A stretch of 64,000 nt of DNA from Lonicera japonica. Lineage: Eukaryota; Streptophyta; Magnoliopsida; Dipsacales; Caprifoliaceae. The notes beneath the pieces were generated by a model, which was not told the origin of the DNA, ran no database searches, and saw only the letters and a program-made list of their open reading frames with translations. Positions 1 to 64,000 of this stretch are shown here, in pieces. Each line of letters opens with the position of its first letter. Position 1 is the stretch's first letter. The translations under genes were made by a program, and so were the position numbers. The stretch covers positions 372,001 through 436,000 of the forward strand of contig JAKCWG010000953.1 of NCBI GenBank assembly GCA_021464415.1. Direction: 5' to 3'.

Positions 1-1
1 C

Positions 2-871
2 ACTAATGTGGCTAGCACGACAATGGTGGAAAAGTTAGCGTTGCACACGACTACGCACCCAAGGCCTTACAAATTACAGTGGTTGAATGATAGCGGTGAA
101 TTGAGGGTGAACAAGCAGGTTTTGATGTCCTTTAGCATTGTGAAGTACAAGGACCAAGTGTTTTGTGATGTGGTTCCCATGCAAGCTGGCCATATGTTGT
201 TGAGGACGCCGTGGCAATATGATAGAAGAGTTAAACACGACGGCTTCACCAACAAATATTCGTTTGAGATGAACAAGAGAACAATCATTCTTGCACCCTT
301 ACCGCCACATCAAGCATATGCCGATCAGTTGAAGTTGCAAAATGAGGAGGAGCAATGGCGAGCTGAAAAGAAAGAGAGAGTGAGTGGTGAGGAAAAGAAA
401 GAGAGTGAGGGAAAAAGAAAAGAAATTGAGAGAAAAAAAAGTATAGTGGAAAAACTAGTGACTATTGAGAGCAGGTTTAAGAGGAGACAAAAGAATTTCT
501 ATGCGAGAGCTAGTGAAGTGAAAAGGGCGATGCTTTGTAATCAACTTCTTGTACTTGTGTACAAAGAAATGCCTTTGAACACTAACGAATTAAATTCTTG
601 TTTGCCTGGTGTTATTCTCTCTTTGTTACAGGATTTTGGTGACGTCTTTCCAGAGGATACGCCAAGCGGTTTACCACCCATTCGAGGAATAGAGCGCCAA
701 ATTGATTTCGTACCCGGAGCATCCATTCCAAACTGGCCAGCCTATAGGAGTAACCCGAAGGAGATAAAGGAACTTCAAAGGAAAGTAACGGAGCTGCTGG
801 AGAAAAGGGTATGTGAGGGAGAGTATGAGTCCATGTGCGGTGCCAGTGTTGCTAGTGCCAAAGAAAGATGA
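2..871 (+). pseudogene. Ty3/gypsy pol fragment: protease C-terminus and RT N-terminal linker
   Basis: The frame is open from the window edge to 869. It holds the C-terminal half of a retropepsin domain (around QVLMSFSIVKYKD and LLRTPWQYDR, where LLGRPW is usual), then a Lys/Glu-rich charged linker (residues about 110-165), then the start of the RT region (DVFPEDTPSGLPP, IDFVPGASIPN). The protease active-site triad lies just upstream of the window. The frame is lost near 810-850, where the RT continues in another frame, so this is a broken copy rather than a separate gene. Confidence 0.8.
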
Positions 872-2233
872 AACGTGGAAAATGTGGGTGGACTGCCGAG
901 CCATAAATAATATCACAGTAGAGTATCGTCACCCCATTCCACGCTTAGATGATATGCTTGATGAGTTATATGGATCTAGTATGTTCTCTAAAATTGATTT
1001 GAAAAGTGGGTATCATCAAATTAGGATGAAAGAAGGAGATGAATGGAAAACAGCATTTAAAACTAAATATGGGTTATATGAGTGGTTAGTTATGCCTTTT
1101 GGTTTGACTAATGCTCCTAGTACCTTTATGCACTTGATGAACCATGTTTTGAGATCATTCATTGGCAAATTTGTTGTAGTCTATTTTGATGATATCCTAA
1201 TTTATAACAAGAGTCTAGATGATCATGTTATGTATTTGAAATATGTTCTAGATGTCTTGTGTAGGGAGAAGTTATATACTAACCTGAAGAAGTGCACCTT
1301 TTGCACGGATAAGCTTATGTTTCTTGGTTTTGTTGTGAGTGCACAAGGTATTCAGGTTGATGAAGAAAATGTGAAGGCTATTCAAAAATGGCAAAGTCCT
1401 ACAAGTGTTGGACAAGTACGGAGTTTCCATGGACTTGCTAGTTTTTATTTGCGGTTCATGAAGGATTTTAGCACAATTACGGCGCCATTAACTGAGGTGA
1501 TCAAGAAGAACGTTGGCTTCAAGTGGGGAGAGGAACAAAAGAAAGCATTCCAATTACTGAAAAGCAAGCTAAGTAACGCCCCCTTGTTATCTTTACCTAA
1601 CTTTTCAAAGACTTTTGAAATTGAATGTGATACTTCAGGAAATGGAATTGGTGTTGTTCTTATGCAGGAAGGGAAGCCAATAGCATACTTTAGTGAGAAG
1701 CTAGGTGGAACGACCTTAAATTACCCTACCTACGACAAGGAGCTTTATGCCTTGGTGAAAGCGTTAGATCATGGAAGCACTATCTTTGGCCGAAGGAGTT
1801 CGTGATTCACATGGATCATGAATCGTTGAAGCACTTGAAGGGACAGCAAAGGTTGAACAAGCGCCATGCCAAATGGGTGGAGTTCATAGAGACTTTCCCA
1901 TATGTAATCAAATACAAGCAAGGTAAAGAGAATGTTGTAGCATATGCTTTGTCGCGCAGGTATATTTTAATTACTACTTTAGATGCTAAATTGCTTGGAT
2001 TTGAGTACATCAAGGATTTGTATTGTGATGATGCTCATTTTAGAGATATATTCAATGCATGTGAAAAGTTGGCGTTTGATAAGTACTTTAGGCATGATGA
2101 ATTTCTAATACGTGAAAATAAACTTTGTGTGCCTAAATGTTTTTTGCGTGAGTTGCTTGTGAAAAAGGCTCATGGTAGGAGTTTAATAGGACACTTTGGT
2201 ATAGCTAAGACTTTAGGAGTATTGCAAGAGTAG
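813..2233 (+). pseudogene. Ty3/gypsy pol fragments: reverse transcriptase, RNase H, integrase zinc region
   Basis: 813-1805 encodes RT with the motifs [24 protein letters not shown] and the catalytic [10 protein letters not shown], followed by the first part of RNase H ([28 protein letters not shown]). A frameshift near 1800 moves the frame to 1802-2233, which holds the rest of RNase H ([21 protein letters not shown]) and the first half of the integrase HHCC zinc region (H-GRSLIG-H). The usual ADALSRR is VAYALSRR here. The part ends at a stop at 2231-2233. Function would have been reverse transcription and RNA removal; the copy is inactive. Confidence 0.88.
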
Positions 2234-2248
2234 TTTTTTTAGCCTCAC

Positions 2249-3356
2249 ATGAAAAGAGATATTGAAAGAATTTGTGAGAGATGTGTTACTTGTAAGAAAG
2301 CAAAGTCTAAATTAAACCCCCATGGTTTATATACTCCATTGCCGATTCCTAGTGACCCTTGGGTTGATATTTTTATGGATTTTGTATTGGGTTTGCCTAG
2401 GACTAAACATGGGAATGATTCTATTTTCGTGGTGGTTGATAGATTTTCTAAAATGGCTCATTTTATTGCTTGTCATAAAACTGATGATGCACCACAAATT
2501 GCTAATTTGTTATTCAAAGAAATTATGCGATTGCATGGCATGCCTAGAACAATTGTTTCTAATAGGGATGCAAAGTTTTTGAACTACTTTTGGAAGACTT
2601 TGTGAGAAAAGTTGGGTACTAAATTGTTATTTTCTACTACATGTCATCCCCAAACTGATAGTACACAGAAGTACTAAATAGAACTCTGTCCATTTTGTTG
2701 CGTGCCATAATAAAAAAGAAATTTAAAGAATGGGAAGAATGTTTGCCTCATGTTGAGTTTGCATATAATCCATCTGTTCATTTTGCATCTAAGTTTTCTC
2801 CTTTTGAGATTGTGTATGGTTTTAATCCGCTAGCCCGTTTGGATTTATTACCATTACTTATTGAGCATGCTAACCTAGATGGCAGGAAGAAAGCTGAGTT
2901 TGTTAGACAAATTCATGAGAAGGCGAGTTAAACATTGAAAGAAGAATTGAGCAGTATGTGCAACAAGCAAACATATGAAGGAAGAAGGTGGTTTTCGAAC
3001 CAGGAGATTGGGTTTGGTTGCACCTAAGAAATTAACGCTTTCTAGTTCAAAGGCGTTCTAAGCTGTTACCGAGAGGAGATGGACCATTTCAAATTGTGCA
3101 AAGGCTCAATGACAATGCATACAAACTTGATCTTCCAGGTGAGTATAATGTGAGTACTACATTTAATGTTGCCGATCTAAGTCCATTTATTGCAGGTGAC
3201 GAATTGAAGACAATTCCCTTTCAAGAGGAGGGAATGATAAGTCAAATGATAGTACTAGGACTGGATCATGGAGTAAAGACTATGCAGACCTCATCCGAGT
3301 TCCAGGTGGTCCAATCACCCGAGCTAGAGCCTAGAAGATCAAGGAAGCACTTATAG
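2249..3356 (+). pseudogene. Ty3/gypsy integrase remnants
   Basis: 2249-2605 continues the integrase: the CxxC of the zinc region ([11 protein letters not shown]), then the core with the first Asp ([13 protein letters not shown]) and the second Asp (IVSNRDAKF). A TGA at 2603-2605 and a frameshift near 2670 interrupt the stretch that should hold the catalytic Glu (after HPQTDS). 2695-2931 holds the C-terminal core ([14 protein letters not shown]). 3096-3356, in yet another frame, holds the DNA-binding tail (DGPFQI just before, then NDNAYKLDLPGEYNVSTTFNVADLSPF). No clear chromodomain is readable in this decayed copy. Confidence 0.82.
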
Positions 3357-3494
3357 CCATGGTCTAAGAAATGATGAGCAAAACTGAAGCATCGAGGAGC
3401 GTTGAAGGGGATCGGGCTCAAGAATGGAAGATATTGCTTAAAGGCCCAATTGAATATGTTACATTGCAAGCCCAAGGCAAAGAGAGTTAAAACG

Positions 3495-3963
3495 TGTAGT
3501 TAATAATGGGCTAGGCTAGGCTTTATTTATTTTAAGTTTAATTTATGCTTTAGTTTTGTTTAGGCCCAAAGTTTGTGGGAAACTATTATTTTCGTTTTAT
3601 TTTGTTTATTTTTGAAATTAGGCTTAGGCTAGGTTTATTACCTTTTCTCTTATTTAAAGGAGATAACATTATTGTGTTGGGCAGGCTTTTGATTAATAAA
3701 AAATTTTGAGTGTTTCCACCTCTTGCGTTCTAAGAATGTCTTGAACAACCAGAACTAGGGTTCTTGTTGTTCTTCGACTTAGCATTCAATTAACCCATCA
3801 ATTGATTGTTTGTCTTCGACTATACCAAGGTTCATTCTCATTTTAGGGGTTGGGTCGAGGTTCCACCTCCATCAATTTTGCGAGATTCTAAGGTTCTTGC
3901 TTCTTCATATATTAAGGATCGCGGATCCATCTTGCTTGGATAGAATACGATCGCAGTCCACAT
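3495..3963 (+). repeat. Probable 3' LTR of the Ty3/gypsy element
   Basis: After the integrase tail the sequence becomes non-coding, starts with TGTAGTTAAT and ends with a CCACATCA stretch at about 3963. It contains TTATTTAAAGG, a possible TATA-like box, and AATAAAAAA, a possible polyadenylation signal. The 5' LTR is not in the window, so neither end can be confirmed by comparison and both are estimates. Confidence 0.4.
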
Positions 3964-4537
3964 CAAATCCTTAATGGTTAACTGTTCAAAAAAAAATACC
4001 AAAAATCCTTAGAAGGCAGCTTTCTGCCGCAAAGTTAACGATACGATCAGATTTTAATGAACGGCTTACTTCTCACACAGTTTTGACCCCTAAGGAGCAT
4101 GAATTGGCTTTCAGTCAAAACACAAAAATAGTTGAATGGATTAAAATGTAACAATGGGCATTAACGGGGACTTAATCGGATAAGAAATGAAGAAATTATA
4201 GCTTTTCAAATATAGCTATAATCCATAAATAGCTTAAAACCAAAACACGATATTAACATTCCAATTTTAATTTGGAGCACCCGAATCGCGAAACGATCAT
4301 TCACATAAATGTAATATGCTTAATATGATATCCTAAAATCATCGGATCAACGAAGAACGGTCCGAAACCAAAATTCACCCTTTAATGGAGATTAAGTCTT
4401 AATGAAGCTTCAGAAAAATGATTATCTCAAAAATGGGACATATGATATTACATTAGCGGTGGTGATTTAGTTTATATATACGCACACAGTGTACATAAAT
4501 ATACGTACAGAGATATCTACATATATATATCTACTAT
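3964..4537. other. Non-coding spacer, no feature recognised
   Basis: AT-rich sequence between the gypsy end and the duplicated segment. No coding potential, inverted repeat or family signature was recognised. Confidence 0.5.
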
Positions 4538-4546
4538 GCATGTACG

Positions 4547-4566
4547 ATATATATATATATATATAT
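4547..4566. repeat. (AT)n microsatellite
   Basis: About ten uninterrupted AT units. The corresponding part of copy 2 (10128-10147) is degenerate. Confidence 0.85.
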
Positions 4567-4813
4567 TAAATTGTGTCGGAGTTGGTAGACTATTAGACTA
4601 TGTGTAAGTAGGTGAAAGGGGCTGCTTACACAGTAGGCGTGGAGGGGGGGGTGTTTGGGTTGAGGCTATATAATAGCTAAGGGTTGTAGTTACGGGACAC
4701 AATTTTTATATATTATGTGAAAGTACAAGTCTAGGGTAAGAATGGTGAAACGGCAGGGTGGTGTGGGGCTTGGGTCTTAAGGCAGCTTGTGAGTTGTGAG
4801 GATTGGGTAGTGT

Positions 4814-4829
4814 GGGGGGGGGGGGGGGG
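4814..4829. repeat. Poly(G) run, 16 G
   Basis: An uninterrupted G run within a G-rich stretch (about 4640-4860). A 16-G run sits at the homologous place in copy 2 (10374-10389). Confidence 0.85.
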
Positions 4830-5358
4830 CGGGGTTGGAGTGGTGGGGTGAGTGGGGGTGATTAAGGATTTTTTATTTTTTATTTTTTTAAAAAAAATGA
4901 ATTCATTGAGAATTAGAATTGTAAAACTCTACTTCTTATATATAATTCAATCTTTTGGAATTGATGGTTTTAGAATTCTATCGGAATTTTAAAACCATGA
5001 TTTCTTGCCTATTTAAACAATATAATTTCCAAACTATACCCAAGTTCCAATTCTATGGCATATAATTGGAGTTACCAAACAAATTTTATGTTTTCTTTAT
5101 AATTGACAAAGTCTGAAAATATCTTCGCAAGGAAAAAAAATGAAATCAGTTTGAAGAGAGAATTTTTGCCCTTTCGAGTTTGCTTTTAAAGGTTCACATG
5201 AAAATCAATATAGGAGTACATCAATAGAGTTGATAATTGATGATTTTTTTGGTTACTGCCTTCCTATAATTATTTGGTTAGTGATCTGCCTACTAAATAG
5301 CACATATTAATAGATACAAATATACTCTATGTTTTATTAATAAAAAAATTTATCATTT

Positions 5359-6787
5359 TGTAGGTCGAAAAATATCCTAGAGGGGGGTGAATAGGGTTTT
5401 TAAAACTAAATCGGATTTTTAAAATCGTTTTAAAAATGTTTAATGTCTATATCAAGCAATCAAACGAAACACTTAAGTAATTCCAAGCACAAAGAATAAA
5501 TAGCAATTTATAATAGAGCAAGAGATAGAAAGATTAAACCGATAGAAGTCGAAGACTTTTTGTCCACACGGCTCGGCTTGTTAGCCCCTACTTCCGCGCT
5601 CAGATAGTTCCCTGAGAATTTTCACTAATACCGATCTTCTTCCGGGTGAAGATCAAACCTCTATAAGTGTTCACACTTTACAAATGTTGATATCTCACAA
5701 CACTCAACACAAGAACAACCTCTTGCTTCTCTAAGAGATAAACCTCTCTTAATGTTTGAAGGATAAGTTTTTGGTGACAACACCAAAGTACAATAACACT
5801 TAAGTGTATGAAGATTACAAATTAAGCTCATACTAGAGGTTATCAAGTTTGATCAAGAATGATAGCTCAAGAAATAATGATTTGATCAAGTGAAGATTTT
5901 GAATATTTTTAAATAAAACTCTCCAATATGATTTTTGCTAATAAATGATGTTCAAAGCTTGTAAGAGTGCTCAAAAAGTATTTTAGAAGTCCTATATATA
6001 GTTTGGGAAAAAATATGGCCGTTTGGGGTGGTTGAAGGTGGTTAGAGTAGAAAACTAGTCTTGCAAGAAATCTCCAACGGCTATATTTTTTCAAGGCAAT
6101 CAACTCCCTCAATGACTTTGTAGTCGAGTACATGAAGTAGTCGACTCCCAGCATATTAATGTAGTTGACTACATTGCTCTGGTATGTGGAGGTTTTTGCA
6201 ATTTTTCAACTTTTGTAATTAGACTCCAAAATTGATTCCAAAGCTTGGGAAATGTTTCAAATAAGTTTTTAAGACTTTCAAATTTGTTTTTGTATCAAAA
6301 TTCATTCATATGAATTTATAATGAATTTTTCAAGATGACTAGTTTTCGGTAAAAAGCTTTTTCAAAGTGAAAACTAGTTACAATCAATCTTAACATGGTT
6401 AAATCATTTTAGGAGCTATATAATTGATCAAAGATAACTTTTACACAAAATCTAAGCACTCACTCAATTTGCTAATAATACGAGTCTTCGAAATGCTTGA
6501 TTTGCTTGTACGTTTCTTCACTTATTTGATGATCTTTATCCTCTCTTGATTGTGGATATTTGTACTTTGCACATAGAGGATATAGAAGAGAATTGCTTGT
6601 GTGAGTTGGAGCATATGGTAAGTGTTGAGCTTGAATAAGATTTGTCGATTTCGGTTCGATGAAGATCTTGGTCGGTAGAAATAGTGTTAAATGCTAGAGC
6701 TAACATCATTTGAACAAACATGTTAAATAACACTTTATTAACTTATTGTTAGTATCAAAATAAGATTAATGGCCTTTAAGGTTAACA
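5359..6787. mobile_element. Solo LTR (about 1.43 kb) with target duplication CATTT/CGTTT
   Basis: The insertion starts TGTAGGTCG and ends TTAACA, giving the TG...CA ends of an LTR. It is flanked by CATTT (5354-5358) and CGTTT (6788-6792), a 5-bp target duplication with one change. The paralogous segment at about 10924-10950 has a single CATTT and no insertion, which fixes both edges. The start (CCTAGAGGGGGGTGAATAGG at about 5375-5394) is a familiar beginning of plant LTRs. No internal coding region is present, hence a solo LTR rather than a full element. Confidence 0.8.
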
Positions 6788-7229
6788 CGTTTCATTTTAA
6801 CTTAGATGCATTAATGAAAGTTTTACTTGCTCTTTATCCGACTTTAATCTTTAGCAAAAGAACTCAAAGGTGCTAATTTAGTTGTAGATTATAGAACTCT
6901 AAATTGGTATGATTTAGAACTATGAACAATTGAAGTACTATTATGCATGCTAATTAAAAAAAATAGTTTGGCTCAATAAATTATTGTTGTAGTGCTAAAT
7001 AAAACTTTGCCTGAATAATTGTGTTTTTTACTGTTTCATAGGTGATGGGAATGGGAATGGTCTGTGACATGGTAGTATAGGTGCATGTGCTTGGTGCATC
7101 TGTGTTTGTGGGTTGGTTCCTTATTTGTATTGCGCATATCTTGGCTGATGCTCAAGTAATTTTTAGTGCATTTTTGGTTAATGTGTTTGTGCCATTTGAT
7201 GACAATATATGTATTGTAGGATGCCATAT

Positions 7230-7677
7230 TAAAGATGGCAAAAATACCTGCAGGTTCCATGTATGGGTGCAAGTAATTGGGGGCGGGAATTTTTAAATTT
7301 AATTGAGTTTGGGTCAGGTCATGTATGGGTGTCTCCACCCCGTACCTGCTCTGATATACTTAACTTTGTAATTATATATATATATATATGTGTGTGTGTG
7401 TAAATATATAGTTTCATCTATATATACATATATACACACACATATATATATATATATTTATATAATATTATATTATTTCTAATTTCATTCGTCTTTAAGT
7501 TTTTTTTTTTAAATAAAATAAAATTTGTCAAGTACACTCGTGGGGACCCATTACCCGACGGGGACGAGGATGAGAATTAGCAGATACTCTGAATCGGGGA
7601 TGGATGCAAGAATGAGGATGGTTTTTGTTAGCCGAGGTAGGAATGAAAATTGTAAACCCGACCCGTTGCCATCCTTA
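7230..7677. mobile_element. hAT-like MITE, 448 bp, 8-bp target duplication
   Basis: The ends are TAAAGATGGCA and, reversed, TAAGGATGGCA, an 11-bp terminal inverted repeat with one mismatch. The flanks are TGCCATAT (7222-7229) and TGCTATAT (7678-7685), an 8-bp target duplication with one change, as expected for hAT elements. The paralogous site near 11365 lacks the insertion. No transposase is encoded, so it is non-autonomous. The centre holds an AT/GT microsatellite (about 7373-7458). Confidence 0.8.
7373..7458. repeat. Compound (AT)n/(GT)n/(AC)n microsatellite
   Basis: Alternating runs of TA, TG and CA inside the hAT-like MITE. The two arms are roughly complementary and could fold. Confidence 0.75.
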
Positions 7678-8100
7678 TGCTATATCTTGACTGGATTTTT
7701 TTTCTTCCTTTGTTAAACAAAAATTCTTATGTTGTTGTTGCTTTACTTTGTCCTTTTAAATTTATGTTTTAGCGTTGAATAATTGCACGAGATAGGATGT
7801 AGTGCCATCAGCACGGATTACACCGCTCTATAATTACACGAGTTAGGACATTCTCTCAAAAGTTGCGTGTATTGCTCAACACGTGTCGAACACATGGACA
7901 CACTTAGACACGCATGCCATATATTTTATTATTATATTTATCAATTGAATTCGTAAAGGACACATAAAAAAAGGTCAAATTAAAAATAATGCCAACACGC
8001 GTATCAAAAAATGTCATATATTTTACTATTAACTTTTTAAATAAACACATGAATAATCTAATAGTACAAAGAAGTGAGTGAATGGAGATAATTGGAAAAT

Positions 8101-8852
8101 GGGTATTTTTAAATGCACCCACAAAGTTATTCTTCTCACCCCAATTAAGAATACTTGAAATTCACCCCATCAAATTTTCTCAAATACCGTAAACTCACCC
8201 TATTTATTTTTCAATTGCCAAACAAGACTTTCTTTCTCTCTCCATTAATATATCTCCCTAGTTTTGCATCCCTGGTGCCGGCCAGACCCCGAACGATCTC
8301 TGTAGGAGTGAAAATCTTCCAAACGAAAGGTGGATGCTAGATTATTCTTTGGCACCCATAATTACAATCCGGCAAAATCTCTGCTTATAGAAGTTAATAC
8401 AACCAAAATAGGGTACACAAATAAGGACACAGATATATATATATATATATATGTATATCGCATACACTGTGAGAGTTTTAAAACTCAGGGCAATCATCGT
8501 TTGAAAAGCCATGACTTCCAATTTTTGGCTAGACTCAATTTCATCCATTACTCCAATTTTGTAACCCTAATTTACTTACCAAAATCAGAAAATTATAGGA
8601 TTGTGAAAGTTTTAAAGGTGAAATTAATTTTAGAATGGTGATTTGATTGTTTAGAGTTCTTGAAAAAATGAAAAACACTGATCAATCCCAGGGAATCAGT
8701 GTTTGAGAGAAGTACAAAGAAGTGGGTGAATGGAGATAATTGAAAAATTAGATAAGAGATTGTTTGGTTAGTAAAATTTACATTTATCTATCAAATTTTA
8801 AAAATAGGCTGGGGTGAGAAGAATGATTTTGTGGGTGAGAACAAAATTACCC
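8101..8852. mobile_element. Fold-back / MITE-like element
   Basis: The left arm starts GGGTATTTTTAAATG followed by CACCCACAAAGTTATTCTTC and the right arm ends with the inverted equivalent (GAAGAATGATTTTGTGGGTG followed by AAAATTACCC). A block starting AGTACAAAGAAGTG occurs just outside the left arm (about 8064) and again inside (about 8711). No clear target duplication was found, so the superfamily is open. Short frames in both directions are not genes. An AT microsatellite lies at about 8434-8452. Confidence 0.55.
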
Positions 8853-9340
8853 ATATAAAATGGGAGGAGTGAGAAGGATTTGTTGTGGAACTGCCATGTG
8901 TTAATCATTAATGCATGAATTAATTAGTTCATTGTTAATCTCATTTTTTTTCTTTTCTAAACAAACTTTGTTAATCTCCTAGATTATTAATAAAGAGAAA
9001 TATTTGTTCGCTTAATTAATCTTAACTTACATACCTTAAGAATTTACAAATTGGTGTTTGTCTTTTATACTTTGATTATAATTTATTTTTACTATTATAT
9101 TATAGATCAATTTGATTTCTTTTCGACTTTATAAAGTATAAAAATTTTACTTCATTTGTAGAATTATAGTTGACAAATTTTTTTTTTAATAATTTTTAGT
9201 ACATGCATAATTTTTATTAAACTGCCCGTGTTCTAATTTTGTAATAATACACTAAAAACACATAATTAAAAATAAAAATAACAAAAAATATTTAAGGCGA
9301 GAATAATAATAATACAACTTAATAATAAAACAAATCTCAA
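8853..9340. other. AT-rich intergenic stretch, nothing recognised
   Basis: Very AT-rich, with poly(T) runs and stop codons in all frames. It may contain the promoter of the bS18 gene if the leading exon at about 9350-9483 is real, but no TATA box could be assigned. Confidence 0.4.
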
Positions 9341-9349
9341 TCTTTTTTC

Positions 9350-9483
9350 TGTCTTTCCCGTAAAAACTAGCCCACACTCCCCACAGCCACCATGGAAACA
9401 AAACCTTGCCCCAACTCTCAGCAATCGACGACTTCTCAGCACCGGCTTCCCGTCGACGACTACTCTCCGGCATCCCATAAAAG
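9350..9483 (+). other. Candidate leading exon of the bS18m gene
   Basis: A C-rich stretch unlike its AT-rich surroundings. It ends at a good donor (AAAAG|GTATGC at 9483/9484) followed by pyrimidine-rich intron sequence. It holds an ATG at 9392 in a good context (CCACCATGG). Joined to the acceptor at 12237/12238 (ATATCAG|GAGG), the ATG at 9392 would be in frame with the mitochondrial presequence at 12242, adding about 32 residues; alternatively it is 5' UTR. The start of the exon is estimated. Inferred from sequence only. Confidence 0.45.
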
Positions 9484-9649
9484 GTATGCTACTCTCTACT
9501 CTCTCTCTATCTATCTCAATCTCCGTCTCCCTATCTATCTCAATGTCCATAGACAACTTGCTCTGTGTTTTACAACCGCGGTCTTTCTTTGTCTCTACAT
9601 AGTATTTTTAAATGGGGCTGGTTTAGTACTAAGTTAGTAATTGATGGAG

Positions 9650-9838
9650 CTTGATTCATCTAATCATTTTCGAAATTGATTTATTTCGAAAATTAATCAG
9701 AGCACACTTGGATTTGAATTATGTGGATATGTGAGAAATAATTTATAAAGCTTGATTCATTTAATCATTTTCGAAATTGACATATTTTCCAAAATGTTAA
9801 AGCACTTGGATTTGAATTATGTGGAAAATTACTCCATT
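9650..9838 (+). repeat. Imperfect tandem duplication of about 105 bp
   Basis: The block GCTTGATTCAT..TAATCATTTTC..ACTTGGATTTGAATTATGTGG occurs twice in a row (about 9652-9750 and 9751-9828). It lies in the presumed 5' intron of the bS18m gene. Confidence 0.65.
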
Positions 9839-10087
9839 AATTCTGGAACAATTTAGTTTATGTATGCTTTTTTAATGCTTTAATTATGTAACAATTTAGT
9901 GATCATGTTTTGAGTATTTGAGTTATTAATGCAATCTAGTTTCATTTGATTGAATTCTTAAATATTTATAATGTTTATTGCATGTATATAATTAAGAACG
10001 TGTCCCTCCATGCGTCGTGTCCTACATTTTGGAAAAATTGCATATCGCGTGTCATGTCGAAATGCGTGTCTCGTCTATGCTTCATAG
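9839..10087 (-). mobile_element. hAT-like element fragment, inverted relative to 12975-39172
   Basis: The reverse complement matches the two halves of the element at 12975-13098 and 38840-39172 and ends with the same terminal motif (GCTTCATAG at 10079-10087). It keeps an uninterrupted AAATATTT at 9960-9967, which is the empty site of the CACTA insertion. The far end is not clear. Confidence 0.65.
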
Positions 10088-10116
10088 CCCCTAGTACATA
10101 ATTACATATATATCTA

Positions 10117-11510
10117 CAACGCATGTATGGTATCTATACATATTAAACTATGTCGGAGTTGGTAGACTACTGGACGGTGTGCAAGCAGGTGAAGGGGCTG
10201 GTTACACAGTAGGCCTGGAGGGGTGAGGGGTTGGGTTGAGGCTATACAATAGCTAAGGGGTGTAGCTATGGGACACAATTTTTATATATTGGGTGATGGT
10301 ACAAGTATAGGGTAGGAATGGTGAAAGGGCTGGGTGGTGTGGGGCATGGGTCTTAGTGCGGTTTGTGAGGGTTGGGGGGGGGGGGGGGGTCTTAGTGGGA
10401 TGGGTGGGGGTGAGTGGGGGTGATTAAGGATGGATTTTCTTTTTCTTTTTTTTTAGATCATTGAGAATTGGAATTGGAAAACTCTACTTTTTATGTATAA
10501 TTCAATCTTCTGGAATTGATGGTTTTAGAATTCTATTGGAATTCCAAAACCATGATTTTTTGTCCATCCAAACAATAGAATTCCCAAACTATACCCCAAT
10601 TCCAATTCTATGGTGTAGAATTAGGGTTGCCAAACACACTTTCCGTTTTCTCTATAATTGACAAAGTCAGAAGGTATCTCGACAAGGAAAAAAAAAATGA
10701 GATCAGTTTAAATAGAGCGTTTTTGCCCTTTCGAGTTTGCTTTTAAAGGTTCTCTTGAAAATCAGTATAGGCGTACATCAATAGAGCTGATAATGCATTT
10801 CACATGGTGATTTTTTTGGTTATTTCCTTCCTCTAATTATTTGGTTAGTGATTTGCCTACTAAACAACCCATATCAATAGATACAAATAGACTCCGTGTT
10901 TTACTAATAAAAACAAAAAAAAATCTCATTTCATTCTTACTTACATGCATTAATGAAGGTTTTACTTGCTCATTTTCTAACTTTATTCTTTAGCGAAAGA
11001 ACTCAAAGGTGCTCATTTAATTGTAGATTGTAGAACTCTAAAGTGGCATGATTTGGAACTATGAATAATTGAAGTATTGCACTGCATGCTAATAAAAAGA
11101 AACAGTTTGGCTCAATAAATTATTCGTTTGGTGCTAAATAAAACTTTGCCTCAATAATTGTGTTTCTTACTGTTTCATATTGTGTTGGTGATTAGAATGG
11201 GGTGTGACATGGTGATATAGGTGCAGGTGCTTGGTGCATTTCTGTTGGGTTGGTTCCTTATTTGTATTGTGCCTATCTTGGCTGATGCTCAAGTAACTTT
11301 TGGCGTGTACAGTTTTGGTTAGTGTGTTCCTACCATTCGACGACAATTTATGTATTGTAGGATGCCATATCTTGACTGGAATTTGTTTTCTTTTCCTCCT
11401 TTGTTAAACAAAAATTCTTATGTCGTTGTTGCTTTACATTGTCCTTTTGAGTTTATGTTTTAGTATTGAATAATTACATGAGTTAGGCCATAGTGCCATC
11501 GGCGTGGGTT
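10117..11510 (+). repeat. Diverged duplicated segment, copy 2 (uninterrupted)
   Basis: Homologous to 4538-7850 without the two insertions found there. If the leading exon at 9350-9483 is real, this copy lies in the 5' intron of the bS18m gene. No coding potential seen. Confidence 0.8.
10374..10389. repeat. Poly(G) run, 16 G
   Basis: Homologous in position and equal in length to the run at 4814-4829, in a G-rich context with further GGG groups nearby (about 10315-10430). Confidence 0.8.
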
Positions 11511-11514
11511 ACCC

Positions 11515-11700
11515 CTAGTCTATGATGCACGGACACTCTCGGAGGCTGTGTGTCTTGCCCAACACGTGTCGGACATGTCGACACGCTCCGACACGCTTGG
11601 AAATGTGGCTAACATGCGTGTCGGAGAGTGTCATATACTTTATTATTAAATTTTTTTAGTCGGACACGGTAAGGACACGTGAAGGACATGTAAAAGGGGG
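11515..11700 (+). mobile_element. hAT-like fragment of the GCACGGACAC family
   Basis: It starts CTATGATGCACGGACACTCTC, like the terminal repeat of the element at 12975, and carries several GTGTCGGA/TCCGACAC motifs. A more diverged relative is seen at 7840-8030 after copy 1. The right end is not defined. Confidence 0.45.
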
Positions 11701-11899
11701 TCAAATTAGAAATAACTAAAAATATATTGGGTGATAAATGATAATAATAATACAACTTAATAATAAAACATCTGAGATAAAATTATGGTTCAAATAATAC
11801 ATGGGTAATCAAAGCTCTGCCATAAAACCCCTAACCCACCCGGTACAACGAAAGTGTGAAATTGTGAAAGTTTGAACTTTGAACTTTGAATTTTTATTT

Positions 11900-12085
11900 T
11901 ATTTTATTTAGTTGTTTTTTGGTAATTTCGGTTTTACCGAACCAACTAATATACCGAATCTGAATTTCAGTTCCCGATTTAAATTCGGTCATTCGGTTCA
12001 GGATCGGTTTCTATTTTGGCCATACTGAACTTATCAGTTCGATATTTATGAATTCGGTTCGGGACCTGAACCGTGCCCAGCCCTA
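11900..12085. mobile_element. MITE-like fragment ending CCGTGCCCAGCCCTA
   Basis: The stretch is rich in TTCGGTT/AACCGAA motifs and ends at 12085 with CCGTGCCCAGCCCTA. That is the terminal repeat of a common plant hAT-type MITE. The opposite end was not found, so it is called a fragment. Confidence 0.4.
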
Positions 12086-12237
12086 TATACATTTATATGC
12101 AAAGGGCAGAGGGTTGACAAGATTCTACTTAGCTCTGCTTCTTCACATGACTTACTTTTCTATACATTCTTGCAATTGTATATTCGTATGTAATTTGAGA
12201 AGAATAGCTGAAAATTGTTGTCGGTGTGTGATATCAG

Positions 12238-12338
12238 GAGGATGAAACTCGTTCGGGGTGTGTTGCGGTCTGTTAATGTTTGCCTGTCTAACCGGTCCCA
12301 GTGGCCTGTTAGATCATTTTCTATAAGTTCAAATTCAG
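12238..12338 (+). CDS. bS18m coding exon 1 (mitochondrial presequence)
   Basis: The acceptor ATATCAG precedes 12238, the ATG is at 12242-12244 and the donor GT at 12339-12340. It contributes 32 codons plus one base. Encoded residues are rich in Arg, Ser and Val and poor in acids. Confidence 0.8.
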
Positions 12339-15300
12339 GTACTACCTTCGTGCATAATTTTTAAAAGTATTGTGGTCTTTATGTGTTTTCTAATGTGATA
12401 TGATCACCATAATTTTTTGCATTGCTGGAAGTAGAATTTGGTGGAGGCTCCAACAATTTTAGTAAGAATTTGTGGTGGGCATTTTGCTGAGTGCATTTAT
12501 TCAAAAAGAGACTTAATACTGAACATTGCTCAATTTGAGATGTAGATATAGCCCTCTCTTTTTTTTCTTACCCCCGAAGGCGATTTTACACACACTGATG
12601 TGCGTTATGCACGGTGATCATGCACACTCTGCGCTCGTTTGGTTCGAGTTTTTGTTCGTTCCTGGAATCTAAAATGGTAATTTTTATATGGAAAGTTTTG
12701 ATTCTCATTAACTTATGATTCAACTTCTGGACATGAACTATAAACGACTTCTAGTGCGAATTTACTAATTTAGGATTCCATGAACGACCAAATTAAACTT
12801 GAACCAAAGGAGCACTCAATATATTTCTGCTTTTTGTTGTTCTCATTCACTGATTATAGGTGTCTCCCTCATTTCAATGCCTTTGTCCTTTTGGTTGCAA
12901 TTTTGAAAGTCAACTCTTTTTATGCTATTTTATAATTTGTTTCAATATTAATTTTTGACTTGAAGTGGTTTTTTCTATGAAGCATAGACCCGACACGCGA
13001 CACGCGTTTTGACACGACACGTGACCCGCAATTTTTCCAAAATGTAGGACACGACATGTTCTTAATTAAATTATTATGCAATAAACATTATAAATATTCA
13101 CTACACCAAAACTCGCTAACTGGCACGGTCCTACTTCGTGCCTGTAGACACCCCGATCCGTGACCCCCGCAAGAACCCTAACGACCTACGAGACTACTAT
13201 TTTTTGGGGTCCAGGACATACCCGAGCACCCAAAACTACCCCGGGGGGGTTTGTTGCGCGACAAACCTATTTTTATGAAGGATTGTCGCACGACATATCA
13301 CATTGTCGCGCGACAATCATTGGAATGTCGCGCGACAATCCCGTTATGTCGCGCGACAATCCCTCTCTGCACCAGACCAACCACTTTCTGACACATCACA
13401 GTGTCAGGACCCATCACTTCAGCCGCTTGTCGCGCGACATACAGGAATGTCGCGCGACAAACGGATATGTCGCGCGACACTTGCCCTTTTTGGGGAAATG
13501 TCGCGCGACAATCTTCCCCGAGCAGTATAAATAGGCCAACACCCCCAAGGGTTCAGGGGTAGCAATTGGAATCTGAGAATTTGGAGCTTTAGATTTGATT
13601 TTTATCAAGCATTTTTCTACTATTATCTTATTTCTGAAGAATTATCGAATCTATCCTCGACACTCGACGTGTCCCGTCTCTGGAATCGATTTCTCGGAAA
13701 TATCTGAAGAAAGAGAAGATTATTAACGCCAGAGATCCCTCTGCCGTATTATATTTTCTTTCTTATTATTATTCTCGTCGGGAAGGTAAAGAAAGTCCCT
13801 TCTAGTATTTAAAATTAGATATCTGTGTACTTGTTTTACTTCTGTTATTCTGTCCACGTTTTATTTGAATAAACTTATTGTCAAGTTACAAATAGTCTAT
13901 CGTTTTCGACACAAAAGACCCTGATAAAACCACTTTCAAAACCAGAAGAGTAAGTACATTATCGTCCGGATAAACCCTGTTTTCAAACCCCGGACCGATA
14001 AAAGACTTATCTAGGAATTAAAATCCACATATCCTGTCTTTTTCATAGACTGCGATGTGTCTGATAAACTCTCCTCAAAGAGTTCTAATTCCATATTGAA
14101 TTAGTCCCGACATAAAGATCCGAACTTTTCCAAAAATAATCACAACTCGAGAAAACCGTCATTATCTGAGGAAATAATACGAAATACTCTTTCAAAATAA
14201 AAGGTTTTTTGTCATTTGTCATTTACATCTTTTAATTTATAAAAACATCGGATCTCGGAATACAAAGGTTTTCACCCCTTTTTTACCGTTTTTCCCGAGA
14301 AATAGGGTTTTCTTTTAGAAAGTAGTAGACTATCGGTAAAAACATCCAAGTTTTTCAACATAGAATAAATATATAAGTCCACTAGAGACCGAAAGGGCGG
14401 AATGGGTGCTTAACACCTTCCCAAACCGTAATATAGTTCCCGAACCCTATAGAAACCTGGTTTCGCAGACAAACGTGTAAAGAAAGGCTTGTCTATAGCC
14501 TTTCCCCTTACACAACCTTTTTGTCCGTTTTCTCGTGAAACGTACTGGCGACTCTGAACGAACCCCTTTGCATCTAGAATAGACGTAGGGACACCCGATA
14601 TGAATTATCAAAACAAACTCCAAGCAAATGGAACGACGGGATCCTTTCCGACGTTTCAGACCACCACGAACGGGGACGAGACCCGGGGGGTCGCATTTGC
14701 GGATTCTCACAGTGGCGACTCTGCTGGGGACAATAGAAAACTAGACTCTTATATGTGGACTTTTGTTTATCTGTTGAAAACTTGCTTTTTTTTGCTTTCC
14801 TTACTTTTGTTGATCGATTGAGAAGAAACATTTTTCTGAAAAAGAGAATTTTTCAAAAATACGTAATCAAGATAATAATATTTGTAAACCCAACCTTTTC
14901 CGCACGCACTATCACAAATCATGCATTAGTTCTACGAGTGTGAATTTACCCCAAACCCTCGGAAGTATTATAAGTGAGTAGGGAGTTGGCTTGCTTGGGC
15001 CAACATAAACCGAAAGCATTTACTTCCACTCTCCTTGGCCAAGTACGCCCCCGAGGTATATCGAGTGACGAGAACACTCACGTACCCGGGAAGTATATCA
15101 AAAGATTCTTGCACGTACCCGCCCTTGGGGTATATCGCAAGGTCTTGCCAAAAAGGAGGGAGCCTGAAGCCTTAACCGTTCATACACCTGCGCTGCATAT
15201 AAGATCGAGTTAAAACACTTGTCAAACAGCCGTAGGGGATGTACCACTTTACGGCTTACTTTTTGACACCCTTTTTAAAATCCGAGGCTCTTCTCGGCAA

Positions 15301-18300
15301 TTTTTAGTGGTTCTTTTGGCAAAAATCGAGTCGCATCACAGTCTTCCTTCATCTTCGCCACGTGGTTTCGTCTACAGTCGTGAAGCAACAACATACTGGA
15401 AGGTTGGGCCGGCCGAGATCGCACCGGAAGACTAGTAAGACCAAGCACACCTGAAATGGCCAATGAACGCGAGAATCGAGAGACAGATCAGAGCCTAGCC
15501 GAGGCATCATCAGCTCAGCCAACCCTAGCCGAAATGCACCGTTTACTCATGACCGTCAGCAGGGATCTGGCAAACCTCACGAACGAGCAACAGGGTACCC
15601 GGATCCGAATAGAAGAATTATCAGCCGAACGAACTGCACCACCGGGGTTTGATCGAGTACCGCCGAATCGAGATCCGAACCAAGGACAGTCTTCACAAGT
15701 ACTCCCCCCAGTTCAAGGAACCAATCCACCCCAAGCGGGCCCTATCGTAGCTGTTCCCGTTCAAACCGACCCCAACAATCAGAACCAATGGGCCCCAGAT
15801 TCAGGCCCCACTTATCAACAGCAAGAGCCACCCATAGTCTGGCCACAACCCCAAGTACAACCCGATTTTGACCCCCAATACCAACCATGGCCACAAGTCC
15901 CCGCAAGACCTATTCCACCACCGGCCCCAGTGGCCCCTCCCAATGAGTACCCAGACATCAACCGACTCCGGGCAGCGTACGCAGAATCGGTTATAGCTCG
16001 GGAACAGCCTGATGAGGTGTCAAGAGAGAGCAAAGAAATGAAGAAATTGAAAGAGCAGATGAAGGTTCTGCAAAGAGGGGTTTCTCTGATAAAAGGGGCA
16101 GACGAGATCACAGACATGAACGCCTTTTCCCTCTACCCAGAAGCCAGACTACCTCAAGGATTTAAGCTCCCCTCTATCACCAAATTCACTGGAACCACAC
16201 CCCCCAAAACTCATCTCCAATCCTACATCAGATCCATGCAAGTGTCCAGTTGTGGAGAGCCGGAGCTAGCTCAGGCTTTTCACATGACTCTCACGGGGGC
16301 CGCCCTGAGATGGTTCTTCGATCTAGAGAAACACCACACAAAAACTTGGGGAGATATCGTCAAAGAGTTAATGACAAAGTACGGATCCAACGAGAGTTTG
16401 GAAATTACCCGTAAACACATGGAGATGGCCAAGCAAGGCGAGAAAGAGAGCTTCAGCGACTTTGTCACCCGCTGGAGGGAAATGGCATCCCAAATGTCCA
16501 AACGGCCCGACGAAGAAGAGCAGTTGGAAATCATACAGAAGAATTTTACTCCAGCTGTATTGAACTGCATGGGAAAGCATGTATTCCCACACTTCAGAGC
16601 CCTGTTGAGTATGGGGTCACAAGTAGAGGAGGAATTGGCCAAAAAGGCGGAAACGGATACCAAGAAGGCCTCTTACGCCGGAAGAAAGACGGCCACTCCA
16701 GCCGTAAACCAACTAAGCTCGTACCCGTATCAACAAAACCCATTCCAGCAGTCACCGCAAGTCCCCCCAATGAATTGGCCTACGCAGGGAGACTCTTCAA
16801 ACACCGAGGCCAAGAAAAGGAGAAATTTCTGCACCCTCCCCACTACTCTAGTTAAGAGCCTGGAACTACTCCAAAAAGTTGGACTAGTCACTCCACTCAA
16901 CCCACGCCCCCCACCAAACCCTATTCCCAACACTTGGAGAATAAATGAGAACTGTGCGTACCATCAAGCGGCAGGCCATGACACGGAACACTGTTTAGCT
17001 CTCCGCCATCGAATCCAGGACCTCATTGAAGCCGGAACCATCCACGCACCCGGCGGGCCCAATATTACCAACAACCCCCTCCCCAATCATGCTCCCCCTG
17101 CGGGAATTAACGCCTTGACCACTGATGAAGGCTTTGATCCCGTAGGACTCATTCGGGATGATCCAGCCTATAAGGCGCCCGTTATTCTACCGGCAAAAGC
17201 ACAAGTTGCCCCAGGCCTCAACCCAATAATTGACCAATGGATGGCCAAGATGAACTTCCTACCTGGGCAGGGCTTAGGAAAGACAAATCAGGGAATCTCG
17301 CAACCACTCACAATCAAAATCAATCCCGGAAAAGCTGGGATATGATGGACCCAAGACAAGAAGAAACAACCATGGAAACCCCGACCCCCCCATAAGGAGA
17401 CAATCTGTATGACAGAAACCTCCCCTGGGACTTTCAGTTGGTCGGCAGAGCCAGAGTCGTCAGAAGCTTCGGAGGGATCAGACCCAACATCCCTTTGGAT
17501 ACAACAGATTACCCGCTCGGGAAAGGTATACCAGCCACCACCGATGGATGCCGAGAAATCACCACCTCCTAAGGAAGTAGGAGAAGACCGAGTACTGGAA
17601 CAGTTGAAGAAAACCCAGGCACACATCACCATTTGGGGCCTCTTGGTTGCCTCCAAACCTCACAGGACCGCCTTCATTAAACTCCTAGATGAGGCTGTCA
17701 TATCGCCAAACTCCACGCCCGAACAGCTGCCAAACATGATCGGGTCACTCACAGTCCAAAGAAGTCTGTCATTTTCAGATGAAGACTTGTCTCCATTGGG
17801 GAGAAAACACAGCCTGGCTCTCCACATCACCGTCCGAACCCGAGGGAAGATCTTGCCACAAGTCCTCATCGACAATGGGTCGACCATAAATGTTTGCCCC
17901 CTGAAGACTGCCAGATGCTTAGGTATCTTGGATTCAGAGCTTTCACCATCCGCCGTAACCGTCAGGGCCTATAATAATACCAGGAGGGCCGTTCTGGGTT
18001 CTCTGAAGCTTGATCTCATGGTCGGTCCCGGAATCTTCCCGGCCGATTTTCAAATCATAGACATCCCCTCCAGTTTTAATCTACTGTTGGGAAGGGCATG
18101 GCTACACGACATAGGAGCACTCCCCTCCTCCTTACACCAGAAGATCAAGATACCATTCGAAGGGAACGTAATCACCATCCAAGGAGATCCTGAAAGGACC
18201 TTGGCAGATCTGGAATTTCCGATTTTGGGCATCGGGAGTCAGAGTATATAGTTGGGAGGCTTTTCTTACGAGCCTCAAGTACAAACTCTCAGCACCCAGG

Positions 18301-21300
18301 TAATCGAATATCTTCCCCCTGACAATATCCCCGGTCTCAGCATCAAGATCACGAATATGCTGAGAATGATGAAATACTTGCCTAGAGCCGGTCTGGGGAT
18401 GGGACAGCCAGGACTACTTCAAGCCTTGGAACCAGTAACGAGGTACGAAAGGGAAGGTTTGGGGTACCAACACACTGAAGAGGACGATCAACAAAAAAGA
18501 GTCCGAGGGCATCAGTATCCGAGTTTCAGCTCTCTGAACGGATTCTTTATCAAAGAAGGAGAGGACTTCCCCTTTTGCGGCTTCCAGGAGCCTTGGAGAA
18601 ACAGCAAAGGAGAGAACCTTCCTGGATGGGAAATCTTCTATGAAGAGGACCTCTATATCAAGGAAAACACCGTACACAGCTTCTCTACCAAGTTGACAAT
18701 CGGGTCGAAGGAAGAAAGTGAAGACAGGAGAGGCGAAGAGGAAGAAATGATCGGAGATCTCTTCGACATCATGGCTCTGGGGGATGATGAGCCAAGAGAC
18801 GACCCTGTACACTTGATATACGCTGATCCAAACTACCAAAGGGAAGGGGAAAAGAGCGAAATTGTAAGGGTGAGAGATAAGAGTGAGGGTAAGGATAGGA
18901 GTGAGTCTCTCTTAAATGAACTTTTTAAACTTGTACCTGTAAATACTATTATCAATGAAGAGAACTCTGTTTTTCGTTACCCTGTTATTTTTAATTCTGT
19001 AATTGCTTATATGGAATTGGAAAGATTGAACGAACACCCTGAACGGGAGGAGCAGCGTATACAAAGCGAGGAAGGAGACACTCTTGTGATTAACCTCGGA
19101 ACAGAGGAGGAAAGAAGAGAGGTCCGCATTGGGGCAAGCCTAAGTGAGACAGAAAGAGAAGAATTCACACAAACTCTGAAAGAGTATGTGGATGTCTTCG
19201 CCTGGTCTTATGCAGATATGCCAGGTTTGAACAGCCAGATAGTCATGCACGAGATACACACCAAGCCAGAATTTAGGCCCGTCAAGCAGAAGCTGAAGAA
19301 ACTTACGCCAGAATGGTCCTTAAAAGTGAAAGAAGAGGTGATGAAACAATTAAGTGTGGGTTTCTTGCGGGTAATCGAATACCCTTCGTGGTTAGCCAAC
19401 ATCGTGCCTGTTCCAAAAGCTAATGGGAAAGTCCGCATGTGTGTGGATTACCGGGATCTCAATAAAGCTTGTCCAAAAGACGATTTTCCCTTACCCAACA
19501 TTGATTTGATAGTAGATAATACTGCCAACCACGCCCTGAAGTCATTTGTGGATGGTTTTGCCGGATATAACCAGATCAAGATGCACCCAGATCACCAAGA
19601 GAAAACAGCATTCATCACACCGTGGGGAACATACTGCTACACCGTTATGCCATTTGGGCTAAAGAACGCCAGGGCAACGTATCAGAGGGCAGCTACGGCT
19701 ATCTTTCACGACATGATTCACAAAGAAGTAGAGGTGTATGTAGACGACATGATAATCAAGTCAAAAGAGAGGAAAGGCCACGTACCAGCCTTGCGAACCT
19801 TCTTTGATCGGCTCCGCCAATATCAGATGAGACTCAACCCGCAGAAATGTGTGTTCGGGGTAACCAAAGGAAAACTCCTGGGATATGTCGTCAGTAAGAA
19901 GGGAATCGAGGTGGACCCCGCTAAAGTTCAAGCTATCCAAGACATGCCTAAACCTCGTACCGAGAAAGAAGTCCGAGGATTTTTGGGTAATCTGCAGTAC
20001 ATCAGTAGGTTCATCTCTCAGCTCACTCAGACTTGCGAGCCCATCTTCAAACTCCTGAGGAAATCTTCACCAGGAGAGTGGGACGGCCAGTGCCAAGAAG
20101 CTTTTAATAGAATCAAAGAATACCTCTCCAAACCCCCAGTGTTAGCCCCGTCCCAGACCGGACTGCCACTAATCTTATACCTAACCGTCACTGATTCGGC
20201 TGCGGGAGCAATGCTAGCCCAGCACCTGACCGATACCCGGAAGGAGCAGGCCATCTATTTCCTCAGCAAAAAGCTGTCCCCGTTTGAGATAAACTACACA
20301 CCATTGGAGAAATCGTGTACCTCTCTCGTCTGGGTAACACAGAAACTACGGCACTATATGCTAGTTTTCCCAGTCATCCTGGCATCACGGATCGATCCGT
20401 TGAAATACCTCTTCGAGAAACCGGCTCTCTCGAACCGAATGGCAAAATGGTTGTTTCTACTCTCCGAATTCGACATCACCTACATGACCCAAAAGGCAGT
20501 CAAAGGCAAGATCATAACTGATTACCTGGCCCACAATTCGATATTAGAAGACATGCTAGAAGAAGCCGAGTTCCCGGACGAAACCATCATGAACGTCGAG
20601 ATCGATGAAGACTGGAAGTTGTACTTTGACGGGGCCGCCAATCGAAACGGAAACGGGATAGGCATCCTGTTAGTTTCTCCGGACCAAACTCACTCCCCGG
20701 TATCATATCGTCTGGACTTTTTCTGCACCAACAACATGGCCGAATATGAAGCATGCATACTCGGGTTAGAGATCGCTCTTCAAAAGGGTATAAAGAGAAT
20801 ACAGGTATACGGAGATTCAGCACTAGTGGTCCACCAAGTTCTGAAGGAATGGCAGATCAGAGATGAGAAATTAGTCCCTTACCTCGCCCGACTAGAGGAT
20901 GTCGCAGGAAAGTTCGAGCGTGTGGAGTTTTACTATATCCCCAGGTCCCAGAATAGTTTTGCTGACGCATTGGCAACCCTGGCATCTATGATCGATATTT
21001 CGGAGGGGATGGAAGAAATAACCCTCACGGTACAAAAGAAATCAGGACCCGCGCACTGCATGACCCTTGAGGTAGAAACTGAAAAAAACGGTGACTCGAC
21101 CGTTTGGTTTTATGACATCTGGAACCTTCTGAAGAACCACCAGTATCCCGAGGAAACAGACAAGAGAACGCGGGTCACCCTCAGAAGACTAGCATCAGGA
21201 TTCATACTCTGTGCCGGAAGATTATATAAAAGGAACTACGACGGGACTCATCTTCAATGTCTCACCGAAGAAGAATCGGTTAGAATGATGGATCAGATAC

Positions 21301-24300
21301 ATGGGGGCGATTGCGGACCTCATATGAGCGGGCATACACTTGCCCGCAAGATCATCAAGCAAGGGTATTTCTGGTCTACCCTACAAACCGACTGTGCTGA
21401 CCATGTACGCCGTTGTCACAAATGCCAAATCTATGCTAAATCCCAGAAGCTTCCTCCAAAAGAGTTGTACAACATGACTGCTCCCTGGCCTTTCACAACT
21501 TGGGGAATCGACGTCATAGGGAAAATCTCGCCCAAAGCCAGCAACGGCCATGAATTCATACTAGTAGCCATCGACTACTTCACCAAATGGGTGGAAGCCG
21601 AGTCTTACCAGACCCTGGATGCCAGGAAAGTTGCCCGATTCATCAAAAGGAACATTGTCTGCCGATATGGGGTCCCACACGAGATCATCTCAGATAACGG
21701 CACCCACTTCGAAGGAGAAGCTAATACAATCATGGAGGAATACGGTATCACCCGACACAAATCTTCGCCATATAGACCACAAACCAATGGGGCAGTTGAA
21801 GCCGCCAACAAGAATTTGAAGAATATCCTAAGCAAGATGACCGACACCTGCCGGGACTGACCGGAGAAATTACCATATGCATTGTGGGGATACCGCACCA
21901 CCGAGAGGGTCTCCACCGGGGCAACCCCATTCTCGCTGACATACGGGATGGAAGCAGTCCTCCCTGTCGAGTTAGAGTTCCCTTCCCTCAGAGTAATGCT
22001 AGAGAATCAAGTCAATGAACTGGAGTGGGTCCAGGCACGGTATAACGAGCTAGCCCTATTGGATGAGAAAAGATTGAAAGCAGCATACCACCATCAAGGG
22101 TATCAGAAGAGAATCGCTCGAGCATTTAACCAGAAAGTGAAGACTCGGGGTATCAATGAAAATGACATCGTGTTGAAAGAAATTCGAGAGCCAGCCAGAG
22201 ATCCAAGGGGTAAGTTCGGGCAGAAGTGGACAGGGCCATATATCGTCAAAGAAATCGATACCGGGGGCGCCGCTATACTCACTGACTTAGACGGGTAGTT
22301 ACTACATTCACCAGTCAACATGGACCGACTAAAGAAGTATTATCAATAGGCACAACATATATAAGAACTACGTAAACCTGAGCCCCAACTCGAATATTGT
22401 ATTTTGGAAAAATCAAAAAGGGGGAACGTAGGCAACCTGAGAAGTGACTTCAGGCCCGGTTTAAAGCTTTGTAAAGAAATTTATTTCTCATAAAAAAGTC
22501 CCTTCATATGTTATTAAAGAGGTGGTTCAGAACACCGAAAGTTACAAAGGAAGTACAGCATACAAGAAGAAACTAATCCCTAGGGGGTTGGCCACACTGG
22601 GTCCTCAGCGGCCAAATCAATACGAGCCTCGTCCAGAATCTGGTACGCAAAGACAATGCCATCCTCTGTAGGCTCAGAATCCATGAATCGGAACCACTCC
22701 ATTTGAAAGGGGTCGTCGATCAGTTCTCCTTCCAGAGTTTGCCAGCAAGAGCGGATAATATCAGCCCGGAGGGGCCGGGTAATACCGAAACGGGCATAGT
22801 TGAACTGACGAGTCAGTCGAGCACGCCACATCCTCTCTACCAATAAAGAAACATGCGGGGTCACAAATTTAGACTCAGAGGAGAAATTGTTCAGACCAAG
22901 GGGAACCTCCTGAGGAATGTTAAACTACCGAAGAAGACGTCCGGGGAGATAAAAAGAAGTAAACCAGAGCCCGCGAAGCCGAACATAGTTCTGACCCCCA
23001 GTGCTAAGTACCATTGCCCTCAGCTTCCACCAAGGAATGTTCCACCGGATAGCCCGAAAGTTCTCCGAAAACCACACCGTCCAATCAGAGGAAGACATGG
23101 TCAAAGCACCAAAGAGAGGCCGATGGAAGAAATGAGTCGGATTGTCGAGCCGAACCCCGTTGAAACCCACCGATCGAAAGCGCTCCAGCAGCCACATGTA
23201 TAGAAAACGCGGACTCCCCCGGAAGAAAGGCGAGACCCCCCGTTGAACATCATCAAGACCATTCAGGGTCTCTGCAAGAATGATCGGCACTACAGACTCC
23301 CCATTTCTAGCCTGGTAAATCAGACTCAGGATAGTCGGGTCAACACGGGAAGAACCCGTCACCAACAGCATATCAGAAACTAGGCAAATCAGGGCCGCTG
23401 CAGTACGCCCCACGCCGTAAGAGGCCCTATCTTCATAACGATGAAAGAACCTCACCATTTTATAGAGGTCAAGAAGTCCGTCGGCAATAAAACCATCACA
23501 GGCCGCTGGGGGAATGGCTAACAGAGCAATCAACATATCTCGAGGACCGATTTCTTCTATGGGGACTGCCATCGGGAGACAGACGTCAGAACGTAGCAGC
23601 CAGGAAAACTCCTCGTAAGTCGGGCAGAGCTCGTCAAGACCAAAACGGAAAAGGTGATCCACAGGGCTCCAAAAATGCAAAGCGCCTAACAAAAAGGAAA
23701 AATCTACAGGGCGATGACGCCAGCCCGCCAAAGGACTGAATGCACCGAAGTTCAAGCCATTTTCAGAAGATACCAAAGCATCCCGAGCATTAATAAAAGA
23801 AAAATCAGAGTTTGTACGATAGGAAGACATTTTGAGAGAGGTGTGGGGATGAAGGAAGGAAGATGGGTGTATTTATAGCAAAAAGGAGTGCCCTGTACCT
23901 GTTTGTCGCGCGACAAATCCACTTCCAAGGGGAAGTGTCGCGCGACAAACCCATGTATTGTCGCGCGACAAACCCATCTAGGGGCGCCCTACTTTTGTTT
24001 TCCTTATACATAATAGTCATCTTTGCCAAAAGAATCACTTCTGGATGCTTTCTTGTTCTCACTTTGTTCTCTTTTGCAGGAAACATAAATATCACTACGC
24101 TACAAGGTATAGCTTCTAAGAAACGTTGACTCTTATGTATATATCTTCCACAGACAGAGAATAAGAGTATAAACAGACACAAAAGATATTTTATAAATCC
24201 AACAAAAGAACAGTTTTTAAAGACTAAAAAAATCCGTCTAAAATAAATACATATCTGTCCAAACTAACACTGAAATGCAAAAAAGGAAAACTAATCTACT

Positions 24301-27300
24301 CGGGCGCGTTTTGACACGCTCCCGCTATCACCCGAGCCTTCCTCGGGAGTAAGATCAACGACTGGGACCCTGGGAGCAGGAGGAGCTGCCGCCTGGGAAG
24401 GACCCGTAGACTGAACCGGTGCCGTCGGACGGATCACCGAAGATCGGGATCGCCTAGAAGTCCGACTGCTACTCCGCCTAGACTCCGACCGAACATGAGA
24501 GGAGGTCAGGGGGTCGTCCGGCCGTAAGGAGACGTCGATAGCCCTCTGATAATCACGCATGTAGGCCGGAGGGTCTCGACCGACGTACTGGAGCAGGTTC
24601 CAGTTGTAAAGATACTGGGCGTGCCAAGCCCGTAGGTCTGCCACCCGTACACTCACCCGCTGTAAAAAGACATAAGATAAAAGAATCAGCACAGTCAAAA
24701 TAGATAGATATGGATGTAAAGGTATCAAGAGAAGTTGAAGAAAGTACCTTGTCATCAGGGCGACCACCCAGATAGTCAAAAGTATCCTCAGGAAGGGGGT
24801 ACTCCGGGACGGGATATCGACGTAATCCAGCGCCAACGTAAGAGATGTCCCTGGGGAGTGGGGGTAGATCTACCCACGGAATAGACGTCCCCGTCGGAAC
24901 ACCAGCAGAAGTGGACCCGCCCTCCTCGCGGATCGGGAACAAGGGAGGCCGGGATGAAGAACCCCCGAAACCTGGAGATCGGGCAGGAGGACCCATGACA
25001 GTCGTCGGAAGAGGAGTCAACGTGGCGTAGGTACGGACCCCCGAAGGATCCACTATGGCCGTCGCCCCCAAAGGAGGTACCCCACTAGAAGGAGTAGCCA
25101 CCGCAGCTGGAGGAGTCCGCCCGAACTGCTCGTAGTATGCCCCCAGGTCCGCAGGCTCCCAAGACCTCTCCGACAATCCCGCTCTCCCCGCAGCAGCCTC
25201 AGCAGCAGCAAAAAGAACCCCCGGAGACACAGAAGGGCCGGTGGGAAACTCGAAACCCTCAGCACGCTGCTCCCTCACAGGTGTCGCCTGAGGTGACGGC
25301 TCCGAAACAGCTGTCGCATCACCTCCCTCACCCTCTGGCTGACCACCGCCCTCGGCCGCAGCAGGAACATCCCTCTCTCCCTCAGGATCCTCGTCCTCAG
25401 AATCCGGAATGTTGTCCCTCTGATCAGGGACAGGTGGCAAGTGACCCGGAACCGCCCTAGCTAAATGGGTCTGTCCCCGTATGTAGTTGGGATCACCTCC
25501 CAATGCCCGGTACCTCTCATAGAAGACCCGTCCCCGAGTCCCCTTCGGCTCCCTCATCAGATAACGGGCAACAAAAATGGGGTAGTCTCCCTCCTCGACG
25601 AACGTCTGGAAGCCGAGTCCGTCGACCAAGGCCTGCACCGTCACCGGATCGATCTCGCCCGTCCGCCTCATCAGAACAGGAGGGAATAATGGAACACGAG
25701 GCCACTGGGACGGCGTGTGCTGGCGAATGACCCTCTCACCCAAGAAGAAGAGAAGGCCGTACTCATCCCGGATAAGCCGCCTAGTCCTCGAGGCGGTCAG
25801 GGCGCGGCCATACCCATAATGGGGACTCAGATCACCCCAAGGGGCCCCCTCAACCTGAAAAGAAAACAAGTTTTTTATTCTCAATAATTTATATATTCTA
25901 TCTAACTATCAAAGAGCAAGAGAACTAAAATATTTACTTGCTCCTCCAACAGGTCGTGAACGGCAGCAGCTCCGGTCTCCCGAGTCCGGTATACATAGGG
26001 AGCCCGGTAGTTCCCCGCAATGAATCGGCGAAAAAAAGGAAACTGGTCCTCGTTCTCAACGAGGAGATCCACCTGGGCACGACCCAGGCGGGTATAAGCA
26101 ACAAACTAGCTCTGAAAAGGAAAGATAAAAGAAATCAGCAATGATCAACAGGTAATATGTAAAGAACTGAAGCAAGGACAAAAGGACTAAAGTATGTACC
26201 TCCCACAGCAGAGAAAAGCCCTTGAGGTTCAGGGCTAAATGGCGAGAGACCTGGTCCATGGCATCATAGAGGACTGCAAGAATGAAGCCTCCCCAGTCAT
26301 AGTCAAACATGAGGCTGAAGTCCCGAAGATAGGGCAACCACCAAAGATGAGCCGTGTCCCCACCACGAGCCTCGAATAAATCATGGAGTGTCAACAGAAG
26401 AAGGACGCGGGCATACTGGCGCGCCTCCTGACGGGTCATAGGAACCCCTGAAGCAACTAGCCGAGCTCTCTCTGTGGCTAGCCGCGTAACTAAGACACCC
26501 CGAGGAATCGTATCACCAGAACTCCGTCGCTCCGGGAACCATCCAAGCGCACTAACAATACCCTCTGTCGTCAGACGCAAAGGGACATCGATCTGAATGG
26601 GGACCCCCCCCGAAGGAATCCCGGTCAGAGCAAAAAGATCGAGGGGTGTCATCGTCATCTCACCCCAGCTCCAATGGAAGGTATGAGTAGTATCCCACCA
26701 ATGGCAAGCCAGTGCTGACACCAAAACTGCCGCCCTAGAAACCCGCTCTGGGAGGGCGTCGAAGAGGGAGCCAAAAGGAGTCGCAAGAATCAACTCCTGG
26801 ACAGGGGCCGGTGCCCGTCGCCACTCCGAAGATATAGTGTTGGGAGAACCCCAACCCCGGCCAACCCACTGCAGACAAAAGAAAGAGATATTGGGTTATA
26901 GGGGTAAATTATGTAATTTTCCAAAACCTGAGGGTACTTTGGTGTAATTATGAGAGTTATAGGGCTATAGGGGTAAATTATGTAATTTTCCAAAACCTAA
27001 GGGTACTTTGGTGTAATTATGAGAGTTATAGGGCTATAAGGGTAATTTTCCAAAACCTGAGGGTACTTTGGTGTAAATATGAGAGTTATAGGGCTATAAG
27101 GGTAAAATATGTAATTTTCAAAAACCTGAGGGTATTTTGGTGTAATTATGAGAGTTATAGGGCTATAAGGGTAATTTCCAAAACCTGAGGGTATTTTGGT
27201 GTAATTATAAGAGTTGTAGGGCTATAGGGGTAAATTATGTAACTTTCCAAACCTGAGGGTACTTTGGTGTAATTATGAGAGTTATAGGGCAATAGGGGTA

Positions 27301-30300
27301 AATTATGTAATTTTCCAAACCTGAGGGTACTTTGGTGTAATTATGATGGTTATAGGGCTATGGGGGTAAAGTATGTAATTTTCCAAACCTGAGGGTACTT
27401 TGGTGTAATTATGATAGTTATAGGGCTATAGGGGTAAATTATGTAATTTTCCAAACCTGATGGTACTTTGGTGTAATTATGAGAGTTATAGGGCTATAGG
27501 GGTAAAATTATGTAATTTTCCAAAACCTAAGGGTACTTTGGTGTAATTATGAGAGTTATAGGGCTATAGGGGTAAATTATGTAATTTTCTAAACCTGAGG
27601 GTACTTTGGTGTAATTATGAGAGTTATAGGGCTATAGGGGTAGATTATGTATTTTTCCTAAATCCTAAGAGGTATCACAGGTAAAAGTATGTGTTCGCTA
27701 AAAATCGGGCGTTATTCAAGGCAGACATGCATACTAACATTATTGAAAATGAAATACAGGAAACGACAAGAAACAGAACAGATAAAGAAGACATACCAGA
27801 GATCGACGGCGAATCTCGTGAGAGACAGGCTCCATCAAGAGCCACGGGACATCTGGGACTGGAGCAGCTCGGATAGCATCTCGATAGACCACCGCTCGAC
27901 CGCGGTCTATCCCATCCTCATCGTACCAATCCAAGTCCGCCCAGTCATCATGATGAGGGCTGCAGCGGAGAACGCCTTGAGCGTCAGTGAAGGTGACCTC
28001 CTCCTGGTCACCCTCCAGTCTGTCGGGATAAGCAAGGTCCATCAGGTATAGGTAGGATATATGAAGAAGGCCGGAAAAGTCGAAAACGCGACAGAGCTTC
28101 CGCGCTAGGAACAAGAGAGAAGGAGAGTTAGAGAGAGAAAGAGAAAGGAGAGAATGAGGTGGAATGAGCTCAGCAGGAGGCTTATATAGTGGGTCAGTTT
28201 GTCGCGCGACAAATGGCCACATTGTCGCGCGACAAAGGGCTCCCCACCGAAGTGTCGCGCGACAATCTCCCATCCCCCCTGATTTTTTGACCTTTTTCTC
28301 ATTTTTACCTCCTGCAGGAAGACTTCCGAGGGGCAGTTTTCGAAAAGATTGCTAAAACCGCACACCCATGATAAAGATTTCAACGAGCAAACTTCCAAAT
28401 CATCTCCCCGAAAAATGCGAGAGCGGAATGCCACGATTAAAAGTAGTCTCTGATCTCACAGAAGGACCGAGACCATCAATTAAGAAAAAGCAGAATAGCG
28501 AGATAAGACGGGAATAGAAAAAATTGAAAGAGTAGAAAAGAGAAATAACCCGTATGAGCGCCCAAAGCGAGCAAGAGAAACAGAAAAGAAGAGTGGCAGG
28601 GAGAGCCACACCAAAAGTGACAGCTAGGCCAAATCGGCTCAGGGCTTCGTTTTGGGTGAGTAAGGCTCCTGATCACGACAAAGGGATAAAAAGACTCCTG
28701 GTCAAAAACAGAGAGGGCCAGGAAGAGTCTTTCCCAAAAGAGGGAGAAATAAGGGCATCAAAAAACAGAAAACGATGTTGGGCCTACCAAAAAGAGAAAC
28801 TGAGAAAAGAACAGAGATCAGAGATTGGACTTTTAGACAAATTTTCTTTTCAGCACGATACAGGAGAGATGGTTTGGAAAATCCTCGAATCATCACACTG
28901 CGGAAAGCAAAAGAAAATCGAAGACTGCCTTCTGAGAAAAGTACCCTCACTCGAGGAAAACATGAGAACGAAATTCAAGAAAGATACAGGAAAGCGGACA
29001 TTCGGATAAGATTTGACCTCGAGGAGCTCTTTTCACCCTCACGAAAGCTTCTCTTTCTCACTCTAGCAGTCTAAAGAGAGACAAATTAAATTTTAAAAAT
29101 CACAAACATAAGCCCTCTTCAGAGGCAAAATCACAAGCCCTCTCCAGAGGCAAAAGTTACTCATGAAAGTCCTCCCAGAGGCAGTTTTCCTTCTTCTTAC
29201 AGATCTAGAAGCCCTCCCAGAGAGGCACAACGGTAGTCCTCCCACCTGAGGCGGAGCCCTCCCAGAGAGGCACAACGGTAGTCCTCCCACCTGAGGCGAA
29301 GCCCTCCCAGAGAGGCACAAACGGTAGTCCTCCCACCCGACGCGAAGCCCTCCCAGAGAGGCACAACGGTAGTCCTCCCACCCGAGGCGAAGCCCTCCCA
29401 GAGAGGCACAACGGTAGTCCTCCCACCCGAGGCGAAGCCCTCCCAGAGAGGCACAACGGTAGTCCTCCCACCCGAGGCGAAGCCCTCCCAGAGAGGCACA
29501 ACGGTAGTCCTCCCACCCGAGGCGAAGCCCTCCCAGAGAGGCACAACGGTAGTCCTCCCACCTGAGGCGTAGCCCTCCCAGAGAGGCACAACGGTAGTCC
29601 TCCCATCTGAGGCGCAAATGGTAGTCCTCCCATCTGAGGCGCAAAGAAGATCAATGGTAGTCCTCCCATCTGAGGCAAGTGGAACAAGTCAAAGCCCTCG
29701 AGAGAGGCAATGAGGTAACAAAAGCCCTCTCCGGAGGCACTCACAAGCACTTTTTGCATAAACACTTCTTTAGAGTTCATGCGGGAGCCATGGATCATGG
29801 TCTCTTCCAGTCGCCTCAATTGCTTGCAAGCAAGGAGCTTGAGTCGAGAGGGTCTGTAGACACCCCGATCCGTGACCCCCGCAAGAACCCTAACGACCTA
29901 CGAGACTACTATTTTTTGGGGTCCAGGACACACCCGAGCACCCGAAACTACCCCGGGGGGGTTTGTTGCGCGACAAACCTATTTTTATGAAGGATTGTCG
30001 CACGACATATCACATTGTCGCGCGACAATCATTGGAATGTCGCGCGACAATCCCGTTATGTCGCGCGACAATCCCGTTATGTCGCGCGACAATCCCTCTC
30101 TGCACCAGACCAACCACTTTCTGACACATCACAGTGTCAGGACCCATCACTTCAGCCGCTTGTCGCGCGACATACAGGAATGTCGCGCGACAAACGGATA
30201 TGTCGCGCGACACTTGCCCTTTTTGGGGAAATGTCGCGCGACAATCTTCCCCGAGCAGTATAAATAGGCCAACACCCCCAAGGGTTCAGGGGCAGCAATT

Positions 30301-33300
30301 GAAATCTGAGAATTTGGAGCTTTAGATTTGATTTTTATCAAGCATTTTTCTACTATTATCTTATTTCTGAAGAATTATCGAATCTATCCTCGACACTCGA
30401 CGTGTCCCGTCTCCGGAATCGATTTCTCGGAAATATCTAAAGAAAGAGAAGATTATTAACGCCAGAGATCCCTCTGCCGTATTATATTTTCTTTCTTATT
30501 ATTATTCTCATCGGGAAGGTAAAGAAAGTCCCTTCTAGTATTTAAAATTAGATATCTGTGTACTTGTTTTACTTCTATTATTCTGTCCACGTTTTATTTG
30601 AATAAACTTATTGTCAAGTTACAAATAGTCTATCGTTTTCGACACAAAAGACCCTGATAAAACCACTTTCAAAACCAGAAGAGTAAGTACATTATCGTCC
30701 GGATAAACCCTGTTTTCAAACCCCGGACCGATAAAAGACTTATCTAGGAATTAAAATCCACATATCCTGTCTTTTTCATAGACTGCGATGTGTCTGATAA
30801 ACTCTCCTCAAAGAGTTCTAATTCCATATTGAATTAGTCCCGACATAAAGATCCGAACTTTTCCAAAAATAATCACAACTCGAGAAAACCGTCATTATCT
30901 GAGGAAATAATACGAAATACTCTTTCAAAATAAAAGGTTTTTTGTCATTTGTCATTTACATCTTTTAATTTATAAAAACATCGGATCTCGGAATACAAAG
31001 GTTTTCACCCCTTTTTTCCCATTTTTCCCGAGAAATAGGGTTTTCTTTTAGAAAGTAGTAGACTATCGGTAAAAACATCCAAGTTTTTCAACATAGAATA
31101 AATATATAAGTCCACTAGAGACCGAAAGGGCGGAATGGGTGCTTAACACCTTCCCAAACCGTAATATAGTTCCCGAACCCTATAGAAACCTGGTTTCGCA
31201 GACAAACGTGTAAAGAAAGGCTTATCTATAGCCTTTCCCCTTACACAACCTTTTTGTCCGTTTTCTCGTGAAACATACTGGCGACTCTGAACGAACCCCT
31301 TTGCATCTAGAATAGACGTAGGGACACCCGATATGAATTATCAAAACAAACTCCAAGCAAATGGAACGACGGGATCCTTTCCGACGTTTCAGACCACCAC
31401 GAACGGGGACGAGACCCGGGGGGTCGCATTTGCGGAATCTCACAGTGCCTGACCAACTTTAGCACGGCTCCGAGCCGTGCCAAATAAGGCCGTACCAATT
31501 TATTTAACACGGCTTCACACCGTGCTTAATTCGTACATTTTCTTGGTCAAAGGGTACCAATTTCACCAAATTTGATACCACTATAGCACGGATAGTTACC
31601 GTGCCAATATTATGACACGTGTCATCTCGATAACTTTCCACGTGTCATCATAGTAATGATATAATAATATCGTTGGTGGCACTGCGTAGGCACCCTTTTG
31701 GAATGGTTTAGACACTGCATAGGCACCCTTTTGGAACTGTTTTGGCACTGCAAAGGCACCCTTTTGCCACAGTTATAGCACTGTCGACAATCTAGACACT
31801 AATTAAATATAGAACGGTTTTGGCACGGTTCTTAGCCGTGCCAAAATGACCGCTAAATTATGCTGCTACTGCCTGTTTTTTTGGTTTTCAGTTTTTCCCT
31901 GTTGTATTTGCTTTTAATTTTTCCACCCATTGCATAGTATTCAAACATCCAACAAAAAACCATACAAAATACAATTGCTTCACAATAAATACAATCACAC
32001 CCAATTAAATTCAAAAAAACCACAATAAATACAAATACATCTCAATATAACTAAGCAAGGAATAATATTATATTAACTTCACAAAACAAAGTCATTTGAT
32101 GAGATTATGTCTTCCTAAATTACAAGTTTGTACTAGATTGCATAATATTGATGTTTACATTTGATAGCAAGCTAAGGACCAAAAAAACTCAAACATTAGT
32201 TTAAGACAAAAAAACCTCCAAATGTTTTTCCACCATTAGTTAGCAACCTCCCCTTGCTACTTAGTATATGCAAGTAGATATCCCAAAAAATATATATTAG
32301 CACCCCCAAACTTCAATTGAAGGCAAAAAGAACCCTAAACTTTTAAGTACTCCAAGCTTCCACCATTAGTTAGCAATCACCCTTTGCTACTTTAATATAT
32401 ATACACCTGTACAAGGTAATATAATAAAAAAACAATATATTAGAATGCTAAAACTACTTTATAAAAAACTAGAATTTTAATGAAAGCAATGTTGAGATAA
32501 GTTAAACTAAATTTATATTAAGTAAACATAAATAAATCACAAGAGTTGAGAGTACTTACTAATGCATCTAATCATCAATGCAAGGAAGAAAGTCATCGTG
32601 CCAATACATAATCCCACCAACACCTACATCTTCCAATGTGGTAGCACATCCTTGTTGTCCACCCCACAATGAATGGTTAGGCATTACTATTTTATCAAGT
32701 ACAACTTTAACTTCCCTAAGTTTCAATTTATGGCCATGCACCTCGGTGACGGCCCCAATATTCAATTTCCTACCACGCCCGACAATTTCACTCTTGTAAG
32801 AAAGTATGTTGCAATTTATCTCATCGTCTCCAACTTGAGAATGAGTTGTTAAGCGAGTATGAGGGACACTAAAAGGATTTTCAAAAGTAGGAGTTTCGGT
32901 TGTACGTGAATTTTCAAAATTGTGTCCAACACTCACAAATTTTCCACTTTTAAAGTCTTCAATAAATTGTGTGAATGCCGACTTCATTCGCTCCACTTCT
33001 TCCGTAAGGTTGTCCACTTTCGCCTCGCAACCATTATCTTTCATGCTAACTTCGGCAAGCATTTCACGTGCAAATGCCGAAGCCAACATGGCTTTTCTAG
33101 AAATATTAGAGCCGACACAACGCACTCTTCCTCTTGAATCTTTCCCAAATACTTCATAAATAGGACCACTATCCAAGGTTTCTTTCTCGCCCCTCTCTTG
33201 AAATACCTTCAAAAGTAACTTGATTTGATTCTGCAAATAAAGACAAAAATCATATTTATACTACATTTTAACAAGTTATATGTTAGACGAATAAAATTAA

Positions 33301-36300
33301 CATTTAAAGAATAACGAACCGCAAATTTCTCATCATGTGGCGCGTACACCCCTTCTTTTGTCTTATGACTATCCAACCATAATTCTGCACGACTAGGTGG
33401 GCGGCCATGTGTTTCTTCCCATATCTCAGCTGTTCGGGCATATCCATGACGACCCGTATTATGGGTGGTCTTTTGCTCACAGTTATCTTTAATATCCTTA
33501 TTCCGCTTTCTTAATAGTCGTTGGGTTTCCGTATCCTCATTATCACAAAATTTCTCCCAATCTTCACTTTTAATTAAATCTGGGACTTTTTCCTTCCATT
33601 TAATAGCATCACTGCCCACAAAGTTCTCTCTTCTTAGCCTTGATTTTAACTTCTTCCAAGCATCATTGGCTTTAGTCAAAAAGATTCTTCTTTGAGAATC
33701 TTTCACCTCCGGATATTCTGCCTACAAAATATTATGTATATAAAAGTATAAGTTTAACAATTAATAGAAAGTGGGCCTAATAAGTATAAATTTTACCTTA
33801 TATTTAGTCCATAACGCATCCTTATATCGTTCCGGGACAAGTGGCCATGCTTTGTAACATATGGGAATATGAGTCCTTGCAAGTTGTCCTAGCCTTGTAG
33901 CGGAATTACCTTTGTCGCCTATTGGAAGACCATTTTCATTGAATTTTAATCTTTTAGCAGTTTCACCCACCGCCGAAGAACCTGTGGCTGCCCTTGATCG
34001 AGATGTTGATCTTGGTGTTTCACCATCGGTTGGTGCCGTGTTTGAAGTATCACCAACATGCGACATATTCACTCTTACAATCAACCAAAAATAGTGCGTT
34101 AAAAGTTAGCAAAATAGAGCACAAACTCAATCTAAATTAGGCATTAAATAAAATAAAAAGTCCTCCAAAATAGCAGCCCAAAAAACAGTGAATAACATCC
34201 CTAAATGACTTGGTATTCTAGTTTTGTCTTCTAGCAATCATATTTCTTTTGCGTATTAAAGCGATTTATATCTCAACAGCTAAAGTTTGTAATTTACAAC
34301 ATTAAGAGTAGTATTAGTAAGAATATCACACCTGTTTTACATGGTCTTGAGTATTGGAGCGAGATATATATTTGTAATATCCTGCCAACACAAAACTAGA
34401 ACACAAAGAGAAGTGATAAAAAAGGGAATAAGTATAGGGACTGTTAGATAGCATCAAATAATACTCTATATAAGAACATTAAAGTAACCTTCATCTCCAT
34501 TATCCATAAAAAAAACACAAAAAAAAAAAACTTGAAACACAAAAGTAAGCTTCATCTCCATTATCCATTAAAACTAATAAGATACTTAATAAGAGATAAT
34601 AAAAAGGATACAAATATGGCATACAAAAATAAACAAGAACTTGAACTAAACATTAGACATTGTAGCTAATTATCTTCGGTGTCTAGAAGCCTAATCAACT
34701 TCTCATTTTCTTCGAGGATGGAAATTGGTCAAAGAAATTGTTAAATATTACTTTCAATGGCCAAAGAAATTGGTCAAAGAAAAGTTAAGAAAGCAGAATG
34801 TATAATACTTTAGTTACACATATGAAATATTGTTAAATATTACTTTCAATGGCCAAAGAAATTGGTCCCCTAAATGTGGAGCAAAAGTGGCTAAAATAAT
34901 AGAGGCAAAAGTGGTCCACTATCTGTAATTTGATGTTGCAATCCAGGCAAATCAATTATATATATATTGTCCCTTAAGAATCAATTATATATATATATTA
35001 TTATTATTATTTGCTTGATGAAAGAAATTAAACGCATGCCAAGGATATGTATAGATCAAGCATTTAATTGGTCCTTTACATCACCAAAAAAAGAAAACTA
35101 GATCTGAGCAAACTGCATATATTACCCTTAATTTCGCACCCATAAATTTCTTTAATACTAGATCTGAGCAAACTTAAGTTAGGATTTGGAGTAAAAATAG
35201 AGTGAGGTGAGGATTTGAAGGGAAAATCTTACATTCAAGTTCGGCGAAGGAAGTCCAATGTTGATTGTTCGTTGGTGAGGAGTGATGGACGAAGAGGAGA
35301 GATGAGCGACAGAGGATCAATAGCAAGACGGCATTGAAGGATGCCGACAGAGGCTGGCGGCTAGCGGCTGGCGACTGGCGGCGGAGGAAGGGGCTGCGAG
35401 GCGTAAGGGGCGGCGAGGAGTGAGAGGCGGCACGGAGTTAAGCTTTTCAATGAGTGTGAGTGAGAGTGAGGAAAGAAAGAGAAAAAAATATCTCAGGTCT
35501 AAAAGGAAATTTGTCTAAAGTAATATAAAAATAAAAATTGAAAATAGCTAATTTGTTCAATTTAAGAAATTAGAAGTAAGATTGGATCAATTAATTTTAT
35601 TCAATTTAAGAAGTAAGAAATTAGTTATCAATTTATACTTTTAGAACCGGATAAATATATTCCACCCTTATAAGTAATATTATTTTATCTCATGGTTGTT
35701 GAATAACAAAATGAATATAAAAATTATTTTTTTATTAAATTTTTTTATTTTGATATTTGATGGGGTTAAATACTAATTTTACCATTGGCCTACAAAGGTA
35801 ATTCAACATTTTTTACCTCCGGTAAAATCCTATTTTTACCCCCGGTAAAATCTCATTCAAAAAATCATTCAAAAAATCCGGTTACCCAAGGAGATAAAAT
35901 CCAAAAAAGAGATAAGTTATTTTTTGATAACTCATATATGATTTTTTATCTTTGTTTTAATATATCTAAAGTCGTATCATTTTCTTACGATCAATAATTT
36001 TTATTGTAGAAAAAATTGATGAGCTTCCAAAAGATTACTTCCTGAATGTAATTCTTATCAAGTTCATCCAACAAATCACAAGAAATAAATTGAAAAAATT
36101 TTCAACGGATATCAAACTTCCACAAATGGATTTCGAAAAAATTGCTATCAACATATAAGGGCCATGCTTTAAACAATCACAAATGGAGCATCTCCGGAAT
36201 ACTTTTACAAAATCCTCACTAGAGATACACATTATCTAGTCATTCAGAAAAGGCTGAAGAATCTGAAAATCATCAGCATCAAAATTCAAAACAGTACTTA

Positions 36301-39300
36301 AATCAGAAGAAGAAGAATCAAAAAAATCATGGCGAATATTCCCTAAAGCTGTCCAGTCAGGGCCCGTTGTTTCAGCAAAATCTACAACAAAATCATCTAG
36401 TGCAGATTGCGATAAAAAATTGTTCGAAGCACCCTGGTAAACGGCATCCAAGGTAGCCTGATCATAGGACCAATCCATTTCAGTCAGAGGAGCCCCATTT
36501 TCTACAAGATTTGTGGAAGTCGAAAGAATATTCTGTACACCCTCTTCCGACATAAGGAGCCTTAAAAAACCTCCGGCAATAGGTTCTGAAAGATTCACGG
36601 CAGTCGGAATAACATTTGGCACGTTATTTTCTACCGACGAAAAGAACCTCGAAGAACCTTCAGGAGGAGCAAATGAGCACAACGGGTTAACACAGGAAGA
36701 CCCCCCTCCTAATCAAGCCTCTAGTGCCGTCACCCGTGCTTGTAACTCTTCCACCTTCTGTTCAAAAGAAGCAAGGAGAGCAGTACAGCCTCTAATGGGA
36801 TTCTCAATCCTCGCCGTGGCTTCAAGAAGATACGAACTAATAGCCTCGAAAAGTCGATCTTCGGGGACACGTTGCAAAAAAGATGCAACATTCCTCACCC
36901 CGAAAACAGAGAAGATTGTGTGATAGTCCTCACTATCAATCACATCTGGAAAAATTCTAGCATAATCACAAGATAAAGGACATCTCTTGTGGCTATGAGC
37001 ACAAGCCACACATGGACGACCTGAAAAATATGGAGTGTTTGACATTATTTTTGTTTACTTTTGTAAGAAAAACTTATTACAAAAGAGAAAAATGGCGTTG
37101 GAGGAAAGGGATGGTGATGGAGGAAATGGATGGTAATGGAAGAAAGGGGTTGGGTCTCGAGGGAGAGGAAGACGAAGAAGGAGAGTGAGAGGGAGAGGGA
37201 GATGAAAAGGGGGAAGAAGATGAAGAGGAAGAAGGAAGAAGGGAAATGAAGAGAGAGAAGGAGCCTCCGACAGGCTTTCGGCCGAAAGAAAGGGGCCGAC
37301 AATAGAAAAAGAAAAGAAAAAAGTAAAGAGAAAAGAAAAGAAAAAAGAAAAGAGAAAAGAAAAGAGAAAAGAAAAAAGAAAAAGAAAAGAGAAAAGAAAA
37401 GAAAAAAAAAGAAAAAGAAAAAGAAAAAGAAAATATATATATATGTTGGAAAAGGCCCGAGTAGAATCAAATTATTTATGATCAAAATCTGGTCAGCTTT
37501 ACATATTAATGTTCCAAGCTCTACGACTTGTATCAAATGTCTAACGAGTTCTACACATTGATGTTTCGACATGTAGACCATTCTTAAGTTCATAAGTTTA
37601 ATACTAGTTGTAAGTAATTATATGTGTGTGCAATAGAATATTTTGTAATTTTTTATAATAAAAATATATAGTTTCAAATCCTGAATATCGTAAGTTAAAA
37701 TTTTCCCCTTAGCATTATTTTATAGCAATTTTAGTACAATATTTGATAATTTTGTGCAGTGTGCACATGCCAAAAATCCTAGACATGTTTATTATATAAT
37801 AAGTATATATACTAGTTTAGTGACATACTCTATATACATACGTGTAATATAATTCTTAGTAATTATTTACATTAAGAAGATGCATTTGGTACAGTGGTTA
37901 ATGAATGTGTTATTCATATCCTTCAATTAACATCATTTTGTAGCAATTTTCGATGCTACATTAACAATATAAATTATCTCTAAGGGTATATCATGTGATG
38001 CTATTAAGATTATAATTCTGTATTTTTATGCTAAAAGATATACAAATATTTTATTTTAGTTGCATTGGTGACTCTATGTGACCAAGTGCTACTATTTTGT
38101 TATAAATTAAATATACAGGCAAGACATAATTGCTTTACTTATCTATTTGAATTGTACAAGCTAAAAAGTTTTCGTGCTGTAGTATAACTAATGTTAAATT
38201 TAATTTTAGTATAATAATGAGTATTATAAAATAGCATTTATGAAAAACTATAATTACAAATTTAAAAAATATCCATTATGTACTTTGTTCCTAAAAAAAA
38301 TAATAATAAAATTATTAAGTTATTGAATATTAGTTATCAAAAGGTTTAATTGTCATGCTTTCAAAAATGAAAATAGTATAGTTAAAATATAATATAACGT
38401 ATAAAATTTTTAAAATAATAATTCATAAGAGTCAAAATAGAATTATTTCGAGAAAAATGGGATCCAGGTACAACACATAATTTTCATTCAAATTTCAAAA
38501 AAATTCATAAAAAGTTAAAAATAAAAAAATAATTTATTTAAGTTCAAAATTTTCTTTTTAAAATAAATTGGATTGAATTTTAAATTTTTTTCAAAAAGTT
38601 TACAAAACTATGGCGGGAACTTTAAAATAATTCAAAATTCACTTTTCAAGTGGGTGGGAGATTTGGTCAAAGGTTTGGAGAGAGAAGATGCAGATAGGTA
38701 CGGTTTTGCCACTGTAATGAGCAGTACCAAATAAGTACGGCCTTCATTTGTGCCAAAAGCGTTGCAAGAACTACCAAAATTTGGCACGGTAAACAACCGT
38801 GCCAAATTAGCGTGCTAGTTAGCGAGAAATGGTGTAGTGATTTAAGAATTCAATAAAATGAAACTAGATTGCATTAATAACCCAAATACTCAAAACATGA
38901 TCACTAACATGATCACTAAATTGTTCGATAATTAAAGCATCAAAAAGCATACCTAGACTAAATTGTTCCATAGAATGATAGAAAACAAAAGGGGAATATA
39001 AAAAGTGGCTTAGTTGCCTCATTCTTAGTTGATCTTGCAATGAAGAAACACTAGGAGTCTAGGAGTTGTAGCCATCTAAATCAATTATCAAGTATTAGAG
39101 ACTATAATTAAATCCAAGTGTCGGAGAGAGTGTCCGACACGTGGCCTCCAAGAGAGTGTCTGTGCTTCATAGGTTTTTTTTTTTTTTAAACATCGTCTAA
39201 CCTGTTTCAAGGTACTTATGAATCTAGTCCACCTGTAGTGGTTTCTCCTTTTATCCAAACTGTTTCATAGTTATGAATCTGTTTTGCCGACCTTGTGACT

Positions 39301-42300
39301 TTAGTTGTTAACAATATTTCCAGAATTCCAAACATGATGTGAAATGTGAATCATATCTTGTACTTGTGCAAATGCGGTAGTAAAAAAAAAGTGTCCTATC
39401 TTGTTTGGTGGTTCAGGAGTCAGGATAGCCTGGATTAACTCTGAAAATCCTATTAATCTATTATCTATTAAAACTGACACCAAGTGCTGCTGTGGGGAGT
39501 TTATTTCTCATAACCTCACCTTGAATCCTCATAGCCCCATTTTCCTCTCCTAGCTGATAACTTGCCCCATTTTACTCCTTCAATTTTGCTGAGGGTTCTG
39601 CTCCATTCTAGCATGGATATTGCTCATGGAATTTGTATTAGAATGTAACAACTGGGGAATGCATCAAACTCGATCCCTTTTTTTTTTAATGCCATATGGA
39701 GCTTTTTCCTTAATTAGAACAAATTCATAATACAATGGCATGGAAACTGAACTAATGAGGCTTGTACCTTTCTGATTCCAAGAAAAAAAATTCGTTCTTC
39801 AAAGTTGATAGGTGTAGTAGATCTAGGAAGCACGGACACATTGTTTGTGATGGAGTACCCAATTTGGACACAATGTGGGTATGTTGGCTTGTCAGACATG
39901 TTTGAATAATTTTGTAAGTTGGACATGACATGGGTACAGCTTGGACATGGCATGGATACATCCTAGACACTTCTGGGGCAAAAATCATAACTTTCCTATG
40001 TAATTTTATTTACAAAATAAAAGCAGGCTCAAAGCCGGGGGGGTGTTAATATGGCAAAAATTAATTTGCATTCAGATGTATTTTTCAGACATCAGGGGGG
40101 TTATTCCCTGAAGAAATTGTGGTTCCATTTGACGTTATTGGATTTCGAGCACGGGTGTGGACTAAGTCAATCAATGGACCTTCTCTCCTCCTCTCATTTT
40201 TCATCTCAATCATCTCTGTTCCGACGATGGTGACGGCCAACTCTGGCGAAGGTAAAAACACACACTTTCTCTCTAAAAATGGGTTCAAATATATTGGAAC
40301 AACCGGAGAATCAAAACACAAACTGGAAAACTTCGCCCTTATACTAGACCAGTGGTTGGAGGGGGGCGAGATAGAGGCTGCTTGATTAGGGTTTCACCCT
40401 CCATCATGGTGGCGCAAGACAGAGAAGGGGGAAGGAGATGAATATAGCTGATAGTAGAGGGACAAATTTAAAAATATGTATCCATTCAGAGGTTTTAATG
40501 ATATTCATAGGTGCTATTGGGTCTGAATGGTTGATACCCATATTAAGACATAAGATCTGAATTTTATTTTTTCTAAACAAACACACTTATACACATCTGA
40601 AGTCTAAATGATAGCCATTCAGACTTCGGATGGGGAAACAAACTTTAGTTGGTTTTATGTTTTGAGTAGGTTGATGAAGAGGGCCTATGAGTGTTGTCTG
40701 GCTAAAAGCTCAGAGTTAGGACATGAGAGCATCATTCTTACAACTTGCAATTTGCTAATGACACCACTTGTTTTGTTAGTGGGATATGAGGACAATGTCT
40801 TTAGTTTTAATGGATAATAGAGCTCTTTGGGAGGTTTTGGCCTCAATTAATATGGCTTAGAGCATTGTGGGGATTACTGTCAGATGGTGAATTTAGGGAG
40901 TATGTTGGGTTGTGTTGTTGAGGAGGGGCCCATTGAGTTATAACTGTGTACCCCTTTAATGGGGGTTAGGGGGCGGCGGTAATCCTTGTTCTATGGAATT
41001 CAAGGTGCTAATTATGGAGGTGGTTTATAATAGATTGGATGGATCGTATGGCGGTTTTTGTTGGTGAAAGACAGAAGAGAAAAGAAAAAAGAGGGGGGAG
41101 AGGGGGGGGGGAGTGGGTGTGACTTTGTCCTTGTGGTTAGACATTGAGTAGCATTCTGATTAATTTTTTTTTTCAATATTTTAAATTCAGAGAAAATTGT
41201 TAGAATTTGTAAGGAATCATTAGTGCGAGGGGAGTGGGGAGGGAAAAAAGGATTATTTAATTCACTAGGAGGTGATTTTGACGCTTAGAGAAAAAGATGG
41301 GACAATATATAAAAAATATGGCATTCTTAGGAAAGTGTTTGATCTTCACTTTGGTGGTTGATTGTAAAGGGTGGAGTATGAGATTTAAGATAATGGATGA
41401 GATCTCGCTTAGTATGCTAATGCCATTTTTTTTCTCGTATGAACAATTCAACACATTCCTAGTGAAAATTCAACACACTCGATATGAAAAATTGACTTAA
41501 TATACCAATGCCATTGGTTTCTCATAGCACTACCTGTCTGCTTCACACCTTCACATAACGCCTGCCAATTGTTTATTATTTAAGACGGTCCTAGATTTGG
41601 AAACAAATCTGAGGACTGTTTAACCCCCACCCCAAATTTTCTTCAGTTTGAGGCTCATTTCCCAAACTAGATGTATTTTTCTAATTTTTTATCACATAAT
41701 ATGTTGTTTCTTACATAGAAACTGATGGGTTAACAAACCCTATTCTTCTAATTGACTTGTTCCCAGTTAACATCAAATAGAGAATACAACTCTTTTCTCA
41801 CTGTTCGGACTTTTGATGTGACAAGTCACCTCCAAGTCAAAAGCACTACTCGCTTATTTTTTATTTTTGGGGTACTTGGTAATAAAACCTCTTAAAGAAC
41901 TTTATTGATATATTTTGTTTCTTTTTTCAGGTACTAATTACAACCAAAGTAATAACTCATTTGAGCCTGCTGACGATTTCGAACGACGGATTTTTGGTGA
42001 TATTAGTGGGAGCAGTGCAACTTCGAACTCCTTCTATCAAAACCTTGATAGGATTGAGAGTGCTCGTGGCAAATTCGATTTTGCTTCAAAATTCAATGTT
42101 CGAAACAGATCTGAGCCTTGGGACAGTCTAGATGAGACTTTCAATACACTGTCGGATGGGATGGATGAGAAACTGAAGAAAGCAGCCACTGATTTTGACA
42201 TTGATGTTGAAGAGATGGAGAAAGAAGATTTTGCTTTTAGACCAGATATGGAATTCCCATTTAAGGGGACTTATGAACTCAAGGTATGAAAAGATAAGAT

Positions 42301-45300
42301 AGCATTGTTGAGTATCTATTACTGTTAAGATAATAAGTGTGAGAGGAATGATAGTGTTTGTACGGTGCTTATAATCTTAGAAAGAATCAGACTAATAGCG
42401 GTAGGAAAATAATTAAGCAAGCCCAAATCATTCACAACAAATTCTAAGCTTGGTGCCTGAATAAATGAAGCAATGGTAACAGTAGAATTACCAATAACAA
42501 TAATGTGACCATGAAAGAATATAAAATAATGTATGAATACGAGGATTATGAAGACTGGGAGGTTGAGCCATGTAGTCTTGAAGAAAATCAAGTAAGAAAT
42601 CTCAAGGAGTTGCCTCAGTGGTAAGGGCATACTTGGGATTGTGTGGTTAGGCGCACAATCTCAGGTTCGATTCCCCGTTGTGTCAAGATTTTGGGGCCAC
42701 TGGGGCGTCTCTTGGTCGATAAGCGCCAGTGCCTCATGGGATTAGTTGGGGTGGAGCCCGGATACCCATGAATATTAAAAAAAAAAAAAAAAAAAAAAAT
42801 TCAGGTAAGAATGAATTTTGGACACCCAACTGTTTAATAATCTGACCATGTGTGATAGGCTGATAGCTAAAGAAAGAGTGGCATGAATCTTAGATGTTTT
42901 ATCAGCAGGGCGGAAAGTATCTGTATAGTCAATACCAGAATGCTATTTACATCCAGTTGAGATACTGTTAGGAACCATCTTTCCCCAAAGCTTAAGCTGC
43001 TAAGTAGTGGGCCAACAATGTTTATTAAGCTCTCTAATACTCCCCCTCACATACATCCCCCGCTCGTACGCGGAGAGACGAACGAAGGTGCACCTAGTGC
43101 ATATTGCACCAACATGGGGAGTAAATGCAAGCAGGATCACTTGAACCCGAGAGACCTTGCGAAACTTGACCTTTGATACTGTATTAGGTCACCATCTCAC
43201 ATTCTCACCTAAAAACTCAAGCTGTTAGGTAGTGGGCCAACAATGCATATCGCACTTTAAACACTTGCGAGCCAAGTTGCACTAAGTGCACAATCAATAG
43301 TTTAGGTTAATATCTAATAGTAATAGTTGCTGTTGAATTTTCTGTATTTTGTTTTTGTATGTTGTGTAAATGCTAATGCCTTACTTTTGAGCTTTCATCC
43401 TACCTTTGCTGTTGAACTTCTGGCTTGAACAGTGACCAAATTATGTTGGAACTTTCTTACATAGGTGTGCTGCATCGGCTTTGTAACAGTATTGAAATTA
43501 AATGCATCCTATAGTTGCTAATACTGTGGACAAAAATTCTCATGCTATTGGATAATATGGCTGAATTGCAGTTGTAGCTCCATAAGGAACTCGGAAAATG
43601 AAAAATAATGTGTTGGCTTTGATGAATGACCTCTTAAGATATTTCAGCTGTTGACAGAAGACTGAGGAAAATAAGGCTCATGTTTACCTCCCTCTAAAAT
43701 TCCGCAAAGTTACCTTTGGTACTCCGGATAATGGGTTGGATATGATAGAAATATAGAATAGGAATCTGCCATTATTCCAATCCTACTTTTAGAGCTATCC
43801 CTCCTAGATATAAGTCAGAATAGGATATCTTACTTAACTCAGGATTAATATTCAATGATGCTTCGTATTGCCTTTTATTCTATCTCTTATGCCATACAAA
43901 GAAAGGATATTTGGACTTTGCACCCCGCTGTTAACTAATTTTGTTAAGTTCCGTTAATAAACAAATGGGATATTTGGACTTTGCACCCCACATTTTGACC
44001 CTTATTTTGAGATTGCACCCCATTTGGAGTGCAAATTAACGGAACTTAATAATTAGTTAATAGTGGGGTGCAAAGTCAAACGACTCCAAATTAACGGAAC
44101 TTAATAATTAGTTAACAATGGGGTGCAAAGTCAAAGGAAAACATGGGGTGCAATCGCAAATTAGGGGTCAAAATGTGGGGTGCAAAGTTCAAATATCCCT
44201 ACAAAGAATCCCATATTTTGGGGGATAGGATAATTCAGTCATATGCTCTGTAATCTGTGCTACTTTTATTTTGGTTTGAGTGTGTTCCAGACGGAGAATA
44301 AGACTAGCATAGAGCATATTACCCAATTTGTACCTTTTTGTAAAATTTGTTTTAACCCTGAATCATTAACCTTTTTAATCAGTCTTTCTCCTGGTTTATA
44401 TTCTACTTCCTCTGGCCCATAATAACAGTCTCACCTTCCCTTTTCGGGATGTCTCAAATTAATATTCCCATTTGATAATAATCAATGTATCACAATAGAA
44501 AAATAAATTGTATTCTCAACCATTGATCATGTTGAAATTATTGTTTTCTTAGAAAGCACTAAAGTCGAAGCAAGACTATCAATTTGAGATGGGAGGGAGT
44601 ATGGTTTTACTTTTGAATACTAAAATAAGCTTGTATTTTTCTCATCTGTTACCCATGTGACTTTGGGCAGGATCTTGATCTTACAAAACCACCCATGCGC
44701 AAGCCTTTTAGATAGGAGTTTGATGTAATATCAGAGGAAGTTATGAAAAAAGCCGATTTCAGGGTGAGCATATCTACACACAATTAATTGCCAAAATCCT
44801 TTTTTCCCTTTTAATGTGAATTAGCGTGATTGGCTTTTAAGATTTGGTTCCTATATTAATGCAAATTTCCCCTGTTTTAACTAAATGTTGGCATTGGAAA
44901 CAAGGGTACAAAAAATTGATTATAAAACATGGGGGCTATGTAATTAGCTTTAAGCAAAGAGAGCATATAACTCTTAAAGCCTTTACAATATACTTATTGA
45001 TTATGAGCAACTGTTGCCTGTTATGCATTTGGTCTAATTGAAGCAAAGATGCATATCTAGTATCATTGACGGTAGTTATACCCCATTACTGATCAAGTTC
45101 CAATACCAATTAGACTACTCCCTCTATCCCAAATTGAGAGTTAACTCTTCCTGTTCAGGACATCCTAAATTAGCAGTCCACTTTCCTTTTTGGTACATAG
45201 TCAATAAACCAAGTTTCACAATAGTAAACAAGGCGCCATTGATTATGTTGAAATCAGTGTTATAAATATGAAAGTCACACATGGGATGGAGGCATTATAA

Positions 45301-46076
45301 TTCTTACACTTTGTCAAATGATTAAGTAAACAATAATTCGAACATTGCCCCACATTTTAACACAATCATTTAAAATACCGCCATCTTGTTTTTGGTCTAT
45401 GACAAGCTGCCCTTTTTACTAAAAAATTACCAAGCACTCCTTTTTCAAGCAATCTTTTGTCGTTCATTTAGGGTAGTGCTATTGCCAAAGCAGATTTGGC
45501 GTCTAAAACAGCAATGCATTATGTTTATAGCATAATGTACAACAACTTAATGCTCTAACTGCTTTAGCAATAGCATTTCTCTATAAATATCTGTTCTTTT
45601 TTGTTTATCTCCCTGCAGAATGTGAGATTCCTCGCCAACTTCATAACGGAGGCTGGAATTATCATCAAGAGGAACAAGGTAAACAGATTGAAAACTCACT
45701 AGCTTTCCACTAATTGAACCTATGATGGTACTTTACTGGGTGCCTTAATTGGTGGTCCATTCTGAGAATGTACAACCCATCAATACATCTGGTATTTCAT
45801 ACCAGTTGATGAAACCAATAAGAATATCTCCTTCCTTCCTTTATTTATCATTTATGTTTTCTGTAGACCAAAATTAGTGCCAAAGCCCAAAGGAAGGTAG
45901 CTAGGGAGATAAAGACAGCCCGAGCATTCGGCCTTATGCCTTTCACCACTATGGGGACGAAACACTTTGTTTTCGGCAGAACAATGGAAGCTCTTGATGA
46001 GGATTATGAATATGCTGTTTATGACGCTCCCAATTCTGTTGACATGGATGCTAATGGCGACCCTGTTGCAGAGTAG
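12242..46076 (+). CDS. Mitochondrial small-subunit ribosomal protein bS18 (nuclear gene, 5 coding exons, in-frame TAG)
   Basis: Coding exons 12242-12338, 41931-42283, 44671-44763, 45619-45678 and 45867-46076 join in phase to 271 codons including the stop, all with GT-AG introns. Exon 1 encodes an Arg/Ser-rich start without acidic residues (MKLVRGVLRSVN), typical of a mitochondrial presequence. Exon 2 is a plant-specific acidic region. Exons 4-5 encode the S18 core (NVRFLANFITEAG, KRNKTKISAKAQRK, ARAFGLMPFTTMG), which in this family binds 16S-type rRNA next to bS6. Intron 1 is 29,592 bp because of nested transposons. Exon 3 contains TAG at 44713-44715 (codon 165), before the core. The gene is therefore either a recent pseudogene, rescued by skipping of exon 3 (93 nt, phase 0 at both sides), or affected by a base-call error. 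Confidence 0.88.
13143..14711 (+). repeat. 5' LTR, 1569 bp
   Basis: It starts TGTAGACACCCCG and ends CTCACA. U3 holds nine TGTCGCGCGACA-type palindromes and a TATA box (13526-13533). Relative to the 3' LTR it lacks one 21-bp unit (one palindrome with its spacer). Confidence 0.95.
13252..13533 (+). promoter_or_regulatory. LTR promoter: nine TGTCGCGCGACA palindromes and TATA box (5' LTR)
   Basis: Twelve-base sites start at 13252 (one mismatch, TTGCGCGA core), 13284 (one mismatch, TCGCACGA core), 13304, 13326, 13347, 13428, 13448, 13468 and 13499. Seven are perfect. TATAAATA lies at 13526-13533, 15 bp after the last site, so transcription should start near 13560. Start-to-start distances are 32, 20, 22, 21, 81, 20, 20 and 31 bp. 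Function as a protein-binding array is inferred. Confidence 0.8.
14713..14730 (+). other. Primer binding site (tRNA-Arg type)
   Basis: TGGCGACTCTGCTGGGGA, one base after the 5' LTR end, is complementary to the 3' end of a plant tRNA-Arg. This primer is characteristic of Tat/Ogre elements. Confidence 0.85.
14731..15455 (+). other. Retrotransposon leader (5' untranslated) region
   Basis: About 725 bp between the PBS and the gag ATG without a convincing reading frame. It should contain the packaging signal of the RNA, which cannot be located by reading. Confidence 0.5.
15456..17345 (+). CDS. Gag polyprotein (Tat lineage)
   Basis: 629 residues from ATG 15456 (AATGGCCAATGAACG) to TGA 17343. The N-terminus is Pro/Gln-rich and disordered (residues about 60-165). 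The gag capsid-type domain follows at about 225-375 (LPSITKFTGTTPPKTHLQSY, LTGAALRWFFDLE, FVTRWREMASQM). A Cys/His region (NENCAYHQAAGHDTEHC) at about 495-515 resembles the CX2CX4HX4C-type knuckle but is altered. The C-terminus has a G-patch-like motif (MNFLPGQGLGKTNQG). Gag forms the virus-like particle. The downstream protease frame is the same, so only the TGA separates gag from pol; it may be native or a mutation of this copy. Confidence 0.9.
   Translation: MANERENRETDQSLAEASSAQPTLAEMHRLLMTVSRDLANLTNEQQGTRIRIEELSAERTAPPGFDRVPPNRDPNQGQSSQVLPPVQGTNPPQAGPIVAVPVQTDPNNQNQWAPDSGPTYQQQEPPIVWPQPQVQPDFDPQYQPWPQVPARPIPPPAPVAPPNEYPDINRLRAAYAESVIAREQPDEVSRESKEMKKLKEQMKVLQRGVSLIKGADEITDMNAFSLYPEARLPQGFKLPSITKFTGTTPPKTHLQSYIRSMQVSSCGEPELAQAFHMTLTGAALRWFFDLEKHHTKTWGDIVKELMTKYGSNESLEITRKHMEMAKQGEKESFSDFVTRWREMASQMSKRPDEEEQLEIIQKNFTPAVLNCMGKHVFPHFRALLSMGSQVEEELAKKAETDTKKASYAGRKTATPAVNQLSSYPYQQNPFQQSPQVPPMNWPTQGDSSNTEAKKRRNFCTLPTTLVKSLELLQKVGLVTPLNPRPPPNPIPNTWRINENCAYHQAAGHDTEHCLALRHRIQDLIEAGTIHAPGGPNITNNPLPNHAPPAGINALTTDEGFDPVGLIRDDPAYKAPVILPAKAQVAPGLNPIIDQWMAKMNFLPGQGLGKTNQGISQPLTIKINPGKAGI
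17409..18251 (+). CDS. Pol part 1: aspartic protease region, ends at in-frame TAG
   Basis: 280 residues in the gag frame. The retropepsin active site reads VLIDNGSTINVCP at about residues 151-163, with DNGS in place of the usual D-S/T-G, as is common in Tat elements. The second half of the fold follows (PADFQIIDIPSSFNLLLGRAWL). The ATG at 17409 is the first Met after the gag stop; the true protein is probably made as part of a polyprotein. It ends at TAG 18249-18251, in the same frame as RT, so one base change separates the protease from the rest of pol. Confidence 0.8.
   Translation: MTETSPGTFSWSAEPESSEASEGSDPTSLWIQQITRSGKVYQPPPMDAEKSPPPKEVGEDRVLEQLKKTQAHITIWGLLVASKPHRTAFIKLLDEAVISPNSTPEQLPNMIGSLTVQRSLSFSDEDLSPLGRKHSLALHITVRTRGKILPQVLIDNGSTINVCPLKTARCLGILDSELSPSAVTVRAYNNTRRAVLGSLKLDLMVGPGIFPADFQIIDIPSSFNLLLGRAWLHDIGALPSSLHQKIKIPFEGNVITIQGDPERTLADLEFPILGIGSQSI
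18252..21860 (+). CDS. Pol part 2: reverse transcriptase, RNase H, second (archaeal-type) RNase H, integrase
   Basis: 1202 codons in frame with the protease. A G-patch-like stretch opens it (MKYLPRAGLGMGQPG). RT lies at about residues 370-560 (VDYRDLNKACPKDDFPLP, VMPFGLKNARATYQR, catalytic VYVDDMIIKS). The first RNase H follows (about 625-740), then a second, archaeal-type RNase H at about 790-915 (LYFDGAANRNGNG, NMAEYEACILGL, VYGDSALV), the mark of the Tat lineage. Integrase follows: HHCC zinc region (HKCQIYAK near 1056) and core Asp residues in TWGIDVIG and ISDNGTHF, with Glu in NGAVEAANKN. It ends at TGA 21858-21860, where Trp is expected. The first codon is TTG after the TAG, so this is not an independent start. 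Confidence 0.9.
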   Translation: MGGFSYEPQVQTLSTQVIEYLPPDNIPGLSIKITNMLRMMKYLPRAGLGMGQPGLLQALEPVTRYEREGLGYQHTEEDDQQKRVRGHQYPSFSSLNGFFIKEGEDFPFCGFQEPWRNSKGENLPGWEIFYEEDLYIKENTVHSFSTKLTIGSKEESEDRRGEEEEMIGDLFDIMALGDDEPRDDPVHLIYADPNYQREGEKSEIVRVRDKSEGKDRSESLLNELFKLVPVNTIINEENSVFRYPVIFNSVIAYMELERLNEHPEREEQRIQSEEGDTLVINLGTEEERREVRIGASLSETEREEFTQTLKEYVDVFAWSYADMPGLNSQIVMHEIHTKPEFRPVKQKLKKLTPEWSLKVKEEVMKQLSVGFLRVIEYPSWLANIVPVPKANGKVRMCVDYRDLNKACPKDDFPLPNIDLIVDNTANHALKSFVDGFAGYNQIKMHPDHQEKTAFITPWGTYCYTVMPFGLKNARATYQRAATAIFHDMIHKEVEVYVDDMIIKSKERKGHVPALRTFFDRLRQYQMRLNPQKCVFGVTKGKLLGYVVSKKGIEVDPAKVQAIQDMPKPRTEKEVRGFLGNLQYISRFISQLTQTCEPIFKLLRKSSPGEWDGQCQEAFNRIKEYLSKPPVLAPSQTGLPLILYLTVTDSAAGAMLAQHLTDTRKEQAIYFLSKKLSPFEINYTPLEKSCTSLVWVTQKLRHYMLVFPVILASRIDPLKYLFEKPALSNRMAKWLFLLSEFDITYMTQKAVKGKIITDYLAHNSILEDMLEEAEFPDETIMNVEIDEDWKLYFDGAANRNGNGIGILLVSPDQTHSPVSYRLDFFCTNNMAEYEACILGLEIALQKGIKRIQVYGDSALVVHQVLKEWQIRDEKLVPYLARLEDVAGKFERVEFYYIPRSQNSFADALATLASMIDISEGMEEITLTVQKKSGPAHCMTLEVETEKNGDSTVWFYDIWNLLKNHQYPEETDKRTRVTLRRLASGFILCAGRLYKRNYDGTHLQCLTEEESVRMMDQIHGGDCGPHMSGHTLARKIIKQGYFWSTLQTDCADHVRRCHKCQIYAKSQKLPPKELYNMTAPWPFTTWGIDVIGKISPKASNGHEFILVAIDYFTKWVEAESYQTLDARKVARFIKRNIVCRYGVPHEIISDNGTHFEGEANTIMEEYGITRHKSSPYRPQTNGAVEAANKNLKNILSKMTDTCRD
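21861..22349 (+). CDS. Pol part 3: integrase C-terminus (after TGA)
   Basis: The same frame continues [33 protein letters not shown]... to TAG 22296-22298, then on to TAG 22347-22349 through a short conserved tail (SPVNMDRLKKYY). It is the C-terminal core and DNA-binding tail of integrase. Two single-base stops (21858, 22296) show loss of function of this copy by point mutation only; there are no frameshifts in pol. Confidence 0.8.
22350..22579. other. Convergent spacer between pol and antisense DUF7745-like gene
   Basis: 230 bp where the sense pol transcript and the antisense gene end tail to tail. A purine-rich AAAAAGGGGGAACG block at about 22417 may be a central polypurine tract or a 3'-end remnant; not certain. 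Confidence 0.35.
22580..23830 (-). CDS. Antisense gene 1: DUF7745-like plant protein of unknown function (one in-frame TAG)
   Basis: A single frame of 417 codons runs from ATG at 23830 down to a stop at 22580, with one TAG at 22925-22927 (codon 302). The sequence reads naturally across it, so the stop is a point mutation. No known catalytic motif is seen. The pattern FLLGALHFWSPVDHLFRFG, DELCPTYEEFSWLL and YEDRASYGVGRTAAALICL matches a plant family I recall as DUF7745, often found in or near LTR retrotransposons. The gene lies between pol and the PMD gene, opposite to gag-pol. It has its own promoter: TATAAATA about 40 bp upstream and three TGTCGCGCGACA sites behind it. Function unknown; the name is from memory and tentative. 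Confidence 0.75.
23870..23970 (-). promoter_or_regulatory. Promoter of antisense gene 1: TATA box and three TGTCGCGCGACA palindromes
   Basis: Read on the minus strand, TATAAATA is at 23877-23870, the same octamer as in the LTR. Perfect 12-bp palindromes lie at 23904-23915, 23936-23947 and 23959-23970, start-to-start 32 and 23 bp. The ATG is at 23830, about 40 bp from the TATA box, so the 5' UTR would be very short. Confidence 0.8.
23971..24290. other. Spacer between the two antisense genes
   Basis: 320 bp without a supported gene. It should hold the 3' end of the PMD gene transcript, whose stop is at 24291, and distal promoter sequence of antisense gene 1. Confidence 0.5.
24291..24659 (-). 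CDS. PMD gene exon 5
   Basis: Acceptor TTTTTACAG before CGGGTGAGT. 122 codons plus TAG. Starts with an aromatic helix (LRAWHAQYLYNWNLLQYV), then a Ser/Arg stretch and a basic C-terminus. Confidence 0.8.
   Translation of the reverse strand, partial: RVSVRVADLRAWHAQYLYNWNLLQYVGRDPPAYMRDYQRAIDVSLRPDDPLTSSHVRSESRRSSSRTSRRSRSSVIRPTAPVQSTGPSQAAAPPAPRVPVVDLTPEEGSGDSGSVSKRARVD
24291..28042 (-). CDS. Antisense gene 2: plant mobile domain (PMD) protein, 5 exons, 852 codons open
   Basis: Exons on the minus strand: 28042-27797, 26868-26200, 26105-25938, 25854-24748 and 24659-24291. Every intron is phase 0 with GT-AG ends and the joined frame has no stop before TAG 24291. Exon 1 is acidic. Exons 2-3 carry a plant mobile domain (aminotransferase-like family, PF10536 type): LACHWWDTTHTFHWSWGEMT, TPLDLFALTGIP, WLPYLRDF and FIAGNYRAPYVY. 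Exon 4 has a Pro/Glu/Ser-rich disordered half. Exon 5 ends Arg/Ser-rich with a basic tail (SKRARVD) that could be a nuclear signal. PMD proteins include host silencing and development factors (MAIN, MAIL1), and PMDs also occur inside transposons. Tat elements are known to carry antisense extra ORFs. The role here is unknown; a nuclear, chromatin-related role is inferred. Confidence 0.85.
24748..25854 (-). CDS. PMD gene exon 4
   Basis: Acceptor TTTTCAG before GTTGAGGGG, donor AAG|GTACTT. 369 codons: PMD C-terminal part (LIRDEYGLLFFLGERVIRQH), then a long Pro/Ala/Glu-rich disordered region. Frames on the opposite strand here are shadows caused by the high GC content. Confidence 0.82.
25938..26105 (-). 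CDS. PMD gene exon 3
   Basis: 56 codons from FVAYTRLGRAQVDLL to DLLEEQ, donor CAA|GTAAAT. The acceptor must be the AG of GAGCTAG. Using the CAG six bases upstream would add AGC TAG and put a stop in frame, so the acceptor choice matters. Confidence 0.7.
26200..26868 (-). CDS. PMD gene exon 2 (main part of plant mobile domain)
   Basis: Acceptor TGTCTGCAG before TGG, donor GAG|GTACAT. 223 codons with the PMD signature around HWWDTTHTFHWSWGEM and LFALTGIPSGG. Confidence 0.85.
26884..27660 (-). repeat. Minisatellite in PMD intron 1, units of about 60-69 bp, about 12 copies
   Basis: Repeats of a block with GGGTACTTTGGTGTAATTAT, GAGTTATAGGGCTATAGGGG and AAATTATGTAATTTTCC in order. Some units lack the AAATTATGTAATTT part and are shorter. 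The array fills nearly all of the 928-bp intron between exons 1 and 2. Confidence 0.9.
27797..28042 (-). CDS. PMD gene exon 1
   Basis: 82 codons from ATG 28042, the only Met in frame downstream of the TATA box, to donor CTG|GTATGT. Encodes an acidic N-terminus (DDWADLDWYDEDGID). Confidence 0.75.
28181..28264 (-). promoter_or_regulatory. Promoter of the PMD gene: TATA box and three TGTCGCGCGACA palindromes
   Basis: On the minus strand CTATATAAG is at 28189-28181. Perfect palindromes lie at 28200-28211, 28223-28234 and 28253-28264, start-to-start 23 and 30 bp, the nearest 10 bp from the TATA box. The 5' UTR to the ATG at 28042 would be about 110 bp. Confidence 0.8.
28280..29090. other. Region upstream of the PMD gene, no gene recognised
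   Basis: Purine-rich on the plus strand. A plus-strand frame at 28554-29009 (Lys/Glu/Arg-rich, no domain) is explained by the purine bias and is not supported as a gene. Confidence 0.5.
29205..29610. repeat. Minisatellite, 45-bp units, about 9 copies, before the 3' LTR
   Basis: Units read AGCCCTCCCAGAGAGGCAC followed by AACGGTAGTCCTCCCACC and GAGGCG. Degenerate flanking units with CCCTC..AGAGGC extend from about 29110 to 29740. Tandem arrays in this position are common in Tat/Ogre elements. Long minus-strand frames over the array arise from the repeat length being a multiple of three. Confidence 0.9.
29855..31444 (+). repeat. 3' LTR, 1590 bp
   Basis: Aligns with 13143-14711 throughout and is 21 bp longer, exactly one extra palindrome unit. 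The sequence GAGTCGAGAGGGTC just before 29855 is a weak polypurine tract. Confidence 0.95.
29964..30266 (+). promoter_or_regulatory. LTR promoter: ten TGTCGCGCGACA palindromes and TATA box (3' LTR)
   Basis: 12-bp sites start at 29964 and 29996 (one mismatch each), then 30016, 30038, 30059, 30080, 30161, 30181, 30201 and 30232 (perfect). TATAAATA at 30259-30266. The site at 30080 is the extra copy. In this LTR the promoter would fire outward into the CACTA element and the bS18m intron. Confidence 0.78.
31445..31870. repeat. CACTA left subterminal region
   Basis: Continues the CACTA left end interrupted at 13142. GCACGG occurs repeatedly, paired with inverted CCGTGC a short distance away (near 31457/31475, 31505/31519, 31584/31599 and 31825/31839). 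Such subterminal motif arrays bind TNPA in En/Spm elements. Confidence 0.65.
31871..32567. other. CACTA internal non-coding stretch
   Basis: AT-rich, with a block CTTCCACCATTAGTTAGCAA seen twice in similar form (32230 and 32360 areas). Presumably the 3' flank of the TNPA-like gene. Confidence 0.45.
32568..34066 (-). CDS. CACTA TNPA-like protein (Transposase_24 type), 3 exons
   Basis: Exons on the minus strand: 34066-33797 (ATG at 34066), 33721-33320 and 33230-32568, all phase 0 with GT-AG introns, 444 residues in total and no internal stop. Exon 2 carries the signature of the plant Ptta/En/Spm transposase family: RRIFLTKANDAWKKLKSRL, RNKDIKDN, THNTGRHGYARTAEIWEE, GRPPSRAELWLDSH. Exon 3 has a coiled-coil-like helix (VDNLTEEVERMKSAFTQF). 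In En/Spm, TNPA binds the subterminal repeats and brings the ends together; the matching GCACGG arrays at both ends support this role. The catalytic partner TNPD is absent from the element. Confidence 0.85.
34100..35225. other. CACTA internal non-coding stretch upstream of the TNPA-like gene
   Basis: AT-rich and without coding support. It contains near-duplicate blocks (CTTCATCTCCATTATCCAT twice, near 34491 and 34550; AATATTACTTTCAATGGCCA twice, near 34744 and 34833). It is probably the first intron of the TNPA-like gene. Confidence 0.4.
35233..35460 (-). promoter_or_regulatory. GC-rich island, possible untranslated first exon of the TNPA-like gene
   Basis: Rich in GGCGGC/CGAGG on the plus strand and much higher in GC and CpG than its surroundings. 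On the minus strand it runs into a possible splice donor GAAT|GTAAGA at 35233/35232. In maize Spm a GC-rich untranslated first exon is the main target of methylation control; the parallel is an inference. Confidence 0.4.
35461..36235. other. CACTA internal AT-rich stretch, no gene recognised
   Basis: No supported coding region. The part next to 36235 may be the 3' UTR of the LOB-domain gene. Confidence 0.4.
36236..37045 (-). pseudogene. LOB-domain (LBD) protein gene inside the CACTA element, one in-frame TGA
   Basis: One frame from ATG 37045 to the stop at 36236 (270 codons), interrupted only by TGA at 36713-36715, right after the LOB domain. The domain (residues about 11-108) has the zinc-binding C-block CVACAHSHKRCPLSC (CX2CX6CX3C), the GAS-like block VFGVRNVASFLQ and a C-terminal Leu-zipper-like helix (LLASFEQKVEELQARVTAL). 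LBD proteins are plant-specific transcription factors. The downstream half (acidic, SALDDFVVDFAETTG, STVLNFDADDFQIL) reads like an activation domain. The usual LBD intron is absent. Position inside the CACTA ends suggests capture of a host gene. A 110-residue protein ending at the TGA would still hold the whole DNA-binding domain. Confidence 0.8.
37140..37445. repeat. Purine-rich tract (GAAAA/AGAAA)n
   Basis: Almost 300 bases of A and G on the plus strand, upstream of the LBD gene on its pyrimidine side. It could act as a promoter TC-rich element or simply be a microsatellite. The minus-strand frame over it is low-complexity Phe/Leu/Ser and not a gene. Confidence 0.75.
37446..38680. other. 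CACTA internal AT-rich stretch, nothing recognised
   Basis: No coding potential or repeat family was recognised. Confidence 0.45.
38690..38839. repeat. CACTA right subterminal and terminal region
   Basis: GGCACGG, TACGG and CCGTGCC motifs in inverted pairs (38783/38798 area) lead to the terminal repeat ending GGTGTAGTG at 38831-38839. Confidence 0.75.
39173..41930 (+). other. Remainder of bS18m intron 1
   Basis: Non-coding. It holds poly(T) runs (39174-39187, 39678-39688), a fragment of the GCACGGACAC hAT-like family (39825-39965) and GA/G-rich stretches (41066-41120). Short frames at 40051-40385 and 41297-41500 have no recognisable domain. A pyrimidine tract precedes the acceptor at 41929-41930. 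Confidence 0.55.
39825..39965 (+). mobile_element. hAT-like fragment (GCACGGACAC family)
   Basis: Starts GGAAGCACGGACAC and carries repeated GGACA(T/C) and GACATG motifs like the elements at 11515 and 12975. The ends are not defined. Confidence 0.4.
41931..42283 (+). CDS. bS18m coding exon 2
   Basis: A long pyrimidine tract and TTTTTTCAG precede 41931; the donor is AAG|GTATGA at 42283/42284. It encodes FERRIFGDISG, LDRIESARGKFDF and an acidic stretch near IDVEEMEKEDF, as in plant mitochondrial S18 proteins upstream of the core. Phase: completes the Gly codon split with exon 1 and ends in phase 0. Confidence 0.9.
42599..42799 (+). mobile_element. tRNA-derived SINE with poly(A) tail and 11-bp target duplication
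   Basis: RNA polymerase III A box TTGCCTCAGTGG (42610-42621) and B box GGTTCGATTCC (42664-42674). A body of about 180 bp ends in an A run (about 42777-42799). Flanks TCAAGTAAGAA (42588-42598) and TCAGGTAAGAA (42801-42811) form the target duplication with one change. Sits in intron 2 of bS18m. Confidence 0.88.
42812..43903 (+). other. bS18m intron 2, middle part with an unassigned repeat
   Basis: A block AAGCTGCTAAGTAGTGGGCC followed by AACAATG recurs in similar form about 240 bp later (42987 and 43217 areas), around a stretch with CTCCCCCTCACATACATCCC, which looks like a transposon fragment of unknown class. The rest is plain intron. Confidence 0.4.
43904..44199. mobile_element. Palindromic MITE, 296 bp, 9-bp target duplication (Mutator-like)
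   Basis: The ends AGGATATTTGGACTTTGCAC and, reversed, GGGATATTTGAACTTTGCAC form long inverted repeats. Flanks TACAAAGAA at 43895-43903 and 44200-44208 are an exact 9-bp duplication, as for MULEs. Inside, a second pair of the same arms starts near 43968, so one copy seems to lie within another. Confidence 0.75.
44406..44599. mobile_element. Stowaway-like MITE
   Basis: Starts CTTCCTCTGGCCC, ends GGGAGGGAG, flanked by TA on both sides; about 194 bp. Ends just upstream of bS18m exon 3 (44671). Confidence 0.65.
44671..44763 (+). CDS. bS18m coding exon 3, with in-frame TAG
   Basis: Acceptor TTGGGCAG, donor AGG|GTGAGC. It encodes DLDLTKPPMRKPFR, a TAG at 44713-44715, then EFDVISEEVMKKADFR. The open, family-like sequence on both sides shows that the stop is a single-base change. 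The exon is 93 nt and phase 0 to 0, so skipping it keeps the frame. Confidence 0.85.
45118..45295. mobile_element. Stowaway-like MITE
   Basis: Starts CTCCCTCTATCCCAAATTG after TA and ends GGGATGGAGGCAT before TA, about 178 bp, in bS18m intron 3. Confidence 0.65.
45619..45678 (+). CDS. bS18m coding exon 4 (start of S18 core)
   Basis: Acceptor CCCTGCAG, donor AAG|GTAAAC. 20 codons, phase 0, encoding NVRFLANFITEAGIIIKRNK, the first helix of the S18 fold. Confidence 0.9.
45867..46076 (+). CDS. bS18m coding exon 5 (S18 core end and stop)
   Basis: Acceptor TTCTGTAG, 69 codons plus TAG at 46074-46076. It encodes the conserved KISAKAQRKVAREIKTARAF and GLMPFTTMG blocks and a short acidic tail. An unspecified 3' UTR follows, with AT-rich sequence to about 46320. 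Confidence 0.9.
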   Translation, partial: TKISAKAQRKVAREIKTARAFGLMPFTTMGTKHFVFGRTMEALDEDYEYAVYDAPNSVDMDANGDPVAE

Positions 46077-46864
46077 AGAAGTCTTTGGTTGTTTTTTGTT
46101 CTTCCTTCTGAGAATCAAGTTTTGTTGCTGACAATATTTGAATGAACAATGTAGTTTTAGGGTATGGCTTGGAATTTGATAGTTTGTAACCCTCTCTTTT
46201 GGTGTTAGGATTGTTATAAATCTTGTTTTAAAGATTTCTCTTAGGAGAGAATGTAATTTCTTTCTTCAGGGGAAAAACATTAGAATTATGAGATGGTTTA
46301 CATTTTGAAACTCTAAATTTTTTCACAATAATTTAGAGAATGGGGCATTAAGTGAGATTGTTAATTTTAGAAATAACAATCGGGCATTTTTTTTTTTTGA
46401 CACTTTGCTCAAGGGCTATACAAGTATTACCTGTGGGAGACATAAGAATCAATTTGGGGAGCAAGTCAAAATTTTGTGTCATTTTTGAAATGGACAGTAT
46501 TTTAACGGAATATACCAAATTTAATCATGTAGTGTAAGAATTGGAATCAAGTAGTTGGAATCGAGAAAAAATTCCCTAGCTAATTTTGGTTGGATTGGCT
46601 TAATCTATGCATGATTTGTTTGGTACTAGGTAACAAAATCTTAAAATCCTTGTACATAAAAAAGTTCTTAAATTCTACTACAAATTTGAATAGAAAATCG
46701 AACTCGATGTTTGATTATTTATTTATAAATAAATAATGACTAGCATAGAATAAACCTGCTTGGTTCAATCCATTTCAAATATAATGTTTTTCTTGTATAC
46801 TCTGAATAATATTACATAAAGATACATGGGGTCAAACGGTGTAATTTGTGTAGAAGTTCAAGGG

Positions 46865-48330
46865 CTGTTTGGGTTTTCATGATCTAAAAGTTTTCAATTG
46901 GCGTCTTCTTGCTAAGCAAGCTTGGTGTCTTGTGCAACGGCCGAACTCTCTTCCAGCAAAGATATTTTAAGCTAAGTACTACTTAAATGGTTCTTTCTAG
47001 CTCCATCTTTTGTGTGGAGTAGTAAATGGGAAGCTAGACAGGTGTTGGAGCAAGGCATTAGATGGTGCATTGGGGCGAGTAATTCAATCCTTATTTGGAA
47101 GGATAGGTCGGTTCCGGGTCTAGATTCATTCAAAATTTCTCCTCCTCCTCCTCCTCGAGAATTGGGCGAGATAGCTACTATAGATCATTTAATGTCGACA
47201 GTAAATGGCATGTGGAATGAAAATCTTGTTAGACAGGTCTTTAATCACGAGGAAGAAAATGCTATTTTGAGTATTGTGCTGGGTAGTAAAATTAATCACG
47301 ATCGAGTTATTTGGCGCTTTAGTCCCGACAGTGAATACATGACGAAAAGTGGTTACAAAGTGGCATGACGTATGTTGGATCTGCAAACAGAGTTGTCAAT
47401 AGAATCTAATGAAAACTCTCATTTCTCTTTCAAAAATATATGGACAATGGGAGTTCCTCCAAAAGTGTGGCACTTTCTATGAAGAGTAGCTAACGGATTC
47501 ACTTCCAACTCGCCTCAATTTAATTCACAGATTGGTTCATATTCATGATAATTGCCCCCTTTGTGACTTGAGTGTATTGGACATTCCATATTTTGTTTAA
47601 ATGCTCAATTGCAACCTGTTCCCTCTTTTTAATTTTATGGGTTAAATATCTCGTCTATTAATATCGTGAATTGGGGGTACCGAGGATCTGCTCGACTTTT
47701 TTTATGGTTTGAAGAAAGAATGCAAGGAATTAATTGCATTATGCTTTAGGAAAATTTGGTCTAACTGAAGTGCTTTTGTTTTTGGAGGGAAAGAACGGGA
47801 CCCAAGGGCCATAGCGGTTTTAGCTGCCAATTTTCTTCAAAGGTAACCTACCCTCAGAATTGGATAAAGGTCAATATTGATGCGGCTATGTTTGCAAACT
47901 CTCGATCAATTGGTGTTGGTGTGGTAGCTCGAAATGCAGAGGGGTCGTTCCTAGCGAGTCTTTGCAAGAAGTTTAAAGTCCAGGCTAGATTGTCTTCGGC
48001 AAAGGCTATTGCAACGCTTGTTGCTGTTGATTTTGTGGGTGGTTCTCCCTATCGTAATGTTATCTTTGAAGGAGACGACGCTCTAGTTGTCGTTAATTTA
48101 ATCAATAGTAACGCTAATTCTTTGGGTTCGTTTGGGCATGTAATCGATAGTACTAGAAGAGCGTTGTCTAGTTTGGGTCCTTGTAAATGGTCTTTTATTC
48201 GCCTTGGTGGCAATGGAGTTGCCCACTGCCTTGCGAGACAAGCCAGTTTTGTGCTAGACTCCCAATGTTGGTTGGAGGAGGCGCTAGATTTCTTGTTGTC
48301 GTCCCTCCAAAAAGATTCTAATTTCTAACA
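46865..48330 (+). mobile_element. 5'-truncated L1-type LINE remnant
   Basis: Three pieces of one degraded ORF2. About 46865-47011 reads, with frameshifts, like the region after the RT domain. 47012-47368 is the zinc-finger-type linker (GASNSILIWKDRSVPG). 47860-48328 is the C-terminal RNase H typical of plant L1 elements (NIDAAMFANSRSIGVGVVARN, VIFEGDDALVVV). An A-rich tail follows (48345-48375). Stops and frameshifts show it is dead. Confidence 0.82.
47888..48328 (+). pseudogene. LINE RNase H domain fragment
   Basis: 146 residues of RVT_3-type RNase H. The first Asp (NIDAA, just before the first Met) and the Asp of the GDD stretch are present; the catalytic Glu of the usual AEA motif reads AKA here. 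Probably inactive. Confidence 0.8.
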
Positions 48331-48375
48331 GTTTCAGTTTGAGTTTAAAAAAAAATAAGGTAAAAAAAATTAAGA

Positions 48376-49464
48376 CTAATTTCAACCCCTATCAAATTGT
48401 GTCAACCTTTTGGATTGCTTACTTTACCTATGCGGTCTCTTTTTTTATAAAAAAATTGCTTGCAACAAGATTCAAACTTTTAACTTTAAGGAATATAAAT
48501 TCAAATATAATATACCAGTGGACCATCTATAATTGTTATTATATCAAATTATACAAATTTTAGTAGCGTACACATTGCGTGTGCTATCTAATCTAATATC
48601 ATAGAATTACAACATGTCAATACTGAACGGGGTGGATTTTGGCCAAGACTACAACAAACCGTGGCGACTTCAGGTCCATGTATACAAGATAACATGGCTG
48701 CTTTGGGTTTTACAATATAAAACCAGCCTCACTATAAATCAAATTTGGGTAGAATGTTTTTAGGTGGATAAGTTTCAAGGTTTGCCAAAGTGCCCCAAAG
48801 TTGACCCTTGCCATCCCTAGAAATGACTGTAGAATGGAAGCTATAGTCTCTATTATTTTAAAATTAAAGGTGAAGAGAAGAGAAACAATTATGACACTAA
48901 ATTTTTTTGCATTTTTTAATTTTGTATTTTGCATTATTATACCGAAAAAACATGTTATTAATAAAGGCTCGAACGCGCAACCTCAATGTTCAAAATAAAA
49001 TATTTTGGCCATTGAGCCAAACAGTATATTATATTTTATTTTATTTCCTTTTACAATACATGTCTATACGTGCATAAAGATAAAAAAAATCCATTTCTAG
49101 TAAAGGTGCTACAACAAACTAAGAGATCAAAATTGGGGTGAAAGTCTAAATAACAATTTATATTCCAATTCTGCTATTTCATCGAATTCTCCACATCTGC
49201 ACTCATTTTCAATACATTTGATTTATCTTTGAACAGTATACGCGATGAGCTATCAGAGTGTTGTGAAAATTAACTTGTGAATGTCTTAAGGGCGTTGTGA
49301 ATCTTTGATCCTTATTCTTGGTTAATATTTGTTGTTTTGTCCTTGAATTTGGTCATAGACAATTTTAAGGAGAGTTTTGAATTGTTAGGCTCCATTTAGC
49401 AAAATCAATTTCCTTAGTGTAAGAAATTGGAAAATGAGTTGAGTGATGTGGTGGGAAAGTGTGT

Positions 49465-49506
<42 letters not shown>

Positions 49507-50600
49507 TCGCTTTTTCCATCGAATAGAATTATTTTCAATGAAGAAATTTTTTCATGGAAAATAAGGAAAGATGGAGAGGACCTCATTAAATTTCTCATTC
49601 CATCTTTTAACTTTTGATACAAGTAATTGTTTTTCCAATCATTTTCCAAGCCTTAATGATGGTTCTAGTTTTAGAAGTAAATTAAGAATAGATTCTTTTG
49701 GCATGCCTTTTAGCATGGGATTTAGATATTTGAAGTGTTGTTTGTTTGATGTTAAAGGTTTTGAGTTGTCTAATTTAGGTGTTGGTAAACTTTGTTAATT
49801 TGTCCAGTTTCTTAGCTTATTCGAGTGTCGCTGCAAATCTATATCATTGATCTCTCCTAATTTTAGGGGTTATATATTATTTGATTCTTATTCCGCTCCT
49901 TTAGCGTCCAAGAATTCGTCAGATGTTTTCTCCTTAAAAAAATAAAATAAACAAATTGATTGCACTTGCAGTCCCTTTTGGATTAACCTAGAGGGAGATT
50001 CGAAGAACAATACCTTTATTTTCTGGAAAGATGAATCAATTTATTCTGCAACCTCGAGCATTTTAAGTTTTTTAAGCAACTTGGAATAGTATACTATAAG
50101 GGGTGATAAAAATAGATTCAAATGCTTACACGTAACTCTTTTCTCACTTTCGCAATTATGTTCATTTTTCTCTTTTATTTTTTACAATTGGTAAATCATT
50201 GTTTATGCATCAGCCAGCTTTTTCCATTTCGAGTATTCAAGAATAAGTTACAGCGATTTAGGACATGTTAGATAATAATCTTTAGGGGCCAATATTTATA
50301 CTTGGTTTTCTGGCTATAAAGTATATTGTTAAGGGGGATACGGGTCTGAGGTTTACAAAGCGATAGGTGAAGGGCAAGGGAATAAGCTATGATTCTCTGA
50401 GCAGTACTGCTAAGCTTTTGTACGATGAATTTGTTCGGTCAAATATAGTATGTCCGCTGAATTCTCTGAAGAAAAGATTATACTAACATGTATATGAGTA
50501 TATATGTTTTGTCGAGATTTCTACTTGGTCTTGTATTGTTTCTCATCTTCGTGTTTGGTTGAAGTTTCCTATTTATTCTGGATTTTTTCGTTTAGCTGAA
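48376..50600. other. Intergenic stretch between the LINE and the Bet1-like gene
   Basis: AT-rich. A 35-T run at 49466-49500 is the only clear feature. The missing first exon of the Bet1-like gene should lie here or further upstream, but no short ATG exon ending AG|GT in a fitting frame was identified. Confidence 0.45.
49466..49500. repeat. Poly(T) run, 35 T
   Basis: Uninterrupted; may be the reversed tail of a lost retroposon. Confidence 0.8.
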
Positions 50601-50627
50601 ATTGTTATTAATTTTTCTCTTTTGCAG

Positions 50628-50784
50628 GGAGCATCGTTCGTCTAGATTTGCTCTCTTCGATGGCCTTGATGGCATTGAAGAGGGTGGTCTTAGGGCCTCG
50701 TCTTCTTACTCTCATGATATTGACGAGCATGACAATGAGAAAGGCATGGATGGCTTGCAAGATAGAGTTGTCTTCTTAAAGAGA
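50628..50784 (+). CDS. Bet1-like exon 2
   Basis: Acceptor TTTTGCAG, donor AAGAGA|GTTAGT. 157 nt; the first base completes an Arg codon from the missing exon 1. All residues match the family well. Confidence 0.85.
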
Positions 50785-52269
50785 GTTAGTTTCTTCATAG
50801 AATTTGTTGTTTTCCCTTTTCAATTCATATTTACAACTTGGACCATGGTTCATTTTCTGCAGTTCTGCTGGCTTCTTGAATAATGGAATATTTTCGATGA
50901 TTGATAAAAATATATAACCACCCCAACCAGATTAATAATGCTTTCACCTGTATTTGCTTTCAATCTTAAACACATGTAGCTTTTTGATTGCACATATTTT
51001 ATATGGAGAATATCAAAATTCATCATTTGGAAAAACCAAGCTATAATGGAAATTGATTCCTCCGTGTTGTGCATTCAAACCCTACTAAATATGGAAAATG
51101 TCGAATCTTTAGCATTTTCCATGGAAAATACACCTCCCCCTAATTTATGCGTAACATTTCTAGTTGGCATTACCATAATTAAGAACAAAAGATATGGCAT
51201 TGGTTTATACTGGGTCAAATTTCAAAGGAGTTAGCTACTTTGCTTCCAAAATCAACTAGAATGGTGGAAAACAGTATTTCCCAAGTAATTGCATTCTTTT
51301 CTGGGTAAATTAATCAACGTACCCTTGGAAAAATCAAAGCCGCAGCATTATTTTTTCCTTCAACTATTTGAACTTTTTAGCATAACTAGCTCTTGTGCAC
51401 GTGTGTTGCACGTGATTTTAGTGTTTGACAAAATTTATTAGTCTTAATAATAAATATGTAAAAAGAATTGGTTAATGAAGTAAAAAAACAAAAAGTTCTA
51501 TCCAAAGCAAAAGCTTGATAAATATATAACAAAGAAACCAAAAACAATAATATCAAGTGTAGAAGGTAATTTAAATTGTAAGAAAATGGTATCATCAATT
51601 AGGTGTACTAAAATTATTGCGCCAAATTTCCGCGGGTGGCCAAACATAAACTTGTATTGAAGTATATTATATAGTTAGTACATTTATTATTAGTTTAATT
51701 AATTGTATTTTTGGTTTATCCAATAGATAAGAAAATTAATTAAATTTAAAGTGTACGCAACCAGTAATAATAAAAGGCACTACCAATAAAAGCACTATTG
51801 TCGACCATTAATCAATAAAAAAAACACTAACCAATAAAATAGTAAAAAAAAATCATTTACGCAAAGAGAGAACTATTGTTGACCATAAAAATAAAAATAA
51901 AAACACTAACCAATATCCACTGTTTTATTGAACTATTGTTTCATGAAATATGATTTGTTTATAATAATAATAATAATAATAAAATGAACTAAGAGAGAGA
52001 ACGAACTGTGTATATCTCGAGAAGCTGGTAATATGTCTTGTGTTTTTTGATATAGCTTCTGTGTCTATATATAAGTTTGCGAAATTGTAGTTGAAATAAA
52101 TTAGGATGTATTGTAAGAGATGTAATAGCATTGGAAGAGTAGAGAAACTAAAATAAGTACAATTTAAACCAAATTAATATGATATCATCATGAATTTGAT
52201 TTTGAGTAGAAGATTTTAATTCTATTTTGAGTTGAATAAAAGGAGTAAAAGACATAATTTTGTTTTAAT

Positions 52270-52730
52270 TTTTTTTAATTTTATTTTGTGTAGTAAAACG
52301 TGATTTTCATTAGTAGAATAATTTGATACGTAGTTTTCATTAGTAGAGTAATTTGATACTATAGCGAAATTCATTTTGAGTAGAAGACATAAAATACATA
52401 ATTTTTTTCATTAGTAGAGTAGTTTGATACTATTATGAATTTCATTTTGAGTAAAAGATAGAAAATACATAATTTTACTTTGAGTAGAAGACATAAAATA
52501 CGTAATTTTTTGTATTAGTAGAGTAATTTGATACTACTGTGAATTTCATTTTGAGTAAAAGACATAAAATACATTATTTTATTTTGAGTAGTACAACGTG
52601 ATTTTCATTGGTAGAATAATTTCATATGTGATTTTCATTAGTAAAATAATTTGATACTATTGCAAATTTCATTTAGAATAGAAGACATAAAGTACATAAT
52701 TTTATTTTTAGTACAACCTAATTTTCATTT
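52270..52730 (+). repeat. Imperfect tandem repeats of about 90-100 bp
   Basis: Blocks with TTTTCATTAGTAGA, TAATTTGATACTA and TTTCATTTTGAGTA, GACATAAAATACATAATTTT recur about five times inside the Helitron-like element. Confidence 0.75.
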
Positions 52731-53577
52731 TAAGTCGGAGATTTTAATTTTAGAATAAAAGGGTATATTTGTCTATACAAAAATATGGAAAAACACTTAA
52801 GGTTATTCGTGTTTTTATATATACACTACAAGAAAAAGGGCCTCTTGTGACAGGTAAAAAACCGTCACAAAAACACATTTGTGACGGCTTTGCGACGGTT
52901 TTTGAAGTGTTACAAGTTAGGTGGATCTCAAAAACTCGGTGACGGCAAAATTCTGTGACAAATACTTTTTGTGACGGATTTGTGACGGATTTGCCGGTGT
53001 TACAAAAAACCTATCATTTTTGCTAATTTATTGTCACAGTTTATTTGTGATGGCTTCAAGCGTTACTTATATTGTTATTGTGACGACAATTGCCGTCACA
53101 AATATGTAACTTTGCCAGTCGCAAATAGTGTATTTCTGACGGCTTGATCTCGTTACAAATAAACATATATCTTATTTATAACAACTTATATTAGCCGTCA
53201 CAAAAAGTACTCAGCAACGTCACAACACTACTGCCTAGTCGGATTGATATTTGAAATTTGTTTTTATTAAGATTTCAGTTCCATCAAACCAATTAAACAC
53301 CAAAAAAAAAAAAAAAAACAAACTAGATAACATCAACTAAATAATTTTCTTCACATAGATTAAACCAAACCAAAATACAATATTCAAAAGTATTATCCAC
53401 CACATATTGTTCAATATCAATCCAAAATTTTAAAATGGTGCTTACAACATAGTCTAAGCAACCAAAACCATTGTTTATAACATGTAAACTCTTTTCCAAA
53501 AAGAAGCCCATTGTAGTAGTCTTGCTTGCACAACTTTCATTTCCTTTCATTCAGATCCTGACACATAAAAAAAAAAA

Positions 53578-53808
53578 TTAGATATTAGGCATTAAATAGC
53601 TTAAAGTAAAATTTACAATGTCTACATGCTCTTTCACAATCTCCCATGTAAGTTGGTAACGGTTGACACACTTTTTACATGGACAAAATATTGGGGAGTC
53701 AAATTGTTTCATAGCATAAGCAAATTTGAAAAACTTCTCAACCCCATCCGTATATTCTATTGATAACTTATTGATTAGTTCAATCCAACTTTTATCCAGA
53801 GATATTTA
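53578..53808 (-). pseudogene. CACTA TNPD fragment (transposase-associated domain)
   Basis: A 76-codon frame with LDKSWIELINKLSIEYTDGV, KFFKFAYAM and FCPCKKCVN, the pattern of the N-terminal zinc-binding domain (PF13963 type) of CACTA transposases. Stops on both sides and no further transposase sequence. Confidence 0.75.
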
Positions 53809-55460
53809 ACCTAATGAAATATCAAGCACAAAATATAGCATCATTAACAAGCACAAAAAAAGGAGGATTAAACTATATATGCATCTTCATAATAGGGATA
53901 TAGTTCTAACTAAAAATTTATTTGACCAACTTAAAGACCAAACTCAATACACAATTATAATTATAGAGTTCAAATGCACTCCTAAAAAAATAGCGTATAA
54001 AGAGCATTCCTAAAAATAGTCCAAGTATATCATTCCTATAAAATTGGTGCAAGTGCCAACTTAAAATCCAATGAATTTTTAACAAAATCCAAAAACCATA
54101 TATGTTGTTAGTTTAACTCTATGCAGCACTGCATCACCATAGCACCATAGCAGTGCAAGCACAAAATGATGAAACAGTACTTAGGCATTTAAACTATAAT
54201 AATATGGTAATACCTATCCAATTTAAAAACTATAACTACACCTAATCGCAATTTCAAAATACATGGGCATTTAAATTATTTACGCAACTTCACATTTTTC
54301 ATTTAAACAAACATCAATCTCTTGGCTTATAAGGAAAGCTCATGAAACTAATATGTAGAATGAATTTGCAACCATGCCAATAATTCAAAAAACAAACTAA
54401 TTAAATACGTAGAGGGTTTAGAAGAATAAATAAATACCTAACAACTTGCAGTTGCTTTTGTGTGTACGTGCTCTACGACATCGTCGGTGGTGCAGCCTTA
54501 TCGTGGAATTTGTACGGGCACAAAGCAAGCCTAATTTCGCTACAAAACCTACAGGAATAAGATAAATCTATGAACCATAAGCTAAAATTGAAGTAGTGCA
54601 AGTGCTGTATGAGCTGGTAATCGTCAGGAGCAAAAATTGCCAAAACTTATTTCACCAATTATGTCTAATATAGAATTATAGAGTTTAAATGCAATCCTAA
54701 AACTAGTGTATAAAGTGCAATCCTAAAAACAGTGCAAGTGCAGCAGTCCTATAAAAACAGTGGAAGTGCCAACTTAAAATTCAATCAGTTTTTAACAAAA
54801 TCTAGAAATGTGCAATAGTCCCCAAATTCAGTCCTAAAGCAGTCCCTAAATTCAGTCCTAAAATAGTCCATTTGCTACTTGCTTAGTCCTAAAACTAAAA
54901 CTGATATAATGAACTGAAATACAGTAATCTGATATGAAACAATCTGAAATCAAAGCAATCTGAAACTGATATGCTTTCATTCATCATGCTATCATTAAAT
55001 TGCGAAATGAATAAATTATGAAATCAATTACACTGTATTAATAAAAAAAAAAAAAATTAAACATCAATTGCACTACTTTTTTTATTTATTAATTTTTTTC
55101 CTAATGTGATTAAGTTCAAAAATCAAAATCATTTTTTTGTTCTCCTTTGTTTACTTAAGCAATTAATAGCGAAGAAGAGGATAATAATTAAGTCCCTAGA
55201 GCATTTGTATCGTCTTTACATATCTATCTCGTGTTAAAACAAGAATATTTATACTAAATTTGATACACTTAAATCCTAAGTATCAAGTATGTGAGGCTAT
55301 CCACCGGCAGCAAATGCTCTATAGTATAATTTTAATACGTATTACTCTATTACAAGTAGAGTATATGGGAACTGAAGAATAAACATATGATAAAATCAAA
55401 TGTTTTTAATTTTCAACATTAGAAAAGGAATGTAATTGTCATATGGTAGTTAAAATGGAT
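53809..55460. other. CACTA interior, non-coding, with an internal duplication
   Basis: 53960-54090 and 54680-54805 are diverged copies of one block (around AAGTGCCAACTTAAAAT and TTTTTAACAAAATC). No gene recognised. Confidence 0.55.
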
Positions 55461-55470
55461 GCACCAGTAC

Positions 55471-55635
55471 CAGAGGCAGACCAAGGGGGACAGGGTGGGC
55501 TTCAGCCTGGGGGGAAATTTTGAAAAAATCCATTAGCACTTGTAAAAAAAAAATAAAAAAATAAAAAAATTAGTATGAGCCCACTCCTTTGCTAGATTTT
55601 AGCCACCCCTCGTAAAATTCCTAAGTCCGCCCCTG
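55471..55635. mobile_element. hAT-like MITE, 165 bp, perfect 8-bp target duplication
   Basis: Starts CAGAGGCAGACCAAGG and, reversed, CAGGGGCGGACTTAGG; flanked by ACCAGTAC at 55463-55470 and 55636-55643. Inserted into the CACTA element. Confidence 0.88.
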
Positions 55636-55643
55636 ACCAGTAC

Positions 55644-57380
55644 TGATTGAGTGGTGAAAAATCAAGAAATGACAATGGACACTACTTTTCCATATAATTC
55701 AAAGAAGAGGAGCATCAATTAAAGAGACGGAGCCAGTCAAAAGTTCTAAACTAAACATTCTCATGCTATCATTAAAAGCAATGCTATATCTGTGCAAGTA
55801 CAAACATAAAATAAAAACTTTGCAAATTGCCAAAATTAAAATCCAATGCAATGCTCTTATTTAATTCTTTTTTCTTTGCTTCAGTTAACATTGGTGTCTC
55901 TCCTTAGTCCTTACTAATATCAAACATTGTTTAGTTCAATGACATAGAGAGAGATATAAATTGACATCTAATCGACTGAATGAATAGGACAATAGAAAGC
56001 TTATAATCACACTCAGACTCGTTAATAATTGTTGATATGCTTCATCGATGGAATAGGAAAAGAAAAGGGAATTATTGAACTTCTTGACATACTAGCACTC
56101 GATAGCTCAAAATGATTGCATAAAATGTCTTTAATATATATGTGAAAATTTATAAAATGAATCAACATATATACATGTGTATATATATATGTATTAGCTA
56201 GTCCCGTGACTATATATGTGTAAATACACTAAATGAATCGACACACGTACGCGCACACACATATATATTAGCCAATCTTCTATGTGAATGATCCTTAGTA
56301 CTTTTATCTTGACAGTGAGAAATTAAACATTAGAGGCATACATGTTGTGCCTATATATGCTGGTATATATATATATAGGATAGACAAGTGTAGGACCGCC
56401 CTACGATGGACAATCATACAGGCCCTAATTATACTTAAAGTTTTTATATAACAGCCTCATATTTTAAGTACTAGAAGAAAATAAGAGCCAAGATGTATTA
56501 TATATTTTCCCGTAATAATTAAGAAGCACCAGAAATGCAACTTTGACACTTGAGTCTTTATAATTCGGGATCAGCTCTATACACGTATTATTATTCGTTC
56601 ATGCATAAAAAAAAGCAGGTAACAAACCCATAATATTTGTAGTTGTGTTCTGAGAGTAAAAAGGAAAGAATATAAATAGTGGACACAGAGAGAGTGGATC
56701 TATTGTAGCAGTAGTAGTACATGTGTGTTATATTTGCTCTCTTTTGCCTTTTATTTTTATTTAAGAGTTAATAAACTTCAATAAAGTAAAATTACCATGA
56801 GGTAAATTAGAAGTCTTTAATTTTCCGGATACTCATGACAGAGGAAAAGAAGCAGCATCTTAGTGTTGAAACTTTGAAATTAGAATACCATCCAAACAAA
56901 ATCAACATAATCAAAAAAAAAAAAAGGGAGAGGAAAACTTAGGTTAAAACTTTAAATTTTATAGTTATGGTTTATTTTGAGCTAAAATGAAATAAATCAC
57001 TTCGACTGTATAAAGCATATACTTGGTTATCGGGTTCACAAATATATACTAAAATAATTTCTTAGGCAAAATAAGTCTAACATGCATGCCTCTACCGGTT
57101 AATCACCCTCAACCTTTAAGAAAGCATAGCTGAAGATTATCAAAAACTTATTGTTAACATTCAAAATGATTGATGGCCCCAACTATTTTATAAATGAGTA
57201 TCTCGAATCAATCCAAACAAAATACTTCAATCTAAGAATTTATAGATATGAGATAACTAGATAACCATTAAATAAACTATAATTTTGAATTCAAGATGTG
57301 ATCGATTAATCTTGCAAGAATTAGTTATAATTTAACCAAATCAAATGTGCATTTTAGGTATAAATATATATACATATATT
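55644..57380. other. CACTA interior, AT-rich, nothing recognised
   Basis: Contains (AT)n runs near 56180 and 56365-56378; no gene or family recognised. Confidence 0.45.
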
Positions 57381-57412
<32 letters not shown>

Positions 57413-57422
57413 GATAGAGAGA
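57381..57422. repeat. (GA)n / (GATA)n microsatellite
   Basis: GA repeats passing into GATAGA repeats, directly before a G-rich island (57423-57735). Confidence 0.85.
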
Positions 57423-57735
57423 AGGGGCCTTACTTGGAAGTGGGTTTCTCTGGTTAGGGTTAGGGTTTTGGAGGTAGAGCCTCATCGACGGCAGTGGTGG
57501 TTGTGGGAGACGGCGGTGGTGATGGTTGTGAGCAACGGCAGTGGTGAACAACGGTGGAGTAGACTAGGGTTTCGAGGTGGATAAGAAGTGTGGTGATAGT
57601 GGTTACGATTGAAAGGAGATGATTATGGTGATTGGCGATGGAGATGAAGAGGGGTACGGTTTTGAGCGGGAGGATCGAGGGTTCTGAGTGGGAGAGAAAA
57701 GGGAGTTTATGCGGGCGAAGTTTTGGAGGAAGAAA
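57423..57735. promoter_or_regulatory. G-rich island inside the second CACTA element
   Basis: GGT/GGC-rich with GACGGCGGTGG-type stretches, the only GC-rich part of this CACTA. It resembles the island at 35233-35460 in the first CACTA and may be a remnant of a promoter or untranslated exon. Frames over it are not convincing proteins. Confidence 0.35.
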
Positions 57736-57984
57736 CAAATATGGGATTTCTCAAATAAGTTAACTAGAAATTAGGTAGAAGGGTTTATTATACATTGATT
57801 TTTACTAAAAATTTAATAAATAATATATTTTTGAATGAAGGGCCTATTTTTAATTAGTAATTAGTGTAAGAGGCTTATTTTGTTTTATATTTTAAACGAA
57901 TGTATTTGAATAAATTTAAATATCATTTAATTAATAAAAACATGTTATATATTACCTAAATTACCCCCTCTTTATGAAATTTGC

Positions 57985-58205
57985 ACAAAAAATATGAATA
58001 TTGCAGTGAAATATGGACTGTAATATGAACTTTGCACTAGAAATATGGACTGCAAAGTTCACATTGCAGTAAAATATGGACTGCAATATGAACTTTGCAC
58101 CAAAAATATGGACTGCAAAGTTCATATTGCAGTAAAATATGGACTGCAAAGTTCATATTGCAGTGAAATATAAACTGTAAAGTTCATATTGCAATCCATA
58201 TTTTA
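57985..58205. repeat. Short tandem/inverted repeat array (TGCAAAGTTCATATTGCAGT type)
   Basis: ATATGGACTGCAAAGTTC, ATATTGCAGTAAA and the inverted ATATGAACTTTGCA alternate about seven times, units of roughly 31-33 bp. Confidence 0.8.
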
Positions 58206-58427
58206 ATGCATATTGGTATTTTTTTAGTTTATTTTAAGGGTTGGGATATCATTTTATAATGAAAAAAAAAAGACACATGTCATATTATCGATAAAATAAA
58301 AAATAGGCCCTTTATTTAAAAAATAATTATTCATTGGCTTTAGTGTGAAAATCTTTCTCTAATAAGCCCTTTTTTTTAATTGCCCCATAAGTTAATTCCT
58401 TTTTTTCCTTTTTTTAATAATAATTTT

Positions 58428-59387
58428 TTGTTTTAATGTTTAACAAAGATAATTAATTAAGTTAATTAATAAATATGTATATACTAAAAATTTAATAATT
58501 AGTATGAAATAAAAATAATCATAAATAAATAAAAATATAATATCAAGTATAAAATATAATTAATAATTATAAGAAAATCATAAAATCAATCAACTATAAA
58601 AAAATGTTATAAATACATGATAAAAAATTATCAGATATATAAAAGCGTAATATATTTTAATAAATTTTTAGAATTGGTAAATAGTTAATTCTATTAAACG
58701 TATGTGAATTATTATATACAGTTAATTTTACAAAATAATATAACACTCATATAAATAATAAATTGTATAACGTGATGATGTATAAGTTAAAATTAAATAA
58801 CTTTGTAATTTTAATATGATCTACTAAATATACATACTTTTGATGTGAGTTTTGGAGAACACCTAATTCAACACAAACTCTAACTTGTATAATTATTTTA
58901 TCCAAATAAAGTAAAGTTTAAATTTATTTAAAATACTAATACTGATATAAAAATATAAAGAGTTATACATTTATATTATTTTATTTAATGTAAATCTTAA
59001 AATTTTTGTTTAATTATTTTCACCAAATAAAGTTTTTGTAATTTTAATATGGTTTACTAAATATACATACTTTTGCGATAAGTTTTGAAAAACACCTAAT
59101 TCAACATAAACATAAACACAAACACTAACTTATATAGTTATTTTAGCCGAATAAAGTAGAGTTTAAATTTATTTAAAATACTAATACTGATATAAAAGTA
59201 TATGGAGTTATACACTTATATTGTTTTATTTAATGTAAATCTTAAAAATTTTATTTAATTATTTTAACGAAATAAAGTTACTGTAAATCTTAAAATCTTT
59301 TGTTTATTATATATTAAGGGGCATATTTGTCTTCACAAAAAATAAAAAAAATATTTAAGTTATTTGTACTTTTATATATAGTATAGA
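58428..59387 (-). mobile_element. Second Helitron-like fragment inside the CACTA element
   Basis: A canonical 5' end on the minus strand, A|TCTATACTATATATAAAAG (59387 leftward). The left part near 58428 resembles the sequence just inside the 3' end at 51386 but lacks the hairpin and CTAG, so the 3' end is missing or diverged. Contains a diverged tandem duplication of about 230 bp (about 58805-59035 and 59036-59265). Confidence 0.45.
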
Positions 59388-59816
59388 TTATTCAAAATAA
59401 TAGTATTGTTGCTTAATAATATATATTTTTTGTAGCAGCATACTAAGCCACGACAAATGATATTATTTGTCATGGTTTTATGTTTAGCCGTCACAAATAA
59501 CATCTTATTCGTAACGGGACTGTATCTAGCCGTGACAAATAATTTTATTTGTGACGGGATCAAAATCCGTGACAAATAAATGCCTTTAGTAACGGTTTTC
59601 AAGCCGTTACTAAAATATTCGTCACAAAATGCCTTTTTTCTTGTAGTGATAATATTAATAAATAAATATAGATATAGATAGACGTGTCACTACTATGTTC
59701 ATGTATGATGCAAGTACTTAAAAAATAATTTTTGCATCTATACTAAAAAAATAACATAATTTTGTAATTTAATGGATATGGATTATCTTTCTAAACTGGA
59801 CCATTACAGATTCTTA

Positions 59817-60076
59817 CTAGATTTTTGCACACATGTGATGCGTGTGCAATGTAGATGTAGGTGATTTAAAGAAACAAAAGTGAAGAAAGTAGTAGGTGGC
59901 CCAACGGTTGAGGGCCCTATATAGCACTTACAAGTGCAAGGGTTTAAACCCCACTACTTAAACTAATAATAAAACCTTTTTGTGAAATTAAAGCACGAAG
60001 GGGAAAAATGGGAAGATTAAATACTTGACACGGTTTCAAGGCCAATGTAATGGCTTAGGCTTTATATAATAGTAGA
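59817..60076 (-). mobile_element. Complete non-autonomous Helitron, 260 bp
   Basis: On the minus strand the 5' end is TCTACTATTATATAAAGCC (from 60076) and the 3' end is a hairpin (GCACAC..GTGTGC) followed by CTAG (59820-59817). It is inserted between A (60077 complement) and T (59816 complement), the Helitron target. It ends 77 bp before Bet1-like exon 3. Confidence 0.75.
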
Positions 60077-60153
60077 TTTATTGACATTTTTATATTACAA
60101 GTCTAGAAAAAAGAAACAAAATAAAGGAGCAACTTATCTTTATTTTTTGGCAG

Positions 60154-60212
60154 TTGACGGGAGATATACACGAGGAGGTGGAGAATCATATAACTGTATG
60201 CTGGACCGAATG
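60154..60212 (+). pseudogene. Bet1-like exon 3 with 2-bp insertion
   Basis: Acceptor TTTTTGGCAG, donor ATG|GTATGT. 59 nt instead of the expected 57. The extra AT lies in CATATAAC (about 60188-60191). Confidence 0.8.
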
Positions 60213-60242
60213 GTATGTGGTTTCAGTTGAATATAATACTAC

Positions 60243-60427
60243 TACCTCCATCCCAAATTAAGAGTCTTGTTTGATAAAGTATTTTCGGCATGATCAAAAG
60301 TCAAGAACATAACTTATTTAATATCATGAGAATTGCTCCATCGATCATGTCCTAAAAAGGAAACTAAACTCTTAATATGGGACGTTCAGAAAGAAACAAC
60401 ATGCTCTTAATTTAGGACGGAGGCAGT
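60243..60427. mobile_element. Stowaway-like MITE
   Basis: Starts near TACCTCCATCCCAAATTAAG and ends TTAATTTAGGACGGAGGCAG, in the short intron between Bet1-like exons 3 and 4. The end bases are approximate. Confidence 0.65.
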
Positions 60428-60487
60428 GCTTGTTATCTAAGTGGGAAAAAGGTTTTATTTTTTATGATGTTTTTGTTGTACACTCAG

Positions 60488-60547
60488 GGAAATGAAATGG
60501 ATGCATCAAGGGGGATCATGTCAGGGACCATGGATCGGTTCAAGATG
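60488..60547 (+). CDS. Bet1-like exon 4
   Basis: Acceptor ACACTCAG, donor ATG|GTAAGT, 60 nt. The conserved reading is frame 0 (GNEMDASRG, SGTMDRFKM); the frame set by exon 3 is also open. Confidence 0.85.
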
Positions 60548-60658
60548 GTAAGTAAACTAGAACTAGCTTTACTCTCTCATCGTTCTTGTCAGTTTTTTAT
60601 TCCTATATATTAGCCTATCTACTTGTCATTGATTATGAGTTCCGTATTACTTTTTTAG

Positions 60659-60758
60659 GTATTTGAGAAGAAATCAACTCGGAGAATGTGTTCTTGCAAG
60701 ATATTTTGTGGTTTCTTTCTTTCCCATATACTATTTGATCAGGTACAAAATCTGCTAA
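60659..60758 (+). pseudogene. Bet1-like exon 5 with frameshift, membrane anchor
   Basis: Acceptor TTTTTTAG. VFEKKSTRRM in frame 0, then the hydrophobic tail in the frame two bases later, ending TAA 60756-60758. The sequence around ATGTGTTC appears shortened relative to the family. Confidence 0.75.
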
Positions 60759-61158
60759 ATAAGTTTTATTCTTGAGCATTGATTATATTAAAATTAGTGG
60801 TTCCTTAAAAGTGCAAAAGTGAATTAGGTGCTCTTAATTTTGGACAGATGGAATATTTGCTATTTTTTTACTGTAATACTATGCATGATATTTAGTGATA
60901 ATGAGTACATTCACCAATGAGTACTCACAATCGGAATGTCATTGTTTTATGTCAAATATCCTTCTAAAGGACTTGTCTTTTGATGACCATAACAAATCAT
61001 TGCATCATAAAGATTAAATTTTCTGTTGGTTCTAATTAACCCATTTTTTGCCGGGTACTAATGTATTTCATGTACGGTTGAAGTAGATACCAAGTACGCC
61101 TGTTAAAATGTTGATTACATGATAGATTTTGGAACATATACAAAACTACAATATGCTT
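60759..61158. other. Spacer after the Bet1-like gene
   Basis: AT-rich. A stretch at 60780-60850 (TAAAATTAGTGGTTCCTTAA, then CTCTTAATTTTGGACAGATG) looks like half of a Stowaway-type MITE. Nothing else recognised. Confidence 0.4.
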
Positions 61159-61159
61159 G

Positions 61160-61703
61160 TTACAGGTATGTTCCTTTGCTCTATTGTGCTTAGATACTGC
61201 TAGAACAAGCCTTATCACAAGCGTAGGATCGACCGGATAATTATGCGTACAATAATTAAAGAAACAAGCACCACTGATATTCAAGCAATACAAAAAACAA
61301 GAGATTAAAGAAGAAAACAACTAACCAAGTATGCAAGCAATTAGGTGGTGTTGGCAAAACCGCCACTAATCCATCGGGTGATAGTTATTATTGATGAGAT
61401 CAATTCTGACTACAACGCGCAAAACAAACCCTAGCCACCAATTAGAGCTCTCAATATTATCTCTCAAATATACTCTCTAATCTAGCTAGTAAATAATAAT
61501 AATACAACTCATGAATAAAACATATGACAAATGGTCTATTTATAAAGTATAAATCCTATGGGTCTAGGATCGTACAAAGCCAAAACCTACTAGAAATTAG
61601 ATAATACAAATCCAACTAGGATTTGGACAATACAAAGCCAATTAAGAATTGAACAATATAAAACCTAACAGGAATAGGATTCTTATACAGAGCCAAATCT
61701 TCA
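61160..61703 (-). repeat. 3' LTR of the Ty1/copia element
   Basis: On the minus strand a polypurine tract AAGGTGGAGAAT precedes TGAAGATTTGG at 61703, the LTR start. TATAAATA lies at 61545-61538. The far end near 61160 is a guess. Confidence 0.5.
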
Positions 61704-61820
61704 ATTCTCCACCTTGGCGATGTTCCACAAGACCCCAATGCACTACACCATGATCAATTCATCGAATAAGACCCTATCACCCCTGCCGGTCCCTTAGGAC
61801 CACCGCCCCCCTAAGGGGCA

Positions 61821-63272
61821 TCAACACCAAACGACATTGACCAACGTCATGCAATGCTTAAACTTGGCTAACGGGACAACCTTTGTCAATATATCTGCCA
61901 GATTATCTTTAGTGCATATCTTAACCAGATTTACAACACCGTTTTCATTAATTTTCTGGATAAAGTGATATCGGACATCAATATGCTTGGTTCTTCCATG
62001 ATGAACTTGATTCTTCGCCAAGTGAATTGCACTCTGATTGTCACAGTGTACCACCACTTTTTCTGGCTTCAAACCAAGATCACTAATTAAACCACGGAGC
62101 TATACAGCCTCTTTGAGCGCCTCCGTTACAGCAATATATTCCGCCTCCGTGGTAGACAACGCTACCACACTTTGAATCATCGATCTCCAACTCAACGGAC
62201 CACTACCCCATATAAACGCATATCCCGTAGTATATCTCCGCTTGTTTAGGTCGCCGGCATAATCCGAATCCACAAAACCCTCAATAGTTGACATTTCGAA
62301 TTTTTTAAATACCAACCCTTTATCCATCGTACCCTGTAGATATCGTAGAACCCACTTAACCGTTTGCCAATTCAGTTTTCCAAGGTTCGCCATATACCTA
62401 CTAACAATGCTCACGGTTTGAGCAATATCCGGTCGAGTGCATACCATGGCATACATCAAACTCCCAACCGCACTTGTATAAGAAACTTGAGCCATGTACT
62501 CCATCTCTTCCTCGGAGTTAGGAGCCATCGTTGCCGATAGTTTGAACTGCGGTGCTAAAAGGACACTCACTGGATTTGAGGTTTTCATCCCGAATCGAGC
62601 AACCACTTTCTCAAGGTATTGCCTTTGTGTAAAACACAATCGTCCCTTCTTCCTATCTCGCACGATCTCCATCCCCAAAAATTTTCGCGCTCCACCCAAA
62701 TCTTTCATCTCAAACTCTTTGCTTAACTGAGCTTTCAATACATTGATATCCGTTAAGCTCCGAGAAGCAATGAGCATATCATCAACGTATAGGAGTAAAT
62801 AGATGAAATCGTTAGATTCGAGCCTTTTGCAGTAAACATAATGATCAAATTCGCTCCGAGTAAACTTTTGTACGATCATGAACGTGTCAAACCTCTCGTA
62901 CCATTGACACAGGGACTGCTTCAATCCGTACAACGACTTCCGAAGTTTGCACACACTATTTTTCTTACCAACAACTTTGAATCCCTCCGGCTGAGAAATA
63001 TAAATATCTTCCTCTAGGTCCCCATGCAAGGAAGAAGTTTTGACATCGAGTTGTTCAAGCTCGAGATCAAATTGCGCCACCATAGCCAAAAATGCTTGGA
63101 TCGAGGTGTGATTCATAACCGGAGAGAACACTTCATTATAATCCATCTCTTCCTTTTGCCCATAACCCTTGACTACCAACATTGCCTTGAAACGAACACC
63201 GAACCCTAGAGCCCCATTTTCCCCTTGCACCCGATATGTTTCTTCCCCTTTGGCAAATCGCAAAGTTCCCAA
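61821..63272 (-). pseudogene. Ty1/copia reverse transcriptase and RNase H
   Basis: One frame with a single TAG at 62100-62102, where Trp is expected (EAV*LRG). RT motifs: NEVFSPV, QLDVKTSSLHGDLEEDIYI, SLYGLKQSLCQWYERFD and the catalytic LLLYVDDMLIA. RNase H: VDSDYAGDLNKRRYTTGY, ALSTTEAEYIA, CDNQSAIHLAKN and HIDVRYHF. The sequence style fits the Tork/Tnt1 side of Ty1/copia; lineage tentative. It ends with TAA-type stop at 61821. Confidence 0.88.
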
Positions 63273-63726
63273 GTTCAGTTTTTTCGGAGAGACTCCATCT
63301 CATCCTCTATAGCCGCTTTCCACTTCGCATTCTCGCTAAAATTCATAGCCTCCCGATACTAAGTCGGCTCATCCCGTAACCTACTAATGCGTACTCCACC
63401 CTGTCTTCATACCCATATCAAACCGGTGCACATTGAGCCCTAGGCTCCCTTCCACTAGCCAAAGACGGTATTGTTTGTTGTTGACTCAATTCCACTGTCG
63501 GAATCTCCGAATACTCACCGGGAGTCGTCTTTTTCTCTTTGGACTCCTCCACCGAATCCGTAACTTGAGTATTAACTGGAGTAGTCACTTTCGTTTCTAC
63601 CACTATCTCGCTCGCCTTGTTCTCCTTTTCAACCGGGATTGGAGAACCACCGTTTGTCGGCTAGGTCGTCTTGAGCATAAACGTCTCGTCAAATAGCACA
63701 TCCCTACTAATCACAATCTTCTTGCT

Positions 63727-63936
63727 TTAAAGAGACCATAATTTGTAACTTTTAACCCCATCACAAGAGCTTAAGAATATTGCCTTACGAGCCCTAAAGT
63801 TAATTTTCTCATCAGGAACATAATAATAAGCCAGACAGCCAAAAACGTGAATGTTATTGTAACTAGCATGCGATCCGGTCCACACCTCCATAGGTGTTTT
63901 ATATTCCACTCCCGAGCATGACAAACGATTAACCAA
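63727..63936 (-). pseudogene. Ty1/copia integrase C-terminal fragment
   Basis: EYKTPMEVWTGSHASYNNIHVFGCLAYYYVPDEK..RARKAIFLSS follows the pattern of the copia integrase C-terminal (GKNRF-like) region. Sequence continues past the window edge. The linker up to 63272 is broken by frameshifts. Confidence 0.8.
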
Positions 63937-64000
63937 GAACGTAGCGTAGGATAGGGTTTCGGTCTAAAATTGCTTATCTAAATTGGCATTGGAAAGCATA

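Follow-up and report, generated by a model that had tools for sequence, protein, structure and literature searches.

By mechanism, the closest precedents for the arrangement described here would be the VANC proteins of VANDAL transposons with their motifs, the Arabidopsis proteins MAIN and MAIL1 with the 'DOWN' motif, and the Tas proteins of foamy viruses, animal retroviruses whose Tas is another kind of protein than those of the plant mobile domain (PMD) family; the published accounts of these systems are drawn on here in excerpt. In VANDAL elements a short motif is clustered and locally duplicated in noncoding sequence, beside the extra proteins that the element encodes (PMC5735166, PMC10398659). 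MAIN and MAIL1 interact physically, and 25 of the 26 genes that are down in all compared mutant backgrounds carry the DOWN motif (PMC7156037), found as CATGCAGTTT in the MORC1 promoter in a study that leaves direct binding of DOWN by MAIN/MAIL1 open (PMC9899485). The element-encoded BTas of bovine foamy virus binds at two promoters, one internal and the other in the LTR (PMC4929722). Among plant LTR retrotransposons, gene23 of Grande, under a promoter of its own, encodes a nuclear product (PMC7264820, PMC11963269). Retand elements mostly carry a TRP28 domain, not PMD, and the excerpts on them describe no cis element held in common with the LTR. A preprint reportedly deals with modules of PMD proteins and DNA motifs and with Polycomb.

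Host element and antisense genes

The window (the whole 64-kb stretch of DNA analysed) contains a young 18.3-kb Tat/Ogre-type Ty3/gypsy retrotransposon, with two genes on its antisense strand:

13143-14711 (+): 5' LTR, 1569 bp, TG...CA, target site duplication (TSD) GTGCC at 13138-13142, read directly from the sequence
14713-14732 (+): putative primer binding site, directly 3' of the 5' LTR, from sequence only
15384-22298 (+): gag-pol frame; gag with G-patch, RT, RNase H, second RNase H, integrase
22580-23830 (-): second antisense gene, ATG at 23830, apparently PMD superfamily
24291-24659 (-): PMD gene, modelled exon 4, ending in KRARVD and a stop
24748-25854 (-): PMD gene, exon 3 of the splice model
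26200-26868 (-): PMD gene, modelled exon 2, containing the Pfam match PF10536
27797-28042 (-): PMD gene, exon 1 of the splice-site model, ATG at 28042
29855-31444 (+): 3' LTR, 1590 bp, TSD GTGCC at 31445-31449

The pol ORF matches the Pfam domains RVT_1 (387-546), RT_RNaseH (638-740), RVT_3 (798-910) and rve (1080-1176), so that a second RNase H follows the first and precedes the integrase, as in the Tat clade (Ogre or Retand), and the two TG...CA LTRs are flanked by the 5-bp TSD GTGCC. The LTRs differ by 13 substitutions over 1569 bp and one 21-bp indel, which contains one palindrome site unit, and the gag-pol frame of this copy carries in-frame stops at 17343, 18249 and 21858. A protease-like stretch in this frame was noticed by eye only. 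The LTR (1569 bp) and the internal region (15.1 kb) both lie above the ranges given in excerpt for Retand (315-1194 bp and 7380-12869 bp, respectively; PMC11963269), and among the scanned ORFs of the element PMD is present and TRP28 is not listed (Pfam). As in the Tat/Ogre Ty3/gypsy elements with antisense PMD ORFs, RT-RNase H and a second RNase H precede the integrase, a PMD gene is present, and the region between pol and the 3' LTR is long and contains tandem repeats. Unlike known Tat/Ogre elements, this one has a separate promoter for each of two PMD-type genes and, common to both and to the LTR, one palindrome; a shared site of this kind is not described in the parts of the literature on such elements that were available, and no motif common to LTR and antisense PMD genes appears among the literature titles and abstract openings listed.

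The first antisense gene belongs, on its profile match, to the PMD family: PF10536 scores 65.6 bits against the exon-2 ORF and 60.3 bits against the spliced protein, with a gathering cut-off of 34.9. The spliced model, whose exon structure was derived from sequence, comprises four exons open over 796 codons. A search for solved structures related to the PMD exon returned none, the sole match having E 0.12.

The second antisense gene looks PMD-related. The copy in the window has an in-frame stop at 22925-22927, beyond which the sequence matches the C-terminus of a Lonicera relative as far as the stop codon at 22580-22582. The window's protein reaches 11 bits of the 26 required by PF24924 (E 0.22) and has no PF10536 row, and its Lonicera macranthoides sibling P0009 scores 24.7 bits against PF10536 (cut-off 34.9). 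Two other relatives exceed the Pfam cut-offs, P0010 for PF24924 and P0018 for both families. Because relatives pass while the window protein falls below both cut-offs, we place the gene in the PMD superfamily and in neither family; relatives match DUF7745 as well as PMD, and PMD-superfamily is a better name than the label 'DUF7745-like' given by the sequence-only reading. Comparison of profiles built from the two antisense protein sets gave no significant match (hhalign probability 0.2%).

Palindrome arrays, TATA boxes and spacing

The 12-bp palindrome TGTCGCGCGACA lies in four arrays, each accompanied by a TATA-like box:

13252-13510: 5' LTR array, in U3, 7 perfect and 2 one-mismatch palindromes
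13526-13533 (+): LTR promoter TATA box, TATAAATA, 15 bp after the last palindrome
23870-23877 (-): TATA box of the second antisense gene, TATAAATA, 26 bp from the nearest palindrome
23904-23970: upstream array of the second antisense gene, 3 perfect palindromes
28182-28188 (-): TATA box of the PMD gene, TATATAA, 11 bp from the nearest palindrome
28200-28264: upstream array of the PMD gene, 3 perfect palindromes
29964-30243: 3' LTR array, 8 perfect and 2 one-mismatch palindromes, TATA box at 30259

Exact matches number 21 in the 64-kb window (7 in the 5' LTR, 3 at 23904-23970, 3 at 28200-28264 and 8 in the 3' LTR), against 0 in each of 100 shuffles, and allowing up to two mismatches gives 25 matches where 0.49 are expected. 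The four non-exact sites (13252, 13284, 29964 and 29996) have one mismatch each and all lie in the LTR arrays. That the palindrome clusters at the LTRs and at both antisense promoters, and occurs nowhere else in the window, had been claimed from the sequence-only reading and holds on both counts, with all 25 matches inside the four arrays and, within the window, none outside the element. All 21 occurrences of CGCGCG in the window are inside the palindrome, and among its 30 distinct 12-bp palindromes only TGTCGCGCGACA and two AT-repeat ones are present in multiple copies. Since the 3' LTR copies the 5' LTR, the independent evidence comes from three promoters rather than four, and it is drawn from one element copy and two sites of one sibling. 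The annotated N-terminus of that sibling, P0009, spans two palindrome sites and the TATA box, with 37 of 41 residues identical to the window translation over this region. A sibling antisense promoter without the palindrome had been named as the observation that would count against a shared function; P0009 instead keeps the two sites it covers, at the level of residues.

A TATA box just downstream of each cluster had likewise been proposed, and scoring the pattern TATA[AT]A[AT][AG] confirms one on the gene side of 4/4 arrays, at 13526 (+), 30259 (+), 23877 (-) and 28188 (-), with gaps to the nearest palindrome of 15, 15, 26 and 11 bp, respectively. The element contains 13 such strings, 9 of them without an array, so the rule is that every array has a TATA box and not the reverse. 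With 91 (+) and 86 (-) TATA-like boxes in 64 kb, the chance that an array has such a box on a given side at 30 bp or less is ~0.04, and that of all three independent arrays having one is ~7e-5, a figure obtained by hand arithmetic with a pattern chosen after the sites had been seen. The 12 inter-site intervals, not all of which are independent, concentrate near multiples of 10.5 bp (mean cosine 0.69, jitter null p 1.2e-4), as does a reduced set of 9 (p 0.002); a period scan gives higher values at 10.0 bp (0.78) and 12.0 bp (0.75) than at 10.5 bp (0.70). With these caveats, the palindromes are spaced near whole helical turns.

Scans of IMG/VR with a two-site palindrome pattern gave 0 matches, and the prokaryote collection gave 8 stretches, which we take as background; protein-guided scans of IMG/VR gave 4, 2 and 15 pattern matches for the PMD exon, pol and the second gene, respectively, and no relative was encoded at any of them. 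Records of the source genome, or of one near it, were possibly left out of both collections. Searching proteins with the translation of the 3' LTR array returned 25 candidates, none of them at E up to 10. In the literature searched for the 12-mer or for two 10-mers, the full 12-mer appears only in a paper on chicken PRMT4, unrelated by its title.

Candidate binder and alternative readings

We consider it very probable, from their sequence and placement, that a single dimeric DNA-binding factor recognises the palindromes of all the arrays. The arrays would then act as common upstream control of three units, gag-pol from the LTR in the sense direction and the two antisense PMD-type genes, and as a perfect palindrome the site would work equally on both strands. 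Most sites are ~2 or 3 helical turns apart, so that bound dimers could lie on one face of the DNA, beside the TATA box. The leading candidate for the factor, at a little under even odds, is an element-encoded PMD protein, and the open 796-aa protein would be the first to consider. In a positive loop, it would switch on, or relieve the silencing of, the promoter of the genomic RNA and the two antisense genes, its own included. We give this reading as a whole, from dimer sites and three-unit control to a self-encoded PMD factor and the loop, a probability of roughly 0.45. The further proposal that an element-encoded PMD protein reads the palindrome as a sequence-specific dimeric activator or anti-silencer, and so controls the genomic RNA, its own gene and the second PMD-type gene, is put forward more tentatively. 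The element encodes two different PMD-type proteins, yet a perfect palindrome best fits a homodimer, which speaks against an element-encoded factor. The suggestion of a single regulator is upheld as far as the sites, their confinement in the window, their promoter positions and the 12 bp that alone are shared, a requirement for any common regulator; binding, dimerisation, the identity of the binder and the sign of regulation we infer.

The likeness to VANC anti-silencing is one of motif arrangement only, known here from sequence alone: in both, a short motif is clustered in noncoding parts of the same element. The present element is of another class, its first antisense gene encodes a PMD protein, its motif is a different one and its sites lie just upstream of TATA boxes. 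The VANC21 motif YAGTATTAY is not enriched in the window (3 matches against 2.43 expected, one inside the element). MAIN, MAIL1 and PP7L of Arabidopsis likewise connect PMD proteins with a short motif in promoters that is linked to transcription, as far as the excerpts go, but they are host genes (PMD-C), and DOWN is neither palindromic nor CpG-rich; unlike the palindrome, it has 0 exact and 2 one-mismatch matches in the window, where 5.0 are expected. Foamy virus Tas/Bel1 resembles the proposed PMD factor by mechanism only.

Almost as likely as an element-encoded PMD protein is a host transcription factor that binds the palindromes, the element having collected sites in its three promoters for expression where that factor is active, much as enhancer repeats accumulate in other LTRs, and the PMD proteins being uninvolved. 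The arrays do resemble ordinary U3 enhancer repeats, one site unit having been gained or lost between the LTRs, and TGTCGCGCGACA is one base per half from the E2F palindrome TTTCGCGCGAAA, a likeness that may count in favour of a host factor; within the window, the motif is absent outside the element. The CAMTA consensus, VCGCGB, fits neither TCGCGC nor GCGCGA. Auxin response factors bind the core TGTC...GACA, which the site contains, and TGTCGC does drive expression in reporters (PMC10690724). According to the excerpted account, however, dimers of these factors take inverted half-sites at IR5-IR9, best at IR7/8 and preferably TGTCGG, other inverted spacings being possible and rare (PMC10690724), whereas in the 21 perfect sites the hexamers abut (IR0). 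An auxin response factor site is thus disfavoured by a spacing of 0 for inverted TGTCNN hexamers, and 'IR0' is not mentioned for these factors among the literature matches listed.

Descent of the antisense promoters from old copies of the U3 promoter, with the palindromes carried along as passengers, would explain why palindrome and TATA box occur together in all three promoters, but we hold it to be improbable. When the palindromes are masked, U3 aligns with either antisense promoter, in either orientation, no better than shuffles do (4/4 comparisons); of the six comparisons made, five give scores that 18 to 81 of 300 shuffles attain, and the sixth, between the two antisense promoters, gives one that 1 of 300 attains over 15 bp, so that a common origin of these two with each other is less excluded. 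Because masked U3 shows no more than chance similarity to the antisense promoters, the 12 bp are the feature common to the promoters, and all six antisense sites are perfect at 12/12 positions despite fully diverged flanks, which is unlikely for passengers. Smaller still is the probability that the palindromes work through the folding of the nucleic acid, as RNA hairpins, cruciforms or dimer linkage, and not as protein binding sites. A perfect site can pair with itself, and the genomic RNA should include the copies of the 3' LTR and of the antisense promoters, but the 5' LTR sites are upstream of the likely transcription start, and folding leaves unexplained why the arrays adjoin TATA boxes at three promoters, on both strands. 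Pairing would also tolerate compensatory changes, whereas 21 of the 25 sites share one sequence and the remaining four depart from it by a single base. We find it just as hard to credit that the arrays serve, through their CpG richness, as targets or sensors of methylation with nothing that reads their particular sequence. Each site has three CpGs and the LTR an observed/expected CpG ratio of 1.29 against 0.73 for the window, but generic CpG content does not need an exact 12-mer 21 times. Motif CpGs differ between the LTRs at 0/25 positions against 5/65 outside the motif, the expected direction and not significant (p 0.32); gating of the palindromes by CpG methylation is speculative.

Implications for PMD genes and plant retrotransposons

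According to the excerpted accounts, it has not been determined what antisense genes do in plant LTR retrotransposons (PMC7264820, PMC11963269), and PMD is described as a domain of unknown function (PMC7156037). Because one 12-bp palindrome marks the sense promoter as well as both antisense PMD-type promoters, the role of the antisense genes and the function of PMD become directly testable. If the whole reading is true, a plant LTR retrotransposon would have its own transcription circuit, a Tas- and VANC-like system would have evolved separately in Ty3/gypsy elements, and the palindrome would be, as far as the literature searched shows, the first DNA target of a transposon-encoded PMD protein. 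If PMD proteins do bind the palindrome, a regulator of the element's own making may exist in many plant elements, and there would be a concrete model for the origin of host PMD proteins, in which regulators such as MAIN/MAIL1 could descend from element activators of this kind.

Structure and class of the element

The palindrome arrays lie in a single LTR retrotransposon with the following parts:

13143-14711, 5′ LTR, TG start and CA end
15384-22298, sense, gag-pol frame: gag with G-patch, reverse transcriptase, RNase H, second RNase H, integrase
23830, start of the second antisense gene; in-frame stop at 22925-22927 in the window copy
28042-27797, 26868-26200, 25854-24748 and 24659-24291, antisense, four exons of the PMD (plant mobile domain) gene model, splice sites read from sequence
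26850-27729, tandem array in the first intron of that model (26869-27796), 60-70 bp spacing, 12 copies in register
29855-31444, 3′ LTR, TG start and CA end

A 5-bp duplication, GTGCC, borders the LTR pair. Between the two LTRs there are 13 substitutions in 1569 bp (1571 in the script alignment, two bases longer) and one 21-bp indel, which contains a single palindrome unit present as an extra copy in the 3′ LTR. Judged by so few differences (0.8% divergence), the insertion is young. According to the available part of PMC6317226, Ogre and Retand, the Tat clades of angiosperms, are recognised by an extra RNase H placed between RNase H and integrase. Because both the LTRs and the internal region are longer than the ranges given for Retand in the accessible text of PMC11963269, and the accessory domain found is PMD rather than TRP28, Ogre is the more likely of the two. 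No relative was found in a viral collection scanned by pattern and protein, or in a prokaryote collection scanned by pattern.

Three in-frame stops (17343, 18249 and 21858) interrupt the gag-pol frame of this copy, whereas its antisense PMD gene model is open, a contrast that may be chance given the 0.8% LTR divergence. Just upstream of the 3′ LTR, at 29184-29634, 45-bp units are repeated in tandem (8 register copies, 135-nt reference); several antisense frames are open in this array, which is probably noncoding. The element lies about 40 bp within the apparent end of a CACTA-type DNA transposon (13099-13142, 31445-31800; exact CACTACACCAAAA at 13099), only one end of which was recognised, and the surrounding GGCACGG/CCGTGCC repeats resemble its TSD, GTGCC. 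Further along, at 52824-59648, CACTACAAGAAAA occurs at 52824 (+) and 59636-59648 (-), a pair that may represent the inverted termini of another CACTA-type element; remnants at 789-2233 and 62100-63299 resemble, by eye, gypsy-type and copia-type polyprotein.

The two antisense genes

The PMD gene model has GT-AG junctions, with all four exons joined in phase 0, and is open for 796 codons as predicted from its splice sites. In its product the plant mobile domain (PF10536) scores 60.3 bits (cut-off 34.9), and the terminal KRARVD resembles a nuclear localisation signal. The protein of the second gene, previously read as DUF7745-like, matches DUF7745 at E 0.22 only, and P0009, a Lonicera macranthoides protein (LguiA_007186) 93% identical to it, matches PMD at E 1.6e-5 with 24.7 bits, under the curated cut-off of 34.9. 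The distant relatives P0010 and P0018 both score above the DUF7745 cut-off, P0018 above that of PMD too, and direct profile comparison of the PMD-gene and second-gene sets was not significant. Because of these mixed scores and the non-significant comparison, we call the second gene a member of the PMD superfamily and of neither Pfam family.

Palindrome arrays at sense and antisense promoters

The 12-bp palindrome TGTCGCGCGACA has 21 exact matches in the window, compared with none in 100 dinucleotide shuffles, and 25 matches at up to two mismatches (0.49 expected), the four non-exact ones being single-mismatch sites within the LTR arrays. The positions and counts of the sequence-only reading were correct: seven perfect and two degenerate sites in the 5′ LTR, eight and two in the 3′ LTR, three at 23904-23970 and three at 28200-28264. 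All 21 CGCGCG strings of the window fall inside the palindrome, and among 30 distinct 12-bp palindromes only TGTCGCGCGACA and two AT-repeat ones recur. At each degenerate site a CpG is altered, by C-to-T or by G-to-A; these sites are identical in both LTRs and so probably predate insertion. Flanks of the 13 perfect sites in the 5′ LTR and antisense promoters show a soft preference only: A/T predominates in the first two positions, followed by C. The same palindrome occurs in paired copies (three pairs) on two contigs of one Bacteroidales bin (L008 1838-1975; L007 2797-2849), probably unrelated.

All four arrays have a TATA[AT]A[AT][AG] box on the gene side, at 13526 (+), 30259 (+), 23877 (-) and 28188 (-), with the nearest palindrome 11 to 26 bp away. 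Nine further boxes of this kind in the element lack an array. With 91 on one strand of the window and 86 on the other, the chance that three independent arrays each have one within 30 bp is about 7e-5, by hand arithmetic on a pattern picked after the fact. With the palindromes masked, U3, the promoter part of the LTR, resembled neither antisense promoter in either orientation (score reached by 18 to 81 of 300 shuffles), so that, between LTR and antisense promoters at least, the 12 bp were either acquired independently or retained while the rest changed. The masked antisense promoters, compared with each other, gave a 15-bp match whose score was reached by 1 of 300 shuffles in one orientation; in the other, 32 of 300 reached the score.

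Sites are 32, 20, 22, 21, 81, 20, 20 and 31 bp apart in the 5′ LTR; the second gene has intervals of 32 and 23 bp, the PMD gene of 23 and 30 bp. These intervals concentrate around multiples of 10.5 bp (mean cosine 0.69; against jittered intervals p 1.2e-4, and p 0.002 for a reduced set of nine), while a period scan scores higher at 10.0 (0.78) and 12.0 (0.75) than at 10.5 (0.70); as evidence for dimers on one DNA face the spacing is fair but not strong.

A putative reader of the palindrome, and residue-level conservation of the sites

A dimeric regulator would require just such an arrangement, a perfect palindrome repeated beside TATA boxes on either strand, and two PMD-type proteins are encoded behind palindrome arrays. 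The sequence-only reading had proposed one dimeric factor, perhaps element-encoded, for sense and antisense promoters alike. As we read it, the PMD protein of the element would recognise the element's own palindrome, and its binding would keep the LTR and the PMD gene active or unsilenced; that a host factor binds the palindromes instead is nearly as likely. Among host factors, an auxin response factor (ARF) is disfavoured by half-site spacing, the two hexamers of the palindrome being directly adjacent. In Arabidopsis, the available text of PMC7156037 describes a promoter motif common to 25 of 26 genes down in all mutant backgrounds without MAIN, MAIL1 or PP7L function, as well as interaction of MAIN with MAIL1. 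Contact of these proteins with DNA is left open in the accessible part of PMC9899485. The Arabidopsis motif (DOWN) was not found in the window. In function, the proposed role of the PMD protein would parallel that of VANC in VANDAL transposons (PMC5735166, in the part available) and that of foamy-virus Tas, which binds both LTR and internal promoter (PMC4929722, likewise). Because each site has three CpGs, gating by methylation is possible; a comparison of the LTRs gave no significant signal for it.

The evidence comes from one copy of the element and one partial sibling, P0009, whose annotated start codon lies upstream of the gene's own, so that its first 41 residues are translated promoter, 37 of them identical to the window. 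At residue level this stretch preserves both of its palindrome sites, read in two registers as LSRDT and CRAT, and the TATA box (AINT); the third site lies upstream of the P0009 start and hence outside the visible stretch. Since the residues leave 1728 and 192 possible spellings, this supports conservation of the sites at residue level rather than base by base. The agreement with P0009 also points to Lonicera or a close relative (Dipsacales) as the source of the window. Public annotation of such elements could be mined for the motif through translated promoters, as in P0009.
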